Source: Treponema sp. (GTDB lineage: Bacteria; Spirochaetota; Spirochaetia; Treponematales; Treponemataceae). From it: a stretch of 64,000 bases of DNA. Positions 1 through 64,000 of the stretch are shown here, piece after piece. A program made the translations under genes and the position numbers. The stretch covers positions 28,019 through 92,018 of the forward strand of contig JAFXSM010000016.1 of the NCBI GenBank assembly GCA_017525605.1, in the 5' to 3' direction. Each line of letters starts with the position of its first letter. Position 1 is the stretch's first letter. A model generated the notes under the pieces. It did not search any database, was not told the DNA's origin, and worked only from the letters and a program-made list of their open reading frames with translations.

Positions 1-1
1 C

Positions 2-559
2 ACAATCGTGCTCTGGACATCGGTGAACACAACGAACTGCACGGACGGCGTTGACGGACTCAGCTCGACTCTCGTTCTTGTCGCGCTCATAACGCTCGGC
101 TCGGTGTTCTATTTCATTCTCGGACACAAGGACATCGCGGCATATCTTCTCGTCCCGCACATCGCCGACGGAGCTTCGTGGGCAGTTATGACATTCTGTC
201 TTTCGGGCGTTCTCATGGGCTATCTCTGGCACAACGCATACCCGAGCCACGTCCTCATGGGAGACGCAGGAAGCCGCGCGCTCGGATTCTTCATCGGAAT
301 CAGCGTGATGGTCTCTGGAAACCCGTTTTTGATTATCGCAACGTCGTCGGTAATCTTCATCAACGGCGGAATGGGACTTCTCAAGGTCGCGCTCAAGAGA
401 TTCCTCCACATCACGATTTTCCCGAACGTGCGCTTTCCGCTGCACGACCACATGAGAAAAAACCACGACTGGAGCCCGACACAAGTTCTCCTCAAGTTCA
501 TGATGATTCAGATTCTCCTTACGCTCGCAGTTTTGGGAATCATCTTCAAAATTCGATAA
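2..559 (+). CDS. mraY: Phospho-N-acetylmuramoyl-pentapeptide transferase, C-terminal part (start lies outside the window)
   Basis: The gene is open at the left edge, so only about 185 C-terminal residues are present. It matches the end of MraY, the integral membrane enzyme that joins UDP-MurNAc-pentapeptide to undecaprenyl phosphate to make lipid I. Visible family motifs are NCTDGVDGL (normally NLTDGLDGL) and a YPSHVLMGDAGS block (normally YPAQVFMGDVGS), followed by several hydrophobic membrane segments and a terminal KIR. One oddity is the HHH signature, which reads PLHDHMRKNHDW here instead of PIHHHxExKGW. A WecA-like transferase is the alternative, but the residues around the MGD motif and the end of the protein fit MraY better. 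Confidence 0.8.
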   Translation, partial: TIVLWTSVNTTNCTDGVDGLSSTLVLVALITLGSVFYFILGHKDIAAYLLVPHIADGASWAVMTFCLSGVLMGYLWHNAYPSHVLMGDAGSRALGFFIGISVMVSGNPFLIIATSSVIFINGGMGLLKVALKRFLHITIFPNVRFPLHDHMRKNHDWSPTQVLLKFMMIQILLTLAVLGIIFKIR

Positions 560-581
560 GCTGAAATTTGACAGGTTGAAA

Positions 582-1898
582 ATGAAAATCAGAAATCTAA
601 AACACATCGTCCTCATCGCAATTGCGCTCATCACGGCAATCTCGCTCTCCTCATGCAAAAAGACAATCGGCTATTCGGTTGTTCTTTGGGGCGACGAGAA
701 AAACAATCTGACGACGGGCGAAATCGTAAAAGTTCTCGTAAGGTCGAACATAACGAAAACGTACATAATCGAGCTGCCGTCTTCCGAAGAGAACAAGGAA
801 ATTCCGCTCTGGCAGCTTTCGGAGCCGGAATCGAAATCAAAGGCGAAGAAGACTGCGGCAATTTTCGCGGAATATGCAAACACGTTCGCATCTGTAAAGC
901 TCGACGGACTTCCGATAAGAGCCGAGCCGATAAACACATCAAAACAGGTCTACAGGCTTCGGAAAAACGAAATCATCAGGGTGCTTTTCAAAGGCGAAGG
1001 AACTGCCGTGAACAGCATGGAAGGTGAATGGTACAGAGTCCTCACGAAAGAAGGAACGCAGGGCTGGTGCTTCTCGTTCAACCTTGACATCTACGAATCC
1101 GAGAACGGCGGAAAGAGAGATTTGTCGGTCGCAGCGAAAGACGAGGGAATCAGCAAGGACAACGAAAAACTCGTTGCTCTCAGGACGACAAGATGGCATC
1201 CGGGCGAATACAAGCAGCTTCTCAAGAAAAAGACATACGACCTCAAAAGAATGAACGAAAAATTCGGACTGTTCCTCGACGAAGACGCGCAGAAAATCAG
1301 TTTTGCCACAAGCGAAGACGAAAAATCATGGACTTTCAGCGGAATAAAAGAAGCTTCGAAAAAGCAGCTCAAATTCGAAGGTGCGAACGTCAGCGTGACA
1401 ATAAAGAGCGACGACGAAATCGTGCTCCAGTACACGGAAAACGGAAAGCCGAAGAACGTGGTGTTCGTGAGTTTCGACAGCGACATAACGAAGATAATCG
1501 AAGCAGAGAGAAACAGAAGGCAGAACGCGCTTGAAAAAATCGCAAAGGTCGGTCCTCGGTTCTCAAGCGAAAATTACGGAACGCTCATAATCTCTTCGGG
1601 CGAGGGCGAAAAATACAATTTCTACTGGGACAATTTCAAGCTCCTTCAGCCTTCGATAATCCCAAGCTCAGCAAACACAAGGGGAACCGTCTCAATCGAC
1701 TATCTGATTCCAGACTCGATGAAAGCAAATTACGACGGGCTTCTGACATTCGATTTCGGAAGCGAATATGAAGTCAACTTCCTCTACAAACTGACAGATT
1801 CAGGTCTTCGTCTTGAAGATGCCGTGAGAGGAAAAATCGAGGGCGGCATCCTCAAAGCGAAATCTTCATCTCCTACTGTCATCTTCCTGGAGAAATAA
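582..1898 (+). CDS. SH3-domain lipoprotein of unknown function
   Basis: This predicted lipoprotein has a basic N-terminus, a hydrophobic stretch and a lipobox ending in LSSC (Cys25). Residues of roughly 100-170 form a bacterial SH3 (SH3b) module: a VKLDGLPIRAEP strand, a spacer, then GEWYRV and a GWCFSFNL segment typical of such folds. The remainder (about 250 residues, rich in Lys, Glu and Ser) matches nothing I recognise. The ATG at 582 was preferred over the in-frame TTG at 576, though neither has a strong ribosome-binding site. It starts 22 bases after mraY and ends two bases before the ABC-F gene, so it is probably cotranscribed with both. A cell-envelope role is inferred from the SH3b fold and mraY. 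Confidence 0.75.
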   Translation: MKIRNLKHIVLIAIALITAISLSSCKKTIGYSVVLWGDEKNNLTTGEIVKVLVRSNITKTYIIELPSSEENKEIPLWQLSEPESKSKAKKTAAIFAEYANTFASVKLDGLPIRAEPINTSKQVYRLRKNEIIRVLFKGEGTAVNSMEGEWYRVLTKEGTQGWCFSFNLDIYESENGGKRDLSVAAKDEGISKDNEKLVALRTTRWHPGEYKQLLKKKTYDLKRMNEKFGLFLDEDAQKISFATSEDEKSWTFSGIKEASKKQLKFEGANVSVTIKSDDEIVLQYTENGKPKNVVFVSFDSDITKIIEAERNRRQNALEKIAKVGPRFSSENYGTLIISSGEGEKYNFYWDNFKLLQPSIIPSSANTRGTVSIDYLIPDSMKANYDGLLTFDFGSEYEVNFLYKLTDSGLRLEDAVRGKIEGGILKAKSSSPTVIFLEK

Positions 1899-1900
1899 AA

Positions 1901-3880
1901 ATGGCATTTGTACAATTTTCCCAAGTCTCGCTTGCATTCGGCGACAGGGACATCTTAAAAAACGTATCTGTAAACCTTCAGTCCGGCACGAAAGCGGCAC
2001 TCACTGGCGCGAACGGAGCCGGAAAATCGACTCTCATAAAAGTCATGGCGGGACTCGTTCAGCCTGACGACGGAAAAAGAATTGCGGAAAAAGGCGCGAG
2101 GGTCGCGTATCTTCCACAAAGCGGACTTACGCACCACGGCTGCACATTGCGCGAAGAAGCCGACAAAGCATTCCAGTTCGGCTACGATTTGCAGAAAGAG
2201 CTGGACGAAATCGGCGACAAGCTCAAAGTCGAAAGCGAAAATCAGGCGGAACTTCTCGAACGCCACGACAAAATAATTAACGAACTTGAAGACTCTGGCT
2301 GGAACAGGCGAAGTATGCTCGCGGAGCAGGTTCTCACGGGACTCGGATTTTCAAAATCGGATTTGGACAGGAACTGCGAGGAATTCTCAGGCGGTTGGCA
2401 GATGAGAATCGCGCTCGCAAAAAACCTGATGGTGAATCCTGACATCCTGCTTCTTGACGAGCCGACGAACTACCTCGACATCGAAGCGAGAGAATGGCTC
2501 GAAACATTTCTTGGCAATTTCAAGGGCGGATTTTTGCTCGTCAGCCACGACAGATACTTCCTCGACCACACAATCAACGAGGTCTACGAACTTTTCAACG
2601 GCGACCTGAAAAGGTATCCGGGAAATTTCACGCATTACGAGAAAGTGCGCGAAATCGAACTTGAGACTCTCATGCGCGAATACGAGAAGCAGCAGGCGGA
2701 AATCCAGCATCTGCAGGAATTCATCGACAGGTTCGGCGTAAAGGCGACAAAGGCGGCACAGGCACAGGAAAGGCAGAAGCAGCTGGACAAAATCCTCGAA
2801 AACGAAATCGTAATCCCGGAGACGATGAAGAAAATCCACTTCAAATTTCCGGCTGCCCCACACTCAGGAAGGCTCGTCGTAACTCTCGAAGGAATCACGA
2901 AGTCGTATGACGGAAAGCGGAATGTAATCGAAAATCTCTCGCTCGTCCTTGAAAACGGCGACAGGCTCGTTGTGGCAGGACACAACGGCGCGGGAAAATC
3001 GACTCTGCTTAGAATAATTGCGGGCGTTGACAGCGCGTTCGAAGGCAACGTGAAGCTCGGCGCGGGCGTTTCAATCGGATATTTCTCGCAGGACAACGCG
3101 GAATCGCTCAAAGGAAGCCAGAGCGTACTCGAAGCAATTGAAGCGGAAGCCCCACTGGAACTAATTCCGAAAGTGCGCGATATGCTCGGAGCATTTCTGT
3201 TCCGCGGCGACGACGTTTTCAAAAAAATCGACATGCTCTCCGGCGGCGAAAAATCGAGGGTCGCGCTTCTCAAATTGCTTTTGCGTCCTGTGAACCTCCT
3301 GATTCTCGACGAACCGACGAACCACTTGGACATGCACTCGAAAGACGTTCTCCTTGAAGCCCTCAAATGTTTCGGCGGAACTGTCATTTTCGTCTCGCAC
3401 GACCGCGGATTCATCGAAGACCTTTCGACACGCGTGCTTGAGCTCACCCCCGGCAAATTCAGACTTTTCCCCGGCGACTACAAATATTACATGCAGCGTC
3501 TTGAGGACGAGAAAAACGGCGTAGTTGGCGCATTCAACGCGGGAACGACGGCGGAAAACGCAAAGGAAAAGCAGCAGGGAACGGAACCAGCGCAGAACGC
3601 AAAGCCAGTCTCGGCGACAAAGCTGAGCTGGGAAGAGCAGAAAAAAGCTGAGGCAGAAAGACGAAAGGCAGAAAAGGCAGTTGCGGCAATCGAAGCTGAA
3701 ATCGAAAAGACGGAAGCGGCAAAATCGGAAGCCGAAAACAAAATGTCGAACCCGGAAATCTATTCGAACGGAGAAAAAGCGAAGGCAGTGCAGAAGGAAA
3801 TCTCGGAACTGTCCGACAAACTCGAAGAACTGAATTTGCAGTGGATGGAAGCGGCGGAAAAGCTCGAAAGTCTCCAGTAA
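1901..3880 (+). CDS. ABC-F family ATPase (ribosome-associated type)
   Basis: It has two tandem ABC ATPase domains and no membrane segments, which defines the ABC-F family; characterised members act on the ribosome as translation or resistance factors. Walker A motifs are GANGAGKST (near residue 36) and GHNGAGKST (near 353). Signature motifs are FSGGWQMR and LSGGEKSR, and both Walker B regions are followed by the family-typical DEPTN(Y/H)LD. A charged linker joins the domains. The C-terminal 110 residues are Lys/Glu/Ala-rich and predicted coiled coil, as in the Uup/YheS subgroup. The ribosome-binding site GGAG lies inside the end of the preceding lipoprotein gene. Which subfamily it belongs to cannot be settled by eye. 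Confidence 0.93.
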   Translation: MAFVQFSQVSLAFGDRDILKNVSVNLQSGTKAALTGANGAGKSTLIKVMAGLVQPDDGKRIAEKGARVAYLPQSGLTHHGCTLREEADKAFQFGYDLQKELDEIGDKLKVESENQAELLERHDKIINELEDSGWNRRSMLAEQVLTGLGFSKSDLDRNCEEFSGGWQMRIALAKNLMVNPDILLLDEPTNYLDIEAREWLETFLGNFKGGFLLVSHDRYFLDHTINEVYELFNGDLKRYPGNFTHYEKVREIELETLMREYEKQQAEIQHLQEFIDRFGVKATKAAQAQERQKQLDKILENEIVIPETMKKIHFKFPAAPHSGRLVVTLEGITKSYDGKRNVIENLSLVLENGDRLVVAGHNGAGKSTLLRIIAGVDSAFEGNVKLGAGVSIGYFSQDNAESLKGSQSVLEAIEAEAPLELIPKVRDMLGAFLFRGDDVFKKIDMLSGGEKSRVALLKLLLRPVNLLILDEPTNHLDMHSKDVLLEALKCFGGTVIFVSHDRGFIEDLSTRVLELTPGKFRLFPGDYKYYMQRLEDEKNGVVGAFNAGTTAENAKEKQQGTEPAQNAKPVSATKLSWEEQKKAEAERRKAEKAVAAIEAEIEKTEAAKSEAENKMSNPEIYSNGEKAKAVQKEISELSDKLEELNLQWMEAAEKLESLQ

Positions 3881-4052
3881 AGTTTGTGAAAATGACCTCT
3901 CGAACGAATTTAGGTTTTCTTTAATAAAATTTTAAAATTGACTGTTGCAAAAATGGTAGAACCTAACTCAAAATAGAATAGTGCCGTTTTTCTTTTTTCC
4001 AGGCGGCACGGAAATCTTCACAAATTAAAAAACTTGTTTTGGAGGAAAAATT

Positions 4053-5420
4053 ATGGGATTTTTGAAAGCTGCTGCAGGCGCAATCGGAGGCACACTCGCT
4101 GATTCTTGGAAGGACTATTTCTGCTGCAATTCGCTCGACGCGGACGTGCTCGTGAAAAAAGCGGAGCACAAAGTGAACGGCAGAAGCTCGAACACGTCGG
4201 GAACGGAGAACATCATCACTGACGGCTCGAAGCTCATCGTTGCGGACGGACAGTGCGCGCTCACCGTTGACCAGGGAAAAATCTTCAACATCATCACGGA
4301 GCCGGGCGCATACGAGTTCAAGAGCGGAACAGCTCCGTCGCTTTTCTCGGGCGGACTCGGCGAAGGACTCAAGAACACGGTAAAGGACATGTGGGAAAGG
4401 TTCACATTTGGCGGCGAACCTGCGAAAGACCAGCGCGTCTACTACATGAACCTGAAAGAAATCATCGGCAACAAGTACGGAACAGCTTCCCCGATTCCGT
4501 TCAGAGTCGTTGACACACGCGCAAGAATCGACATGGACATCGCAATCAAGTGCTTCGGAGAATACAGCTTCAAAATCACGAACCCAGTTCTCTTCTACAC
4601 GAACGTCTGCGCGAACATCGTTGACGAATTCACGCGCGACCAGATTGCAAGCCAGCTGAAAACGGAGCTTCTGACAGCCCTCCAGCCGACATTCGCACTT
4701 CTCTCCGAAAAAGGAATCCGCTACTCTGCCCTTCCTGGACACACGGAAGAAATCTCGCAGTACCTGAACCAGCAGCTTTCCGCAAAATGGAAGGACTTGA
4801 GGGGAATCGAAGTTGTCTCGTTCGGTGTCTCGTCTGTAACTGCCGACGAAGAAGACGCAAAGAAAATCAAGCAGATGCAGGAAATGGCGGCTTACACTGA
4901 CCCGTCGATGGCGGCTGCAAGACTCGTCGGCGCACAGGCAAACGCAATGGAGACTGCGGCAGGAAACACGGCAGGCGCAATGACAGGTTTCATGGGCATG
5001 GGAATGGCAACCAGCGCGGGCGGATTCAATCCTCAGAATCTCTTTGCGATGGGACAGCAGCAGCAGGCTCAGCAGGCACAGTATCAGCAGCAGACACCTC
5101 CTCCACAGGCGAGCGCACCGAAACAGGCGGCTCCAGGCGGCGCAACGTGGAAATGCTCATGCGGCGCGGAAAACACTGGAAAATTCTGCCTCGAATGCGG
5201 GAAACCGAAGCCAGCAGGAGACGCAGTCGGCTGGACTTGCTCATGCGGAACAGTGAACAAAGGCAAATTCTGCGCGGAATGCGGAAAACCGAAGCCGGCA
5301 GGCGCACCGCTCTACAAGTGCGACAAATGCGGCTGGGAACCTGCAGATCCTAAAAATCCGCCAAAATTCTGCCCGGAATGCGGCGACCCATTCAACGAAG
5401 GCGACATAGTTCAGGGCTAA
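4053..5420 (+). CDS. SPFH-domain protein with three C-terminal zinc ribbons (YdjI-like)
   Basis: The first ~290 residues match the SPFH/virion-core-protein-like family (Bacillus YdjI), with the family pattern of a VYYMNLKEI segment and a basic strand-rich core. A Gly/Met/Gln-rich linker follows (about 300-350). Three zinc ribbons end the protein: two near-identical CSCG...CxECGKPKPAG repeats and a third CDKCGW...FCPECGDPF. No signal peptide is present, so it should be cytoplasmic or membrane-peripheral. The GGAGG ribosome-binding site sits at good distance from the ATG. The next two genes follow with 3-base spacing and then a 1-base overlap, the same trio as Bacillus ydjG-ydjH-ydjI but in a different order. 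In Bacillus these membrane-stress proteins work with the PspA homologue YdjF, which is not seen here. Confidence 0.85.
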   Translation: MGFLKAAAGAIGGTLADSWKDYFCCNSLDADVLVKKAEHKVNGRSSNTSGTENIITDGSKLIVADGQCALTVDQGKIFNIITEPGAYEFKSGTAPSLFSGGLGEGLKNTVKDMWERFTFGGEPAKDQRVYYMNLKEIIGNKYGTASPIPFRVVDTRARIDMDIAIKCFGEYSFKITNPVLFYTNVCANIVDEFTRDQIASQLKTELLTALQPTFALLSEKGIRYSALPGHTEEISQYLNQQLSAKWKDLRGIEVVSFGVSSVTADEEDAKKIKQMQEMAAYTDPSMAAARLVGAQANAMETAAGNTAGAMTGFMGMGMATSAGGFNPQNLFAMGQQQQAQQAQYQQQTPPPQASAPKQAAPGGATWKCSCGAENTGKFCLECGKPKPAGDAVGWTCSCGTVNKGKFCAECGKPKPAGAPLYKCDKCGWEPADPKNPPKFCPECGDPFNEGDIVQG

Positions 5421-5423
5421 CAC

Positions 5424-6548
5424 ATGAAAAACATAAACAACTACAAGTGCCTCTCCTGCGGGGGAGGTCTCAAGTTCGACCCGAAATCCGGCGGCGTAAT
5501 ATGCGAATACTGCGACTCGCAGTACACAATCGAGCAAATCGAGGAAGCATATGGCGTTCAGGATGAGCAGGGAACTGAATCGCAGAACCAGACGTTCGAA
5601 TCGAGCGACGGAGAATGGAACACCGAAAACCTGAATTCAGACTGGGGCGAAGACTCTGAAAAGATGAAGGAATTTTCATGCCCGTCATGCGGTGCTTCAA
5701 TTCTCTGCGAAGCGACGACGGCGGCGACGAGCTGCCCTTACTGCGACAACCCGACCGTAATCGAGAAGGAATTTGCAGGAAACTTAAAGCCTGATTATGT
5801 GATTCCTTTCAAGCTCAACAAAAAAGAGGCGATTGCGGCTCTCAAGGAATATTACAAGGGAAAGAAGCTCCTTCCGAAAGAATTCTCCGACGAGAACCAC
5901 CTTGAGGAGATGAAGGGAGTCTACGTTCCGTTCTGGTTCTTCAACGGAACTGCGGAAGGAAGCGCAGTTTTCCACGCGACAACGACGACACGGCACAGAA
6001 GCGGAAACACGGAAACCATCACGACAAAGCATTACGACTGCAACCGAGAAGGTTCACTCGAATTCAACATGGTTCCTGTTGACGCTTCAAAGAAAATGCC
6101 GAACGACATGATGGACTCGCTCGAACCGTTCGATTTTGGCGAGCTGAAGGAATTCTCGACGGCGTATCTTCCGGGATATCTTGCAGACAAATACGACGAC
6201 ACGGTTGACGAATGTTTTCCGCGTGCAGAAACCCGGTGCGCTGCCTCGTTCCTTTCGGAATTGCAGAAATCGGTCAAGGGATACGGCAGCGTGACCCTCA
6301 AGAGCAAGAACATCTCGCTCAAAAAGGGAATCGTGAACTACGGTCTCGTTCCGGTCTATCTTCTCTACACGAAATGGCATGAGGAGCGGTACCTGTTCTC
6401 CGTGAACGGTCAGACCGGAAAAGTCGTCGGAAAGCTTCCGTTGAGCTCAAAACTCGCGACATTGTATTATCTGAAGCATTTCTTCATTTCGTTTGCCGCT
6501 ATCGGTGCTATCGCATTTGCCGTTGCTAAATTTATGGAGATAATTTGA
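5424..6548 (+). CDS. Zinc-ribbon membrane protein (YdjG-like)
   Basis: The protein opens with a zinc ribbon (CLSCGGG ... CEYCDSQ, residues ~8-33), followed by an acidic linker and a second ribbon (CPSCGAS ... CPYCDNP, residues ~87-110). A large middle domain containing VPFWFFNG and LPVYLLY-like segments follows, and one hydrophobic helix closes the C-terminus. This layout is that of YdjG-type proteins, often misnamed PriA-like or TFIIB-type zinc-ribbon proteins in annotations. It starts three bases after the SPFH gene stops and its own TGA overlaps the next ATG by one base, so the three genes form a tightly coupled operon. The function is inferred to be membrane stress sensing or scaffolding; no enzymatic motif is visible. 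Confidence 0.8.
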   Translation: MKNINNYKCLSCGGGLKFDPKSGGVICEYCDSQYTIEQIEEAYGVQDEQGTESQNQTFESSDGEWNTENLNSDWGEDSEKMKEFSCPSCGASILCEATTAATSCPYCDNPTVIEKEFAGNLKPDYVIPFKLNKKEAIAALKEYYKGKKLLPKEFSDENHLEEMKGVYVPFWFFNGTAEGSAVFHATTTTRHRSGNTETITTKHYDCNREGSLEFNMVPVDASKKMPNDMMDSLEPFDFGELKEFSTAYLPGYLADKYDDTVDECFPRAETRCAASFLSELQKSVKGYGSVTLKSKNISLKKGIVNYGLVPVYLLYTKWHEERYLFSVNGQTGKVVGKLPLSSKLATLYYLKHFFISFAAIGAIAFAVAKFMEII

Positions 6549-7303
6549 TGAAAAAACTGAATATTCTTCTAAAATTAACCGCGTTCATTTTTCTGGCGGC
6601 GCAGGCATTTGCGGAAGCTCATCTTTATGACGAAGCGAATCTTCTGACGGCAGAAAGCAAAGCGAAAGTTGAATCGACACTCGCGCAATTCTCCGAAAGC
6701 CACAACGTCGGAATTTACGTTGCGACAATCGAGGATTTCAGGGGAAGCTTTGATGATGTGGAAAGCGCATCGGAAAATTTCTTCGACTCAAAAGACTTAG
6801 GGCTCGGCGAGACAAAAGACGGAATCCTTCTTTTCCTTTCGATGGGAGACAGAAGCTACGACTTGGACACGCACGGAATCAACACTTACTGTCTTTCAGG
6901 AGACAGCGAGAGAATAGCAGGTTCATTTCTCCCGTCATTCCGAAACGACAACTGGGAATCGGGATTTTTGAATTATGCAAAAGAGGTTGATGAAATCCTC
7001 ACCGAAGACGAAAATGCATTGATAAGCGCAAGGCAAAAAGCAATGCTGATTGGTGCGGGAATCGTCCTTCTTATCAGCCTGATTCTTGCGTATGTCAAGC
7101 TCAATAGCGAAAAGGCGAAGCTCAACAACATCGCGTTCGCAACTGAAGCCGGCGCGTATGAATCGAAAGGCGGCGTAAGTCTCCTGCAGAACAGCGACGT
7201 GTACACACACACGACGACAAGGACAATCCACCACCAGCAGAACCATTCTAGAAGTGGCGGCGGTGGCGGTGGCGGTCACCGACATAGTTCAGGACATTTT
7301 TAA
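6548..7303 (+). CDS. TPM-domain (YgcG/YdjH-like) secreted membrane protein
   Basis: A signal peptide (MKKLNILL ... AQAFAEA) leads into a TPM domain (residues ~25-150, starting LYDEANLLT), a fold found in thylakoid and bacterial membrane-stress proteins. A transmembrane helix follows (about 165-185), then a cytoplasmic tail ending in a Gly/His-rich stretch (SRSGGGG ... HRHSSGHF) like that of YgcG-family members. The ATG at 6548 overlaps the upstream stop and is preferred to the TTG one codon earlier. It is the last gene of the YdjI-YdjG-YdjH-like operon and a hairpin follows. The poly-Gly/His end may bind metal, which is inference only. Confidence 0.85.
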   Translation: MKKLNILLKLTAFIFLAAQAFAEAHLYDEANLLTAESKAKVESTLAQFSESHNVGIYVATIEDFRGSFDDVESASENFFDSKDLGLGETKDGILLFLSMGDRSYDLDTHGINTYCLSGDSERIAGSFLPSFRNDNWESGFLNYAKEVDEILTEDENALISARQKAMLIGAGIVLLISLILAYVKLNSEKAKLNNIAFATEAGAYESKGGVSLLQNSDVYTHTTTRTIHHQQNHSRSGGGGGGGHRHSSGHF

Positions 7304-7323
7304 ATTTTAATTCTGCTCGAAGA

Positions 7324-7382
7324 ATCAAAGGGAAACCTTAATGCCGCAAGTCGGTTTTCGAGGTTTCCCTTTGTTGTCTTTT
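7324..7382 (+). terminator. Rho-independent terminator after the TPM gene
   Basis: A 13-bp perfect stem (CAAAGGGAAACCT paired with AGGTTTCCCTTTG) encloses a 22-base loop and is followed by TTGTCTTTT. It separates the SPFH/zinc-ribbon/TPM operon from the peptidase gene that begins 20 bases later. Confidence 0.7.
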
Positions 7383-7402
7383 GCAGAAATATTGGAGTTT
7401 TC

Positions 7403-8632
7403 ATGACAGATTTTGAAAAACTGAGGAAGAGCATCAACGACAATATTCCTCAAATGGTTTCGCTCGAAAAACTTCTGACATCGATTCCGGCAATGGCTCC
7501 GGAAAGCGGCGGCGAAGGCGAGACGAAAAAGTGCGAACAGCTTGAAGTCTACCTGCACGCAATCGGTATGAACAAGCTTGAGAGAATCGACGCGAAGGAC
7601 AGCAGAGTTCCGTCGGGAATCAGACCGAACCTGATTGCCACAATCGACGGAGAAAGCGACGACTACAACATCTGGATAATGGCGCATCTGGATGTAGTTC
7701 CTCCGGGAGACCTCAAAATGTGGGACAGCGACCCGTGGACAGTCGTCGAAAAGGACGGCAAGCTCATCGGACGCGGAGTCGAGGACAACCAGCAGGGATT
7801 GGTGTCGGGCGTTTTTGCGGCAAAAGCATTCATCGACAACAACATCAAGCCGAAGCACACTGTAAAGCTTCTTTTCATGGCTGACGAGGAATTCGGCTCC
7901 GAATACGGAATAAAATTCCTTTTAAGGGAACACAAAGAGCTTTTCTCAAAGGATGATTTGATTCTCATCCCGGACGGCGGAGACCCGAAAGGCGAGACAA
8001 TCGAAGTTGCGGAGAAGAACATTCTTTGGCTCAAGCTGCACACAAAAGGTCAGCAGAGCCACGGCTCAATGCCGGACAAGGGGCGCAACGCATTTTTGGC
8101 AGGATGCGAGCTTGCACTCAGACTCAACGACCTTGAGAACGTGTTCAACAAAAGAGACGAGATGTTCACACCGTGCTATTCGACATTCCAGCCGACAAAG
8201 AAAGAAGCGAACGTGCAGACGGTCAACATCATTCCTGGCGACGACATCTTCTATATGGACTGCCGAATTCTTCCGTGCTACACGATTGCGGAAGTCAGAA
8301 AAGTCGTTGACGAGAGAGTCGCTGAAATCGCAAAGAAATACGGAGTCGAAATCGACGTTGAGGAATTGCAGCATCAGGAGTCCCCGGCAACACCTGCAGA
8401 TGCCCCTGTCGTCAAGAAACTCGCGGCTGCAATAAAAACCGCGCACGGAATCGACGCAAGACCAATCGGAATTGGCGGCGGAACCGTAGGCGCGGAATTA
8501 AGAACGCTCGGCTACAATGCGGCAATCTGGTCAACGATGGACGAAGTGTGCCACCAGCCGAACGAGTACTGCTGGATAAAAAACATCGCGAAGGATGCGG
8601 AGACGTTGGCGGCGCTGTTCATAGCGGAGTAG
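7403..8632 (+). CDS. M20-family metallopeptidase (dipeptidase/deacylase)
   Basis: This is a full-length (409 aa) M20 zinc hydrolase. The metal-binding and catalytic signatures are in order: MAHLDVVPPGD (His and catalytic Asp), GRGVEDNQQG (bridging Asp), FMADEEFGS (catalytic Glu pair), a following IPDGGD Asp, and near the end CHQPNEYC supplying the last His. The dimerisation (lid) domain occupies the middle. There is no signal peptide, so it is cytoplasmic. The family includes Sapep/PepV dipeptidases, DapE and ArgE, and the substrate cannot be told by eye; a dipeptidase is favoured by length and the DVVPPGD context. It is bounded by terminators on both sides and seems monocistronic. Confidence 0.88.
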   Translation: MTDFEKLRKSINDNIPQMVSLEKLLTSIPAMAPESGGEGETKKCEQLEVYLHAIGMNKLERIDAKDSRVPSGIRPNLIATIDGESDDYNIWIMAHLDVVPPGDLKMWDSDPWTVVEKDGKLIGRGVEDNQQGLVSGVFAAKAFIDNNIKPKHTVKLLFMADEEFGSEYGIKFLLREHKELFSKDDLILIPDGGDPKGETIEVAEKNILWLKLHTKGQQSHGSMPDKGRNAFLAGCELALRLNDLENVFNKRDEMFTPCYSTFQPTKKEANVQTVNIIPGDDIFYMDCRILPCYTIAEVRKVVDERVAEIAKKYGVEIDVEELQHQESPATPADAPVVKKLAAAIKTAHGIDARPIGIGGGTVGAELRTLGYNAAIWSTMDEVCHQPNEYCWIKNIAKDAETLAALFIAE

Positions 8633-8633
8633 T

Positions 8634-8794
8634 CGAATATCGGGTTTCAAAGTCAATGCAAAGGAAATATGCTCCCATCGGGAACCCGCACTTAGAAAAC
8701 GGCTTCCGCGCTTCGCTTGTGCAGAAGTTTTCTAAGTACGGAACCCCGATTCCGCATATTTCCTTTAACTTGGTTGTAAAAACCCGGCATTCGG
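8634..8794. repeat. Long imperfect inverted repeat
   Basis: The 160 bases after the peptidase stop form one long imperfect palindrome. The outer arms are GAATATCGGGTT (8636-8647) against AACCCGGCATTC, the middle arms AAAGGAAATATGC (8660-8672) against GCATATTTCCTTT, and the inner arms ACTTAGAAAAC (8690-8700) against GTTTTCTAAGT. The loop near 8701-8727 is GC-rich. It could be a structured 3' UTR, a MITE-like relic or part of the transcription stop. No open frame is visible in it. Confidence 0.6.
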
Positions 8795-8804
8795 CATTGA
8801 GATA

Positions 8805-8864
8805 AAAAACGGCAGTTTTCGGTGGAATGAAGTGAAGTTCATTTCATGAAAACTGCCGTTTTTT
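8805..8864. terminator. Bidirectional terminator between peptidase and lipoprotein genes
   Basis: AAAAAACGGCAGTTTTC pairs with GAAAACTGCCGTTTTTT around an internal second stem (GAATGAAGTG / TTCATTTC region). A-tract and T-tract on the two sides allow it to stop both the + strand peptidase transcript and the - strand lipoprotein transcript, whose genes converge here. Confidence 0.8.
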
Positions 8865-8880
8865 GTGTCGAATGTTTATG

Positions 8881-9348
8881 TTACTTTTTTTCGACGGTGA
8901 TTCCGGTTCCGTCGTCGAAGATGTCGGATTCTGTATATTTGCCGTTTGTGATGACGCAATCTTCTGTTGTCCTGTCAGCAGCTGCGATGTCAACGAGTTT
9001 TTTCTGGTCGAAATCGTACTCTTTTGTCGCAGTACATTTCACAGTTCCGTCTTTTGTCGGGTCGCCAGTGTATGTTCCAACTTCAAATGTACCTGTGAAA
9101 GAGAAAACGTTGGCACCTGCAACAGCAGTTATGTCATTGTCGATCAGATACTCATTGGTGTTGTAGAACTTGACGGTTGACTTGACAATCATCGGAATTC
9201 CGTCGATTTCGCCAGACGCAAATCCGTAATACGTCGCAACAACCTTAAGCTCAACAGTATCATCTTCATCGTCCGAGCAAGAAACAAATCCGAATGACAA
9301 AGCGGTAACCGCGAGAAAAACTGAAAGAATCTTTCCAAAGAATTTCAT
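8881..9348 (-). CDS. Small lipoprotein of unknown function
   Basis: This 155-residue protein has a type II signal peptide (lipobox FVSC, Cys24) followed by an acidic SDDEDD spacer. The mature part is Thr/Asp-rich and probably all beta, with alternating strands such as VELKVVATYYGF and DGTVKCTATKEYDF. I recognise no family. A good ribosome-binding site (AGGAGG) lies upstream of the ATG. It follows asnB on the same strand but is separated by a palindrome-containing terminator, so it may have its own transcript. Confidence 0.75.
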   Translation of the reverse strand: MKFFGKILSVFLAVTALSFGFVSCSDDEDDTVELKVVATYYGFASGEIDGIPMIVKSTVKFYNTNEYLIDNDITAVAGANVFSFTGTFEVGTYTGDPTKDGTVKCTATKEYDFDQKKLVDIAAADRTTEDCVITNGKYTESDIFDDGTGITVEKK

Positions 9349-9363
9349 GGAAAAGACCTCCTG

Positions 9364-9433
9364 AAAAATAAAATCTTGTGTTCCGTACGGAACAAATTAC
9401 TATACAAAAAAAAACTTGTATAACAAGATTTTA
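9364..9433 (-). terminator. Stem-loop with internal 14-bp palindrome after asnB
   Basis: On the - strand AAAATCTTGT (9431-9422) pairs perfectly with ACAAGATTTT (9375-9366) and is followed by ATTTTT, a plausible asnB terminator. The loop contains a smaller CTTGT-TAT-ACAAG hairpin with nine Ts and a perfect 14-bp palindrome, GTTCCGTACGGAAC (9380-9393). The palindrome sits 31 bases before the lipoprotein start codon and could alternatively be an operator. Confidence 0.55.
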
Positions 9434-9458
9434 TCTTCAATTTTTCTCACAGCTCTGT

Positions 9459-11300
9459 TTAGAGGTGGATTCCTTCGAGTATGCCGCTCGGCTCGTCATG
9501 TTCGGTTGTTTCAGAAGCTGGGGCAAATTCTCGATCCCTTAGCTCCTTTGCTTTTTTCCAATCTTTTACCCATTTACTTGCGGTTTCTGTCGAACAGGCA
9601 ATGCTCGCTTCATGCGGAACGACTTTTGCGGCACTGTCGGATGGGAAAAGCTCGCTGTAGATTTCCCTGTAATAGTATTCCTCTTTTGTTTTCGGTGGAT
9701 TTATAGGGAATCGTGTAGCACGACGCTCGAATTCGGCATCTGAGATTTTTTCATCCGTCATTCTCTTAAGTTCGTTAATCCAGCTGTACCCAACGCCGTC
9801 AGAGAACTGCTCCTTCTGTCTCCATGCGATTTCAGGAGGAAGCATGTCCTCGAATGCCTTACGGAGAATCCATTGTTCAATTCGATGTATTTCAGGATGA
9901 TTATCATTTTTATCCCTCCTCATTTTGAAAAGCCAGTTTTTTGATTCAGGATTTCCATCTTCCAGCATTATGCTCATTTTATCGGTCGGATTCAGGCTCA
10001 TCGCAATGTCGATGAAATCCTTGTCTAGGAACGGAACTCTTCCCTCAACACCCCATGCCATGAGCGATTTGTTCGCGCGAAGGCAGTCATAAAGATGAAG
10101 CTTCGACATTTTTCTGACAAGCTCCTCGTGGAATTCTTTTGCGTTAGGCGCACAGTGAAAATAAAGATAGCCGCCGAAAAGCTCGTCGCTGCCCTCGCCG
10201 GAGAGAACCATCTTTATTCCCATCGACTTTATGACGCGCGCAAGAAGATACATCGGAGTTGACGCGCGCACTGTGGTGATGTCGTATGTCTCGATGTGGT
10301 AGATGACATCGCGGAGCGCGTCCTTTGCTTCCTGAATCGTAAAATGAACTTCGTGGTGAATCGTTCCGATGTATTCGGCAGCCTTTCTTGCGGCAACCAA
10401 ATCAGGCGAATCTTCAAGACCGATTGCGAACGAGTGGAGCTGTGGCCACCACGCGCCCTGCTTTCCGTCCGACTCTACCCTCTTCTTTGAAAATTTCTGC
10501 GTGATTGCGGCGATTATCGAAGAATCAAGTCCTCCAGAAAGGAGAACGCCATACGGAACGTCCGACATGAGCTGCTGCTTCACAGCCTGTTCAAGTCCGT
10601 TCTTCACTTTCTCGATTACGCTCGGATTGATGATTTCGCCCTTGTCGTCCGTCGCTTTCGGGTTGTCCTTCACGTTCTCGAAAGACTCCCAATCCCGTTT
10701 GTACCAGCGGACAGGCTTTCCGTCCTTCGAGTACAAGTAGTGTCCGTTCGGGAATTCCTCAATTGAAGTGCAGTATCCTTCCAACGCCTTGAGCTCCGAC
10801 GCGACATAATACCGACCAAGCTTGTCCCAGCCCTGATAGAGCGGGATTACACCGATTTCATCGCGGCCAATCAGGTACGCGTCCTTTTCGGAATCGTAGA
10901 GGGCGAACGCAAAAATGCCGGAAAGTTTCTCAAGGAATTCCGTTCCGTAAGTTTTGTAAAGCGGAATGATTACCTCGCAGTCGCTCTGAGTTTTGAAGTT
11001 GTATTTTCCTTCGAATTCCGCCCTGATTTCCTTGTGATTGTAGATTTCGCCGTTCACCGCAAGAATGATTTTTCCATCGTCTGAAACAAGCGGCTGCTTT
11101 CCAGAAAGCGGGTCAACGATTGCAAGCCTCTCGTGGCTCAGAATCGCGTTGTCGCCCGCATAAACGCCGGACCAGTCCGGTCCCCTATGCCTTATCGTCT
11201 TAGACTGCTCCAGAATCTGCTTCCTAAGCTCCGCTTTCAGAGCATCGTCTATAGGCTGCCCTCCCGCACTCAAATCAAAAGCTCCGACAAATCCGCACAT
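9459..11300 (-). CDS. asnB: Asparagine synthetase, glutamine-hydrolysing (class B)
   Basis: This converts aspartate to asparagine using glutamine and ATP. Cys2 follows the initiator Met (MCGFVGAF), as required for the class II glutaminase nucleophile, with RHRGPDWSG, LAIVDPLSGKQPL and VNGEIYNH glutaminase motifs next. The synthetase half has the pyrophosphatase loop LSGGLDSS (near residue 250), and SGEGSDELFGGY and EGRVPFLD further on. At 613 residues it is longer than E. coli AsnB (554), mainly through insertions and a longer C-terminus. The start is fixed by Cys2 and a GGGGG ribosome-binding site. A promoter and strong terminator hairpin precede it, so the gene is probably controlled by attenuation. 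Confidence 0.95.
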   Translation of the reverse strand: MCGFVGAFDLSAGGQPIDDALKAELRKQILEQSKTIRHRGPDWSGVYAGDNAILSHERLAIVDPLSGKQPLVSDDGKIILAVNGEIYNHKEIRAEFEGKYNFKTQSDCEVIIPLYKTYGTEFLEKLSGIFAFALYDSEKDAYLIGRDEIGVIPLYQGWDKLGRYYVASELKALEGYCTSIEEFPNGHYLYSKDGKPVRWYKRDWESFENVKDNPKATDDKGEIINPSVIEKVKNGLEQAVKQQLMSDVPYGVLLSGGLDSSIIAAITQKFSKKRVESDGKQGAWWPQLHSFAIGLEDSPDLVAARKAAEYIGTIHHEVHFTIQEAKDALRDVIYHIETYDITTVRASTPMYLLARVIKSMGIKMVLSGEGSDELFGGYLYFHCAPNAKEFHEELVRKMSKLHLYDCLRANKSLMAWGVEGRVPFLDKDFIDIAMSLNPTDKMSIMLEDGNPESKNWLFKMRRDKNDNHPEIHRIEQWILRKAFEDMLPPEIAWRQKEQFSDGVGYSWINELKRMTDEKISDAEFERRATRFPINPPKTKEEYYYREIYSELFPSDSAAKVVPHEASIACSTETASKWVKDWKKAKELRDREFAPASETTEHDEPSGILEGIHL

Positions 11301-11333
11301 AAAAATAACCCCCGAATGAAAATCAATTTAAAA

Positions 11334-11425
11334 TAAAAAAAGACGCTCATTCAGGCACAATCGTAGTGCTGAATGAACGTCTTCGTTCGAAAAAGAATAC
11401 TACATCAAACGATTTTTTTGTTCAA
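11334..11425 (-). promoter_or_regulatory. asnB promoter and attenuator leader
   Basis: On the - strand there is TTGAAC (11425-11420), a 17-base spacer and TAGTAT (11402-11397). Next comes a hairpin GAAC-GAAGAC-GUUC (11388-11375). Its 3' half is part of the left arm of a strong terminator (11381-11342, stem GACGTTCATTCAG, one wobble and one bulge) followed by seven Ts. The asnB ribosome-binding site and ATG follow after 34 bases. The same sequence pattern GAACGANGRCGTTC overlaps the terminator before the glutamate synthase genes. The structure could also act as the thioredoxin terminator, but the promoter upstream of it argues for an attenuator. Confidence 0.6.
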
Positions 11426-11466
11426 TAAACCCGTTCGCAAACCGAACCGATGCAGGCTGATTTTCG

Positions 11467-11778
11467 TTACAGGGTCTCGCTGATCCACTTTGAGAGGACT
11501 TCTTTCGGCTGGAATCCAGATGCCGTCGATTTCTGCTCGCCGTCCTTGAAGATGAAGAGCGACGGGACAGCCATTATTCCAAGCTCGCGGCTCAAATCTG
11601 GAGCGGAATCGACATCGACCGAGAAGAATTTCACCTTTCCCTCGAAATCAGAAGAAACTTCCTGGAAAACAGGCTTGAGCATCTGGCAAGGGCCGCACCA
11701 TGTAGCCGAAAAATCCACGACAGAAACGCCTTCTTTTACTGCATCTTTGAATTCAGATTCTGAAATTTCCTTTACCAT
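11467..11778 (-). CDS. trxA: Thioredoxin
   Basis: This 103-residue protein has the classic active site WCGPCQ near residue 30 (VVDFSATWCGPCQMLKP), the cis-Pro motif IMAVPSLFIF and the terminal helix that completes the thioredoxin fold. The length is typical of the family. It serves as a cytoplasmic disulfide reductase. It lies between the interrupted OhrR-like gene and asnB on the same strand. The link with a peroxide-type regulator upstream is suggestive of a redox pair, but the 47-base gap from the end of the regulator frame gives no proof of cotranscription. Confidence 0.95.
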   Translation of the reverse strand: MVKEISESEFKDAVKEGVSVVDFSATWCGPCQMLKPVFQEVSSDFEGKVKFFSVDVDSAPDLSRELGIMAVPSLFIFKDGEQKSTASGFQPKEVLSKWISETL

Positions 11779-11825
11779 CTTTTACTCCTAAATAAAAATT
11801 TTGATTTTGTTCCAAATTGCCACAT

Positions 11826-12269
11826 TCATTCATTGCAGATATGCGACAAAAACCTATCCAATATCGACTTCAGGCTTTTTATCTCGTCTTCCGTCAATTT
11901 CATGCAACACGACATCCTATAAGGAATCTAGGCGCACTTGTCGCGGAGGGCAGTCCCCTGCTCGGTGACGCGGACAATCAAGTTTCTCTCGTCCGCCTTC
12001 GACCTTTCGCGCGTGAGCACGCCTTTCGACTCAAGCGTCTTGAGAACCGGAGTGAGCGTCCCGGAATCGAGGAAAAGTTTTTTTCCCAAATCCTTCACGT
12101 TCATCTCGTTCTTTTCCCAAAGTGCCATCATCGTTATGTACTGCGTATAAGTCAAATCGACTTCGTCAAGAAAGGGCTTGTAGCGTTTGACAATCTCTTT
12201 CGAGCAAACGTAGAGCGGAAAGCAAAGCTGATTCGAAAGCAGCAGCTGGTTGTAATTCTGATTTTCCAA
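11826..12269 (-). pseudogene. OhrR-like MarR regulator with an in-frame TAG stop
   Basis: A TTG start at 12269 has GGAGG eight bases upstream, and the protein begins MENQNYNQLLLSNQLCFPLY, close to OhrR including the reactive Cys in NQLCF. The winged helix (LTYTQYITMMAL ... VKDLGKKLFLDSGTLTPVLK) is intact. At codon 114 (11930-11928) the frame hits TAG, yet it stays open in the same frame for 33 more residues (starting IPYRMSCCMKLTEDE) to TGA at 11828-11826. These residues match the expected OhrR C-terminal dimerisation helix, and the total of 147 codons is the usual OhrR length. Either the gene is a recent pseudogene, the stop is read through, or the base is a sequence error. A truncated 113-residue product lacks the last dimer helix. 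Confidence 0.75.
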
Positions 12270-12322
12270 TTTCACGACCTCCCAGTCTCCCGATTTAATT
12301 GAACACAACTGATTACGATTAG

Positions 12323-12351
12323 AATATACACCGCAAATTTAAAATAGTCAA
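12323..12351 (-). promoter_or_regulatory. Promoter of the OhrR-like gene
   Basis: On the - strand TTGACT (12351-12346) and TATATT (12328-12323) are separated by 17 bases. This is the closest match to a sigma-70 promoter I saw in the window, and it lies 54 bases before the proposed TTG start. AT-rich direct repeats with ATYGAACACAA at about 12298 and 12372 flank it and may bind the regulator. Confidence 0.6.
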
Positions 12352-12402
12352 TAAGTTTTTACAAAATTAAATCGAACACAATTATATTTTATTCAAATTC
12401 CA

Positions 12403-12972
12403 CTAACGTTCATAAGTCCGAAGAACCTGCTCGGCAACAGCAATCCTTGTGAGCCGCAAATCCATGCTCTGCTTCTCGATGTATCGGTGTGCCTGAGGCT
12501 CGGTCATCTTGAGGGTCTGAATCAAGACGCACTTCGCCCTATCGACCATGCGAAGCTCCTCGATTTTGCTCTGAAGCTTAAAATTCTCCGCCTCAAGTTT
12601 CTGCACCTGGCGGCGGCTTGCAACGAGAAGCTTGACCGCCTGGTTGAAAAATTCGGGAGAAACAGGCTTCGGCACGGCAAATATTCCCGAATCCTCAAGA
12701 ATCGAGCCGAAATCTTCAATCTTAGTGCCGTCCACAAGGATGATTATTCCGCTGTTCGAGCACTCGGAAGCATGAAGCGCAAGGTCGTCGCCGAATTCGT
12801 CAGGAAGCGGCGTGTCGATTATTATCAAATCGAATTCGGATTCCAGAAGATTGCGCCGCGCCTCGGCACAACTTTGCGCGGTGACAATCCGAGAAATCGG
12901 ATGCGAAATGAAGAGACCCGATATTATCTGCATCGTCGAACTCGTGTTCGAAACTATGAAAACACTGTCCAT
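12403..12972 (-). CDS. ANTAR-domain antiterminator with pseudo-receiver
   Basis: Residues 1-115 form a receiver-like domain: DLIIIDTPLPDEF supplies the phospho-acceptor position (Asp53) and VPKPVSPE the conserved Lys102. The N-terminal acidic pair is replaced by Ser-Asn, so phosphorylation may be lost, as in AmiR-type regulators. A helical linker (~115-135) leads into an ANTAR RNA-binding domain (about 130-185) with the family pattern ending in RLTRIAVAEQVL. ANTAR proteins prevent termination by stabilising hairpins in leader RNAs. The gene starts 31 bases after glnA ends. A glnA-antiterminator order is known in some clostridia (nitR), so a role in nitrogen regulation is inferred. Confidence 0.85.
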   Translation of the reverse strand: MDSVFIVSNTSSTMQIISGLFISHPISRIVTAQSCAEARRNLLESEFDLIIIDTPLPDEFGDDLALHASECSNSGIIILVDGTKIEDFGSILEDSGIFAVPKPVSPEFFNQAVKLLVASRRQVQKLEAENFKLQSKIEELRMVDRAKCVLIQTLKMTEPQAHRYIEKQSMDLRLTRIAVAEQVLRTYER

Positions 12973-13003
12973 AAAGCAAGCTCCAAGTTCTACCAGCGAA
13001 AAA

Positions 13004-14287
13004 TCAAATCACGCCGAATTCCGGGTCAACGATTGTGTTTTCAGAGCTGTTGAAGAAATCGAGGAGAACTTTCGGGAATATTTTTTCCGCAAAGTCACCG
13101 TTCTTTGCGACAGTCCAAGCGTCATCAAGATTTGCCGGAAGTTTTTTGATTCCGCCAAGCTCGCCTTCTTTCGCGCTGAACAAATCGATGTCAACGGAAT
13201 CCTGAAGGACGCGTTTGTTTTCGATTCCCTCAATGCCGGCAGAAAGCAATGCGTAAATCGCAAGGTACGGATTGCAGACAGGGTCGGAAGCCCTGTATTC
13301 GATTCGAGCCTCGTCATCGCTACGGGCAGCAGGAAGACGGATAAGCTGGCTTCTGTTCTGGCGGCTCCAGCTGACATACTTCGGTGCCTCGAATTCGCCA
13401 AGACGACAGTAAGAATTCGGAATCGTGTTCATGTACGCAGTGATTTCGCACGCGCGGAAGAGAATGCCCGCAAGGAACGACTTTGCCTCGTCCGAAAGTT
13501 TGTCGCCCGCAAAAAGGTTCGCTCCGTTTTTCATGAGAGAGATGTTGAGATGAAGGCCGTTCCCCGACTCGCCGTCAATCGGCTTCGGAAGGAAACAAGC
13601 GAACAGACCGTTCCTTGCTGCAATCGTCTTGACGACTGTCTTGAACGTCTGGAGATTGTCGGCCGCATTCAGAACGTCCGAATATCTGAAATCGACCTCG
13701 TTCTGTCCAGGTCCAGTCTCGTGGTGCGAAGTCTCAGGATGAACGCCCATCTGCTCAAGCGTCAGGCAGATTTCGCGACGCACGTTCTCGCCCTTGTCGC
13801 GCGGAGCAAGGTCGCAGTAGCTGGCTTTGTCGAAAGGCTCTTTCGTAGGCTCGCCCTTGTCGTCGCACTTGAAAAGGTAGAATTCGCATTCCGTGCCGAT
13901 GTTGAACGAAAGACCTTTCTCACGAGACTTCTCCACAAAATCCGAAAGAATCTTCCGCGCATCGCCCTCGAACGGTTTTCCGTCTGCATAGCGGATGTTG
14001 CAGAAGAAACGGACGACGCGACCGACCTGAGGTCTCCACGGAAGGACGCACAGAGTCGAAGCGTCAGGAACGATGAACAAATCAGACTTTGCGACGCTCA
14101 GAAATCCCTTGACTGCGCTTGCGTCAAAAGAAATTCCGCGGCTGAATGCCATCTCAAGCTCGCTCGGCTGAATCGAAATCGACTTCACGCTTCCGTAAAC
14201 GTCCGTAAAAAAAAGTTTGATGAAGCGGACATCATTTTCGCGTATGTACTGAATCGCTTCCTGCTCTGTGTATGTACCTCTTTCCAT
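13004..14287 (-). CDS. glnA: Glutamine synthetase, type I
   Basis: This catalyses ATP-dependent amidation of glutamate. At 427 residues it is the short GSI-alpha form. Visible are the beta-grasp N-terminus (RFIKLFFTDVYGSVKS), the metal and glutamate site HHETGPGQNEVDFRY, NGLHLNISL, and the long conserved block from NSYCRLGEFEAPKYVSWS to RIEYRASDP. The Tyr adenylylation loop of GSI-beta enzymes is not evident. The ATG at 14287 has a GGAG ribosome-binding site seven bases away; an upstream in-frame start would run into the esterase gene. It lies 43 bases after the SGNH esterase gene and just before the ANTAR regulator. Confidence 0.95.
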   Translation of the reverse strand: MERGTYTEQEAIQYIRENDVRFIKLFFTDVYGSVKSISIQPSELEMAFSRGISFDASAVKGFLSVAKSDLFIVPDASTLCVLPWRPQVGRVVRFFCNIRYADGKPFEGDARKILSDFVEKSREKGLSFNIGTECEFYLFKCDDKGEPTKEPFDKASYCDLAPRDKGENVRREICLTLEQMGVHPETSHHETGPGQNEVDFRYSDVLNAADNLQTFKTVVKTIAARNGLFACFLPKPIDGESGNGLHLNISLMKNGANLFAGDKLSDEAKSFLAGILFRACEITAYMNTIPNSYCRLGEFEAPKYVSWSRQNRSQLIRLPAARSDDEARIEYRASDPVCNPYLAIYALLSAGIEGIENKRVLQDSVDIDLFSAKEGELGGIKKLPANLDDAWTVAKNGDFAEKIFPKVLLDFFNSSENTIVDPEFGVI

Positions 14288-14330
14288 TTTCTTCTCCAAA
14301 AATCCGAAATCCAAAATGCTTAAAAAAATT

Positions 14331-15104
14331 TTATTTTTTGAAAATGAGGAATTCGTCATCGATTTCCTCACCGTCGGATTCGTCAATCTTTTTTCCGATG
14401 ACAGAATCCGAAAGATCCTTGTAATCCGCCCAAGTCTCCCCGAGTTTTGCAATTTCCATCGCAGTGATTCTAGAAACCTCGAAAGCACCGTCCGGGCGCA
14501 AATGGCTGTTGTCGCTTTTTCCGTCAGGATAATTCGAGTAGAGACCGGCTTCGAAATTCATGAAAAAACGCCTTGAATTCTCTTCCCCGATATCCTCAAG
14601 AAATTCCATCGTGAGCCGCGTCACGTCGATGCACGGAACGCCGAGCGCACCGGCAGTTTCGATTATCGCATTCGGATATTCGCCGTGGGTGTTCTCGACT
14701 TTCTGAATTCCGTCCGAATCGGCTTCAAGGAATTTTCTTCTTGAGACAGGTGTCAGCAGAATCGGCTTGCATTTTTTCGCCCAAAGATTCATCACGAAGA
14801 ATTCGAGATTCCTTCTGAATTCGCCGTTTTCGTCAGGGCTTGTGTACCTGCTTGCATCGGCGATTTTCTCGTCGTTGTGCGCGAACTGAATCAGGACGTA
14901 ATCGCCCTCTTCCGCCACCTCAAGAACTTTTTCGAAACGACCTTCCGCAATGAATGATTTTGTGCTTCTTCCGTTCCGAGCGAAATTCAAAAATTCCGTG
15001 TTTCTCGGAAAAAATCTTGCAAGTTCCTGAACCCAGCCTGTTTGCGGATAAGTCAGGCAGTCGTTGTATTGCATGATGCTGTCGCCAAGACAAAGAATTC
15101 GCAT
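14331..15104 (-). CDS. SGNH/GDSL esterase, rhamnogalacturonan acetylesterase-like (CE12)
   Basis: All four SGNH blocks can be seen: LGDSIMQ (catalytic Ser), FARNGRSTKSF (Gly block), QFAHNDEK (Asn block) and SDNSHLRPDGA (catalytic Asp and His). The order and the HLRPDGA ending resemble rhamnogalacturonan acetylesterases of family CE12. No signal peptide is present, so it would act on imported, partly degraded pectin fragments in the cytoplasm. The C-terminal 40 residues are acidic and unique. It lies between glmS (27 bases) and glnA. The window also codes for a secreted pectate lyase at 48.9 kb, consistent with pectin use. Confidence 0.82.
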   Translation of the reverse strand: MRILCLGDSIMQYNDCLTYPQTGWVQELARFFPRNTEFLNFARNGRSTKSFIAEGRFEKVLEVAEEGDYVLIQFAHNDEKIADASRYTSPDENGEFRRNLEFFVMNLWAKKCKPILLTPVSRRKFLEADSDGIQKVENTHGEYPNAIIETAGALGVPCIDVTRLTMEFLEDIGEENSRRFFMNFEAGLYSNYPDGKSDNSHLRPDGAFEVSRITAMEIAKLGETWADYKDLSDSVIGKKIDESDGEEIDDEFLIFKK

Positions 15105-15131
15105 TTTCTACCCCCGATTTCTATTCGATTT

Positions 15132-17087
15132 TTACTCGACCGTAACTGATTTCGCGAGATTTCTCGGCTTGTCAGGGTCGTTTCCGCGGAGAATCGAACA
15201 ATAGTATGCAAAAAGCTGAGCCGGAATTATCGAAATGATGCTTTCGAGCGAAGATTCGGTTTCAGGAATCTGCACAACCTCGTCGCAGCTTGCGTTGAAA
15301 ATTCCTGTTGATTCCTGCGTGATGCACATCGTGACGGCACCGCGTGTCTTGACCTCGACGATGTTTGAGATGAGCTTTTCGTAAAGCTCAGGCGAAGTCG
15401 CAATCGCAATGACGAGAGTGTCCTTGTCAACGAGCGCAATCGGGCCGTGCTTGAGCTCGCCGGCAGCGAATGCCTCGCAGTGCATATAGCTGACTTCTTT
15501 AAGTTTGAGCGCGCTTTCGAGGGAGCTTGCAGAATCGAACTGGCGGCCGATGTAGAAAATCTTCGACTTGTTGAACTGTTTTGAAGCGAATTTCTGAATG
15601 ACAGCCTGATTGTCGAGAATCTTCTGCGCCTTTGAAGGAATTGCGACAAGTTCGGAAAGGAGCTTTTCGTACTCGCATTTTTCGATTTTTGCCTTTCCAA
15701 AGCCGAATTTGAGCGCGAGCATGTAGAGGCAGGCAAGCTGTGTCGTGTACGCTTTTGTCGATGCGACCGCAATTTCAGGGCCCGCAAGAGTGTAGATGAC
15801 GAAATCGGCTTCGCGGCTTACGGTTGAGCCGACGCAGTTCGTTATCGCAATGACTTTCGCGCCTTTTGACGAAGCAAGACGCATTGCCGCAAGAGTGTCG
15901 GCAGTTTCGCCTGACTGAGACACGACTATGAAAACATCATCCTCGTTAAGAATCGGATTCCTGTAGCGGAATTCGGACGCGACATCAACGACAGTCGGGA
16001 TTCGCGCGAATTTTTCGAACGCGTATTTTCCGACAACGCCAGCGTGATATGCAGTTCCGCAAGCCGTGATGACGATTCTGGAAGCATTTTTTATCATGCT
16101 GTCGAATTTCTCGGAATTGATTTCGTTGTCGAAAGTCAAATCGACCGCTTTTTTCTCGGAAGAACTTTCATCAAAAACGAGATGTGCCTTAATAGTGTCC
16201 TCGATTGCTTTCGGCTGCTCGTAGATTTCTTTGAGCATGAAATGCGCATATCCGCCCTTCTCGGCAGAACTCAAATCCCAGTCAACATGAGTCGGCTGCC
16301 TTACAATCTGCTGACCTTCCGCATTGAACAAATCAACATGGTCGCTGTACAAAACGGCAAGCTCGTTCTGTTCGAGGAAATAAACTTCGCGCGTGTATTC
16401 AAGAACGGCAGGAACGTCCGACGCGATGAAATTCTCGTTGTTTCCGACACCGACGATGAGCGGGCTTTCTTTTCGTGCCGCAATCACCCTGTCAGGGAAA
16501 TCCTTGCAGACCACGCCGAGCGCATAGCTTCCTTCGAGCCTGTGAAGAGTCTCAAGAACTGCATTGAAAATGTTCTTCGTCCTTTCGTAAAAATGATTTA
16601 TGAGATGCGCGATGACCTCAGTGTCAGTCTGGCTTCTGAAAACAACGCCCTGCGACTGGAGCCACACCTTGAGTTTCGCATAGTTTTCGACGATTCCGTT
16701 GTGTACGACGACGATTGAGCCGCTTTCGTTCGTGTGCGGGTGCGAGTTGAGGTCGCTCGGTTCCCCGTGCGTTGCCCAGCGTGTGTGACCGATTCCGATG
16801 TTTCCATAGACAGCCTCGCCGCATTTTTCGATAAGGCGCGAGTCGAATTCGTCATCCTTCTCGCCTTCTTTTTTTTCCAAGAACGCCTCGTCAACGATTG
16901 CGGATGCGATTCTCTTTTCAAGGAAACGGAGCGCACCTTTTGATTTTTTTACAATGATTTCTTCGTTTGATTTTGAAAGAACAGCAATTCCGGCAGAGTC
17001 ATATCCTCTGTATTCAAGTTTTTTCAGTCCGTTGATAAGAATCGGCGTAGCGTTTTTGCAGCCAACATATCCAACAATTCCACACAT
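15132..17087 (-). CDS. glmS: Glutamine--fructose-6-phosphate aminotransferase
   Basis: This makes glucosamine-6-phosphate, the entry point to cell-wall amino sugars. Cys2 (MCGIVGYVG) is the glutaminase nucleophile and GHTRWATHGEPSD and HNGIVENY motifs follow. Two SIS sugar-isomerase domains form the rest, with VSQSGETADTL and GPEIAVASTKAYT in the first and the family-typical tail DKPRNLAKSVTVE at the end. At 651 residues it is about 40 longer than E. coli GlmS, mainly from an insertion near residues 75-100. No glmS-type ribozyme or riboswitch was noticed in the short 63-base region before the ATG. It neighbours glnA and asnB, all glutamine-linked enzymes. Confidence 0.95.
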   Translation of the reverse strand: MCGIVGYVGCKNATPILINGLKKLEYRGYDSAGIAVLSKSNEEIIVKKSKGALRFLEKRIASAIVDEAFLEKKEGEKDDEFDSRLIEKCGEAVYGNIGIGHTRWATHGEPSDLNSHPHTNESGSIVVVHNGIVENYAKLKVWLQSQGVVFRSQTDTEVIAHLINHFYERTKNIFNAVLETLHRLEGSYALGVVCKDFPDRVIAARKESPLIVGVGNNENFIASDVPAVLEYTREVYFLEQNELAVLYSDHVDLFNAEGQQIVRQPTHVDWDLSSAEKGGYAHFMLKEIYEQPKAIEDTIKAHLVFDESSSEKKAVDLTFDNEINSEKFDSMIKNASRIVITACGTAYHAGVVGKYAFEKFARIPTVVDVASEFRYRNPILNEDDVFIVVSQSGETADTLAAMRLASSKGAKVIAITNCVGSTVSREADFVIYTLAGPEIAVASTKAYTTQLACLYMLALKFGFGKAKIEKCEYEKLLSELVAIPSKAQKILDNQAVIQKFASKQFNKSKIFYIGRQFDSASSLESALKLKEVSYMHCEAFAAGELKHGPIALVDKDTLVIAIATSPELYEKLISNIVEVKTRGAVTMCITQESTGIFNASCDEVVQIPETESSLESIISIIPAQLFAYYCSILRGNDPDKPRNLAKSVTVE

Positions 17088-17150
17088 AATTACCCTCTTG
17101 TGCTTGAAAAGTCAATTTAATTTTTCCCGGTAATTATGAATGAAATTTCG

Positions 17151-18545
17151 TTATTTACCAACACAGAAGCGGCTGAAAATTGAACCGAGAATATCATCCG
17201 GCGTGACATCTCCGGTGACAATTCCGAGCGCATCGAGCGAATCTTCCAAATCCTGAACGACAGCATCAAGCGCAAAGTCGCTCGAAAGCGCAAGCGCGTG
17301 GCTCACGGATTCGAGAGCGTCCTCTACGGCAACTTTCTGCCGCTCGCTTCCCAATCCAGTCTGTGAACGGTCTGATTCAGACGAAGACGAAAGCAGTTTT
17401 TTCACGAGAGAGCTGAGTTCCGCAATGCCCTCGCCAGTTTTCGACGAGATTGACACGACGGGACAAGAGAAATCAATTTCGATTTTCTTTGATTCAGGCG
17501 AATCTGCCTTTGTTGAAACAAGAATCAAAGGGACATTTGATTTCTCAGAATCATGTTTTTCAAGGAATTCAGAATCTTCTTTTGAAAGCGGAAATCTTGA
17601 GTCGGCAAGGTACAAAATCAAATCCGCCTCGTCGGAAAGGTCTTTCGTTATCTCGACCCCCTTTGCCTCGATTAAATCGTCAGTCTCGCGGAGTCCCGCA
17701 GTGTCAAAAAGCCTTGCCGGGATTCCGTCAAAGTCAATCCACGACTCGATGAAGTCGCGCGTTGTTCCCTCGATGTCGCTGACGATTGCACGGTCTTCTT
17801 TCAAAAGCGCGTTGAAAAGCGACGATTTTCCAGCATTTGTTTTTCCGCAAAGAACGACCCTCGCTCCGTCCTGATAAATCTTCTCAGACTTCCATGACGA
17901 AGCCAGATTCGTAAGCGCATCTTTCGCACGCCTTAATTTCGTGTCGTCGAACGAATCAGCAATGTTCTCTTCGTCTTCCGGGTATTCGATTTCAACTTCG
18001 ATGTCCGCGATTGTCTCCACAATGAGTTTTTTCACCGAATCAATCGTTTCGTAGAGATTTCCTGCAAGACGACCAGCGGCACGGGAACGCGACTCGTCTG
18101 TCTTTGAGTCGATGATTTCGCGGACTGCCTCCGCCTTCGTCAAATCGGTCTTTCCGTTGATGTATGCCCTGAAAGTGAACTCGCCCCTCTCCGCCTGCCT
18201 GAAACCCGATTTCAGAAGCAAGTTGTAGACCGCCATGACGACCGAAACACCGCCGTGACAGCTGATTTCAACCATGTCCTCGCCCGTGAAGCTTTTCGGG
18301 GAGCGGAAAACGGAGACGAGAACCTCGTCCACTTTTTTTTCGCCGTCAATAATCCAGCCGTAAAGAATCGTGTTTCCGCCGGCGTTCAAAAGCGCGGACG
18401 GGCGCGAAAATATTTTTGAAAGAAGCTCAATGCTGTTTTTCCCGGAAGCCCTGACGATTCCAAGCGCACTCGGAGAAAGCGCAGTCGCAATCGCCGCAAT
18501 CGGTTCTTCCGGCGTATATCCTGTGTTGTCCATTTTTTTTCTCAC
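17151..18545 (-). CDS. mnmE: tRNA modification GTPase MnmE
   Basis: With MnmG this installs the cmnm5U34 modification in tRNA wobble positions. The N-terminal folate-binding domain precedes a helical domain that carries an inserted GTPase module: GKTNAGKSSLF (G1), DIEGTTRD (G2), DTAGLRE (G3), STKAD (G4). The protein ends FCVGK, matching the family FC(I/V)GK tail whose Cys is needed for catalysis. The GTG at 18545 overlaps the stop of the upstream gene; an ATG at 18533 is the alternative start. The overlap points to translational coupling with the DUF4015 lipoprotein gene. Confidence 0.95.
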   Translation of the reverse strand: MRKKMDNTGYTPEEPIAAIATALSPSALGIVRASGKNSIELLSKIFSRPSALLNAGGNTILYGWIIDGEKKVDEVLVSVFRSPKSFTGEDMVEISCHGGVSVVMAVYNLLLKSGFRQAERGEFTFRAYINGKTDLTKAEAVREIIDSKTDESRSRAAGRLAGNLYETIDSVKKLIVETIADIEVEIEYPEDEENIADSFDDTKLRRAKDALTNLASSWKSEKIYQDGARVVLCGKTNAGKSSLFNALLKEDRAIVSDIEGTTRDFIESWIDFDGIPARLFDTAGLRETDDLIEAKGVEITKDLSDEADLILYLADSRFPLSKEDSEFLEKHDSEKSNVPLILVSTKADSPESKKIEIDFSCPVVSISSKTGEGIAELSSLVKKLLSSSSESDRSQTGLGSERQKVAVEDALESVSHALALSSDFALDAVVQDLEDSLDALGIVTGDVTPDDILGSIFSRFCVGK

Positions 18546-21061
18546 GAACTCGGAAGAGTAAGTTTTCTGATATCGCTCAACGAAGGGAACGTGCCCGACT
18601 CCTCTTCCCTGTCAGTTTTCTCATTCGTAGCGCGAACTGCGTCCCACCTTGAAATCGCTTCCCTGTCGGCAGCTTTCTGGCTCTGAATCATCTCGTCAAC
18701 GTTCATTTTGTTGCCGTTGAATTCGCGCTTTCCGCCGCTGAGAGCCGGTTTCCTGTACTTCGGGGAAGCCTCGAACGAAGGTCCCGCGTACTGTTTTACG
18801 CCAACGTCCGGCGAAATGTCGTCATAACGGCACGACTGGTTCCAGTACATGTATCCGCTGTCAACAGAATCGCGCACTCCGTAAATCTGCTGGATGACGT
18901 AGTTCTGGTTGTAATACGCCCTGTCGTAGCTGACGTTGAGATAGAACGCCTGCGCCCACGGACGGACGACGATTTTCTTTCTTCCGATGACTGTGTTCCT
19001 GTAAGTTCCGTAATAGTAGATTCTGTACGGACGCTCTGAATACGGAGCATAATTCGAATCGCTCTGACCGAAATGGCTCGGATAGAACATCGGGCAGACG
19101 ACATCGATGTATTCCGCGAACTGCTCCACGTCCTGACCCGTGCGTGTTCCCGAGCGGTACCAGCCGTTCGCGCCGTAAATGTCGATTCCAATCGGAGCAT
19201 CGATATTTTCGCGAGCATAGCGCAGGAACGAAAGCAACGCGCTTTCCTTGTCCATGCCCTCGCTCTTCCATCTGAATGTCGCGTTTCCCAAATTTCTTCC
19301 GTCAGTCGGGAATCTTATGTAGTCGAACTGGATCTCGTCGAATCCTCTGCTGACAAGCTCTTTTGCGACGTGAATCAGATATTCCCAAACTTCAGGCGAA
19401 TACTCGTCAACCCAATCCTCGTCGTAATATTTGACGCTTCCGTCTTCCTTGTAGCCCTGAATTCCGCGCCACGGAGCGTTCGTCGTCTTGTCCCAGACAG
19501 CGTACTGCTTCTGGTCATACCTTGAAAGGCTCCTGTCCTTGAACGAGACGATTCTTGCGATGAGATAGATTCCGGCATCTTTCATTTTCGGAACGAATGT
19601 GTCCAAATCGACCGCATAACTGTCGCTCACCTTGCCCTTCTTCTGCAAAAGAGAATCCTTCGGCTTGAAATGCAAGTATCCGTAGTCGTCCTTCATGTCC
19701 ACGACGATTGCATTGAGCTTGTTGTTCCTGATGATGTTCTTGTATTTGTCAGCACCGTCGATGACGATTCTGTGCGGCGGAACGTAAATCGCCTTTTTCT
19801 TGTCGATTTTTTCCGCATATTTGTTGTCGTAAGTCTCTGGATAAAGAAGCCACAACTCGTTCAAACAAACGCCTTTCGTAGGGTCTGCGGCATTCGGAAT
19901 CCATGCTGAATAGAGAGTGTCCTCATCGTCGATTCTGTTGAAGAGCTTTTTCCACTCAAGAATCTCCGGCGGAGTGAAATCCTGCTTGTTCAGAGTAGGA
20001 TTGTACGCGGCGATTTCTCCCGGGCGCGAATAGATGACTTTGCTTCCGTTCCAGAAAAGTCCGTCGATAGTGTCGGCAGGCTCAGTTCCGGCAAAGAGCA
20101 GTTTCGCCCTCTTCTCGTTCCAGTCGAACCTGTACAGGCGCGGAATGAATGTCTGCGAGACGAAAACTTCCGTAACAGGAAAACCGTCGCTTCCCATGAA
20201 AACGACAGGCATGATGTCGGAAATCTCATCCGGGTACGAATACGTCTTGATAATCTCGAACCCGGCGGAAACATCGTTCCATGCAGGCTTACTGTTGCCG
20301 AGCTTCGGATAGCAGTACGAGAAACCGCAGATTGAATGCGACATGAAAACGACCAAATCCGACTGAGGAGCTACGGCAGGCGTAACGACGTTGCCGGACG
20401 CGTCTTTCACGGCAGGCTTTCCGCTTTTCGGCTTGTTCATGTTTGCAACCGCAACTGCCTTGATTCCGTTCGTGGTCTGGCTCATCTGACCGATTGAAGA
20501 CCATTTTTTTCCGCCGTCATACGTTATGTAAACTGAATCTTTCGTCGCCGTAACGAGAATGTTCGGTTTTTCAGGGTGGATTGCGAGGTCTTTCAGCTGC
20601 GCAGGCTGTTTTTCAAAAGAAGTTTTTTTGCCGTCGTAAAGTTTTATCGTAAGGAACGGAAGACCTTCATTCCTGTACTCGAAATTCTGCAAATCGGAAG
20701 TCGATACGATTCCCTTTGTGGAAAGGAAGAACCAGCGTGTAGAGTTCTCCCCTGAATCGCCAGTGAATTCAGCTTTTATGATTTTTGATACAGAGCCTTC
20801 GCTCCACAAGATTTCAGTTTTTCCGTCGTCGTAAATTTTCTGAAGTCCGTTTTTGGTTCCTGCGAGCATGAAAGAACGCTTCTCCGCCTTCGTTTTTTTT
20901 ACGGAAGAAACTGGCTGAGAAGGGCTTGCAGGCATATCGGAAGGATTTATAGAGCTGCCTTGAGAGTTCGAGTCCGAAGACACGACTCCAGACTGTGTTG
21001 AAGCAAGGCAAGATGAAAATGTACAAACTATTAGTAATGAAAAAAACGACAATACACGCAT
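18542..21061 (-). CDS. DUF4015-type putative glycoside hydrolase, lipoprotein
   Basis: The start at 21061 gives a clean lipoprotein signal (MRVLSFFSLLIVCTFSSC, Cys18). An earlier in-frame ATG at 21127 would add 22 residues, spoil the signal and leave only 26 bases to the divergent gene. Residues ~60-380 look like a propeller or Asp-box region (SVYITYDGGKKW, the T-DGGKxW motif). A TIM-barrel-like putative glycoside hydrolase domain (DUF4015) covers roughly 410-740, with IVVDMKDDYG, VARIVSFKD, EIQFDYIRFPTDG and VCPMFYPSHF as family landmarks and Asp/Glu catalytic candidates. The polysaccharide it acts on is unknown; surface location is inferred from the lipobox. Confidence 0.82.
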   Translation of the reverse strand: MRVLSFFSLLIVCTFSSCLASTQSGVVSSDSNSQGSSINPSDMPASPSQPVSSVKKTKAEKRSFMLAGTKNGLQKIYDDGKTEILWSEGSVSKIIKAEFTGDSGENSTRWFFLSTKGIVSTSDLQNFEYRNEGLPFLTIKLYDGKKTSFEKQPAQLKDLAIHPEKPNILVTATKDSVYITYDGGKKWSSIGQMSQTTNGIKAVAVANMNKPKSGKPAVKDASGNVVTPAVAPQSDLVVFMSHSICGFSYCYPKLGNSKPAWNDVSAGFEIIKTYSYPDEISDIMPVVFMGSDGFPVTEVFVSQTFIPRLYRFDWNEKRAKLLFAGTEPADTIDGLFWNGSKVIYSRPGEIAAYNPTLNKQDFTPPEILEWKKLFNRIDDEDTLYSAWIPNAADPTKGVCLNELWLLYPETYDNKYAEKIDKKKAIYVPPHRIVIDGADKYKNIIRNNKLNAIVVDMKDDYGYLHFKPKDSLLQKKGKVSDSYAVDLDTFVPKMKDAGIYLIARIVSFKDRSLSRYDQKQYAVWDKTTNAPWRGIQGYKEDGSVKYYDEDWVDEYSPEVWEYLIHVAKELVSRGFDEIQFDYIRFPTDGRNLGNATFRWKSEGMDKESALLSFLRYARENIDAPIGIDIYGANGWYRSGTRTGQDVEQFAEYIDVVCPMFYPSHFGQSDSNYAPYSERPYRIYYYGTYRNTVIGRKKIVVRPWAQAFYLNVSYDRAYYNQNYVIQQIYGVRDSVDSGYMYWNQSCRYDDISPDVGVKQYAGPSFEASPKYRKPALSGGKREFNGNKMNVDEMIQSQKAADREAISRWDAVRATNEKTDREEESGTFPSLSDIRKLTLPSS

Positions 21062-21153
21062 ATCACTTTTATCGGTGATGAAAAACGGATTCTTGAGGAA
21101 GGCACCTGCTAAAAAAGTCTTACTCATTCAAAGAAAATACCGAATTTAGTAAC

Positions 21154-22416
21154 ATGGAAAGCAATATGGAAAAGAAGAATAAAAACAATAAAAAGATAGC
21201 AATAATCGCGCTGGCACTGATTGCAGTCTCGGCGGCACTTTTCGTGGTTCGAGGTCACAATTCCAGCAAAATCACCACAATCGCGTTTTACGGAATCGGA
21301 GAACGAGAGGCGAACGGAATAATCGCTGAAATCGAAAGAATCACACCCGAAAAGAAATTCAACTTTGTGAAACTGGAAAATGACAAAGACACGAAAGCAA
21401 AATCGGCGGACAAAGAATTCGAGAAAAAAATCGAGGATTCGGACGCGTCACTCGTGTTCGTGAAGTCGGGCAGGAACGTCAAAGGAGCAATAAAACTCGC
21501 AAAGAAAAAATCGCAGTACACAAGAGGAATCAGCGAGGAGATGCCGACTTCAATCAGGGCAGCGATTGTGAAAGACGACATCGGGCTGACAGCAATCCCT
21601 GTTCTCGGCGACCACATGGAAATCGACATCGACATGGTTGCGTTCAGAAATTCGGGCATGGAAGGAATCTCGACATGGGAAGACATCGAAAACCTTGCAG
21701 TGTTCCAGAAGCGTTACGTTGATTTTCCGATTGTTTTCGCCGGAAAAGACCCGGAACTTGCGATGGATGTTTTCGGAGCGTTCACAGAAGCATTGAGCGG
21801 CACAGACGAATACGAGAGCGCGGTGAAAATAATGAACGCGAATTCGGGCGAGACATTCAATGCGCCACGTCTCGCACGCCTTCTCACCGAAAAAAGCGAC
21901 GACCCGCTTTTCAGGACGGTTCTGCATCTGAAAAACCTTTACAAAAAGGGACTTTTGAACCCGAACACGTTCAACCTTACGAAAGCCGACGTGAACGCAT
22001 TCGCAAGGGCAAGAATCGCTTCGATAATCATCATGTCGCTCGACGACCACAGAAATTACTCTTACGAAGTCATAAGCAGATTCAGCTCGATTTATTTCCC
22101 GTCAAAATTCCCTGCCGGCGAAAGAAAATTCGTCGCGCCTCTGACGTATGCGATTCCGCTTTCGAAAAACGAATCCGTCCACGACATAATTTCCGCCCTC
22201 GTCTCTACAGAATCGCAGGAAAAAGTTTCGTCCTCGACGGGACTTGCGCCAGTCCTGAGCCACTCTCGCACACCGGACAAGCAGGCATCAGACGTTCGCC
22301 GCTGGGTTGCCGCAACAGACGCGCCGCTTTCAGGTTTCAGCAAGGACACGAACCTGACAAAAACGCAGCAGATTCAGCTCGTAGCGGAACTTGCGGCACT
22401 GATTACAGCGAAATGA
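21154..22416 (+). CDS. Membrane-anchored solute-binding-like protein
   Basis: A basic N-terminus and one hydrophobic helix (residues ~14-33, KIAIIALALIAVSAALFVV) without a lipobox suggest a membrane-anchored extracytoplasmic protein. The remainder resembles family 1 extracellular solute-binding proteins: a GDHMEIDIDMVAFRNSGM segment, a helical TWEDIENL block and a C-terminal STESQEKVSSSTGLAPV helix typical of sugar binders. The usual ABC transporter permease genes are not adjacent, so it may be an orphan receptor or a sensor. It is divergent from the DUF4015 gene with 92 bases between the chosen starts. Confidence 0.65.
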   Translation: MESNMEKKNKNNKKIAIIALALIAVSAALFVVRGHNSSKITTIAFYGIGEREANGIIAEIERITPEKKFNFVKLENDKDTKAKSADKEFEKKIEDSDASLVFVKSGRNVKGAIKLAKKKSQYTRGISEEMPTSIRAAIVKDDIGLTAIPVLGDHMEIDIDMVAFRNSGMEGISTWEDIENLAVFQKRYVDFPIVFAGKDPELAMDVFGAFTEALSGTDEYESAVKIMNANSGETFNAPRLARLLTEKSDDPLFRTVLHLKNLYKKGLLNPNTFNLTKADVNAFARARIASIIIMSLDDHRNYSYEVISRFSSIYFPSKFPAGERKFVAPLTYAIPLSKNESVHDIISALVSTESQEKVSSSTGLAPVLSHSRTPDKQASDVRRWVAATDAPLSGFSKDTNLTKTQQIQLVAELAALITAK

Positions 22417-22442
22417 AAAGGAACGGATGCCGAGTTAATGCA

Positions 22443-23216
22443 TTATTTTTGCAATGACTGCACCTCTTCAAGTGAGAGACCGGATATTTGTGCTGCCTGC
22501 TGGACAGAGAGCCCTAATGCAAGCGCATTGCGAGCAGAAGCAATTGCTGATTGCAGAATGCCTTGCTGTATTCCTTGTTGCAATCCCTGCTGTATCCCCT
22601 GCTTCCTGACATCCATATCGTGTAGATTCCATGCCATGTACTCGTTGAAGAATGTCTGTTCAAATTTCTTTGCCTGTACCATAATTTGATATCCTCCTCG
22701 TAAAGTCAGATTTTGCCTGATTATTCTTTACAAACGAAAGAAAATCTTTTATCTCAGGATTGTCTTCTTCGCCGTAAGCCGCTGCATTGAAAACAATGTG
22801 GTGCGTCATATCTTCCAAATCGACATCTGCATTTTCCTTGCATTTCCGCTCGAACGTATAAACCGGAAGATTTTTGTCGAACGGGTCATCAGTGCAGATG
22901 AAAATAACGTAGCTTTCTTTCAGCTCGGAGTAGTCCGAACCCTTAAAAAGAGAGTCGATGTCCAAAAGCGACTGATAGTATCTGGTGCGCTTGCCGATAT
23001 TCTCAATCTTGTACGACTGACACTCAACATCGAAAACACGGTCGCTGTCAGCAACGTAAACGTCAAGACGAACGCCTTTTTGCGTGTAAAGCGGCGAAAT
23101 GGACTTTTGCAGCTCCGGGTATGCGATGTGGTCTATCTTAATCTGCAAAAGCCTTTCCAACACGCCCTTGCAAATCTCATGGTCGCGCATCTGGGCGGTT
23201 TCGATGTAGCCGAGGG
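22443..23216 (-). pseudogene. Rpn-family PD-(D/E)XK nuclease/transposase, chimeric 5' end and frameshift
   Basis: The middle (from RDHEICKGVLERL through GVRLDVYVADSDRVFDVECQ) carries the PD-(D/E)XK catalytic pattern of Rpn recombination-promoting nucleases. The reading frame stops shortly after DFTRRISNYGTGKEI, while the expected C-terminus (QAKKFEQTFFNEYMAWN then GIQQG repeats) continues in another frame from about 22682, so at least one frameshift near 22665-22682 splits the gene. At the 5' side the normal Rpn N-terminus is missing. Instead the frame reads LGYIETAQM directly into RDHE, an exact copy of the last codons of the giant lipoprotein gene 0.9 kb away. It is therefore a remnant. Confidence 0.8.
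23188..23214 (-). repeat. 27-bp direct repeat, copy 1 (of 2)
   Basis: These 27 bases, reading LGYIETAQM on the - strand, are identical to 24124-24150 at the 3' end of the giant lipoprotein gene. The copies flank the GNAT/small-ORF pair and this one forms the junction with the truncated Rpn gene. Confidence 0.85.
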
Positions 23217-23224
23217 AAAGGAGA

Positions 23225-23794
23225 CTACAGCATTTGGTACATGAAAATGCAGCCGTCATCGTATTTCGGCTTCACATGCTGATGGACGAACTGCTCTTTT
23301 TCTGGTGCAAGTCGGGAAAATCCCAATGTCGAGTAATATTCAATCAAGTGTTCTTCCGGCAATGCATAAATGTAAAGAGCCTGAATTCCGATTATCGCTC
23401 TGGCAGAATCCACAATCGGCAAGACGAAATCAGTAAAGACTGTTCTTCCGATTTTTTCCATTTGCGGAAATTTCTTTCGAAATGCGGAATTCACAGCAAA
23501 GTTTGAAAGTTCAACGGCTGAAATCGTGTGAAAATAGTCCTCCGTTGCGCTTACGGTGAACAATCCAGACTTCAGTGTAAAATACGCCGCGATTTCGTCG
23601 GTCATTTTCGATTTTACGATGTACGTTCTTGCAGAACCAAGCCCCTCTTCACTTGGAGCAGAATTTTTCAAATACAACTCAAGACCTTTTCCAGTCGGCT
23701 GACTAACGAAAAAGTCCTGAATTGCGGAGAGGTTCGTCTCAGAGTCAAAGAGGTGCTGACAATAAAAATTCTCGTCAGTGATTATCGGCGTCAT
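23225..23794 (-). CDS. GNAT-family N-acetyltransferase
   Basis: This 189-residue protein shows GNAT features in its second half: the ISAVELSNFAVN strand-loop corresponding to motif A, YIYALPEE, and a C-terminal IEYYSTLGFSRLAPEKEQF helix-strand pair, the typical YxxxGF ending. It is cytoplasmic. Its ATG overlaps the stop of the small ORF upstream (ATGA), so the two are translationally coupled. Some GNAT proteins with a small partner are toxins, but the partner is not a recognisable ribbon-helix-helix antitoxin, so toxin function is only a possibility. It sits in the island between two copies of a 27-bp repeat. Confidence 0.75.
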   Translation of the reverse strand: MTPIITDENFYCQHLFDSETNLSAIQDFFVSQPTGKGLELYLKNSAPSEEGLGSARTYIVKSKMTDEIAAYFTLKSGLFTVSATEDYFHTISAVELSNFAVNSAFRKKFPQMEKIGRTVFTDFVLPIVDSARAIIGIQALYIYALPEEHLIEYYSTLGFSRLAPEKEQFVHQHVKPKYDDGCIFMYQML

Positions 23795-23979
23795 TTTTTG
23801 CTTGCCGCCTCCTCAGCGTCTTCCTTTGCCCACAGTTCCTTCAATTCCAGTTGAATCTGAAGCGACTCCCGGCGGAGTTTTTCCCTGTCCGGCTTCGGAG
23901 AATTCAATATTTCCATCAAAACGCGTTTTCCCGGGCTATCCGGCCATTCCTGCCATGGTATTTCTCTTCTATATCCCAT
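23791..23979 (-). CDS. Small protein upstream of the GNAT gene, unknown function
   Basis: A 62-residue basic and then acidic, Lys/Glu-rich helical protein (MGYRREIPWQEWPDSPGK then a long predicted helix RRESLQIQLELKELWAKEDAEEA). A strong GGAGG ribosome-binding site lies six bases before the ATG and the stop overlaps the GNAT start codon, which supports it as a real gene. I recognise no family. Possible roles are an antitoxin or an accessory subunit. Confidence 0.55.
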   Translation of the reverse strand: MGYRREIPWQEWPDSPGKRVLMEILNSPKPDREKLRRESLQIQLELKELWAKEDAEEAASKK

Positions 23980-24044
23980 AATCTTACCTCCGTTTATATA
24001 ATATCATCAAAATCTTTGACCGAGAATATTCACCACGCACGCTC

Positions 24045-24085
24045 AAAAAAACGCCCGCGCCACCACAGAATGTGGCGCGCGGGCG
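24045..24085 (-). terminator. Terminator of the giant lipoprotein gene
   Basis: On the - strand a GC-rich hairpin (CGCCCGCGCGCCAC pairing with GTGGCGCGGGCG, with a two-base bulge) is followed by seven Ts. It lies 32 bases after the stop of the 4,562-residue gene. Confidence 0.85.
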
Positions 24086-24117
24086 GGTGCGGAAGCAAGC
24101 GGAATGCCTGCCTCGCG

Positions 24118-27100
24118 TTATTTCATCTGGGCGGTTTCGATGTAGCCGAGAGAGCCTGATTTTGTCGCATAGCCAAGAACTGGATTTACAGTGCCGTTAC
24201 CCCAAACAGTTCCAGAGCTGTTTACTGTGGCACCAGCCCCTGGCGCAAATGTTTTTTCGCCAGTTTTTGATTGCTTTATGACACCTGATGAATCTTTCCA
24301 TACACCAACATTTATATGGTCTACAATGAGCTTACTTGAAGTTGGCACATAACTCACTTCCCAGTTTGAAGTGAAAGCCTCGTTTTCTGCACCGCTTACA
24401 GAAGATACTTCCGTTAAATTACCACCAACCCAGCGTGCGATTTTTGGTTTTGCAGCAGAAGAGGCATAGTAACTTATATAAGGAACTGCTTTGTCATCCA
24501 CAAGGGCTACATCTATATTCAACTCCGAGCCTATGAAGCCATTGGAATCAAGGCATCCCACTTTTGCAGATGATGGTGAATCATATTCCTGGAGATAGGC
24601 GTACCAGACATCTCCGTTTGTACTGTCATAGGCGGCAATATGGATTCCACCAGCAGCATCTACTGCCACTTTGCAATATTCACCAACGTCCTGTTGGAAC
24701 AATTCGACAGGTGCACTCCATTTTGTATCCTTCTGCTTATATTTTCCTTTCGTTATACTCTTTGGCGTTTTATTGTAAGAATACAGCATCTTATGATGAG
24801 TTCCATCCCACCATACGGCAACAACAGCATCATCGCTATCGCCGTCATTAGGTATTGCAGCGATACTTACATACTCGCCACCATAAACCGCAGTTCCATC
24901 TTCTGTTGTTACAGGACTTGATGCATAAGCTGGTGTCGTACTAATAGCTTTGTCTACTGTCTGACCAGCAATCAAAGAAGTTCCCCCTATAGAGTATGCT
25001 TGGCTAGTTCTTCCAGTTCCATAATGAGTTCCAAACATTCCTTCATCATCACTGTCGTCTTTTTTATTTTTAATAATACCCCAATTGAACCTTACTTCGT
25101 CATTGATTGAATCGTAATAAGCGAGGTATACAGTCGATTTGTCAGAAGCTGAAGCTACGGTAGCCATAGAAGGAGACTTTATACGAGATTTACTAAAGTT
25201 TGTAAAGTCTACCCATTTACTCTGAGACTCATCATAGAAATATTCTCTTTCTCCAATATACTCCAATCCAAACTGGTTATTCAAATCCTTATATCCATCT
25301 GTGGAAAGAGTTCCCTTTCCATCCCAGCGGCTAGTTGTAAATCTGAAAATGTCAACTCCATTTTTTGAAGCATTAAGGTCTCCACCTGCGGCAGTAGCAT
25401 AACTATAACCATTTACATCATAAGCAAGACTGATGCTATTCCATTCATCGAGACCGCCTATCCAATACTCATAGGAATTAGAATCAACATTTTTTTGGTT
25501 TGTTCCACGAGGCATACTAAAATATGCGGTTCCATTTATAAAAGCAAAACCGATATTATCTCTAACTGGATCTATAGCCATTACCGGCTGGGTTATTCCA
25601 CCAACCTTTGACCTTACCGCAGTAGGGTCAATCTGCCACACATCCAGCACCACATCGTCCGTCAGCTTGTTGTTGCTGTCGCCGTTTGGCTGGCGGTTGT
25701 AGAATTTTCCGTCTTTGTAAACGCTTCCTGTGCTGTTTACGGTCGGGGCGGTCTCGTATGCTTTGCCGTATGCACCGTTGTTGTTCAGGTTGTTGAGGGA
25801 TTTGACTTTTGCGTTCTCTTCGCCGTTCAGGACGTAAACTTCGCCGGAAGTGAATGCGGAGATTGAACCTGCGCTGTAGACGCTTCCGGAAGGCTTTGCG
25901 CTAGTGCTGTACCATTTCTGACCGCTTGCATTTGCAGGTGTGAGTATTGCGCTTGCAGGCGTTGATGCTGAATCGTACAAAGTTCCGCCTTCGAGGTTGA
26001 AGCCGTAAACGAAAATTGTCTCCGTGGAAGAAAATGGATAGTGACCGAGAGCAGTCCTGTCGTAAACACTTGAGTTGCCTTTTTTGAGCGAAGAAAGCCC
26101 AGTCTTCACACCTGCAATATACGGAACAACGTCCATCTGGTAAATCGGATAGTTCGTTGTTCCGTCGGTCACGCTGCGGACGTTTGTTGCGGAATCGACT
26201 ACAGGGGCAGTTACAGAAGCAACATTTGTCGTTTTTCCAGCTGCATCAGTAGCCGTAACAGTGAGAGAAACATCGTTCTTAGCCTTTGAGCTGATTTTCT
26301 CGGTGTCGAGGTCGAGAGTCCAGTAGACTTTATGACCTTTCTGAGCGAAGTAAGCATCGTCCTCATAATAGCCATGCGTAACTGCATTGCCTTTTGAATC
26401 AAATGCCGTGTCCACGATTCTAAAGACATATCCATCTGACTCAATTGTGGTTTCAGGAACAACCCACTTCATTTCATCAGAAACTTTCTCATACGTCGCG
26501 ACTTTTTTTTCGTCTATGAAATCATACTTGATGCTGATTGAGCTGAGCCTGAAGTTGTCATAAGCCGTTCCAGTAAAGCGGATTTTACCGGAAACTTTCG
26601 GGTCTGCATCATATTCGGCTTTGCTAGCATCATAACCAGTTGCATTTTTCCAGTCATCTTCAAGTTCAACATGTCCGTTTGCACTCAAGCCGCCGTAGAG
26701 ACTGTTTTTGTCTTCGCCCTCGCCTATCCAGAAGAATGGATTCACAACAACAGTCGGCGGAGTCGAATCATTCTGAGAGACCTTGAAGTTCTTGACGTAA
26801 AGAACTGCATTCTGAGAGGTCTTACCCTGCTCCGTCTCTTCGGTCGTATCCCAGAATGTGAATGATATTCCCTTTGAATCGGAATCACCACCAATCTTAT
26901 TCTTGTCGATTACATAAGAGTACATGATATTGCTTGCATCAGAACCTTTAAGAATTCCAGAAACTGTTCCAGTAAAACTCTTTGAAACCGTATTAACTGT
27001 TTCGTTGTCTTCATTTGTCTCAGTTACAACGGTACCAATCGAAGTTTTAGCAATCAGAGTATTGTCCGCGGATTTTTCTACAGCAGCTTTTGTCGTTGCG

Positions 27101-30100
27101 GCAGAATCAACGACCATGGCAATTTCACCGTTTCCGCCGACGAATTCAGGGACTACGGCAAGACCGCTCTTTATCGTAAAGATTCCGTTCTTGTATTTTG
27201 GAGTCGTTGTATTATTTTTTCCCGGATTTGTAGCAGTAAAATCAAGCTCATAAGCAGACTGCTCATTGCCTTCCGCACCGAGAATATCGTATTCAACAAG
27301 CTCTTCAATAGAAGAAGAATTCGTGTAATTTTCGTCGCCGTTCAAGTCCGTTCCGAGGAAGACTTTTGCGATTCGCGGAGCATTGTTCGTAATCTTTGTG
27401 TTGATAATCCTTTCCGCCACGTTGCCCGCATTGTCAAATGCAAGAATTACGAGGGAAACAGGGCCATCAGGCATATTGTTCGAGCGGATTGCAGCATCCC
27501 ATGTCCATGTGCTTGAAGATTTAGAGAACGACTCAGGCATTCCGTCACCGTCGTCTCCAGACTCAAAGGTAATTTTAGCACCGGAATAGCTTTCGACTTT
27601 CTCGCTTGCGGAGTTGTCGATTACCTGTGCAATCGGGAAGTCCGCACTGACGCTTGATTTTGACTCGGAAAGAGCCGGCGTGAAGGTAACAGTATTGCTC
27701 TCAAGTTTTGTGATTGTTCTGAGAACGCCGTCAATGTAAACAAGTCCGCCTTTCCGCACATGAGCGTCATAAGCTATGCCGGACGTGAACGTGTCGGTTG
27801 TCGCGCTGCCAGAATATGATTTTGCGTAGAGATAATATGTATCGTCGCCCTGAGTAAACGGAATAGCTTTTATTGTACTATCCATTGTGACTTTGCTTGC
27901 CTGTTCATCAGACCAAATCATCGGATCCATAACAACATCAGTTCCGATTGTTCCGGTCGTTCCGTTCTTTCGCATATAGTAGAACACGATATTTTTTACG
28001 CCGGACATCAAATCGTAAGAAGAGCCGGAGATTGTAAACCTGTAGTTTGAATCTTCAATAGACTTGAACTTCTTGTCAGCCTCAGTTTCGTCAAAGCCAA
28101 GACCGTTACCTATAAGTTTGTCCAAAGTCGGAGCTGTCTCATCAATCTTGAACGTAAATTTCTGCGTTGAGGTGTGGTCGGTGTCGCTTGCATTGACAGT
28201 AATCTCAGCAGAATCCAAATCTTTCGGGATCGGAATGTAGAGCCGCACACCAGTTTTTGTAGTCGTCGTTCCGTCAGAATTTGTGAATTCCTTAGAGACA
28301 TTTTCCTCGACGAAGTAACCTGTACCAGCCGCAAGTGAAGAGTCGCCCTTCATTACGCTGTATGGCGTAGTTCCAGAAAGCCCTGATTCGTCAAGCAATG
28401 TTGCGACCAAAGTCCAGCATCCCTTCAAGTACATATCAGCATCATAAGGAAGGCTCGAAGTCGGTTCTGCTGTCGGTCTTGCACCAAGAGCTGTCTTTCC
28501 GTCACCGTATTTATTGACAGATGCCGTAATTACTGGAGCAGATTTGTCTATATGGATTGCAATCTCGTTGTCACCGCTTGTCCATGCACCGAATTTTCCT
28601 TCCGCGTTTACACCGCAGGCACGGAGTGTAATATCATTGGTTCCAGTTGATGGATTCAGTTTTCCGTCTTCGTTGAGCTTAAAGTTCCATGATGCAGTTC
28701 CGGTTGCCTCAATTCCCCACCAGTCATCAATTTCAGCCTTTGTCTTGAATCCCAAGCCCTTTATGAGGTCATCGCTCAGTGTTGAATTTTTAGAGTAAGA
28801 AGTGCCGCGCATCTTGTTGATGATGTCGTATACGCTTACCACTGTTAGGCCGTAGGTATTCTTCGCCTTATATGAATCAGTATTTGCTGCTGAAGCGTCG
28901 GCTGTTCCCGTATATTTTGCCGCAGAATCTGCAATCTGATAGTAAATTGAATTTACCGTGGTTTTTCCTGACGGAATAATTGCAGAGCCTGTAACGCGGA
29001 TTGTTCCGCCCAAAACCGCAAACTTTTCTGTTGCCGACTTGTAATTTTCTTTTGTCGGATAAGAGAATTCAAGTTTCGGCTTGTCTGCGTCAGGATTATG
29101 CTTGTACTTGTATGATGTTTCATAAGCCACGTTGCCCAGTGCGTCAGCCGCCCGGAACCAGATTGGAAGTGTATAAATTCCGTCTGCCGTGATATTATCG
29201 CCCGCAAAATCCGCACTGTCGTAAACATTGAAACTTGGGTTTCCTGCATTGAATTTGAATTCATCAGGCTTTGATGACTCTTCATCATAGTTTCCGTCAA
29301 AAACGAACTTCCAAGAAGTTACGGTTGACTCCTTTTCAAGAGAGCTTACGCCACCGTTCCATGAAAGACCTTCGAGATATTCAGCCTTTTCATCGTCAGC
29401 TTTACTATTGTAAGTTGTGACCTGTGTTGTATTCGGAACAATCCACTGAATGTTCGATGCACCTGCAACGCCGTTATCGCCAGAATTTCCTGAAATCTCA
29501 ACGGCTCCAGAAACTTCCGAATCTGTTTTTGGCTCGATTTTTTCAATCTTCGGAGGCTGATTATCGACATAGAAGTTGCACGAGCCGTTTCCGGCAAGAC
29601 CAGCCTTATCGTAAGGAGTTACCGAGACAGAAATCTGACCAGCAAAATCATTCCCAGAACTGTCTTTGAATGAAGCGAGGTCAATGAAATCAGTTGTCCA
29701 AGTTGCATTTGAGTTTTTGTCGTTAGATTCAACGAACGTTCCGTTAGCGGTGCATCCTGTATCTACAGAACCAATATTTGCCGCCGTAGCAAGTTTTTCG
29801 AGGGAAACGCCTTTGTCATCCTTAAATTCGACTGTCATACCAGCGATTCCGCTTGCGTCATTTGCCGTGAAGTAGAATTTAACGTACCTGCGGTCAACTC
29901 CGCCAACCTTGAAGCTTGAATTGAGTGTTGCGTTCGTCGTCGGTGTTGTATTTGTCGAAAGCGCAAATGCCGCATTCTTGTCATCTGTTGCAACAGGCGA
30001 TGTTTCTGTCGCATACGGAAGTCCTTCCGCAAGTTCCACGGTCGGATTCTTTCCGTCTGAGCTGTAAGTGAACACAGTACCGTTCAGTCTCTCTTTTTCA

Positions 30101-33100
30101 GCCAATGTAGGTTCTGCCGCGCCAATCTTCTTCTTTGTCACGGTCACTTTTGGCAATGCGAGAGTGTCAGAGACGGTCGTTCCTGCAGTTGCGCCGGCTT
30201 TAGTTGCAGTCGTATAGAAGACATTATCATTGTTATCAATTACGAGAATATAGAAGTGCTTTTGACCATCGTCTTTATCAGAAGGCTCAAATGTAAATTC
30301 GCCAGTAGAGGTATTCCATGAAGATGAAAGGACTTTGTTAACGGCGGTGCGTGTTGTGCCATTAGAAAGAGTTTCAATTACAGAATATGTGCCGTCTGTA
30401 TTCTTTGTCGCGGTAACAGGATATTCCGTCATGTAGAATTCTTTTACGACATTCTCACTTTCTGAATCGTCATCGGAAACAATTCCTGTCACCTGTGCAT
30501 TTGTTCCGTACATGAGGATAAACGAATCGCCATAAGGGGTAAGATTGTTTATCTTCACCTTCGGTCTGTCAGAATCCTGCGAGACAATCACAGTAACAGG
30601 GTCGGACTCTTTTGAGTTGCCAGCAGCATCCACACCAACTGCACAAAGCTGATAAGTACAGCCATCGTCAAGAGTTGTCGTATCAAAGTCAGTTACGGTG
30701 AATGTGTAGCTTCCTGAAAGCTTGATTCCCTTGACTTCATCTGTCGCAGGATTGTCACCATCTGCCTCTTTTGCAGGCTGGTACAATGTCAAATCGGTCC
30801 ATGTTGAATTTGAAACCACAGTTCCGTCGGCTGCCTTAATCATTTTGTACTTGATTCCAGTGATTGCAGTCTCTGGAAGAACATTTTCATCGCTGATAGT
30901 TCCTTCAAGTTTGATTGTGCCGTTAATCTGAATTTCAGATACTTCACTGTCAGCATCTTTCGGAGCTGTAAGTTTTACTGTCGGTGGCAGCGTGTCCACA
31001 ATCACGTTCGCGACGCTCACCGTGCTCTTGTTGCCCTTGCCAGCTTTGTCGGTCACGATTGCGTACACAGTTTTCGTTCCGTTGTCGCCTGCAAAGACTT
31101 TTTCGGCATCAAGCTCAACGCGCCATGCCTTTTTCTTTTTCGTCGTGCCGTCCTCGTCAGTTTCAGTCGTCTGCTCGCCGACAATGAGCGTTCCGTACTC
31201 GGTGACAGTTCGTGTTCCGCTTCCGTCAGTTGCGTTCACGTCTTCTTTTATCTGCTTGTCGTTCACTTTGATTGCGACGCTCTTTATGCCGGAAGCATCG
31301 TCGCTCGCCTCGCCTTCGATTACGACTGTTCCTGTCGCCATCGCATATTTCGTCGTCTCGCCAAAAGCTTTCGCGTCAGGGGATTCCGTATCGACGTTGA
31401 GTGAATAGTTGTAGTAGCGTGTTTTTCCGCTCGGCTCCACGACATTCACAGAATCGAGAGCCGCGTTTCCTACGTTGTCAACCGCAACGAGAACGACATA
31501 GTTGACTCCGACATCGAAACCGGAGAACACGTTGTCGTAATTCGTCGTGATAGTCGCATAATTCTTGGGGTCAGTAGTCACGAAATTTTTTGCGAATCCG
31601 CTGAAAACGCTGTCGCTGTCGCTGAACACGACATCGTGTCCGTCCGCGTCATATACTTTGCCGCCTGAAAGCGGAGTGTAGAACACGCGCTTGCTCTCGG
31701 TCTTGTTCGGCTTGAAGTATCCGGTGTTTTCGGTGTCAATCTCGTACTCCTCAAGGAATTTGTCCGAAATGACTTTGAGATGAGCCTGATCCTGCGTAGT
31801 ATTTCCGCTCGGAATGACTTTGTAGTAAATCATCGACACGCCGCTTCCACCGATTCCGTCAAAGATTGTTCCGCGGAGTTTTATCGTCTGCTCGTTTCCG
31901 TATGTGTCAACCGAATATTTTCCGCCGACTTTCTTGTCGTTATCCGTGAGAGTCTCAACCTCGTCGTTGTCGTTGTCGCCCACACGGAGGAAGATGTCCT
32001 TCCCAGTGCCGTCAATCGCGTGTATTCCTTTCGGAGCGTCGTTGTCGAAACTGAGCTTGATTTCGAACTCTTCCGTCTCGCCGTTGTATTTGTCGCCCTG
32101 GTTTCCGGCTCCGTCCGTTATGACGAATTTTCCAACCGCGCCGCCTTCCCAGTCGGTCAAATCGATGTCGTCGAAATTGAAGATGCTCGATTCGGCAGTT
32201 CTTGTGATTTTCTTTGAGGAATCTTCCGTGTTCGTGAGAGTGAATTCAACTTTCTCAACCCCGGAAGAAGAATCCATCGCAACGCCAGAAATCGTGAATA
32301 TGTTTCTATCATCCTCAACGACATTTCCGCCAGCGTCTTTGAAAGTATTCGAGTTGTGCACGAAATACTCGTCGTTGCCTGCAGAATGGACTTTGTATTT
32401 GCTATAAGAATTCGAAATCGAATACGTCTGGACATACGGAGGAGTCTTGTCGATGTGGATTCTGAATATTGTCGAAGAAGAAGAGTTCTCGGCCTTGTCG
32501 GTCACGGCAGCCTTCACTGCGTAAATGTGACCGTCTTCAAGCTTAGAGAGAACGTAGTCCTTCGTGATTTCCGCGTGCCATTCGGAATCGCTGTCGAGTG
32601 TCGCGTCAATTATTATCGGAGTGAATGAAGAGCCTGTCGCGGTGTCCGAAATCGTGAGCTTCACGCTCCTAACGCCCGAAGCATCGTCGTCCATCGTTCC
32701 AGTGACAGAAATCGCAGTTTCCAAATCAGAATAGACGTTTCCGCTCCTGTCGCACAAAAGCGAAGGCTCTTCCGCGTCAATGTAGATGTGGAAAACCTGC
32801 TCGTCGCTTTCGTTTCCTGCATAGTCGATTGCCTTCATGTAAACGTCGTTCGGAATCGCATTTCCGCCAGAAACATTCGAGATGAATTCGCCGAGGTTCA
32901 CACTGAAGCTTTCTGTTCCGTCATCATCTTTCGTTGTCGCAAAGCTCTTTGAATACGTCGCTGTTCCGCCGCTTCCAGCCTGAATGACCGAATACACGAT
33001 TTCCCTGATTCCGCTACCCTCTTCCGAAAGAGTGCCCGCAAACGGCAATGCGGAAGATTTGTACCAGGAGTGCTCCGTTTCGCTCGTGTATGAATATTCG

Positions 33101-36100
33101 TTTTTGTTTACGAGGAAAGTAGACCACGAAGGCTTAACAGTATCGATTACTGTCGAAACTGTGTCGAGTTTTGTCGTCCTGTTCGCTTTGTCGGTCACGG
33201 CAAGGTCGAACGTCCACTTTCCGTTGTTCGTGCTGCCGCTAACGACTTTTATCTCGAACGTGCCGTTTTTCACCTGACCGAGAAGATTTGCAGATGCTGG
33301 TGTGTATGTAAACGTGTAGCCGTTGCTGCCGGACTCGACCGCAGTTCCGTCTTTCTTTGCGGTGCATTCAAGCTTGTCGAGCGCGTAAGAGTCGCTGCAA
33401 GTTCCGGTTATCGTGAGAGTCTCGCCCTCTTTCACATAAGAAGGAACAGCCGAAGTCAAGCTGATTTCCGGCACACTGAAATCGAGCGTGAGTCCTTCGT
33501 GTCCAGAATGCACACAAACGTTTCCAGCCGCATCGACTGCACGGCCTCGTAGACCAACGCCCTGCCCAAGCCCTTTTCCTTCCGTCATAGGAACTGAGAT
33601 TGTCCATGAGCTTTCCGCTGTTGATTTAGTAACGCCGTCAACAGTTCTCCATTCGCTCCAGTCTTCGCTGTAATTAGCTCCGCCTTCATGCTTCGGATAA
33701 ACCTGATATTGCAGAATCGACGTTCCAGAAGTCGAGTCGCTCCACTTTCCTGAAAGCAGATATTTGTGGACTGTTTTTCCGCTCGTGTCGATTTCCGTCG
33801 AATGGTTTACGTTTTCCTCGGTGATGATTTTTTTGACATTGAGGGCATCATTGTCCGTCGTGTCGTTCGAAACTATGAGTGTCGGAGGAACTGTATCGCG
33901 GATTACGGAAACGGAAGTATTCGAACTATTTCCTGCCGCGTCCGAAATTACAATTTGGTGGGTATAAGTTCCGTCTGTCGTTTTTCCAGAGAAAGTCCAT
34001 TTAGAGCCAGTAACGACCGCAGAAGTTCCGTCAACTTTGACAGTAGCAGTTCTAGAAGCCTCTGTAATCGTTCCGCCAATGGAATATGAATCACCAGATG
34101 AGTAATAAGTTATGTTTCCGAAAATGACATCGTTATCTTCCAATATCAAATTTCCGGCTTCATCCTTGTTGCCAGTCACAGAGCTTAAGAGAGTATTTGC
34201 AGGTTGTTTTAGACCAGTTCCTTCCAAAGTGGTTGTAGGAGCAACTGTATCAAGAGAAATTTGAAGCAAAGAAGAATCTGGATTTTCATCTGGAACGGAA
34301 ACATTTCCAGCCTCATCTTTCACCGCAAAATAGACTTTTTTGAATTCAGTTCCGTCAGAACTTCCGTATGTTCCAATTTCTACATTCGCGGTGAAAGTGT
34401 ATTCGCCCTTCGACGTGGTTGCGGCAACAGCTGCCCTCTCCCAGCCTGTCGAATCCATGTTGTAAATCGTCCTTCCGAATGAGTCAGTGACAGTTTCTGG
34501 ATTGTTGCCGTCCGAAACGATTTTGTAATACACGTCCTTGATTCCGCTAGTCGCTTCGCCGTCGGAGATAGTGCCTTTTACGGTGTAGACATCTTTGTTC
34601 GTCACGACCGAGCGGACTGTTGGAGCAACCGAAACAGAATCAAGTTCCGTTATGGCAAATCGTGGCGGCGTTATGTCAACGACGAACGCGCGAGAAGAAG
34701 CCGCAGTCTGCCCGTAGCTGTCTGTCGCGGTGTATTCGAGCTTGTAGCCGCCGTTCGCATCCGACGGAAGCATCACGGTGTCAGTCCAGATGTATTCTCC
34801 GAGTGTGTTTGGCGAAGCCAAAGTTGAAATGTCGCTTCCGACCTGAGTTCCGCCAGTTCCGTTTGAAATAGGTGTCGCATTTTCGCCCGAAACAGAATAG
34901 AGCGTTCCCGAGACTTTCACGTTAGGCTTTTTCACGAAACCTTCGACATCGACTTTGCGGCTCTGGAAGCTTCCGGCTGTCGGAGAAGAAATTTCGATAT
35001 TCGGCGCGCCTGAATCTACAGCGACAAAGAACGGCCCTGCAGTATTTTTCGCGTACTCGGAAGATGTGTCTTCGAAATATTCATCGAACGCCTCGACTTT
35101 TATCTGATACTTTCCTTCTGAGTCCGGAAGCGTGTAGCTCTTATCGACGATAGTCTTTCCGCCAGTGACATTTTCAGAAGCAACTTCAGTGCCGTCTGCA
35201 TTAAGAACGTGGATTTTGAAATTTTTCACGGAGTCGTCATCGGAAACTGTGACCTGAAGCTTGTTGTTGTTCGTCGTTCCGAAAAGGTTCGTTCCGACTT
35301 GGATTTCTTCCGGGTTCGTTATGCTCTCGTCCGCATTGCCGAATTTGATTTTCGGCTTGTCAGTCTCCTGATAAATCAGAAAGTCGTTTCCGCCGTTGTA
35401 TTCTGCAGACGAATAACTTGCAAAGTTGTTGACTTTGTCAATCGCCGTGAAAACTACGCGGATTTTTATCGGAGCGTCATTTGCAATCGCACCTGAACGC
35501 AACATTCCTTCCGTCACTTTCGTCGTATCGAACACCACGTCAATCGAGTTCGAAGGGTCAAGCTCGCCGTCGTAATAGCCGTCCGAGTCTTCATACATGA
35601 CATCGAGAATCGAATATTTATAAGAACCGTCGCTGTTTTTCTCGGAGAAATCAGCATTCAAATTATGAGATGCCAGAACATCGTATTTGACGGTCTTCAA
35701 GTTCTGCTCGACGATTGAGCCCATGATTCTGATTGAGCCGTTGATGTACACGTTGCCGCTGCCGTCAAAGTCCGAGCCTGAAACTGTCGGCGTAATCGTC
35801 GTGATTTTGACATCAGGAGGAGTGACATCGAGCTGAACCATCGAGGAAGCAGTGACATCGTGGCCGGAAGAAGAAGAGCCGTAGACATCGAGCGTGTATT
35901 TCGTCGCGCCCGTCGCGTCAGAACTGAATCCGCTGATTTTTGAAGGGTCGAATTCCCATGTGAAGACATCGACTCCGCTATCCGCATCCTTTTCGGAGGA
36001 AATGACCTTGAATGCTTCCTCGGCCGACCATTTATCGACAGGATTTTCTTCTTCGGAAGTCGCGTTGTAATGGAGAGAAACTGAATATCCGCCCTGGTTT

Positions 36101-37806
36101 CCGAGTATCGAAGAGCCGTCGGAAGCCGTGATTGTCGCCTTTAGCTCGGACATTGACAAACTCGGGTTGTTCACCATCGCAGTTCCGCTGAACACAAGGT
36201 CGCTCGCAACAACAAAGTCGCCGTTCATCGGAGACTTTATGAAGATTGTCGGCGCGATGCCCGAGACAGTTCCTTTGAATCCGAACGCTGACTTCTGCGA
36301 GAATTCAACGTCGTCGGCATCGCTTCCAGTGACGACGAGAAGGTAATATTTATTCATTAGGATTCCGTTCGAAGGCAGCATCATCGCCATCGATTTTACG
36401 GAAACGGAGCTTCCCTGATAGTCTGAATTTTCGAATACGAGCCGCCAGCCTTCCGATTCAATCTCTGCAAGTTTCTCATCGGAAATAGTCTTTTCGCCGT
36501 CAGCATTTGCGGCAGACTCGGCCGATTTCACTTTTGCGGCAAGGGCACTCGCTTTCGAAGAAGCCTCGTCCGCAGTCGGCATGGAATCGAACTGGAGCAT
36601 CCAGAGTTTTACGGTCGCAGGGTTCACATTCACGCCGTCGAGTCCGGCATTCACGGTGACGGTCACAGTGTTTCCGTTCGAAGCCTGCTGAATCGAAGAC
36701 TCGTCGGAGAAATCGAGAGCGTAGCCTGAAATCGTGTAAGTCGGGTTCGCTTCCGGGTTCAAAGAGAAATAGAGCCTGTTGTCCTCGCTTTCGCTCGTCG
36801 CGCGGACTTTTTCGTTCAAGACGGCAAGCGCGGCCTCGTTCGTCTTCGTTCCGTTCAGAATGTTCTTCAAATCCGCGGCGGAAAGTCCGAGTCCCTTCTT
36901 CGCGCTCATCAGAGTCGTGTAAACGTCATCATAAAGATAGACATTCGATGTTGAATTTCCGAAAGAGTCAGATTTTGCTTCAACCGCAGAACGCTCTTTT
37001 TCGGTCGGGTTCTGATAGACTTTTGCGGAATCGGTCACGGACACGGACGCGTAATATTTCTTCGTTCCGGCTTTTGAGTCAGTTCCGTAAACATTTGAGT
37101 ATCTGTTGTTCGCTGTCGTTGTCGGGTTGTCGGCGAACTGCGCGATTGTGACGCTCGTTCCGCCGGCAGTCGCAATCTCCTCCTCGCGGAAAAAATCAAT
37201 CTGCTCGGAATCGTAAGTCTCGTGCGAAAGAAGATTCCCGTCCTCGTCGTAAATCGCAACGTCCATCAGGGAAATCGTATGGTCGTCGGCAATCGTTCCG
37301 TCAATCGTGAAAACCGAGCCGTATGCGGAAGCGTCAAGATTCTCCGATTTCACAACGCCCGGATTCGAAATGACGAACACCGGTGCCGAGTTGTCGATGT
37401 CGAACGTGCGCGAAGATTCGCCCGAAGTGTGCCCAGCGGCATCATACGCCGCCGCGCTCACCTGATACGAACCGTCGATGTATTTGAATTTTCCAGTCTC
37501 TCTGTCAAATTCGTTGAGTTCCAGCTGCCATGTCTTGTCGGAATTTACTGTGGCAAGGAATGAGCCGACTTTTTCTTTCGTGTCTGTGTTCACGAGGGAA
37601 ACTGCCACCGACGTTACGCCCTTGTCATCACCCCACGTTCCGTAAAGAACGAATTTGTCGCGGATTGTAGCTGCGATTGGCGGATATTTTATTTCGAGCA
37701 CAGGCGAATCAACGTCGATTGACTCACCGAGACCGACATTGCAGCCTGCAAAAAATGCAGCCGACAGCAAAAATAAAAGTCCAAAAACGACTCCGTTCTT
37801 CTTCAT
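24118..37806 (-). CDS. Giant multidomain lipoprotein with about 20 Ig-like modules and a propeller-like tail
   Basis: The ATG at 37806 has a GGGAG ribosome-binding site and gives a lipoprotein signal (lipobox FFAGC, Cys22); an upstream in-frame ATG would misplace it. The 4,562-residue product is a chain of beta-sandwich modules of roughly 150-200 residues. Their boundaries carry variants of D-x-T-P-P (DVTPPDVKI, DITPPRFAI, DTVPPTLIV, DKTPPYVQT, DTLPPTVKL, DNQPPKIEK, DSTPPTVVV and others), typical of bacterial Ig-like surface domains. The last ~650 residues differ: four strands such as TVYLAYYDS, VVAVWWDG, IHIAAYDSTNGDVWYAY and VPYISYYAS suggest a small beta-propeller or Asp-box region. The protein is probably surface-anchored and adhesive or polysaccharide-binding (inference). 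By eye the 3'-terminal ~1.5 kb is more AT-rich than the rest. Confidence 0.9.
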   Translation of the reverse strand: MKKNGVVFGLLFLLSAAFFAGCNVGLGESIDVDSPVLEIKYPPIAATIRDKFVLYGTWGDDKGVTSVAVSLVNTDTKEKVGSFLATVNSDKTWQLELNEFDRETGKFKYIDGSYQVSAAAYDAAGHTSGESSRTFDIDNSAPVFVISNPGVVKSENLDASAYGSVFTIDGTIADDHTISLMDVAIYDEDGNLLSHETYDSEQIDFFREEEIATAGGTSVTIAQFADNPTTTANNRYSNVYGTDSKAGTKKYYASVSVTDSAKVYQNPTEKERSAVEAKSDSFGNSTSNVYLYDDVYTTLMSAKKGLGLSAADLKNILNGTKTNEAALAVLNEKVRATSESEDNRLYFSLNPEANPTYTISGYALDFSDESSIQQASNGNTVTVTVNAGLDGVNVNPATVKLWMLQFDSMPTADEASSKASALAAKVKSAESAANADGEKTISDEKLAEIESEGWRLVFENSDYQGSSVSVKSMAMMLPSNGILMNKYYLLVVTGSDADDVEFSQKSAFGFKGTVSGIAPTIFIKSPMNGDFVVASDLVFSGTAMVNNPSLSMSELKATITASDGSSILGNQGGYSVSLHYNATSEEENPVDKWSAEEAFKVISSEKDADSGVDVFTWEFDPSKISGFSSDATGATKYTLDVYGSSSSGHDVTASSMVQLDVTPPDVKITTITPTVSGSDFDGSGNVYINGSIRIMGSIVEQNLKTVKYDVLASHNLNADFSEKNSDGSYKYSILDVMYEDSDGYYDGELDPSNSIDVVFDTTKVTEGMLRSGAIANDAPIKIRVVFTAIDKVNNFASYSSAEYNGGNDFLIYQETDKPKIKFGNADESITNPEEIQVGTNLFGTTNNNKLQVTVSDDDSVKNFKIHVLNADGTEVASENVTGGKTIVDKSYTLPDSEGKYQIKVEAFDEYFEDTSSEYAKNTAGPFFVAVDSGAPNIEISSPTAGSFQSRKVDVEGFVKKPNVKVSGTLYSVSGENATPISNGTGGTQVGSDISTLASPNTLGEYIWTDTVMLPSDANGGYKLEYTATDSYGQTAASSRAFVVDITPPRFAITELDSVSVAPTVRSVVTNKDVYTVKGTISDGEATSGIKDVYYKIVSDGNNPETVTDSFGRTIYNMDSTGWERAAVAATTSKGEYTFTANVEIGTYGSSDGTEFKKVYFAVKDEAGNVSVPDENPDSSLLQISLDTVAPTTTLEGTGLKQPANTLLSSVTGNKDEAGNLILEDNDVIFGNITYYSSGDSYSIGGTITEASRTATVKVDGTSAVVTGSKWTFSGKTTDGTYTHQIVISDAAGNSSNTSVSVIRDTVPPTLIVSNDTTDNDALNVKKIITEENVNHSTEIDTSGKTVHKYLLSGKWSDSTSGTSILQYQVYPKHEGGANYSEDWSEWRTVDGVTKSTAESSWTISVPMTEGKGLGQGVGLRGRAVDAAGNVCVHSGHEGLTLDFSVPEISLTSAVPSYVKEGETLTITGTCSDSYALDKLECTAKKDGTAVESGSNGYTFTYTPASANLLGQVKNGTFEIKVVSGSTNNGKWTFDLAVTDKANRTTKLDTVSTVIDTVKPSWSTFLVNKNEYSYTSETEHSWYKSSALPFAGTLSEEGSGIREIVYSVIQAGSGGTATYSKSFATTKDDDGTESFSVNLGEFISNVSGGNAIPNDVYMKAIDYAGNESDEQVFHIYIDAEEPSLLCDRSGNVYSDLETAISVTGTMDDDASGVRSVKLTISDTATGSSFTPIIIDATLDSDSEWHAEITKDYVLSKLEDGHIYAVKAAVTDKAENSSSSTIFRIHIDKTPPYVQTYSISNSYSKYKVHSAGNDEYFVHNSNTFKDAGGNVVEDDRNIFTISGVAMDSSSGVEKVEFTLTNTEDSSKKITRTAESSIFNFDDIDLTDWEGGAVGKFVITDGAGNQGDKYNGETEEFEIKLSFDNDAPKGIHAIDGTGKDIFLRVGDNDNDEVETLTDNDKKVGGKYSVDTYGNEQTIKLRGTIFDGIGGSGVSMIYYKVIPSGNTTQDQAHLKVISDKFLEEYEIDTENTGYFKPNKTESKRVFYTPLSGGKVYDADGHDVVFSDSDSVFSGFAKNFVTTDPKNYATITTNYDNVFSGFDVGVNYVVLVAVDNVGNAALDSVNVVEPSGKTRYYNYSLNVDTESPDAKAFGETTKYAMATGTVVIEGEASDDASGIKSVAIKVNDKQIKEDVNATDGSGTRTVTEYGTLIVGEQTTETDEDGTTKKKKAWRVELDAEKVFAGDNGTKTVYAIVTDKAGKGNKSTVSVANVIVDTLPPTVKLTAPKDADSEVSEIQINGTIKLEGTISDENVLPETAITGIKYKMIKAADGTVVSNSTWTDLTLYQPAKEADGDNPATDEVKGIKLSGSYTFTVTDFDTTTLDDGCTYQLCAVGVDAAGNSKESDPVTVIVSQDSDRPKVKINNLTPYGDSFILMYGTNAQVTGIVSDDDSESENVVKEFYMTEYPVTATKNTDGTYSVIETLSNGTTRTAVNKVLSSSWNTSTGEFTFEPSDKDDGQKHFYILVIDNNDNVFYTTATKAGATAGTTVSDTLALPKVTVTKKKIGAAEPTLAEKERLNGTVFTYSSDGKNPTVELAEGLPYATETSPVATDDKNAAFALSTNTTPTTNATLNSSFKVGGVDRRYVKFYFTANDASGIAGMTVEFKDDKGVSLEKLATAANIGSVDTGCTANGTFVESNDKNSNATWTTDFIDLASFKDSSGNDFAGQISVSVTPYDKAGLAGNGSCNFYVDNQPPKIEKIEPKTDSEVSGAVEISGNSGDNGVAGASNIQWIVPNTTQVTTYNSKADDEKAEYLEGLSWNGGVSSLEKESTVTSWKFVFDGNYDEESSKPDEFKFNAGNPSFNVYDSADFAGDNITADGIYTLPIWFRAADALGNVAYETSYKYKHNPDADKPKLEFSYPTKENYKSATEKFAVLGGTIRVTGSAIIPSGKTTVNSIYYQIADSAAKYTGTADASAANTDSYKAKNTYGLTVVSVYDIINKMRGTSYSKNSTLSDDLIKGLGFKTKAEIDDWWGIEATGTASWNFKLNEDGKLNPSTGTNDITLRACGVNAEGKFGAWTSGDNEIAIHIDKSAPVITASVNKYGDGKTALGARPTAEPTSSLPYDADMYLKGCWTLVATLLDESGLSGTTPYSVMKGDSSLAAGTGYFVEENVSKEFTNSDGTTTTKTGVRLYIPIPKDLDSAEITVNASDTDHTSTQKFTFKIDETAPTLDKLIGNGLGFDETEADKKFKSIEDSNYRFTISGSSYDLMSGVKNIVFYYMRKNGTTGTIGTDVVMDPMIWSDEQASKVTMDSTIKAIPFTQGDDTYYLYAKSYSGSATTDTFTSGIAYDAHVRKGGLVYIDGVLRTITKLESNTVTFTPALSESKSSVSADFPIAQVIDNSASEKVESYSGAKITFESGDDGDGMPESFSKSSSTWTWDAAIRSNNMPDGPVSLVILAFDNAGNVAERIINTKITNNAPRIAKVFLGTDLNGDENYTNSSSIEELVEYDILGAEGNEQSAYELDFTATNPGKNNTTTPKYKNGIFTIKSGLAVVPEFVGGNGEIAMVVDSAATTKAAVEKSADNTLIAKTSIGTVVTETNEDNETVNTVSKSFTGTVSGILKGSDASNIMYSYVIDKNKIGGDSDSKGISFTFWDTTEETEQGKTSQNAVLYVKNFKVSQNDSTPPTVVVNPFFWIGEGEDKNSLYGGLSANGHVELEDDWKNATGYDASKAEYDADPKVSGKIRFTGTAYDNFRLSSISIKYDFIDEKKVATYEKVSDEMKWVVPETTIESDGYVFRIVDTAFDSKGNAVTHGYYEDDAYFAQKGHKVYWTLDLDTEKISSKAKNDVSLTVTATDAAGKTTNVASVTAPVVDSATNVRSVTDGTTNYPIYQMDVVPYIAGVKTGLSSLKKGNSSVYDRTALGHYPFSSTETIFVYGFNLEGGTLYDSASTPASAILTPANASGQKWYSTSAKPSGSVYSAGSISAFTSGEVYVLNGEENAKVKSLNNLNNNGAYGKAYETAPTVNSTGSVYKDGKFYNRQPNGDSNNKLTDDVVLDVWQIDPTAVRSKVGGITQPVMAIDPVRDNIGFAFINGTAYFSMPRGTNQKNVDSNSYEYWIGGLDEWNSISLAYDVNGYSYATAAGGDLNASKNGVDIFRFTTSRWDGKGTLSTDGYKDLNNQFGLEYIGEREYFYDESQSKWVDFTNFSKSRIKSPSMATVASASDKSTVYLAYYDSINDEVRFNWGIIKNKKDDSDDEGMFGTHYGTGRTSQAYSIGGTSLIAGQTVDKAISTTPAYASSPVTTEDGTAVYGGEYVSIAAIPNDGDSDDAVVAVWWDGTHHKMLYSYNKTPKSITKGKYKQKDTKWSAPVELFQQDVGEYCKVAVDAAGGIHIAAYDSTNGDVWYAYLQEYDSPSSAKVGCLDSNGFIGSELNIDVALVDDKAVPYISYYASSAAKPKIARWVGGNLTEVSSVSGAENEAFTSNWEVSYVPTSSKLIVDHINVGVWKDSSGVIKQSKTGEKTFAPGAGATVNSSGTVWGNGTVNPVLGYATKSGSLGYIETAQMK
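24124..24150 (-). repeat. 27-bp direct repeat, copy 2 (of 2)
   Basis: This is the copy in the C-terminal codons of the giant gene (LGYIETAQM before the last Lys and stop). It is identical to 23188-23214. Confidence 0.85.
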
Positions 37807-38013
37807 TATAAACTCCCTTTCATAAAGAAACGTCAACAGTAAAGCAAAAATTAAACTATTTTCAATGAAATTTTCAGACTTTTTGGAGGTACGTTTTTTT
37901 AATAAAATAAAAATTATATTGAATTATATTTCGGTTATTATAAGACAAATCAACAGAAACTGCGACAATTTTCAATGCAATTTCAATAAAAAATGCAAAA
38001 AAAGCAAAAGTGC

Positions 38014-38049
38014 AAAAAAAAAAGGAACTTCTTAATGAAGTTCCTAAAA
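38014..38049 (-). terminator. Terminator of the tRNA-Met/tRNA-Thr transcript
   Basis: On the - strand AGGAACTTC-ATTAA-GAAGTTCCT forms a perfect 9-bp stem followed by ten Ts, starting directly after the tRNA-Thr 3' end. Confidence 0.9.
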
Positions 38050-38122
38050 AGCCGACTATCGGACTTGAACCAATCACCTGCGCGTTACGAGGGCGCTGCT
38101 CTACCGGATGAGCTAAGTCGGC
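38050..38122 (-). tRNA. tRNA-Thr (CGT)
   Basis: The cloverleaf is complete over 73 bases: a 7-bp acceptor stem (GCCGACT/AGTCGGC), D-arm GCTC...GAGC, anticodon loop CTCGTAA with anticodon CGT, T-arm with GGTTCAAGTCC and discriminator T. Base 31-39 of the anticodon stem is a C-C mismatch. No CCA is encoded. The gene is last in a two-tRNA transcript. Confidence 0.95.
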
Positions 38123-38130
38123 AAAACTCT

Positions 38131-38203
38131 TGGGAGGTCTTGGATTTGAACCAAGGACCAAAGGATTATGAGTCCTCTGCTCTAACCGCTGAGCTAATCT
38201 CCC
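38131..38203 (-). tRNA. tRNA-Met (CAT), elongator; Ile2 not excluded
   Basis: The 73-base cloverleaf has acceptor GGGAGAT/ACCTCCC (one mismatch), D-arm GCTC...GAGC with GGTTA in the loop, anticodon loop CTCATAA and T-loop TTCAAAT. The CAT anticodon could also be a lysidine-modified Ile2 tRNA. The first acceptor pair G-C excludes an initiator tRNA of the mismatched C1-A72 type. It lies eight bases before tRNA-Thr. Confidence 0.93.
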
Positions 38204-38328
38204 AAATAGAATTGTTGTAAGTATAACAGATTACCACAAACAATGTCAAGAAAATCCAAGTGAAATCATTCCTTTTTTGTTGTATGCTAGACGTGAGAAA
38301 ATTTTCAAACAAACTTAAGGGGTAAAAC

Positions 38329-39474
38329 ATGCAGCAGGAAGTAGCTCAGACAAGCGAATTGGACGCACAGAGAGCCGTGAGCGAGCTTTGTGCAAGGCTG
38401 AAGAAACCGGTTTCGTCATATTCGGTTATCATTTTCTTCGCAAGCTCGGCATACGACTTCGCAAAAGTTTCCGAGCTTTTATACGAAAAATTCCCGAACG
38501 CGGAAGTCATCGGAGCGACGACGGCAGGAGAGCTGACGCACGAAGGGTTCAAGAAAAACACGCTTGAGCTGAACGCAATCAGCACGAACGTCGGAAGAAC
38601 GCAGTGCAAGGGCTGCCTCATCGAGGACATCGACGGATTCCCGATTATCCACAAAGGCATAATCTCGCAGACAGCGCAAAAGGCGGGAATCAACCTTTCC
38701 GCGCAGGGAATCTCGAAGAATTCGTTCGCGATATCGCTCATCTGCGGAATTCTCCATGCGGAGGAAAACGTGCTTTCCCTGCTCTACACTCTCGTGAAAG
38801 ACCCAGACTTTCTGGTTGCAGGCGGCTCGGCAGGCGACGACCTCAAATTCAAGGCGACGTACGTCAGCTACAACGGAAAAGTGTCGAGCAACGGAGCCGT
38901 ATTCCTTTTTGTGAAAACGCAGGACCCGTTCTGCATCTACAAAGAGAACATTTTCACTGAATCGGAAAAGACAGTTCTTCTCACAGACGTGAATCCGAAG
39001 ACGCACATGGTGAATTCAATCGACAACCAGAACCCGAGAAGACGGTACGCGCAAATCTTGGGAATAAGCGAAAGCCAGGTGAACGACGCGCTCCTTGAGC
39101 ATCCGTTCGGGCGAGTGTTCGGAGAGAACACATTCATCGCATCGCTCGTGAATTTCAATCCGGACGGGAAGCTTCTGATGTACGCGAGGGTTCTGCAGGG
39201 AAACACGCAGACAATCATGAATCCGCTCGACGCAGTGGAAATCACCGAAAAATCATGCAGGGAGATGAAAGAGAAAATTCCGCGCCCGGGCTGCGTCATC
39301 TTCTTCAACTGCATACTCAGGACAATCGGCTTCGAAAAGTCGCGGAAACAGGATGCACTCGTCCAAGTATGGAAGAAGCATTTCCCGACATTCGGCGGGT
39401 TCTCCACATACGGGGAACAAATCGGTCACATCAACTCAAACCAGACGCTCGTCGCGCTTGTAATCGGAGAATAG
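38329..39474 (+). CDS. FIST-domain sensory protein
   Basis: Residues ~30-230 match the FIST N domain (IIFFASSAYDF, NAEVIGATTAGELT, LVAGGSAGDDLKF) and ~235-375 the FIST C domain (LLEHPFGRVFGE, CVIFFNCILRTIGF, PTFGGFSTYGEQIGHINSNQTLVAL). FIST domains are predicted small-ligand (amino acid) sensors found in chemotaxis and signalling proteins. No signal peptide or membrane helix is present, so it is cytoplasmic. The AAGGGG ribosome-binding site fixes the start. The next gene, four bases on, codes for a cytoplasmic chemotaxis transducer lacking its own sensor, so the two probably form a split receptor. Confidence 0.88.
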   Translation: MQQEVAQTSELDAQRAVSELCARLKKPVSSYSVIIFFASSAYDFAKVSELLYEKFPNAEVIGATTAGELTHEGFKKNTLELNAISTNVGRTQCKGCLIEDIDGFPIIHKGIISQTAQKAGINLSAQGISKNSFAISLICGILHAEENVLSLLYTLVKDPDFLVAGGSAGDDLKFKATYVSYNGKVSSNGAVFLFVKTQDPFCIYKENIFTESEKTVLLTDVNPKTHMVNSIDNQNPRRRYAQILGISESQVNDALLEHPFGRVFGENTFIASLVNFNPDGKLLMYARVLQGNTQTIMNPLDAVEITEKSCREMKEKIPRPGCVIFFNCILRTIGFEKSRKQDALVQVWKKHFPTFGGFSTYGEQIGHINSNQTLVALVIGE

Positions 39475-39477
39475 AGA

Positions 39478-40377
39478 ATGGGAAACGGAAAATACACATC
39501 GGCACAAGTACTGCAGGCCGGAAAAGAAATCACGCAGACGCTTCTGGAACTCGCAAATTCATCGAACAATATCTCGGGCTTTTTGAAGGGCTACCTCTCA
39601 AAGCTCAACTCGTCCGACGGAATATTCAAGAGGCAGCAGGACGCAATGCAGAAATTCGCGGACAGCAGCCGGCACATTCAGGACGAGGCGAATGAAATCG
39701 TCAGCACATCGCAGGAAAACGGCGAAGAAATCAAATCAATCTGCCAGGAATTCAACGAGCTGAACAAGGACATAACGGAGATTCAGAAGAGACGGCAGCT
39801 GATGAACGACAACGTTGCCAGGCTGAACAAAGAAATCGACGAGATAAGCGAATTCATCAAGAAGATTCAGGACGTTGCGGCCCAAATCAACCTTCTTTCT
39901 TTCAACGCGTCGATTGAGGCGGCGCGCGCGGGAGAAGCCGGAAAGGGATTCCGAATAATCGCGAACGAAGTCAAACGTCTTTCGGACAGCACCGCCTCCC
40001 TTTCGAATTCGATGAAGCTCAAGATGTCGGAGGTTCAGGACCGCATAAAAGATGTCGTGAGCGAAAACTCCGCGCACAACGGGTTCATGGACGACCTGCA
40101 GAAAACCGCGATGGACTCGAACACAAAGCTCGAAAAAATCAACTCGGACAGCGAGCGAAACATCACGTTCACGGAGACGATGGTCAAGCAGATTGCGGAA
40201 AACCAGGAGCAGATTATCACAGCCACGAACGAATCTGAAAAACAGAACATCGAGCAGGTCAAGGACATTGCGAACAAGGCTGCGATAAACTCAATCCACC
40301 TCGGCGACCAGCTTTCGTTCATCTTCGAGCTTGAATCCCTGTTCAACTACATCGAAAAGAATAATATGTTGCGATGA
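39478..40377 (+). CDS. Cytoplasmic methyl-accepting chemotaxis protein-like signalling protein
   Basis: The 299-residue protein is almost entirely helical coiled coil and contains the MCP signalling hairpin (IQDVAAQINLLSFNASIEAARAGEAGKGFRIIANEVKRL region, residues ~125-165) that contacts CheA and CheW. There are no membrane helices and no periplasmic sensor, so it would be a soluble transducer. It lies four bases after the FIST gene. The first ~100 residues look like a helical input region. A terminator hairpin follows. How it would transmit FIST input is inferred from gene order only. Confidence 0.85.
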   Translation: MGNGKYTSAQVLQAGKEITQTLLELANSSNNISGFLKGYLSKLNSSDGIFKRQQDAMQKFADSSRHIQDEANEIVSTSQENGEEIKSICQEFNELNKDITEIQKRRQLMNDNVARLNKEIDEISEFIKKIQDVAAQINLLSFNASIEAARAGEAGKGFRIIANEVKRLSDSTASLSNSMKLKMSEVQDRIKDVVSENSAHNGFMDDLQKTAMDSNTKLEKINSDSERNITFTETMVKQIAENQEQIITATNESEKQNIEQVKDIANKAAINSIHLGDQLSFIFELESLFNYIEKNNMLR

Positions 40378-40403
40378 CGGTTGCCCGGAGTGCGGATGAA
40401 ATG

Positions 40404-40454
40404 ACAAACGGATTTGTTCTGCCATAGCGATGAACAAATCCATTTGTTTGATTT
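40404..40454. terminator. Bidirectional terminator between the chemotaxis gene and creD
   Basis: ACAAACGGATTTGTTC (40404-40419) pairs with GAACAAATCCATTTGT over 16 bp (one wobble) around a 12-base loop and is followed by TTGATTTT. The genes on both sides converge here. The same 16-base left arm recurs exactly at 51118-51133. Confidence 0.8.
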
Positions 40455-42028
40455 TATTTTTCTTCGTTCGGCGGATTTTCCACTATCTCAAGCGTTTTTC
40501 CGTCGGAGAAGAAATTCGCGTTTTTTGCCCCACTAGAAGGAATATCCGTTGTGCTTTTTGCATTTTCGCCATTCGGTGCGGATTCCGCCGGTTCAGAAGC
40601 AGTTGCGGTTGCCGGAAAAGTTGCATTTGCCGGATTCTCCGTGTTTTCTGCGAAATCCACAAGCCCGCCAAGATTGTACCAGTCGATTTTGCGCGTGATG
40701 AACATCAGAAGAAGAATCACGATGAAAAGCCCGATGCTTCCGATTAGGAGCGCGTAATCTTCCGCCTGAAGCGTTCCGTAGAGGAAAATGTACGAGACAA
40801 CCTGAACGCCGCTTAACATTCCGCCGAATTTTATGCTTCTGAAAATCGATGATGCGTAGAACAAAGTCGCAAGTCCGACGGCAAGAGAGCAGATTAGATA
40901 CGTCAAATCGAACGAGACGTGCTCGGAAATCGAAAGCAGAAGAAGATAGAAAATCACGTCCGCAAGACCAATCAGGCAGTACTGCACAGGGTGGATTCTG
41001 CGCTTCGAGAAGATTTCGGAGATAAGAAGAGCGATGAACGGAATGATGAGGAAGAGAAGCGCGTATTTGACGCTCCGCTCCGTCTTTTTGTAGGCATCCA
41101 CAGGAACGAGGAACAGTGTGCTCACATATTCAGTTTCCATGCCGGAGCCGTAATACTCAGAATCGTCTTTTCCGATTTTTGTCTTGTAGTGCCAGCTTTT
41201 CGGATATGCAGTGCTGAGCCCCGCAATCTCCCAAAGCGCGGAAAAACCGGAGTCCGTCACATTCCGCTCTTTCGGAAGCCAGCCGCCGTTGAAGCTCGGG
41301 GATTTCCATTCGGAAACCATCTTGAACGTGTTGTCGCCTGCAATCGGGCGGATTCGGATTTCCTTGCCGCCCTGAAAATCGATTTTTCCGCTGAGAGAAA
41401 TTTTTTCGTTCAAAGTCCTGTCGAGCGGAATTTTTTCCGCAAGGTTGAAATACACGGAAGTCGAGAACGGTGAAACGTTGTCGTACTTTATCGGCGAAAT
41501 CGAAAGCGTGTTTCCGTTCAGGTTGATTTTCGGCTGGGAAGTCAGGGATTTTGTGTTCGAAAGTCCGAGAATCAAAAAAGCACCGTCCGAAATCACGTCC
41601 TTCTCTTCGATTCCGAAATACGAGAAATCGAAACCGGAGAATTCGGCATTCAGCTCCACCTGACCGCTGAACACAGGCACCTTGAAGATTCCCCTGCTAA
41701 GGTAATACGGATTCGTGCTGACATCCATCTCGCATTTGTCCGGCGCGAAAATTATGTACTCGGTCGATTTCTCAATCAGCTTTTCGCCCTTGGAATCGAC
41801 GTGCTCGGAATACGCGGTGTACGGGACTGCAATCACAAGCCCCTGAATGTAAGTCACGCCGCCGAACGGAGCCATGATGGAATCAACAGCATCGTTGTGG
41901 TAATACTTTCTGTCCGAAATGAGATTTTTTATGAGAGAAATCGGAATCAGGAACAGAAGAACAAGAATCAGCACAAGACCGATTTTCAATAAAGTGGTAT
42001 CCAAAACATTTTTTTTCATGGAATTCAT
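40454..42028 (-). CDS. creD: CreD-like inner membrane protein
   Basis: One N-terminal transmembrane helix, a large extracytoplasmic domain of beta character (~45-300) and a cluster of about five membrane helices (~315-455) match the CreD family; the conserved GVTYIQGLVIAVPY region, the WxSPSFxGxWLP-like motif (SPSFNGGWLPKER) and RIHPVQYCLIGLADVIFYLLL are recognisable. CreD is linked to envelope stress and colicin E2 tolerance in enterobacteria. The ~60-residue C-terminal tail is low complexity (Ala/Asn/Ser/Glu). No CreBC two-component genes lie nearby. ATG at 42028 or 42019 could be the start. It is divergent from the glutamate synthase genes. Confidence 0.85.
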   Translation of the reverse strand: MNSMKKNVLDTTLLKIGLVLILVLLFLIPISLIKNLISDRKYYHNDAVDSIMAPFGGVTYIQGLVIAVPYTAYSEHVDSKGEKLIEKSTEYIIFAPDKCEMDVSTNPYYLSRGIFKVPVFSGQVELNAEFSGFDFSYFGIEEKDVISDGAFLILGLSNTKSLTSQPKINLNGNTLSISPIKYDNVSPFSTSVYFNLAEKIPLDRTLNEKISLSGKIDFQGGKEIRIRPIAGDNTFKMVSEWKSPSFNGGWLPKERNVTDSGFSALWEIAGLSTAYPKSWHYKTKIGKDDSEYYGSGMETEYVSTLFLVPVDAYKKTERSVKYALLFLIIPFIALLISEIFSKRRIHPVQYCLIGLADVIFYLLLLSISEHVSFDLTYLICSLAVGLATLFYASSIFRSIKFGGMLSGVQVVSYIFLYGTLQAEDYALLIGSIGLFIVILLLMFITRKIDWYNLGGLVDFAENTENPANATFPATATASEPAESAPNGENAKSTTDIPSSGAKNANFFSDGKTLEIVENPPNEEK

Positions 42029-42099
42029 TCTAAAGCAAACAAATTAAATCGCAACCGTTAAAAATTTCACAGTAAATCACTTAAATTTCAAAACTGCCC

Positions 42100-42214
42100 T
42101 TGATACTTTTCGGAATTAAAACTAAACTCTGCTCATATTTATCGGCAAAGAACGATGGCGTTCAAATTCAGAGGAATTGTTCAGTTCCCCTGAATTTGGA
42201 CGCCATTTTTTTTT
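42100..42214 (+). promoter_or_regulatory. Promoter and attenuator of the glutamate synthase genes
   Basis: TTGATA (42100-42105), 17 bases and TAAACT (42123-42128) form a promoter. The leader then holds a GAAC-GATGGC-GUUC hairpin (42150-42163). Most of this hairpin lies in the left arm of a very strong terminator (42154-42176 with 42185-42207, 22 bp, one wobble, one mismatch, eight-base loop) followed by nine Ts. The only gene upstream, creD, points away, so this terminator can only act on the glutamate synthase transcript itself. The first gene begins 26 bases later with a GGGGG ribosome-binding site. A 12-codon ATG-TGA frame spans the hairpin but has no ribosome-binding site. Confidence 0.8.
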
Positions 42215-42240
42215 GCCAAAAAATTACGGGGGTACAAAAC

Positions 42241-43356
42241 ATGGCTCTAAAATTGGAAGGCGAATATCATATTCCGTCAGGCTGTGCCATAAGCGGAATT
42301 TTCGACGCTTCCGGAAACAGGATGCGAGGTGACAAAATCATCAAGTCCATTTCCACGATGCACGACAGAAGCAACGGTCTCGGAGGAGGATTCGCAGGTT
42401 ACGGAATCTATCCAGAATACAAACAGTACTATGCGCTCCACATTTTCTACAGCGGACTGGACGCAAAGCACGAGACGGAACTTTTCCTTGAGAAAAAATT
42501 CGACATCGTGAACCTTTCAAAGATTCCCGTGAAGAAACATCCGAACATAAAAGACGCGCCTCTCATCTGGAGATATTTCGTCGCCCCGCTTCAGACGCGC
42601 CTTGCTGAAAGCCAGCTCGACGAAATGGAATACACAGGGCAGGCTGTCAACTTCGTCAACTCGAACATAAAAGGCGCGTTCATCTTCTCGTCAGGAAAGA
42701 ACATGGGCGTATTCAAGGCTGTCGGCTACCCTGAGGACGTAGGAGAATTCTACAGGCTCGAAGAATACGAGGGATACGCATGGACGGCGCACGGACGCTA
42801 CCCGACGAACACCCCGGGCTGGTGGGGAGGAGCGCACCCGTTCGCGTTCCTCGACTGGACTGTCGTCCACAACGGCGAAATCTCAAGCTACGACGCTAAC
42901 AGAAGGTACGTCGAGATGTTCGGCTACAAATGCAACCTTCAGACAGACACGGAAGTAATCACATACATAATCGACTATCTCGTGAGAAAGCAGAACCTGA
43001 CGCTCGAAGAAACAGCAAGCGTAATCGCGGCTCCGTTCTGGGAGACAATCGGAAAAATCAAGGACGAGAAGAAGAGAAAGGAGATGGAATTCTTAAGAAG
43101 GCAGTTCTCGGAAATGCTCATAACAGGGCCGTTCTCGATAATACTCGGCTTTGACGGCGGGCTCATGGCACTCAACGACAGGCTCAAGCTCCGCTCTATG
43201 GTCGCGGCGCAGAAGGGAACTCTCACATATTTCGCTTCGGAGGAATGCGCAATCAGAGTCCTTGAGAACGATTTGGACCGAATCTGGTCTCCGCGCGGTG
43301 GAGAACCTGTCATCGTCACTTTGAATGAAGAGGGAAAGAAGAATGTTGGCTGTTGA
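42241..43356 (+). CDS. Glutamate synthase, glutamine amidotransferase subunit (split GltB, domain 1)
   Basis: This is the class II glutaminase part of glutamate synthase as a separate 371-residue protein. The putative nucleophile Cys15 lies in IPSGCAISGIFD after a short propeptide that would be removed. The HGRYPTNTPGWWGGAHPF, VVHNGEISSY and TDTEVITYIIDYL motifs follow. An in-frame upstream extension to 42100 runs through the attenuator and lacks a ribosome-binding site, so the ATG at 42241 with GGGGG is preferred. The next gene begins inside its 3' end by 14 bases. A glutamate synthase split into three proteins is typical of archaea and some clostridia and spirochaetes. Confidence 0.9.
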   Translation: MALKLEGEYHIPSGCAISGIFDASGNRMRGDKIIKSISTMHDRSNGLGGGFAGYGIYPEYKQYYALHIFYSGLDAKHETELFLEKKFDIVNLSKIPVKKHPNIKDAPLIWRYFVAPLQTRLAESQLDEMEYTGQAVNFVNSNIKGAFIFSSGKNMGVFKAVGYPEDVGEFYRLEEYEGYAWTAHGRYPTNTPGWWGGAHPFAFLDWTVVHNGEISSYDANRRYVEMFGYKCNLQTDTEVITYIIDYLVRKQNLTLEETASVIAAPFWETIGKIKDEKKRKEMEFLRRQFSEMLITGPFSIILGFDGGLMALNDRLKLRSMVAAQKGTLTYFASEECAIRVLENDLDRIWSPRGGEPVIVTLNEEGKKNVGC

Positions 43357-44851
43357 TTACATCGCTCCTGAATTTGAAATCGTCAGAGGAGCAAACTGCA
43401 TAAACTGCAGGAAATGCGAAAGAGAATGCGCGAACGAAGTCCACAAGTTCGACGAGAAGAACAAGGTGATGATTGCGGACGAGTCGAAGTGCGTGAACTG
43501 CCAGAGATGCGTCGCCGTCTGCCCTGTGCACTGCCTGAAAATCAGAAAGTCGGAGAACACATACAGACCGAACGCGAACTGGAGCGCGCAGACAATCAAC
43601 GAAATCTACAAGCAGTCTGCGACAGGCGGAGTCCTCCTCTCGTCAATGGGAAATCCGAACGACAACCAGAGCAACTACTGGGACAGAATCCTCGTCAACG
43701 CTTCGCAGGTAACGAACCCGCCGATTGACCCGCTCCGCGAGCCGATGGAAACGAAAGTGATGCTCGGAAAGCGCAACGCAAAAATCGAGCGCAACGAGGA
43801 CGGCTCGATAAAGACGGCTCTTCCGCCGCACATCGAGCTTTCGACACCGATAATGTTCGGCGCGATGTCTTACGGAGCAATCAGCTACAACGCGCACGCT
43901 TCTCTCGCAAAGGCAGCGACCGAGCTCGGAATCTGCTACAACACGGGAGAAGGCGGACTTCACGAGGATTTCTACGCATACGGACCAAACACAATCGTGC
44001 AGGTCGCCTCGGGACGTTTCGGCGTTCACCACGACTATCTTATGGCAGGTGCCGCAATCGAAATCAAGATGGGACAGGGAGCAAAGCCTGGAATCGGCGG
44101 ACATCTTCCAGGAATGAAAATCACTGATTCCGTTTCCGCCACGAGAATGATTCCGAAAGGAACGGACGCAATCTCCCCTGCCCCTCACCACGACATCTAT
44201 TCAATAGAAGATTTGAGGCAGCTGATTTTCTCCCTCAAGGAAGCGACGAACTACACCCGCCCAATCATCGTGAAGATTGCGGCCGTTCACAACTGCGCCG
44301 CAATCGCGTCGGGAATCGCGAGATCGGGGGCCGACATCATCGCAATCGACGGATACAGGGGCGGAACAGGTGCCGCGCCGACAAGAATCCGCGACAACGT
44401 TGGTATTCCTGTCGAACTTGCGCTCGCATCAATCGACCAGCGACTCCGCGACGAAGGAATACGCGGAAACTGCTCGCTCATCGTATCAGGCTCAATCCGC
44501 TCTTCCGCAGATTTGCTCAAGGCAATCGCGCTCGGTGCGGACGCTGTTTACATCGGAACTGCCGCTCTCATGGCACTCGGCTGCCATCTCTGCCGCTCAT
44601 GCCAAAGCGGAAAGTGCAACTGGGGAATCGCTACGCAAAGACCTGAACTCGTTGCAAGGCTCGATCCTGAATGGGGAAGCAAACGCCTCGTGAACCTCGT
44701 GAAAGCGTGGACGCACGAGCTCAAAGAGATGATGGGCGGAATGGGAATCAACTCCGTCGAAGCATTGCGGGGCAACAGGCTCATGCTGCGCGGAGTCGGG
44801 CTTTCGGAAAAAGAGCTTGAGATTTTGGGCATCAAACATGCGGGAGAGTAG
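43343..44851 (+). CDS. Glutamate synthase, FMN/iron-sulfur synthase subunit (split GltB, domain 2)
   Basis: Two ferredoxin-like 4Fe-4S motifs lead (CINCRKCERECANEV and CVNCQRCVAVCPVHC, residues ~16-70), then the FMN-binding glutamate synthase barrel: GAMSYGAISYNAH, NTGEGGLHED, MGQGAKPGIGGHLPG, AIDGYRGGTGAAP and the cluster-binding segment GCHLCRSCQSGKCNWGIAT. It makes glutamate from 2-oxoglutarate and ammonia channelled from subunit 1. The N-terminal ferredoxin domains suggest reduced ferredoxin or an unknown donor rather than a GltD-type NADPH subunit, which is absent here. The ATG at 43343 (GAGGG site) overlaps the previous gene. Confidence 0.93.
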   Translation: MLAVDYIAPEFEIVRGANCINCRKCERECANEVHKFDEKNKVMIADESKCVNCQRCVAVCPVHCLKIRKSENTYRPNANWSAQTINEIYKQSATGGVLLSSMGNPNDNQSNYWDRILVNASQVTNPPIDPLREPMETKVMLGKRNAKIERNEDGSIKTALPPHIELSTPIMFGAMSYGAISYNAHASLAKAATELGICYNTGEGGLHEDFYAYGPNTIVQVASGRFGVHHDYLMAGAAIEIKMGQGAKPGIGGHLPGMKITDSVSATRMIPKGTDAISPAPHHDIYSIEDLRQLIFSLKEATNYTRPIIVKIAAVHNCAAIASGIARSGADIIAIDGYRGGTGAAPTRIRDNVGIPVELALASIDQRLRDEGIRGNCSLIVSGSIRSSADLLKAIALGADAVYIGTAALMALGCHLCRSCQSGKCNWGIATQRPELVARLDPEWGSKRLVNLVKAWTHELKEMMGGMGINSVEALRGNRLMLRGVGLSEKELEILGIKHAGE

Positions 44852-44946
44852 CCGCCCGAATACTCGGACGTTATAAGCATTACGAATTTGCGCGGGCGCG
44901 ACGGCACGCGCTTCGTGCGTACCTACACGAACGGTGAGGAAAACAT

Positions 44947-45720
44947 ATGTTAAAACTGGACATTGATTATAAAACACCTTATGAAGAGCTGAATGAAAAA
45001 ATCAGAACGGCTAGCGACAAGCACATTCAGATAAACAACTGCGTCGGCCAAAGATATATCGCGGCAGGACTTTCTGGGAAGGAAATCGACATCGAGGGAA
45101 TCCCGGGAAACGCGCTCGGAGCATATCTTGACGACAGCGTGATACGCGTTCAGGGGAACGTGCAGGACGCGACAGGCGACACGATGAACGCAGGCGAAAT
45201 CGTCGTCTACGGTTGCGCAGGCGACGCGACTGGATACGCAATGCGCGGCGGAAAAATCTATATCCGCGGAAACACAGGCTACAGAGCCGGAATCCACATG
45301 AAGGCGTACAAGGAGCAGCAGCCCGTAATCGTAATCGGGGGCGAGGCAGGCTCGTTCCTCGGCGAATATCAGGCAGGCGGAATCATCATCGTGCTCGGCC
45401 TTGACCTTCCGAAAAAGCTTGACGGCAGGGATTACGCAGGTCATCCGTACAAGAGGCCTGACGTGGGCGACTTTCTCGGAACCGGAATGCACGGAGGCAA
45501 AATCTACATCCGCCTGCACGGCAACGAGGAGCCTGAAGTCCCCGAATACATCGTCAAGGAAAAACTGCATGGAAGCGAAATCTCCGAAATCAAAAGCTAC
45601 CTTGAACAATTCTGCTCCTATTTCGACGATGTGGACTTGAAGGAGCTTGTCGAATCCGACTTCGTTGTCCTCTCCCCGAACAAGGAGAAACCGTACAAGC
45701 AGACATATTGTGTCAACTGA
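44947..45720 (+). CDS. Glutamate synthase, GXGXG beta-helix subunit (split GltB, domain 3)
   Basis: The 257-residue product is the GXGXG domain found at the C-terminus of full-length GltB: repeated turns such as GDTMNAGEIVVYGCAGDATGYAMRGGKIYIRGNTGYRAG form a right-handed beta-helix. It is the structural partner of the other two subunits. The 95-base gap upstream contains a short hairpin-like stretch (GCACGCGCTTCGTGCG) but no gene. A GAGG ribosome-binding site precedes the ATG. The third subunit completes the 42.2-45.7 kb operon. Confidence 0.92.
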   Translation: MLKLDIDYKTPYEELNEKIRTASDKHIQINNCVGQRYIAAGLSGKEIDIEGIPGNALGAYLDDSVIRVQGNVQDATGDTMNAGEIVVYGCAGDATGYAMRGGKIYIRGNTGYRAGIHMKAYKEQQPVIVIGGEAGSFLGEYQAGGIIIVLGLDLPKKLDGRDYAGHPYKRPDVGDFLGTGMHGGKIYIRLHGNEEPEVPEYIVKEKLHGSEISEIKSYLEQFCSYFDDVDLKELVESDFVVLSPNKEKPYKQTYCVN

Positions 45721-46063
45721 GCGCTGCCGGGGTCTTTATGAGTCCTAAGCGTTGCGAGTTGGCTGCAGCGGCCGCCAAGAATCGCTAGGGCGATTCTTGC
45801 GCACGGGTGCTGCCGGGGGCCTTGTGAGTCCTGGTCCTTGCGAGTTGGATACAGCCGCCGCCAAGAATCGCTTTGGCGATTCTTGCGCACGGGCGCTGCC
45901 GTTGTCCGAGTGAGTCCTAGTCCTTGCTGGTTGGATGCAGCGGCCGCCAAGAATCGCTAGGGCGATTCTTGCGCAGGGTGCTGCCGTTGTCCAAATGAGA
46001 CCTAAGCATTGCTGGTTGGCTGCAGCGGCCGCCGAAGGTTGCCTGGTTTGCTGGTTGTAAAGG
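45721..46063. repeat. Four tandem copies of an ~86-bp hairpin-containing repeat
   Basis: Units begin at 45721, 45807, 45893 and 45978 (86, 86 and 85 bp apart), each starting GYGCTGCCG and running through a TGAGTCCT / TTGCNGGTTGG core and CAGCSGCCGCC. The first three contain a perfect 10-bp hairpin, CAAGAATCGC with GCGATTCTTG around a four-base loop, and the fourth is diverged at this part. The array starts on the base after the third glutamate synthase stop. No credible open frame is present. Related sequences occur near 62.5-62.75 kb. Confidence 0.9.
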
Positions 46064-46071
46064 CATTGCGG

Positions 46072-46102
46072 GGAGCATTGCGAAAAACAGCCGCAATGCT
46101 CC
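46072..46102 (+). terminator. Hairpin after the tandem repeat array
   Basis: GGAGCATTGC pairs perfectly with GCAATGCTCC around an 11-base loop; only a weak T-rich tail (TTGTTTC) follows. It may be the end of the glutamate synthase transcript. Nothing gene-like was seen between it and the next gene at 46307. Confidence 0.5.
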
Positions 46103-46306
46103 TTGTTTCACTTTCCTTGATGAGAATGTGTGCCGCATTGAACTATATACAATTTGTCATCATCTACTTTATACACAAGCCTGTTTGCTTGTTTTCGTCT
46201 CCATAAGCTCACGAACCCTGCCGTTTCCATTTTCTATCTTGGCAGATATTGTAGTCATTTTTACTACCTTCGATTACGATGTGCTGCAATTGGATTGTTT
46301 TGTCAA

Positions 46307-46678
46307 ATGAAAAGGTTGTGTGTTTTTATATTCTTGTCGATTTTTCCATTGTTGATTTTTGCGCATGGCATTACATTGACCGACCATTCTCAGATTAAGG
46401 AACTTGCACGTTTCAGAATAATGGGAACAATAGAACTGCGAGAAGAAAAAAATATTTCCGCCCCTGTAAAATACAGGACTCTCAATCACGAAGGCGGAAT
46501 GAAAGTCGTTGTGATGGAGATTTTAAAAGACGATACTGTCGATGGAGAAAGGGGGAAGTGGCTTTATGTCTTGATGACATCTCCCATGTGGGTTGAAGGC
46601 GGAGAATGGCTTGAAAAGTATCAGAAATTCTTGATTTTTCTTCCCGATGAAATGCCTGTTTTTGATTTTGAGTACTAA
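46307..46678 (+). CDS. Small secreted protein of unknown function
   Basis: A signal peptide (MKRLCVFIFLSIFPLLIFAHG) precedes a ~100-residue domain with strands such as RFRIMGTIELRE and KWLYVLMTSPMWVEGG. No family is recognised; the shape suggests a small SH3-like or OB-like barrel. A longer in-frame reading to 46154 adds residues with no plausible start, so the ATG at 46307 is chosen. There is no clear ribosome-binding site. Confidence 0.5.
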   Translation: MKRLCVFIFLSIFPLLIFAHGITLTDHSQIKELARFRIMGTIELREEKNISAPVKYRTLNHEGGMKVVVMEILKDDTVDGERGKWLYVLMTSPMWVEGGEWLEKYQKFLIFLPDEMPVFDFEY

Positions 46679-46740
46679 AGGGAATCTCGAAAAATTTCAT
46701 TTTTTTGAATTCTTCCCCATTAAACTCGGCGGTCGGCATC

Positions 46741-47366
46741 TTATCGGACAACTTTGCAAAATATTTTTTCAGCAATTGACTGTGCTTCTGAAAATCCTGT
46801 TTGCGTCAATTCTTCTGCTGAATCAAAAATGGCTTTTTTTATGCCGTTGTGCACTTCGTCGTAAATCTTCATCGCAACTTTTGAACCAAGCCCGCAATTC
46901 TTCGCTTCTTTTTCAAAATCATCTTTCGTAATTTGATTTATGTTCTGATTGCCGTTTATGCTCACCGACATTTCATCGGTGCTGCTTTCGTAGATTTTCG
47001 TGCAGACAACATCATAAAGCGGCGCAAGGCGGATTGAGGACAAATCTTTGCCGTAAATGAGCGAACTGTTTTTGATGTGGTTGTCAGTATTTCCAATCAT
47101 GAATCGGAATGAGCATGGATACTGTTTGCAACGCATTGCCGAGTAAAACCTTCCGGCAAAAGTCCGTCAAAAAATGTTCTGGTCGCGTCTGCGTCAAAGT
47201 TTTTTCTTGAAACAGGAAGGCTCAATGAAATGGATTTTGCTACTGATGAAATGTAAGATTCATCATAAGAAAAGCTCGCATCAGTAAAATCGTGCCCCGT
47301 AATGCGTCCAGCCTGAACAAACTGCCTGTTGATTTCTATCTGCACCCTAAGATTCACGCCGCTCAT
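46741..47366 (-). pseudogene. hipA: HipA-like toxin kinase with internal deletion and frameshift
   Basis: The first 89 residues are the HipA N-terminal domain (KSISLSLPVSRKNF, FFDGLLPEGFTRQCVANSI). The frame then stops and a second frame supplies the HipA C-terminal domain from FRFMIGNTDNHIKNSSLIYG to LAPLYDVVCT and the end. The normally intervening ~150 residues, including the nucleotide-binding core, are missing, so the two halves meet at about 47100-47135 in different frames. The product cannot be an active kinase. It starts directly at the end of the antitoxin gene (TAG then ATG). Confidence 0.8.
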
Positions 47367-47582
47367 CTATCCCCTCGCCTCCACGTTCAGATTCAGCCCC
47401 AGCATGTTCATAATGTGCAGCGTTTTTCCGATTTCGCAGGTCGGTTTGCCGTTCTCAAGGTCGGAAAGGAAACTCATGCTGAAACCTGTCACCTCCGAAA
47501 TGTATTTTTGCGTGTACGACAATTCTTTTCTGCGATTTCGGATTGCCTGACCGAGCGAAACTGAATCATTTACCTGCATCAT
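47367..47582 (-). CDS. hipB: HipB-like XRE-family antitoxin/repressor
   Basis: The 71-residue helix-turn-helix protein (SLGQAIRNRRKELSYTQKYISEVTGFSMSFLSDLENGKPTCE) is a typical HipB. The frame is intact although its toxin gene is broken. Two consecutive ATG codons (47582 and 47579) follow an AGGGG site, and the second has the better spacing. Three copies of a partly palindromic site lie just upstream, consistent with autoregulation. An antitoxin retained alone could still act as a repressor of other sites. Confidence 0.85.
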   Translation of the reverse strand: MMQVNDSVSLGQAIRNRRKELSYTQKYISEVTGFSMSFLSDLENGKPTCEIGKTLHIMNMLGLNLNVEARG

Positions 47583-47594
47583 TTTCCCCTTGCA

Positions 47595-47690
47595 ATATAG
47601 GCGAACGGCTAAATTCTGCGTTTTTACAGAAAATATAGTCGTTCGGCTTTATTTTGTATTTCCCAACATAATATAGCCGAACGGCGTTGT
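47595..47690 (-). promoter_or_regulatory. Three HipB-type operators at 38-bp spacing
   Basis: Sites at 47595-47614, 47633-47652 and 47671-47690 share ATATAGNCGWWCGGC and begin exactly 38 bp apart. Their core GCCGAACGGC is near-palindromic (GCCG/CGGC arms). They occupy the 100 bases before the hipB start, where the promoter should be. Binding by HipB is inferred from position and symmetry. Confidence 0.7.
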
Positions 47691-47753
47691 CAACGATTTT
47701 CATTCGAAACATCTTCAAAAAATTCCTTTGCATTTTCTTAAATCCTGCCACGC

Positions 47754-47838
47754 TCGGCGGCAGCGTCGCAATGCAGCAAAGCTGCATTCGCATGGGTACA
47801 CACCTTCACCGGCGAAAAGGAAAATCGTTAGATTTTCC
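47754..47838. repeat. Dispersed 40-bp repeat and adjoining hairpin
   Basis: 47754-47793 is identical over 40 bp to 62616-62655 and contains a stem (AATGCAGC / GCTGCATT). A separate perfect hairpin GGAAAATC-GTTA-GATTTTCC lies at 47819-47838. From there to 48055 I saw only a CAATCGCTTGCC motif also found at 62522, and no gene. Confidence 0.75.
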
Positions 47839-48055
47839 GAATCCGTGTGGCAATCGCTTGCCGAAGTGAAATTGCGTCAGCAATCTCAAAAACGAAGCAC
47901 TATCCATTAATTCGACTTTCCACTTAAAACTCCGTCATGGTCTTTTGAAAAACCCCTTTTTTTTAATATACTTAATCCTATTGTTTCCTGAATGCCGGAC
48001 GCGGAAGGCGAAACGGCACAGGTCAAAAGCGAATTTTTCAAGAAGGAGTTTTCAA

Positions 48056-48847
48056 ATGAAAAAATCAGTACTCGTCGGAGCTTTGATGGCATTCGCATCG
48101 GCTTTTCTTGCAACAGCGGAAGTTCCGTCAGAACTCAAGGCAGAGATGATAAAGGAAGACAAGGCGGCCGTTTTCTTTGACGCAAGCGACTACGGGAAGA
48201 ACTATTCTGAAATCCAGATGCTCAACAAGACTGCCGAAAAAATCGAAATGACAATCTACGCTTACAATCCGAAGCTGGAGAAGAATTCGACAAAGCCGAT
48301 CGGCTGGTTCAAATTCGGAACTACGAAGGTCAAGGATTACAACGATTTGGACACGATGTCGAAGGCAATCAAGTACAAGGTGACTTCAATCAAAGAATTC
48401 AGATACTTCGCATACTCGACATCGAAGACAGTCCGCGAAGTCAAATTCAATCTCGACTACGACAAAGAGGCGTTCACGGTCAGGGCTGATTATGTGAACA
48501 AAGTACGCCCTCTCGCTTCTGTTGAAGTGAAGCCTGTCCTCGCAAAGAATCCGAGCAACAAAAAGGACATTCTCGGCGTAAAAGGCGAAATCTCTCTCAG
48601 GAACATCTCCGACAAGACGATTAAGAACATCACGCTCACGATTAAGGCAAGCGACAAGAGCCTCGTCTCAAGGACGAACGACGGAAAAGAAGAGACGACA
48701 GTGTTCATCGGCGAGCTTATCGAGGACGGCGAGAAATACAAGGCCGAGACACCTGTATTCTGGAACAACACGGCAATCGACGAAATCAGAGTCACAAAAG
48801 TGAAGATTCTCTACCTCGATTCAACAGAAGACGAATACGAAATCTAA
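48056..48847 (+). CDS. Secreted protein of unknown function
   Basis: A signal peptide (MKKSVLVGALMAFASAFLATAEV) is followed by a ~240-residue mature domain that appears all-beta and of two parts: an N-terminal half with KIEMTIYAYNPKLEKN and REVKFNLDYDKEAF, and a C-terminal Ig-like half (GVKGEISLRNISDKTIKNITLTIKASD). The GGAG ribosome-binding site fixes the ATG at 48056; the frame is open further upstream without a start signal. I recognise no family. It precedes the pectate lyase gene but a hairpin separates them. Confidence 0.7.
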   Translation: MKKSVLVGALMAFASAFLATAEVPSELKAEMIKEDKAAVFFDASDYGKNYSEIQMLNKTAEKIEMTIYAYNPKLEKNSTKPIGWFKFGTTKVKDYNDLDTMSKAIKYKVTSIKEFRYFAYSTSKTVREVKFNLDYDKEAFTVRADYVNKVRPLASVEVKPVLAKNPSNKKDILGVKGEISLRNISDKTIKNITLTIKASDKSLVSRTNDGKEETTVFIGELIEDGEKYKAETPVFWNNTAIDEIRVTKVKILYLDSTEDEYEI

Positions 48848-48854
48848 ATTCAAC

Positions 48855-48897
48855 CTGTCCGATGAAACAAAAAACGAAAAATTCATCGGGCAGTTTT
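48855..48897 (+). terminator. Terminator after the secreted-protein gene
   Basis: CTGTCCGATGAA pairs with TTCATCGGGCAG (one wobble) around a 15-base A-rich loop and is followed by TTTTC. Confidence 0.6.
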
Positions 48898-48922
48898 CAT
48901 CCACAAAAAACATGAGGTTTAA

Positions 48923-50134
48923 ATGAAAAGAGCGACTTTTTCGACAATTCTTTGCTTGGTGGCTTCAATCGCATTTGCGCAGACGATTAACGTGAACTTG
49001 TCCGAAAAACCTGTCACAAACGGATTTGCGGACTTGGGAAAACTCTCATACGGAAAGAAAGTCATCACGATTGACGATTCGACTTATCCGAACCCTATCG
49101 AAAAAAGAAAGGCATTCACAAAGGCGATTTCTGCAAGAGCGTCAACGACGATTATCCTGAGCGGCGACATCGATTTGTCGGACGGTGCGATAACTGACGA
49201 CGACCACTCATATTTCGACAAATTCGAAGAGAACACGGGAAAAAGACAGCACGAAGATTTCATGTACAAAATCGAAAGCAACAAGACGATTCTCGGAAAA
49301 GAAAACGCCCGGATTAAATTCGGCGGGCTAGACTTTTCAACCGGCAAAAACCTCATCATCAGGAACGTGACTTTCTGGGACGCACACGGCTCGACCGAAT
49401 ATTCAACAAAAGTGAAAAGCGAAAGCAAGGCGAGCGCGGATGCACTTGTAATCTGGGACAAAAAAAGCGCGGTTCCGAGCGACATCTGGATTGACCACTG
49501 CACGTTCACCGACGGAAAATGCGAGGACTTGCAGAGGAATTTCAATCACGACGGCTCAATCGACATCTGCGGAGCAAAGAACATGACGATTTCATTCTGC
49601 GAATTCACGAACCACGACAAGGTGCTGCTCGTCGGCTCAAGCGAGAAGTTCTCGGAGCAGAAAGAGAGGCAGGTCACATTGCACCACAACTACTTCCACC
49701 ACGTCACGCAGCGTCTCCCTCGCTCAAGGGGCACGCAGATGCACATCTACAACAACGTGTACGACGACATCGGAGTTGAGAACAACGGCGGATACATGTT
49801 CGGGCCGGGAACAGGCTCGCAGTACATCGTCGAGAACAACTATCTCGGAACGCATCTTGAGGCAATCGTGAGCTATTTCGACAAGACGAGCGGAAACGGA
49901 AGCACATTCTCGCATTTCTTCCAGAGCGGAAATTCGCAGGAAATCACCGAGAAAGATGTAAAATGGGACAAAACTGAAAACGCAATCAAATTTTCACAGC
50001 ATTTCGTCAGTTCAAAAGACGACATGCCATGGAAAATCGGATATAAATATGAAATGACTTCCTACAACGAAGCATACGAGAAAGTCATGAACGAAGGTGT
50101 TGGGGCGAATGCAACTCTCAACATCGAAAAATAG
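48923..50134 (+). CDS. Secreted pectate lyase, PL1 family
   Basis: A signal peptide (MKRATFSTILCLVASIAFAQ) precedes a right-handed beta-helix lyase. PL1 marks visible are LIIRNVTFWDAHG, the calcium-site SDIWIDHCTF with a following DG, FNHDGSIDICG, the VTLHHNYFHH strand and the substrate Arg motif QRLPRSRGTQMHIYNNVYDDI. It cleaves polygalacturonate by beta-elimination. The length (403 aa) is normal. With the cytoplasmic CE12-like esterase it supports a pectin-using lifestyle. It appears monocistronic, with uppP 36 bases downstream as a possible cotranscribed gene. Confidence 0.93.
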   Translation: MKRATFSTILCLVASIAFAQTINVNLSEKPVTNGFADLGKLSYGKKVITIDDSTYPNPIEKRKAFTKAISARASTTIILSGDIDLSDGAITDDDHSYFDKFEENTGKRQHEDFMYKIESNKTILGKENARIKFGGLDFSTGKNLIIRNVTFWDAHGSTEYSTKVKSESKASADALVIWDKKSAVPSDIWIDHCTFTDGKCEDLQRNFNHDGSIDICGAKNMTISFCEFTNHDKVLLVGSSEKFSEQKERQVTLHHNYFHHVTQRLPRSRGTQMHIYNNVYDDIGVENNGGYMFGPGTGSQYIVENNYLGTHLEAIVSYFDKTSGNGSTFSHFFQSGNSQEITEKDVKWDKTENAIKFSQHFVSSKDDMPWKIGYKYEMTSYNEAYEKVMNEGVGANATLNIEK

Positions 50135-50169
50135 ACCTGCTCGCAGGTTTAATAAGGAACAATGAAAAA

Positions 50170-51114
50170 ATGACAGCACTTCAAGGTTTTTTGCTTGGAA
50201 TTCTGCAAGGAATCGCGGAATTTTTGCCGATATCGTCGAGCGGACATCTGAAAGTCGCACAGTTTCTATTCGGGCTGAAGGACGTTCCCCTTCTTTTTGA
50301 CGTTCTTCTGCACATTGCGACACTCGGCGCGGTCGTAATCTACTTCAGAAAAGTCATCGGGAAGCTTTTCGGTGTGCTTTTCAGGCTCATAGCCCACAGA
50401 AACGAACCTGCGCCGGCTTTCAACATCAGCAACGTGCAGACGGCGAACCAGAAAATCATCACGCTCGCACCGAATGACGAGGTCGGAAGAAAGACGATTA
50501 TGATGATAATCATCACGACGGCTGTTACTGGAGTTCTCGGCATCCTTAGCTCAAAGCTCATACCGGAGCTTCCGATGAAATGCATTGCGGTCGGATTCAT
50601 CATCACCGCGATTTTTTTAATCGTGTCTGCCGTAATCGCAAGAAAAAAGCACGGCGACATTGAGATGGACTTGGAAGAAAAAGATGATTTTTACATCGTC
50701 CAGTCGAATTCGATAACGGTCGCGCAGGCACTCATAATCGGAGTCGCGCAGGGAATCGGAACGCTTCCGGGAATCTCAAGAAGCGGCTCCACAATCGCGG
50801 GCGCGCAGCTTTGCGGAGTTTCAAGAAAAACTGCCGGCGACTATTCGTTCATCGTTTCAATTCCGGCAATTCTCGGCGCGTTCATACTCACATTGAAAGA
50901 CGCGAAAGAAGAAGCCGCAACGCTCGGAAAATCGCTCATCGCGCACTTCAACGAAACGGTCGGAATCATTCCTGCCCTCATCGGCTTCGCGACGGCATTC
51001 GTGTTCGGCTATGTCGCGCTTGCACTGCTCATGAAAATCATCAGCAAGGGCAAGCTCGAATGGTTCGCGGCGTACCTTATCCCGATTGGAATATTGGGAA
51101 TCATTTTCTTTTAA
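50170..51114 (+). CDS. uppP: Undecaprenyl-diphosphatase
   Basis: This membrane phosphatase recycles undecaprenyl pyrophosphate for cell-wall synthesis. The two signature blocks are present: GILQGIAEFLPISSSGH near the start and GTLPGISRSGSTIAGA near residue 195, with several membrane helices. At 314 residues it is longer than the usual ~270 because of an extra segment after the third helix (roughly residues 70-105, hydrophilic). The ATG at 50170 follows a three-codon ATG-AAA-AAA-TGA frame and an AAGGA site. Confidence 0.92.
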   Translation: MTALQGFLLGILQGIAEFLPISSSGHLKVAQFLFGLKDVPLLFDVLLHIATLGAVVIYFRKVIGKLFGVLFRLIAHRNEPAPAFNISNVQTANQKIITLAPNDEVGRKTIMMIIITTAVTGVLGILSSKLIPELPMKCIAVGFIITAIFLIVSAVIARKKHGDIEMDLEEKDDFYIVQSNSITVAQALIIGVAQGIGTLPGISRSGSTIAGAQLCGVSRKTAGDYSFIVSIPAILGAFILTLKDAKEEAATLGKSLIAHFNETVGIIPALIGFATAFVFGYVALALLMKIISKGKLEWFAAYLIPIGILGIIFF

Positions 51115-51117
51115 ATG

Positions 51118-51172
51118 ACAAACGGATTTGTTCAGAAAACAACGTTTTTCGCTGAGCAAATCCGTTTGTTTT
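51118..51172. terminator. Bidirectional terminator between uppP and the oligopeptidase gene
   Basis: ACAAACGGATTTGTTC (51118-51133) pairs with GAGCAAATCCGTTTGT (51154-51169) around a 20-base loop. Its left arm is identical to that of the terminator at 40404. Confidence 0.8.
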
Positions 51173-51180
51173 ATGCGACT

Positions 51181-53025
51181 TTACACCAGTTTCACGAATT
51201 CTTCGATTTCCTTGATGTACATGTCGATTCCGCTTTTCCAGAAGTCTTTGGATTCGATGTCGAAACCTGCGAGCTTGCAAAGTTCCTCGCATGACATTGA
51301 ACCTGTGCGCCCTAGAAGCTCCGAATAGCGTTTTGCGAACGCACTCCCCTCTTTCTGGTACAGCGCATAGAGACCGGCTCCGAAAAGCTGGCCGAATGCA
51401 TACGGATAGTTGTAGAAATCGAGGTCAGGCGAATAGTAATGGGATTTCACAGCCCAGATGTATTCGTGGCGTTCGTCCAAAGAAAGTCCATCGCCGTATG
51501 ATTTTTCCTGCGCGGCTTTCATAAGGCGGCAGAAATCAGCTGAATTCAGCTCGTTGTCAGTTCTCTCTTCGAAAACGCTTCTTTCAAAATAGAACCTGCT
51601 CAATATGTCAACGAGGGTCTGAGCTGTGTCCTGCAAATCCAAATCGAGAATCTGCATTTTCTCGTTTCCGGTGCATTTCGAAATCATGTCCTGCTTGACG
51701 ATTGTCTCCGCGAATGTCGAGGCAGTCTCGGCGAGCGTCATCGGATAGCTGAAGAACGCGCACGGCTTTCCTTTGAGGCACGAAAAATGATATGCGTGTC
51801 CGAGTTCATGCGCAAGCGTCACGATATCGGAGAACGCGCCAGTGAAATTCGTCAAGATTCGGCTTTCGTGGTTCAGCGCGAAATCCTCGTCGTATGCGCC
51901 GCCGACTTTTCCGGCGCGAACTTCAGCGTCAATCCATTCTTTCTCAAATGCATTGCGCGCGAAGTCTCCCATCTCTTTCGAGAACGAATTGTAGCGTTCG
52001 ACGACATATTCTTTTGCCTCGTCGAAAGTCCATTTTTTCGAAAGAAGGCTTTTTTCGTTTTCGGAAGCAGAACCGACAGGCGCGAACAAATCGTAGAACG
52101 CAAGCCCCTTGTTTTTTTCAGTTCCGGCAGTTTCGGAAGCAGTCATTCCGTTTTTGCGCAAATACTCGGCCTTTTTCTGGAAATATTTTCTCCATTCAGG
52201 AAGCGAATCTTCGATTGCGCCCACAAGTGCCGCGAGTGATTTTTCGCTGAGCCTGTTCGCAAAAAGGGCGCGTTCGACTGCGTTTTTCCAGCCGCGCCTT
52301 TTGTTCAGCGCGACAGTCGCGCCTTTGATGTTGTTCAGGCAGGCCGCAAACGCGATTTCATTCTGCTTCAGGAGCGCGATTTCCGTTTCGTATGATTTTT
52401 TTCGAAGGTCAGCGTCTGCAGAATAAGCGTCGTTTCGGATTTCGTTGAACGTTTTGCCGCTTTCATCTTTCAGGTTCGAAATAATCTGCTCGTGCAGGCG
52501 GCTCCACGCGTCCCCGCCAGTTCTCTGCAAGTCCGACGCGAGATTTTCAAGCTTCGGAGACATTTTGTGCGCGAGGTCGGCAAGGGATTCGTTCAGAAGA
52601 TAGCGGAATTCCTCGTATTCAGGGAAACGCTTGAAGAATTCGTCGAGTTTCGCGGAATTCGCTCTCAGAAGCTGCTGGAACGAAATCTCAATCTGCTCGA
52701 ACTGAAGCGAAAGCTCCTGAATCTTTGCGATGTTGTTCAGATATTCAGTGTTCGTGGTGTCAACTGAATAGACCAGGTACGAATACGTGCCGAGCGTCCT
52801 TCCGATTTTGGAAACCGCATTTTCCGAGTCGAGGTAGCTTTTCAGCCAAATCGGAAAATCGAAATTGTCCGGCGAGTTTTTCATCATCATGCTTGCGGAA
52901 TCGATGAAATTCTCAAGGTTCTTCATTCCGGATGTGAATTCGGAAAGCGCGTCTTTGTATTCTTTTGAATTTAATGAAGGAAAAATGGAATCGAGGTTCC
53001 ATCTAGGAATTGAATTTTTGCTCAT
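51181..53025 (-). CDS. pepF: Oligoendopeptidase F-type metallopeptidase (M3B)
   Basis: This zinc peptidase hydrolyses short peptides in the cytoplasm. The zinc site HELGHAYHF and the later Glu in a MTLAETASTFAET segment, the LxSPGxGGxYDEDFAL-like block and the C-terminal FYNYPYAFGQLFGAGLYALY helix-turn are typical. The ATG at 53025 gives the usual ~614 residues; a longer frame to 53103 would overlap the divergent polymerase gene and adds a hydrophobic peptide that is likely not translated. The N-terminal helical lobe occupies about 1-370. Confidence 0.93.
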   Translation of the reverse strand: MSKNSIPRWNLDSIFPSLNSKEYKDALSEFTSGMKNLENFIDSASMMMKNSPDNFDFPIWLKSYLDSENAVSKIGRTLGTYSYLVYSVDTTNTEYLNNIAKIQELSLQFEQIEISFQQLLRANSAKLDEFFKRFPEYEEFRYLLNESLADLAHKMSPKLENLASDLQRTGGDAWSRLHEQIISNLKDESGKTFNEIRNDAYSADADLRKKSYETEIALLKQNEIAFAACLNNIKGATVALNKRRGWKNAVERALFANRLSEKSLAALVGAIEDSLPEWRKYFQKKAEYLRKNGMTASETAGTEKNKGLAFYDLFAPVGSASENEKSLLSKKWTFDEAKEYVVERYNSFSKEMGDFARNAFEKEWIDAEVRAGKVGGAYDEDFALNHESRILTNFTGAFSDIVTLAHELGHAYHFSCLKGKPCAFFSYPMTLAETASTFAETIVKQDMISKCTGNEKMQILDLDLQDTAQTLVDILSRFYFERSVFEERTDNELNSADFCRLMKAAQEKSYGDGLSLDERHEYIWAVKSHYYSPDLDFYNYPYAFGQLFGAGLYALYQKEGSAFAKRYSELLGRTGSMSCEELCKLAGFDIESKDFWKSGIDMYIKEIEEFVKLV

Positions 53026-53082
53026 AGAAAAAAATATAACATGGAAAAACAAAATCGGCGAAAGAAGCGGTAGAATTGACGA

Positions 53083-54240
53083 ATGGGAAAAGTTTTTCTT
53101 CACGTTGATTTGGATGCATTTTTTGCGTCCGTTGAACAGCTCGATAATCCTGCTCTAAAAGGAAAGCCCGTAATCGTGGGCGGAAGCGACAGACGCTCCG
53201 TCGTCTCAACGGCATCTTACGAGGCGCGGAAATTCGGGGTGCATTCTGCAATGCCGATTTTCACCGCAAAAAAACTCTGCCCCAACGGAATTTTTCTTCC
53301 GGTTCGGATGGCACGCTACCACGAAAAGTCAGACGAGGTGATGCAAATCTTCGAGAATTACTCGCCCGACATCCAAAAGCTTTCGATTGACGAGGCGTTC
53401 ATCGACCTGACGGGAACGGAACGTCTTTTCGGCACCCCGAGCGAAACTGCGAAAAGGCTCAAGGCGGAAGTTCTTGCAAAAACAGGACTGACAGTTTCAG
53501 TTGGGATTGCTTCGACAAAGTATGTCGCGAAAATCGCATCGGGAATGAACAAGCCGGACGGATTTCTTTCTATTGAAGAAGGAAAAGAAGAAGAATTCAT
53601 GCTTTCCCTTCCGCTTGAGAAAGTCTGGGGCATAGGAGAAAAAACGCGGGAAAAGCTAAAGTCAAAAGGACTTTCCACAGTTCATGCAATACATTCTCTT
53701 TCGGTCGAAAATCTCATGTCGATTTTCGGGGAATCGCTCGGAACTTTCCTTTATAATGCCGTCCGCGGAAAAGAATACGAGAACTTCAACAAAGAGACGA
53801 AATCACATTCAATCAGCTCGGAGACGACTTTCGGATTCGACCTTCGAAACCAAGCAGAAATCGAAGTCGAGATGAAAAAACTCTGCAAGACCGTCATGCT
53901 GCGCTCAAGGAACGAAAGCAAACTGAGCAACACCGTCTGCGTGAAAATCCGATTCGGCGACTTCTCGACTATAACTGTGCGCCAGACATACAAAAGCGAA
54001 ATTGAATCGATTCAGGATTTGTTCGAAAAATCAAACGCCCTTTTCAAATCGAAATTCCAGGCGCAGAAGGGGCTTCGGCTTCTCGGAATCGGATTGCAGA
54101 ATCTGTACGACGAAACAGAGCGCGAGACGACGCTTTTCGACACGGAAGAAACGACAGCCGAAACAAAAATCGAAAAGGCAATCGGGCTTTTGGAGAAGAA
54201 ATTTCCGAACATCAAAATCGGCATCGCGTCGGAAATTTGA
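53083..54240 (+). CDS. dinB: DNA polymerase IV (Y-family)
   Basis: This is a translesion polymerase. The N-terminal HVDLDAFFASVEQ (first catalytic Asp), YSPDIQKLSIDEAFIDLTG (SIDEA, second catalytic residues) and ASTKYVAKIASGMNKPDG with the helix-hairpin-helix IGEKTREKLKSKG are in canonical order, then the little-finger domain. A C-terminal ETTLFD matches the beta-clamp-binding motif. No LexA-type palindrome was noticed in the 57 bases upstream. It is divergent from the peptidase gene. Confidence 0.95.
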   Translation: MGKVFLHVDLDAFFASVEQLDNPALKGKPVIVGGSDRRSVVSTASYEARKFGVHSAMPIFTAKKLCPNGIFLPVRMARYHEKSDEVMQIFENYSPDIQKLSIDEAFIDLTGTERLFGTPSETAKRLKAEVLAKTGLTVSVGIASTKYVAKIASGMNKPDGFLSIEEGKEEEFMLSLPLEKVWGIGEKTREKLKSKGLSTVHAIHSLSVENLMSIFGESLGTFLYNAVRGKEYENFNKETKSHSISSETTFGFDLRNQAEIEVEMKKLCKTVMLRSRNESKLSNTVCVKIRFGDFSTITVRQTYKSEIESIQDLFEKSNALFKSKFQAQKGLRLLGIGLQNLYDETERETTLFDTEETTAETKIEKAIGLLEKKFPNIKIGIASEI

Positions 54241-54350
54241 CTTAAACCGTTTTAACCACTATTTTTTTTATATTTTTCTCGTTAAAATGGGAATCTACGT
54301 ATTGTCTATTTATTTTTAAGTAGAAATTTTTTGTTTAGTGAGGAATTAAA

Positions 54351-54593
54351 ATGAACAAAGACGAAGTTAAGGCAAAGCTCAAGGGTTTCTTCGAATCAAA
54401 TCTCGGAGTTGATGGTTCAATTCTCAATGACGACACACCTCTTTTCGGTGATGAAATTGGCTTGGATTCAGTTGATTCATTGGAAATCATCTCTTTCGTT
54501 GACGATGAATTCGGAGTTTCTATGACAGGCGTTGCAAAAGAGAACTTCCTGAGCATCGAATCAATTTCTTCTTTCATCGTTGCAAACGCATAA
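54351..54593 (+). CDS. Acyl carrier protein
   Basis: The 80-residue acidic helical protein carries the phosphopantetheine site LDSVDSLEII (Ser41) preceded by a GDEIGLDS loop and followed by helix 3 and a short helix 4. The length and the pattern are those of ACPs of fatty-acid or polyketide systems. A GAGG site lies nine bases before the ATG. It lies 36 bases before the KS-CLF gene, so it is likely to be dedicated to that cluster rather than the housekeeping AcpP. Confidence 0.93.
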   Translation: MNKDEVKAKLKGFFESNLGVDGSILNDDTPLFGDEIGLDSVDSLEIISFVDDEFGVSMTGVAKENFLSIESISSFIVANA

Positions 54594-54629
54594 CTAAAAA
54601 AACAAATTTTAATTGAGACGGAAATATTT

Positions 54630-57029
54630 ATGACATCTGAAAACAAACGCTGCGTAGTAACCGGACTCGGAGTTATATGCGCAATCGGTAATAATGTTGA
54701 AGAAACATGGAAGAACGCTTTGAATTCAGTTTCAGGAATCCAAAAGACAACTTCCGTTGATACGACCAACTGTTATGCCAATCTCGCTGCTGAAGTAAAA
54801 TGCGACACACTGGACAGTGAAGTTGAGAATCCAGAGGAAAAGGACAGGGCTTCAAAGCTCTGCATCAAAGCCACGAAAGAAGCATTGGCAGATGCTGGTC
54901 TCAAGGATTTTGCGGACGATCCACGTGTGAGCGTAATCATCGGAAGCTGTGTCGGAGGTGCTATCAGCGTCGGAAACTATCCGATTGACGGACGAAAGGC
55001 TGACGACATTCTCAAAATGCCAATCGCAGCGATTGCTTCTCAGGTTGCAGAGACTTGCCATGCAGGCGGAATCGTCACGAACGTGGCGAATGCTTGTGCG
55101 GCAGGCACGATTTCCGTTGCATACGCTTGCGACTTGATTCGCGCCGGAAAAGCGGACATCGTAATCGCAGGCGGTGCGGACTCATTCGCATCGATTCCAT
55201 ACGCCGGATTCCTTTCGCTCCACGCGCTCGACGAGAACGGATGCTCTCCGTTCAACCACTGCAAGGGAATCACGCTCGGAGAAGGCGCAGGAATCGTAAT
55301 CGTAGAGTCTTACGAGCACGCAAAGAAACGCAATGCAAAACAGTATTGCGAGATTTTGGGTGCAAGCGTCACAAGCGACGCACACCACATCACAGCTCCT
55401 AGAGAGGACGGACTTTGCCAGATTGAGGCAATCAACCGCGCCCTCAACAATTCGGGACTCAAAAAATCCGACATCGGCTATGTGAACGGACACGGAACAG
55501 GAACTGCAAAGAACGACAACGCAGAAATCCTTTCGCTCCACACTGTTTTCGACGAGGAGAACCCGGAAATCAGCGCAAGCTCCACAAAAGTAATGACAGG
55601 CCACTGTCTCGGAGCGGCAGGTGCAATCGAGGCTGTATTCAGCATCAAGGCACTCACCACAAACACAGTCCTTCCAACTCTCAACTACACGGAAGAGGAT
55701 TCTGAGAAACTGAGGGAGAAAGCCGGAAAGCTCGATTTCGTGCAGAACAAACCGAAGTCAAAAGAGCTCAACAGCGTGATGAGCAACAATTTCGCATTCG
55801 GCGGAACAAACGCAAGCATCATCTTCTCAAAGCAGATCGGCGACGTGAAGAGTCAGGAAGCAAAAGACAAGAAAATCGCACTTACTGGAATCGGAATCGT
55901 AAGCATTCTCGGAAACAGCAAGGAAAAATATATCGAATCCGTGAAGAATTCATTCAAACCTGAAAGCACTTCGGTTCATTCGACAGTGTCTGACGCGGAT
56001 TACAACGAGCTTGGAATCAAGATGGCATTCTACAGGAAGCTCGACAATCTCGGTCAGTTGCAGACTGTATCTGGAATGCGCGCGCTCAAGGACGGAAACT
56101 TCACCGTAACGGACGAGAACGCAAAGGAAATCGGAATCATCGTCGGAACTAGCGAGGGCGGACTCGGCTCAAGCTGCGATTTCGGCGAGTTGATTGCAAA
56201 ACAGGGAAATTCAAAGGGAAGCGCGTTCAAATTCCCGCACACAGTTTACAATGCGGCAGGCGGATACCTTTCAATCTGCTCTGGAATCAAGGGCTACGGC
56301 GTGACAATCACGAGCGGCCCGCAGTCGGGACTCGGAAGCATCGGATATGCGATGAACGTAATCCACGACAACCAGGAAAAAGCGATGCTCGCAACTGGAA
56401 GCGACGAGAATATCCCGATTCTTTCTGAATTCTACGAGAAACTGAATTTCACGGCGGACAAAGTTGTCACTCCGTATTCATCTTCAAGCGGATTCGTTCT
56501 CGGCGACGGAAGCGTCTCGCTTCTCCTTGAGGCAGAGGATTACGCAAAGAGCCGCGGCTCAAAAATCTACGGCTACGTTCTCGGATACGGAACCGGAAGA
56601 AAGAACGTCAAATTCGGAACGCTTTCAGGCTCGGGCGAGGCATTGGACATCGCAATCAACGAGGCACTGAAAAACGCTGGCATTTCCGCTTCTGAAATCG
56701 ACGCGGTGTTCGGATTCGCGAACGGAATGGAAAAAATCGACAACCTTGAGAAAGAGTCATACATCAGGGTTTTCGGCGACAAAATCGGCTCTCTCCCTGT
56801 CGTTCAGGTAAAGGAAAGGACGGGCGAAGGCCGTGCGGGAACTGCAACACTCGCAGTCGCACACGCGGCACTGATGCTTGACGGCGAAATCGAAAGCGAC
56901 GGCGCATACTTCATCGCAAAAGACGGCAAAGTCGAGAAGAAGAGCGTCGAAGCAAAGAATCTGAAGAAGATTCTCGTCACGTCGTTCGCAACAGGCGGTT
57001 CTTACTCAGCCGTAGTAATCGGAAAATAA
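54630..57029 (+). CDS. Fused ketosynthase and chain-length-factor-like protein
   Basis: Two KAS-type domains lie in tandem. The N-terminal half (1-405) has the full triad: Cys156 in NVANACAAGT, His288 in VNGHGTGT and His325 in VMTGHCLGAAG, plus NNFAFGGTNAS. It should perform decarboxylative condensation. The second half (412-799) keeps the fold (VYNAAGG, SIGYAMNVI, LGDGSVSLLLE) but has TSGPQSGLGS in place of the Cys motif (Pro564, Gln565) and no equivalent of either His (GFANGMEK, VKERTGEGRAG). Chain-length factors of type II polyketide synthases carry a similar G-x-Q-A-G. Normally the two are separate proteins that dimerise, so a fusion of 799 residues is unusual. It follows the ACP gene and precedes KR and DH genes. 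Confidence 0.9.
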   Translation: MTSENKRCVVTGLGVICAIGNNVEETWKNALNSVSGIQKTTSVDTTNCYANLAAEVKCDTLDSEVENPEEKDRASKLCIKATKEALADAGLKDFADDPRVSVIIGSCVGGAISVGNYPIDGRKADDILKMPIAAIASQVAETCHAGGIVTNVANACAAGTISVAYACDLIRAGKADIVIAGGADSFASIPYAGFLSLHALDENGCSPFNHCKGITLGEGAGIVIVESYEHAKKRNAKQYCEILGASVTSDAHHITAPREDGLCQIEAINRALNNSGLKKSDIGYVNGHGTGTAKNDNAEILSLHTVFDEENPEISASSTKVMTGHCLGAAGAIEAVFSIKALTTNTVLPTLNYTEEDSEKLREKAGKLDFVQNKPKSKELNSVMSNNFAFGGTNASIIFSKQIGDVKSQEAKDKKIALTGIGIVSILGNSKEKYIESVKNSFKPESTSVHSTVSDADYNELGIKMAFYRKLDNLGQLQTVSGMRALKDGNFTVTDENAKEIGIIVGTSEGGLGSSCDFGELIAKQGNSKGSAFKFPHTVYNAAGGYLSICSGIKGYGVTITSGPQSGLGSIGYAMNVIHDNQEKAMLATGSDENIPILSEFYEKLNFTADKVVTPYSSSSGFVLGDGSVSLLLEAEDYAKSRGSKIYGYVLGYGTGRKNVKFGTLSGSGEALDIAINEALKNAGISASEIDAVFGFANGMEKIDNLEKESYIRVFGDKIGSLPVVQVKERTGEGRAGTATLAVAHAALMLDGEIESDGAYFIAKDGKVEKKSVEAKNLKKILVTSFATGGSYSAVVIGK

Positions 57030-57031
57030 AC

Positions 57032-57157
57032 AGTTCTGTTCGGAAACTGAAGTTTGATTCATCAAAACACAGAAATCCGAACAGTTTTAATGACAAACCG
57101 GAATGCGCAAGTTTTCCGGTTTTTTTTCAGACCGCCCGAAGAAAATAATTTCTCGGG
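57032..57157 (+). terminator. Three successive hairpins between the KS-CLF and ketoreductase genes
   Basis: H1 CTGTTCGGA/TCCGAACAG (57035-57083) is followed by TTTT. H2 AAACCGG/CCGGTTT (57094-57121) is followed by a T tract to 57126. H3 GCCCGAAGAAA/TTTCTCGGGC (57133-57157) has one bulge. H2 has the strongest terminator look. The KR-DH-flavoprotein genes start 22 bases after H3 without an obvious new promoter, so partial termination may set subunit levels. Confidence 0.6.
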
Positions 57158-57178
57158 CTTTCAAAGGAAATCAACAGG

Positions 57179-57910
57179 ATGAAAGTTGCAATTGTAACAG
57201 GTTCTTCAAAAGGAATCGGAAAGGCATGCGCTGTAAGGCTTGCAAAAGACGGATACACAGTCGTCGTGAACTATTCAAGTTCGGACGAAGCTGCGCAGAA
57301 AACATTGGACGAAATCAAATCAGCAGGCGGCGACGGAATGCTCTACAAAGCTGACGTTTCCGACCTCGCGCAAGTGAAAGCAATGGTTCGCGAAGTCTAC
57401 AAGGCTTACGGCAGAATCGATGTTTTGGTGAACAACGCAGGAATCGTCCGCGACGAATTCCTCCTCATGCTCCAGAAAGACACTCTCGACAAGTGCTTCG
57501 ACCTGAACGTGAAAGGATATTTCTACTGCGCACAGGCTGTCGCTCTCAAGATGTTCAAGCAGAAATCGGGCGTAATCATCAATATGTCTTCTGTAAGCTC
57601 AAAATTCGCGCTTCCGGGACAGAGCGTCTACTCGGCGACGAAGGGCGCGGTCAACTCGATGACGCAGACTCTCGCAAAGGAACTCGGCGGACAGGGAATC
57701 AGAGTCAACGCAGTTTGCCCGGGATTCATCGCCACGGAGATGATTGACGCAATTCCGCAGGAAAAGAAGGACGAGTACGTCAAGGCGATTCCGGCAGGAA
57801 GATTCGGCACGGCTGAGGAAGTCGCGAACGTCGTCTCGGCACTCGCTTCTGACGCATTCGCATACGTCACAGGTCAGACAATCGTACTCGACGGAGGACT
57901 TTCACTATGA
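57179..57910 (+). CDS. fabG: 3-oxoacyl-ACP reductase (short-chain dehydrogenase)
   Basis: This NADPH-dependent ketoreductase has the SDR nucleotide motif TGSSKGIGKACAV, NNAG at residues ~81-84, the catalytic Ser/Tyr/Lys region (SVSSKF ... YSATKGA) and a C-terminal TGQTIVLDGGLSL typical of FabG. Its length of 243 aa is normal. An AGG-type site lies before the ATG. Its stop overlaps the dehydratase start by ATGA. In the cluster it would reduce the beta-keto products of the KS. Confidence 0.93.
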   Translation: MKVAIVTGSSKGIGKACAVRLAKDGYTVVVNYSSSDEAAQKTLDEIKSAGGDGMLYKADVSDLAQVKAMVREVYKAYGRIDVLVNNAGIVRDEFLLMLQKDTLDKCFDLNVKGYFYCAQAVALKMFKQKSGVIINMSSVSSKFALPGQSVYSATKGAVNSMTQTLAKELGGQGIRVNAVCPGFIATEMIDAIPQEKKDEYVKAIPAGRFGTAEEVANVVSALASDAFAYVTGQTIVLDGGLSL

Positions 57911-58398
57911 GCGACGCAGTAGAGAATACAACCGAAACAGCAGAAAAGAAGACAATGAACATTTTCGAAATCAGCGAGAAAATCGCGCAGAGACCTCCGT
58001 TCCAGATGATTGAGAAAGTCACCGAGCTTATCCCGAACGTGAGCGCGACCGGAATCAAAAATGTTTCCGTGAACGAGCCATATTTCATGGGTCATTTTCC
58101 GGGAACACCAATTATGCCGGGCGTTCTTGTCGTTGAAAGCTGCGCACAGCTCTGCTCGCTCGTCATCGAAAAATCCGCAGAAGATTTGGACGACAAGCTC
58201 TATGTCCTCCTCAAAATCGACGGATTCAAATTCGTGAAGCCTGCGATTCCTGGCGACAGGCTCGAAATCACGGTCACAAAAACAAAGGGCGGCGGCGTTC
58301 TTGTGGGATTCGACTGCGTTGTGAAAATCGACGGAAAAGTCACTGCAAAAGGCGCGCTGACATTCACGACGATTCCGAAAGATTCGCTTGGCAAATGA
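57907..58398 (+). CDS. fabZ: FabZ-like 3-hydroxyacyl-ACP dehydratase
   Basis: The hotdog-fold dehydratase shows PPFQMIEKVTEL, catalytic His in GHFPGTPIMPGVLVVE and the Glu of ESCAQ. It has an extra ~22-residue hydrophilic N-terminal extension (MSDAVENTTETAEKK) compared with usual FabZ (~145 aa). It overlaps the KR stop at its 5' end and the flavoprotein start at its 3' end (ATGA at both junctions). It forms enoyl products in the cluster. Confidence 0.9.
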   Translation: MSDAVENTTETAEKKTMNIFEISEKIAQRPPFQMIEKVTELIPNVSATGIKNVSVNEPYFMGHFPGTPIMPGVLVVESCAQLCSLVIEKSAEDLDDKLYVLLKIDGFKFVKPAIPGDRLEITVTKTKGGGVLVGFDCVVKIDGKVTAKGALTFTTIPKDSLGK

Positions 58399-59141
58399 AA
58401 AAGGTATTAGTTTTAAACGGAAGTCCGAAGAAAGAAAACAGCACGACAATGCTCGTCACGAACAACTTTCTGAAAGGACTTGAAAGCACAGGCGAATACA
58501 AAAGCGAAATCATCAACGTCTCAAGTTTGAACGTGAAGCCGTGCAAAGGGTGTTTGAGCTGCTGGGGAAGGACGAACGGAAACTGCGTCATAAAAGGCGA
58601 CGATGTTCAGATGGTGAAGGACAAATTCCTTGAAGCCGACATCGTGATTTTCAGCTTTCCGATTTTCATTTTCGGTCTGCCGGGAGAATTCAAAGTCCTG
58701 CTCGACAGGCTGCTCAGCCTGCTCCACCGCTACGAAGGTCTTCCTGTTCCAGAAAAAGGACCTTTCCACGGGTTCAGCTTCGACCAGAGCAAGAAGAAGT
58801 TCATCGTGATTCCGGGTTGCGCTTGGAGCGACTGGCGTGTTTTCGAGCCGATTGAGATGCAGATGAACTGCATTTTCGGCAAGGGCGAATACACAACGAT
58901 TTTCGCGCCGCAGATAAGGACGGCAATCGCAATGAAAATCCGGCCGCGCTTTGTGAAATTCCTCACGAAATACGAGGCTGCCGGAAAAGAATTTGCGGAA
59001 AACGGCTTCCTTTCCGACGAGACAAAAGCAAACGTCATAAAGCCTTATTATTCCGAAGCAGTCTACAAACAGCTCGTTGACAGCTTCTGGGAAATCGAGG
59101 ACGCGGCGTACAAAGCAAGCCTTGAAAAAAAACAGGGTTAA
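58395..59141 (+). CDS. NADPH-dependent FMN reductase / iron-sulfur flavoprotein family
   Basis: A flavodoxin-like fold is indicated by VLVLNGSPKKENSTTMLV (FMN phosphate loop) and VIFSFPIFIFGLPGEFKVLLDRL. A Cys cluster, PCKGCLSCWGRTNGNC, is like the 4Fe-4S ligands of Isf-type flavoproteins. The C-terminal ~90 residues form an unusual extension. It is translationally coupled to the dehydratase (ATGA). No classical enoyl-ACP reductase occurs in the window, so this protein may supply reduction or another tailoring step, which is inference. Confidence 0.82.
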   Translation: MKKVLVLNGSPKKENSTTMLVTNNFLKGLESTGEYKSEIINVSSLNVKPCKGCLSCWGRTNGNCVIKGDDVQMVKDKFLEADIVIFSFPIFIFGLPGEFKVLLDRLLSLLHRYEGLPVPEKGPFHGFSFDQSKKKFIVIPGCAWSDWRVFEPIEMQMNCIFGKGEYTTIFAPQIRTAIAMKIRPRFVKFLTKYEAAGKEFAENGFLSDETKANVIKPYYSEAVYKQLVDSFWEIEDAAYKASLEKKQG

Positions 59142-59609
59142 TCAATAAATCGTTCCGCCGAGTGTCTTGAAACGGTTGAAAAGTTCAAGGCACTTCGGGC
59201 GTTCAAGCTCGGTCTGTTCGAGGATCGAGCTTTTTTCGTCTTGGGACTTACAGTTCAGGTAGTCGTAGAAAATGTCGTCGCGGAAACCGATGTCGTTCGT
59301 GTCGCGGACGTTGCAGCCGTAATAGACTTTCTTGATGTTCGACCAGAGGATTCCGCCGAGGCACATCGGGCACGGCTCTGCCGTCGTGTACAATTCCGCG
59401 CCCGAAAGGTCATGTGAGCCTGAGTTTCTGCACGCGTCGCGGATTGCTTCCATTTCGCCGTGGCATGTGGAATCGTGGTTCAGAAGAACACGGTTGTGCC
59501 CGCGCCCGATTATCTTTCCGTCCTTCACAATCACGCACCCGAAAGGGCCTCCGTGACCGTTTTCGATTCCCTCGTATGCCTCGTTTATGGCTTCTTCCAT
59601 GTAATTCAT
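59142..59609 (-). CDS. Guanine deaminase-like zinc deaminase
   Basis: The cytidine-deaminase-fold protein has the zinc motifs CHGEMEAIRDACRN (His and catalytic Glu) and EPCPMCLGGILW (two Cys). The length (155 aa), GGPFGCVIVKDGKIIGRG N-terminal segment and C-terminal helix resemble Bacillus GuaD, which deaminates guanine to xanthine. A tRNA adenosine deaminase TadA is the alternative, but the typical TadA motifs are less clear. The GGAG site fixes the ATG. It converges with the flavoprotein gene whose stop is directly adjacent. Confidence 0.8.
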   Translation of the reverse strand: MNYMEEAINEAYEGIENGHGGPFGCVIVKDGKIIGRGHNRVLLNHDSTCHGEMEAIRDACRNSGSHDLSGAELYTTAEPCPMCLGGILWSNIKKVYYGCNVRDTNDIGFRDDIFYDYLNCKSQDEKSSILEQTELERPKCLELFNRFKTLGGTIY

Positions 59610-59662
59610 ATTTTGCTCCGATTTTGTTGAACATTCTGATTTTGAATTTGCAGATTTTGCGC

Positions 59663-59696
59663 AAAAAAAAAACGAGAACCGAAACGATTCCCGTTT
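59663..59696 (-). terminator. Terminator of tRNA-Ala
   Basis: On the - strand AACGGGAA pairs with TTCTCGTT (one wobble) around a ten-base loop and is followed by ten Ts, just after the tRNA 3' end. Confidence 0.85.
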
Positions 59697-59699
59697 TGA

Positions 59700-59772
59700 T
59701 GGAGACGATCGGACTCGAACCGACCACCCTTTGATTGCGAACCAAATGCTCTACCAGATGAGCTACGCCCCC
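59700..59772 (-). tRNA. tRNA-Ala (CGC)
   Basis: A 73-base cloverleaf with acceptor GGGGGCG/CGTCTCC including the G3-U70 pair that marks alanine tRNAs, D-arm GCTC...GAGC, anticodon loop TTCGCAA (anticodon CGC), T-arm GTCGG/CCGAT and discriminator A. CCA is not encoded. Confidence 0.95.
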
Positions 59773-59842
59773 AAGCGATTCAATATGTTATCAGAAACAT
59801 GAGAGCGTGTCAATATTTTTAGCTTATTCGAACTGGTTGATT

Positions 59843-60049
59843 TTACTCGCAAATGCCTGCGTATTCGTATCCGGCTTCCGTGACCGCATTTTTGATTGCG
59901 TTTTCGTCAACTTCTTTTGAAGCCTCGATTGTCACTTCGTCCTTTTCGTGCGAAGCAGTCGCAGATGTGATTCCGTCGATTGCCTCGAGAGCCTTTTTTA
60001 CGTGCATTTCGCAGTGTCCGCACATCATTCCTTTTACTGAGATTTTCAT
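59843..60049 (-). CDS. Possible internal start: free CopZ-like copper chaperone
   Basis: Inside the copper ATPase frame, an ATG at 60049 is preceded at six bases by a perfect AAGGAG ribosome-binding site. The 68-residue product ([13 protein letters not shown]..., ending [10 protein letters not shown]) is a full heavy-metal-associated domain with the metal-binding MCGHC motif, the size of a normal CopZ. The 60-base stretch before it in the ATPase frame includes an 8-bp inverted repeat (ATTCCGAA/TTCGGAAT) and looks like a former intergenic region. So a separate chaperone may be made besides the fused protein. Confidence 0.55.
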
Positions 60050-62437
60050 GTTTGACTCCTTAGTGTTTGAAGTGTCATTCCGAAGTTCGTTCGGAATCTC
60101 TATTAATTTTCCCGAAACGGGATTTTTCACTTTTTTGTCGCGCTTTGAGTTGTACGGTCTCAGGAAATTGAGCCGAAGCGCATTTGATACGACGCAGAAG
60201 CTCGAAAGCCCCATCGCGGCGGCTCCGAACATCGGGTTCAAGCTCCAGCCGAATGCGGCAACGTAACAGCCGGCGGCGAGCGGGATTCCAATCACATTGT
60301 AGAAGAAAGCCCAGAAAAGATTCTCATGGATGTTCCGCAATGTTGCGCGGCTGATTCTGATTGCGGCGGCAACGTCCAGCAGCGAATTTTTCATCAGGAC
60401 GACATCTGCCGCGTCGATTGCGATGTCAGTTCCGGCACCGATTGCGATTCCGAGGTCTGCGCTTGTGAGGGCGGGCGCGTCGTTTATGCCGTCGCCGACC
60501 ATCGCGACTTTTCCGCTTTTCATCAACAAACGGATTATCTCTTCTTTTCCGTCAGGCTTCACGGACGCGACGACTTCATCAACTCCTGCACGCTCTGCAA
60601 TTGCGCGAGCCGTGATTTCGTTATCGCCGGTGAGCATTACGACATGAAGCCCCATTTTCTTCAATTGGCTGATTGCTTTTGAAGAATCTTCTTTTATAGT
60701 GTCAGCAACTGCGATGATTCCGAGAAGCCGGTTTTCTTTTTCGAAAAGAACAGGAGTTTTTCCCTGAGAGGAGAAATTTGAAATCTGCTTCTGAATAGAT
60801 GCTGAATCAAAGCGACTACCACCGAAGTCGAGTTCAGCATGACAGAGCTTTGTAATATAAGCCTCATTTCCGCCAGCGATTGTTTTTCCGTCAATCTTTG
60901 CAGAAAGTCCGTTGCCCGAAGAGATTTCAAAATCAGTTGTCTCAAAAGCGTGCGCGTTTTTTTCGTTTCCGTATGCGACAATCGCCTTCGAAATCGGATG
61001 CTCGCTTTTCGATTCGAGTGAATATGCAACATCAATTAATTCAGATTCCGAAATTCCGTCTGCGGGAATCACGTCGGTCACTTTCATTATTCCGGTCGTG
61101 ATTGTTCCCGTCTTGTCCAAAGCTACAATCTGGGTGCGGCCGGCCTGCTCAAGCGACGCGGAAGTTTTGAAGAGGATTCCCGACTTTGCAGCGATTCCGT
61201 TTCCGACCATGATTGCGACAGGCGTTGCAAGACCGAGCGCGCACGGGCAGCTGATTACGAGAACCGAAACTGCGCGAGCGATTGCATATCCGAAAGTCTC
61301 TCCTACGAAAATCCACGCGGCAAACGTAATGAGCGCAATCAGAATCACGACAGGAACGAAAACGCCGGAAACCTTGTCGGCGATTTTTGCAATCGGTGCT
61401 TTCGTTGCGGAAGCGTCGCTCACCATGCGGATTATCTCCGAGAGCGTCGTGTCCTCGCCGACGCGCGTCGCACGGCAAACCATGTAGCCGGAAGTGTTTA
61501 TCGTCGCGGAAGTCACATTGTCGCCCGCGCTTTTTTCGACAGGCACGCTCTCCCCCGTGATTGCGGATTCGTTCACCGCGCTGCCGCCTTCGCACACAAC
61601 GCCGTCAACAGGGATTTTGTCGCCAGGACGGACAACGAACATATCGCCGACTTTCACATTTTCAATCGGGACAGCGACTTCGTTTCCGTCAACAAGGAGA
61701 ACCGCGTTTTCAGGCGCAAGGTTCATCAGCGACTTCAATGCGTTCGTCGTCTTTCCCTTCGACTTTGATTCAAGCAGTTTGCCGACCGTAATCAGAGTCA
61801 GAATCGTTGCCGCGGACTCAAAATAGAACTGGTTCATGTAATACATGATTTTTTCGGTCTCGCCGCTCACGACTTTTCCGCTCATCGCAAAAAGCGCGAA
61901 CACGCTGTAGACGAACGAGGCAGTCGCACCGAGCGCGATGAGAGTGTCCATGTTCGGGGATTTATGAAAAAGCGATTTGAATCCGCTTATGAAGAATTTC
62001 TGGTTGATGACCATCACGAGCGCGGCAAGAAGAAGCTCGTACAATCCCATCGCAACGTGGTTTCCGTCCAGAAACGAAGGAAGCGGCCAGTTCCAGAGCA
62101 TGTGTCCCATCGAAACGTACATCAGCGGAACTAGGAGAATCACGGACGCAATCAGCCGCCGCTTCATTTTCGGAGTCTCGGTGTCTTTAAGAGAATCAGA
62201 ATCGTTTTTCGTTTTTCCGTTATTTGATTTCGACGAGGAATTTTTAAGGCTCGCCCCATACCCTGCATTTTCTACAGTTCTTACGATTTCCTCGGCGGAA
62301 GCGGTACCCTCCACCCCAAGCGAATTTGTCAGAAGACTGACAGCGCAGCTCTTCACTCCCGGAACTGCGCTCACGGCTTTCTCGACGCGAGTCTGGCAAG
62401 CGGCACAGCTCATTCCGGTAACATTATATTGCTCCAT
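59843..62437 (-). CDS. copA: Copper-transporting P-type ATPase with metal-binding domains at both ends
   Basis: An N-terminal heavy-metal domain has the [10 protein letters not shown] motif (Cys11, Cys14). The P1B-ATPase core shows TGES (phosphatase), [11 protein letters not shown] in the membrane metal site, DKTGTIT (phosphorylated Asp), and [10 protein letters not shown]. About eight transmembrane helices are visible. The C-terminus carries a further heavy-metal domain (MMCGHC), unusual because such a domain normally stands as a separate chaperone. It exports Cu(I) from the cytoplasm. The upstream region contains two copies of a copper-type operator. The gene ends with an in-frame CopZ-like module that has its own ribosome-binding site. 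Confidence 0.95.
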
Positions 62438-62469
62438 AAGGCAAAGCCTCCGATTTTTCAGTTTTACTC

Positions 62470-62517
62470 ATACCCCATAGGTGTATTCAAAAAGAAATAT
62501 ATACACCATAGAGGTAT
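62470..62517 (-). promoter_or_regulatory. Two copper-type (CsoR-like) operators before copA
   Basis: ATACCCCATAGGTGTAT (62470-62486) and ATACACCATAGAGGTAT (62501-62517) are 17-base imperfect palindromes of the same kind, 31 bp apart centre to centre and 33-80 bases before the copA start. They resemble operators of CsoR copper regulators (TACCC-n-GGGTA). No such regulator gene is in the window. Confidence 0.6.
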
Positions 62518-62519
62518 GT

Positions 62520-62744
62520 GTCAATCGCTTGCCAAGGGCGAATGAGTTCTAAGCATTTGCATTGTGGAGGCAACCGAACGCTGCCGTTGTCCTTTTGAAT
62601 GTGAAGCATTGTTGGTCGGCGGCAGCGTCGCAATGCAGCAAAGCTGCATTCGCATCCAGCGCACCGCACCCCATCCACCAGTGTAGGTACGAGCGTCAGC
62701 TCGTGCCGTGAACGCTTGCATACACAAAGCAAATGCTTAGGTCG
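62520..62744. repeat. Dispersed repeat region related to the 86-bp array
   Basis: A 40-bp block (62616-62655) is identical to 47754-47793. Around it are partial copies of the array unit: GCTGCCGTTGTCC at 62579, GAAGCATTG with GGTCGGCGGCAGCG, CTAAGCATTTG at 62550 and its reversed form near 62731. The inner hairpin here is AATGCAGC-AAA-GCTGCATT, different from that of the array. No gene is visible in the 307 bases between copA and the HAD gene. Confidence 0.75.
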
Positions 62745-63482
62745 TCATTCACATCTAGCAAGCGACGTATCCAGCAATTCTGGAAGCTCAGATATATCTT
62801 TTATGCGGTATATTTTCCCCTCGCCCTCTTTACGTTCCGCATTGTATTTTTCCGAATCGAAAAAGCCGACCTTCTGCGGGCCCGACTCTGCGTTACCGAC
62901 GATAACGCCCGTTCCGCCGAGCTTTGTGAAGCCGAGAACGTAGGGCGCGTAATCGTCAAGGAAAAGCGAATTAAAAACGGTCGCTTTTTCTTCGCCGTCG
63001 CGCTTGTTTTTGTTCAATATTGAAAGCGCGTTTTCAAAAGAAAGCGGGAACGGCTTGCCCTTCAGAGCGTTCATCCTGATGTCGGAAATTTCAGCGCAGA
63101 ACAAATCGCGGATTCCGAAAAAATCCAGGACGTGCTCGGCATGTTCAAGAGGCGCGTTCGTGAGAATCACTTTCGGAAGGCGAAGCGACGAGAGCAGCGG
63201 ACGGATATTTTCGTCGGCATTCAGCGCAGAAACCTCGCAAGGCGGATGCACGAACGAGAAATACTCTTCCGTGCCATCATCGCTAAGCCCGCTAGAACGA
63301 AGCCATTCGAGCGTGGAAATGTGCTTTTTCAGCTCAATCTTCCGCACTTCCTCGGTTTTCTCAACCGAATACCCGAAGAATTTCGCCGTATACCCGACTA
63401 TTCTGTCGTGAATTTCGCGGCTCATCTCGGAACTCTGTGAATAAATCGTGTCGTCAAGGTCAAAAATCAGATTCTGAATCAT
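62745..63482 (-). CDS. HAD-family hydrolase, pyrimidine 5'-nucleotidase type
   Basis: The protein opens with the HAD motif I IFDLDDTIYSQSS (nucleophile Asp and acid Asp), then motif II ILTNAP, and an LFLDDYAPYVLG motif IV. A small alpha-helical cap lies between. The start at 63482 (MIQNLIFDLDDT) is preferred over the longer frame to 63521. The closest known group is the SDT1/pyrimidine 5'-nucleotidase subfamily, whose natural substrate is often unclear. It is cytoplasmic and monocistronic. Confidence 0.8.
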   Translation of the reverse strand: MIQNLIFDLDDTIYSQSSEMSREIHDRIVGYTAKFFGYSVEKTEEVRKIELKKHISTLEWLRSSGLSDDGTEEYFSFVHPPCEVSALNADENIRPLLSSLRLPKVILTNAPLEHAEHVLDFFGIRDLFCAEISDIRMNALKGKPFPLSFENALSILNKNKRDGEEKATVFNSLFLDDYAPYVLGFTKLGGTGVIVGNAESGPQKVGFFDSEKYNAERKEGEGKIYRIKDISELPELLDTSLARCE

Positions 63483-63560
63483 TCTGCAATCATAACGTAA
63501 TTTTGTTGCGAATACAGTCAAAATGAAATTACCGAGTTTTGATTTAAGTTTAATTTAGTC

Positions 63561-63670
63561 AATTTTGCGTAAAACGCTATGGTGTTAACATCAGTGAAAT
63601 TTTAAAATCGCTTGAAACAAAAATTTACGCGAAACGCTATGGTGATTTAGTTTTTTCGCTGCGTAAACTT
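63561..63670 (+). promoter_or_regulatory. Direct repeats upstream of the last lipoprotein gene
   Basis: TGCGTAAAACGCTATGGTG (63566-63584) and ACGCGAAACGCTATGGTG (63627-63644) share ACGCTATGGTG exactly and lie 60 bp apart, with a further GCGTAAAC at 63661. Both contain GCG-AAA-CGC-type partial symmetry. They lie 80-180 bases before the ATG at 63747, where regulators would bind. The regulator is unknown. Confidence 0.5.
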
Positions 63671-63746
63671 TGTGTAACAAAACTGTCTTTTCAAGATGCG
63701 CATAGAAAAGTCGGGTTTGTGAAAAAAATATTTTGAAGAGTAAAAA

Positions 63747-64000
63747 ATGAAAAAGATTAAAACGTCTTTGAAGAATGCAGGTGGAATTTTCGTATCTGCG
63801 TTTCTTTTTGCATCAGCTGTTGTATTTGCAGGCTGCGCATTTTCCGAGCAGAATGTAAACTCGGCAGACATTTCTGACATTTCTGCAAAAATGTCATTCG
63901 AGAATGTATCGAGACAGGCTTATATGGGTGGCTCTGTTCTCTATAATCCCGATGATTTGTCAAACAGCCAGCTCGCTGAAAATGTATGCGTTGCAGTTCG
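63747..64000 (+). CDS. N-terminal part of a lipoprotein (runs off the window)
   Basis: A long lipoprotein signal (lipobox VVFAGC, Cys30) follows an ATG with a GAAGAG site eight bases upstream. Only 84 codons are inside the window; the mature part starts AFSEQNVNSADIS and is Ser/Asn-rich. The frame is open to the right edge. The function is not known. Confidence 0.8.
   Translation, partial: MKKIKTSLKNAGGIFVSAFLFASAVVFAGCAFSEQNVNSADISDISAKMSFENVSRQAYMGGSVLYNPDDLSNSQLAENVCVAV

What the first reader, a model, noticed from the sequence alone, without database searches (positions are those of the whole stretch)
54351..59141. Compact ACP / fused KS-CLF / KR / DH / flavoprotein cluster, possibly a new type II polyketide or lipid system
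The synthase halves are fused in one 799-residue chain. The first has Cys156/His288/His325; the second lacks all three and has GPQSG where chain-length factors have G-x-Q-A-G. Ketoreductase, dehydratase and flavoprotein follow, each overlapping its predecessor by ATGA. Known minimal KS-CLF systems use two polypeptides, so a fused form with a dedicated ACP and reductive enzymes in a bacterium of this type would be a distinct architecture.
Basis: partly seen in the sequence, partly recalled or inferred. Interest (0 to 1): 0.82.

Follow-up and report, generated by a model that had tools for sequence, protein, structure and literature searches.

The report
Fused ketosynthase lipid cassette in Treponema
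Gut and rumen Treponema, Fibrobacter and some Clostridia share a gene set in which a ketosynthase is fused to a twin that lacks the catalytic residues, next to its own carrier-protein, ketoreductase-family and dehydratase-family genes, and this set is predicted to build a special fatty chain that would be attached to membrane lipids.

Summary
The genes are real. One 799-residue chain holds an intact ketosynthase (Cys156, His288, Lys320, His325) and a second ketosynthase domain with Pro, Phe and Glu at the catalytic places; ACP, ketoreductase, FabZ and flavoprotein genes flank it. ATGA overlaps exist only at the last two junctions; the 'GxQAG' match is off by one residue and lost in most Treponema and Fibrobacter relatives. 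Fused KS-CLF is already known from PfaC, the one close whole-chain structural match; what looks new is a discrete one. It is no Treponema oddity: relatives occur in Fibrobacter, Clostridia MAGs and the Lachnospira eligens megaplasmid. In 48 loci counted, ACP is present in 48, ketoreductase and FabZ in 46, PlsC-type acyltransferase in 37, patatin in 35. In 101 genomes of Fibrobacter's family the flavoprotein is in 54 of 54 with the synthase (within 12 kb in 9) and 1 of 47 without, uncorrected for kinship. The genome has separate FAS-II genes. Best reading: a dedicated acyl assembly line for membrane lipids, working like a dissected PUFA synthase; product unknown. New variant of a known kind.

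The parts
54351..54593 (+). Discrete acyl carrier protein, 80 aa, phosphopantetheine Ser40 in DSVDSLE
   Evidence: (PF00550, 32.7 bits); ACP next to the synthase in 48 of 48 counted loci
54630..55844 (+). KS1 half of the fused synthase (residues 1-405): intact C156/H288/K320/H325
55845..57029 (+). KS2 half (residues 406-799): degenerate, chain-length-factor-like; Cys to Pro, His to Phe, His to Glu, Lys kept
   Evidence: whole chain matched by PfaC KS-CLF 6riw, TMq 0.77
57095..57127 (+). Terminator-like hairpin followed by a run of T between synthase and ketoreductase
   Evidence: seen in the sequence, function untested; not listed by the consensus scan
57179..57910 (+). FabG-type ketoreductase (SDR), 243 aa, Ser137/Tyr151/Lys155
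   Evidence: (TIGR01830 268.6 bits, below its cut-off of 297.75)
57907..58398 (+). FabZ-type dehydratase, 163 aa, His63/Glu77
   Evidence: (NF000582 128.9 bits, above its cut-off of 113)
58395..59141 (+). FMN_red/flavodoxin-fold flavoprotein, 248 aa, C50-x2-C53-x2-C56-x7-C64; candidate ene-reductase (inferred)
   Evidence: co-occurs with the synthase in 54 of 54 genomes of the family of F. intestinalis

Best explanation
The window encodes a discrete acyl carrier protein, a ketosynthase fused in one chain to a second ketosynthase domain that lacks the three catalytic residues, a ketoreductase-family protein, a FabZ-family protein and a flavoprotein, which likely form a dedicated type II assembly line that would make a special acyl chain for membrane lipids. 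Shown: the genes, the residues kept and lost, the single-chain fusion, and the recurrence of the ACP-synthase-KR-FabZ block in Spirochaetota, Fibrobacterota and Bacillota. Predicted: KS1 and KS2 pack as one KS-CLF pseudo-dimer. Inferred: KS1 condenses malonyl units (malonyl-ACP made by the housekeeping FabD here, by a FabD in the operon in Clostridia), KS2 shapes the acyl tunnel and limits chain length, and KR and FabZ reduce and dehydrate after each round. With no known enoyl reductase in the cassette, double bonds would stay unless the flavoprotein, the close genomic companion, reduces some of them, which is the logic of a polyunsaturated-fatty-acid synthase split into separate proteins. Inferred: the finished chain goes onto glycerolipid through the PlsC-type acyltransferase, after the neighbouring patatin opens an acyl position, or through PlsX in some Clostridia; in the window's organism these offloading genes are not beside the cassette.
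For: Whole-chain match to the PfaC KS-CLF didomain (TMq 0.77; the FabF rows stop near 0.46, and the one other very long row, 7zsk_B, has TMq 0.42 at rmsd 48.5) with pTM 0.91. Cys, both His and Lys kept in KS1 in 15 of 15, and Cys and both His lost in KS2 in 15 of 15 tandem rows checked. 48 loci counted out of 59 examined: ACP 48, KR 46, FabZ 46, PlsC-type 37, patatin 35, PlsC-type or PlsX 39, flavoprotein 20 (near-copies included). Clostridia operons add FabD, AccD/AccA or a PccB-type carboxylase, PlsX (two loci), and again flavoprotein, PlsC-type and patatin. In subsets the block is flanked by further lipid-type genes: a MlaE-type permease in 5 loci (one member scanned; group) and a BcrA/BadF-plus-DUF2229 protein in 6 loci of two phyla. 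Flavoprotein in 54 of 54 synthase-positive and 1 of 47 negative genomes of the family of F. intestinalis, within 12 kb in 9. Its nearest solved relative by sequence is 7d38, flavone reductase, an ene-reductase (E 1.4e-9, profile 4e-12; PMC7862272 passages). KS1 groups with ApeO and Bacteroidetes KS rather than FabF (99/97). Other FAS-II genes in the genome.
Against: No product, activity or expression data. In the window the PlsC-type and patatin genes are absent from the neighbourhood; 4 patatins lie elsewhere in the genome, the best 33% identical to the cassette type. The flavoprotein is adjacent in only 20 of 48 loci. Two of 48 loci (L043, L052) have only ACP and synthase. The 54-of-54 association is not corrected for kinship and could be a shared trait of one clade; in fragmented assemblies a different contig does not prove distance. 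KS2 scores best against FabF. The flavone-reductase similarity covers about the first 110 residues only, and that enzyme does not use NAD(P)H directly; by structure the best matches are FMN azoreductases. The hairpin suggests KR-FabZ-flavoprotein may be transcribed apart from ACP-synthase.
Confidence: 0.55

Rival explanations
1. Auxiliary FAS-II: the fused protein is a FabF variant whose dead half is only a scaffold, and the cassette makes ordinary saturated or monounsaturated fatty acids under other regulation, or even the bulk fatty acids in some Clostridia.
For: Both halves score best against FabF models, and the whole chain passes the cut-off of the synthase II subfamily model NF005589. 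Clostridia operons carry the FAS supply genes (FabD, AccD, AccA, PlsX). One Clostridiales MAG (G121, completeness not told) has no other PF00109 match, no FabH match and no full-length FabK.
Against: 9 of 10 carrier genomes have other KS genes, and the window genome has FabD-, FabG-, FabF- and FabZ-like genes and FabV. KS1 groups away from FabF (99/97) and KS2+FabF is disfavoured (AU p 0.027). Patchy: 9 of 117 in the own-plus-relatives set.
Confidence: 0.27
2. A type II polyketide/aryl-polyene-like pigment or secreted metabolite, not a membrane lipid chain.
For: KS1 is nearest to ApeO-type KS in the tree; KS, KR, DH and ACP without a known enoyl reductase is the polyene set. In L009/L010 the cassette is followed by a CrtI/amine-oxidase-like gene whose 91% identical counterpart in the window genome lies in an aryl-polyene-like cluster on C4.
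Against: KS2 is full length, unlike the half-size ApeC (PMC8358021 passages); the commonest partners are PlsC-type, patatin and carboxylase genes, that is glycerolipid and malonyl supply genes. Transporters do recur, but the ones identified are a MlaE-type lipid permease (5 loci) and a LysE-type one (5 loci); not all neighbours were annotated.
Confidence: 0.13
3. A relic or neutral duplication without a distinct function.
For: KS2 has lost the catalytic residues.
Against: 73-76% identity over about 800 residues to most listed relatives, including those named Fibrobacter, invariant residues in both halves, and a recurring gene block.
Confidence: 0.03

Closest known systems
PfaC KS-CLF didomain of PUFA synthases (PDB 6riw; also HglC)
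   Same: Active KS followed by catalytically empty KS/CLF in one chain; whole-chain structural match; part of a lipid-making system with KR and DH
   Different: PfaC is part of a multidomain megasynthase with tandem ACPs, its CLF is followed by DH domains and a PfaD enoyl reductase belongs to the system; here all parts are discrete, the ACP is single, identity in the structural alignment is 17%, and the FabK model finds nothing in the window genome
Aryl polyene KS-CLF ApeO-ApeC
   Same: KS1 groups with ApeO; same minimal set ACP, KS-CLF, KR, DH
   Different: ApeC is a separate, half-size protein; here the second KS is full size and fused
Actinobacterial minimal type II PKS (KS-alpha, CLF, ACP)
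   Same: Active plus inactive KS with dedicated ACP
   Different: Two polypeptides and Gln at the Cys place in CLF (auricin CLF); here one chain with Pro/Ala/Ile/Ser/Met at that place
FabF (FAS-II)
   Same: KS1 36-37% identical to the Bacillus and Listeria FabF of the structure list; best NCBIfam hit TIGR03150, below its cut-off
   Different: FabF is a homodimer with two active sites (recalled)
Flavone reductase FLR (7d38), for the flavoprotein
   Same: Flavodoxin-like FMN fold, nearest solved relative by sequence, shared Cys-rich stretch
   Different: FLR is 310 aa with a substrate-binding tail; the window protein is 248 aa and similarity is confined to the N-terminal part

Membership tests
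PUFA (Pfa) synthase | KS and CLF fused in one chain, CLF lacking Cys-His-His | tested here: met
PUFA (Pfa) synthase | Multidomain PfaA with tandem ACPs | tested here: not met
   Single 80-aa ACP and discrete KR/DH proteins
PUFA (Pfa) synthase | PfaD/FabK-type enoyl reductase with the cluster | tested here: not met
   TIGR03151 0 matches in the own genome; none among the window's cassette genes
Type II PKS (KS-alpha/CLF) | Gln in place of the active-site Cys in the CLF | tested here: not met
   Pro in the window, Pro/Ala/Ile/Ser/Met in relatives; a Gln one residue later in 8 of 15 rows
Type II PKS (KS-alpha/CLF) | KS and CLF on two polypeptides | tested here: not met
   One 799-aa ORF, no internal stop
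Chain length factor clade | Common descent of KS2 with known CLFs | tested here: inconclusive
   KS2 plus all 14 CLF rows form one side, 89/46; long branches flagged; KS1+KS2 clade p 0.018, KS2+FabF p 0.027, KS2+auricin CLF p 0.22
Aryl polyene cluster | Half-size ApeC-type CLF | tested here: not met
   KS2 is 394 aa; the E. coli ApeC row is 240 aa
Aryl polyene cluster | Aryl starter supply and exporter genes | tested here: inconclusive
   None among the window's cassette genes; an AMP-binding gene in L117; neighbours not all annotated
FabF (FAS-II) | Active site in every KS domain | tested here: not met
   KS2 lacks Cys/His/His
Flavone-reductase-type ene-reductases | Sequence similarity along the whole protein including the C-terminal tail | tested here: not met
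   Match covers profile positions 26-108 only; 248 vs 310 aa
Flavone-reductase-type ene-reductases | C=C reduction with FMN | not testable with these tools
   Needs an assay
Iron-sulfur flavoprotein (Isf) | Compact Cys motif CX2CX2CX4-7C (recalled) | tested here: met
   CX2CX2CX7C in 13 of 13 aligned members; cluster binding untested

The most novel reading that the evidence does not exclude
A previously undescribed discrete (type II) counterpart of the PUFA synthase, spread across gut and rumen Treponema, Fibrobacter and Clostridia: a free-standing fused KS-CLF with its own ACP, KR and DH, a flavoprotein that is a new type of enoyl-ACP reductase, and a patatin/PlsC exchange step that swaps the unusual chain into existing phospholipids.
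Probability: 0.33. Interest if true: 0.82.

Novelty: new variant of a known kind. Interest (0 to 1): 0.6.

Why it matters
It would be an orphan lipid pathway in fibre-degrading gut bacteria, including the cultured human commensal Lachnospira eligens and Fibrobacter intestinalis, so the product can be sought directly by lipidomics. A one-chain discrete KS-CLF with separate partners would be a convenient model for how a KS-CLF pair sets chain length, and its companion flavoprotein may be an unrecognised enoyl reductase.

Tried and rejected
GxQAG as in-register CLF evidence: rejected (position off by one; Gln lost in 27 of 30 rows of A1, though kept in 6 of 6 Clostridia rows). Treponema-only system: rejected. 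Sole fatty-acid genes: rejected for the window genome. Recent foreign insertion by base composition: no clear signal. Defence-system models: no hits for three proteins. The 50 rows of VIA-align 2 shown cover model residues 1-404 only, so KS2 was not tested there. PfaC itself is missing from the tree because no PfaC sequence was at hand. The direction of transfer between phyla is unsettled: Fibrobacterota nest among Spirochaetota rows under a Clostridia root that I chose (quick tree). Order-wide search: of 23 genomes over the threshold among 392, 3 hold the long high-scoring match, 2 a divergent tandem protein, and the other 18 match little more than KS1, as a single KS would. The flavoprotein co-occurrence count uses handles that I copied from the listings; genome G117 was the centre because it carries the synthase; the taxon is inferred from L030 (F. 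intestinalis), as the tool names no group. That the window's organism is a Treponema is inferred from its nearest named relatives (95% in L057). Papers: ten searches listed no discrete fused KS-CLF of this kind; only listings and the passages were seen, and the library lacks most subscription papers. The Isf motif and the role of BcrA/BadF-DUF2229 proteins in plasmalogen formation are recalled.
Full report
Observation. The window holds an ACP, a 799-aa synthase, a FabG-type ketoreductase, a FabZ and a flavoprotein in one direction. KS1 keeps C156, H288, K320 and H325. Aligned to E. coli FabF, KS2 has Pro at the Cys, Phe and Glu at the two His and keeps the Lys; in a table of 15 tandem proteins KS1 keeps Cys, both His and Lys in 15 of 15, and KS2 lacks Cys and both His in 15 of 15 and keeps the Lys in 14 of 15. 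ATGA overlaps join KR/FabZ and FabZ/flavoprotein only; the synthase is followed by 149 nt with an 11-pair hairpin and T-run. Across 57 loci measured, some near-copies, the median synthase-to-KR distance including the stop is 25 nt, and 10 exceed 60 nt, so the long gap is shared by a minority.

The Gln argument. The Gln one residue on is kept in 3 of 30 rows of alignment A1 and in 8 of the 15 rows: 6 of 6 of Clostridia origin and 2 of 9 from Treponema and Fibrobacter. In auricin CLF the Gln is at the Cys place itself. So the motif is not the CLF one in register, but a Gln nearby may be old in this family.

Fusion. AlphaFold2 on 30 rows gives pLDDT 87.4 and pTM 0.91 for the whole chain. Foldseek's first match is the KS-CLF didomain of PfaC (6riw), aligned over both halves with TM 0.77 normalised to the query and rmsd 7.0; the FabF matches stop near 0.46, as one half would, and the only other very long row (7zsk_B) has TM 0.42 at rmsd 48.5. 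It also shows that the fused form has a precedent, as PfaC is written KS-CLF-DH2 and HglC KS-CLF-AT in PMC3098273 (passages).

Relations of the halves. By profile, KS2 scores 171 bits against FabF, 107 against actinorhodin KS, 81 against actinorhodin CLF and 73 against 6smo chain C. In a 66-row tree KS1 is one group, placed with ApeO and Bacteroidetes KS apart from FabF (99/97); KS2 is one group (99/100) standing next to CLF rows. Holding KS1+KS2 together is disfavoured (AU p 0.018), so a simple duplication within the gene is unlikely; KS2+FabF is also disfavoured (p 0.027); KS2 with all CLFs is already one side of a branch but weakly (89/46); KS2+auricin CLF is not rejected (p 0.22). Long branches are flagged, the groups were tested after seeing the tree, and PfaC is missing. 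KS2 works like a CLF by its architecture; its descent from known CLFs is open. KS1 and KS2 give nearly the same branching order, fitting an old fusion.

Distribution. The protein search scored 2327 relatives among 7996 candidates; all 120 listed are 73% or more identical over 99-100% of the chain. The genome-contig scan gave 71 loci: Fibrobacter (including F. intestinalis ATCC 43854), Treponema, three Clostridia MAGs at 50-61%, a Bacteroidales-labelled short contig and a Roseburia-labelled fragment, then distant relatives mainly in Bacteroidota, where KS and CLF-like genes are separate neighbours. A plasmid search found the Lachnospira eligens ATCC 27750 megaplasmid (KS1 72.9%; whole protein 64%). 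Presence: 9 of 117 genomes of the own-plus-relatives set, the window's included; 54 of 101 in the family of F. intestinalis; in the order of G122, 23 of 392 pass the threshold but only 3 hold a long high-scoring match and 2 a divergent tandem protein, while 18 match little more than KS1.

The cassette. I searched 59 loci (L009-L065, L082, window) with cassette proteins; 2 lack a full synthase and 9 have under 3.5 kb downstream and were dropped. In the remaining 48: ACP 48, KR 46, FabZ 46, PlsC-type acyltransferase 37, patatin 35, PlsC-type or PlsX 39, flavoprotein 20, PccB-type carboxylase 13, FabD 11, LysE-type transporter 5, AccD and AccA 3, PlsX 2 (Pfam of examples). Near-identical loci are among them (for example L009/L010, L023/L053, L057/window). 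In Lachnospira the order is ACP, synthase, KR, FabZ, FabD, AccD, AccA (by tblastn, not annotated), flavoprotein, PlsX. Two more loci from the order of G122 carry flavoprotein, PlsC-type and, in one, patatin upstream of ACP-synthase-KR-FabZ-FabD-carboxylase. Further neighbours recur in subsets: a 4HBT thioesterase (9 loci by tblastn), a MlaE-type permease (5 loci) and a BcrA/BadF-plus-DUF2229 protein (6 loci, in Fibrobacter and Treponema) (one member of each scanned). The last kind is recalled as linked to plasmalogen formation in anaerobes. So malonyl supply, chain building and glycerolipid genes keep company in three phyla; the window itself shows only ACP, synthase, KR, FabZ and flavoprotein.

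Flavoprotein. It is FMN_red/flavodoxin-like with C-x2-C-x2-C-x7-C in 13 of 13 aligned members. Its nearest solved relative by sequence is 7d38, which Foldseek names flavone reductase (rank 49; the best structural matches are FMN azoreductases with TM near 0.55). That enzyme is an FMN ene-reductase that does not use NAD(P)H directly (PMC7862272, passages). In 101 genomes of the family of F. intestinalis the flavoprotein is in 54 of 54 with the synthase and 1 of 47 without, yet within 12 kb in only 9 of 54 (Fisher p 3e-28, not corrected for kinship; in broken assemblies another contig does not prove distance). I take it as a functional partner; that it reduces enoyl-ACP is inference.

Host context. 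The window's genome has FabD-, FabG-, FabF- and FabZ-like genes on C47 (28-38% to the cassette's kinds), another FabF on C25, FabV on C4, a separate KS with thioesterase, glycosyltransferase and AMP-binding genes on C4, and no match to the FabH or FabK models. The cassette is thus accessory. In one Clostridiales MAG (G121) the fused protein is the only KS found, without FabH and without full-length FabK; if that holds in a complete genome, the flavoprotein would be the first candidate for its enoyl reductase.

Verdict. A dedicated acyl assembly line for membrane lipids, PUFA-synthase-like in logic and built from discrete parts, is the best-supported reading (0.55); an auxiliary FAS is the main rival (0.27). 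It is a new variant of a known kind.

Noticed in passing
L118 (G233:C66:17000-34500) 6835-9273 and L119 (G321:C40:1-16000) 6316-8727: A divergent tandem-KS protein (812 and 803 aa, 30-34% to the window KS) with ABC transporter, FabD, KR, ACP and FabZ-like genes and, in L118, a GcvT-type aminomethyltransferase: apparently a different fused-KS system in Clostridia.
   Followed up: partly
L006 (G000:C4:196000-215000), 7282-17799: Aryl-polyene or resorcinol-like cluster in the window's genome: ApeO-like KS, KR, thioesterase, GT2, AMP-binding protein and a CrtI/amine-oxidase-like gene 91% identical to one beside the fused-KS cassette in L010.
   Followed up: partly
L033:2597-7060, L065:2653-7086 and L045:12647-13384: A BcrA/BadF plus DUF2229 protein (kind recalled as linked to plasmalogen formation in anaerobes) lies near the cassette in six loci of Fibrobacter and Treponema.
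   Followed up: partly
L033:14961-16022: A MlaE-type permease gene follows the flavoprotein in five Fibrobacter loci, hinting at lipid transport beside the cassette.
   Followed up: partly
L010:14100-15131: PlsC-type acyltransferase fused to an LRAT-like domain downstream of the fused-KS cassette.
   Followed up: no
own genome G000 and Fibrobacter genomes G117-G120: No match to the FabH (PF08545) model in the window's genome or in four Fibrobacter genomes, so chain initiation probably uses another enzyme.
   Followed up: partly
L054 genome (G121): Fused KS is the only ketosynthase found in this 1.9 Mb Clostridiales MAG; no FabH match and no full-length FabK.
   Followed up: partly
L042:5827-6483 and L044, L045, L046, L048: A LysE-type transporter follows the patatin in five of the Treponema cassettes.
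   Followed up: no
window 57095-57127: Terminator-like hairpin inside the cassette, between synthase and ketoreductase.
   Followed up: partly
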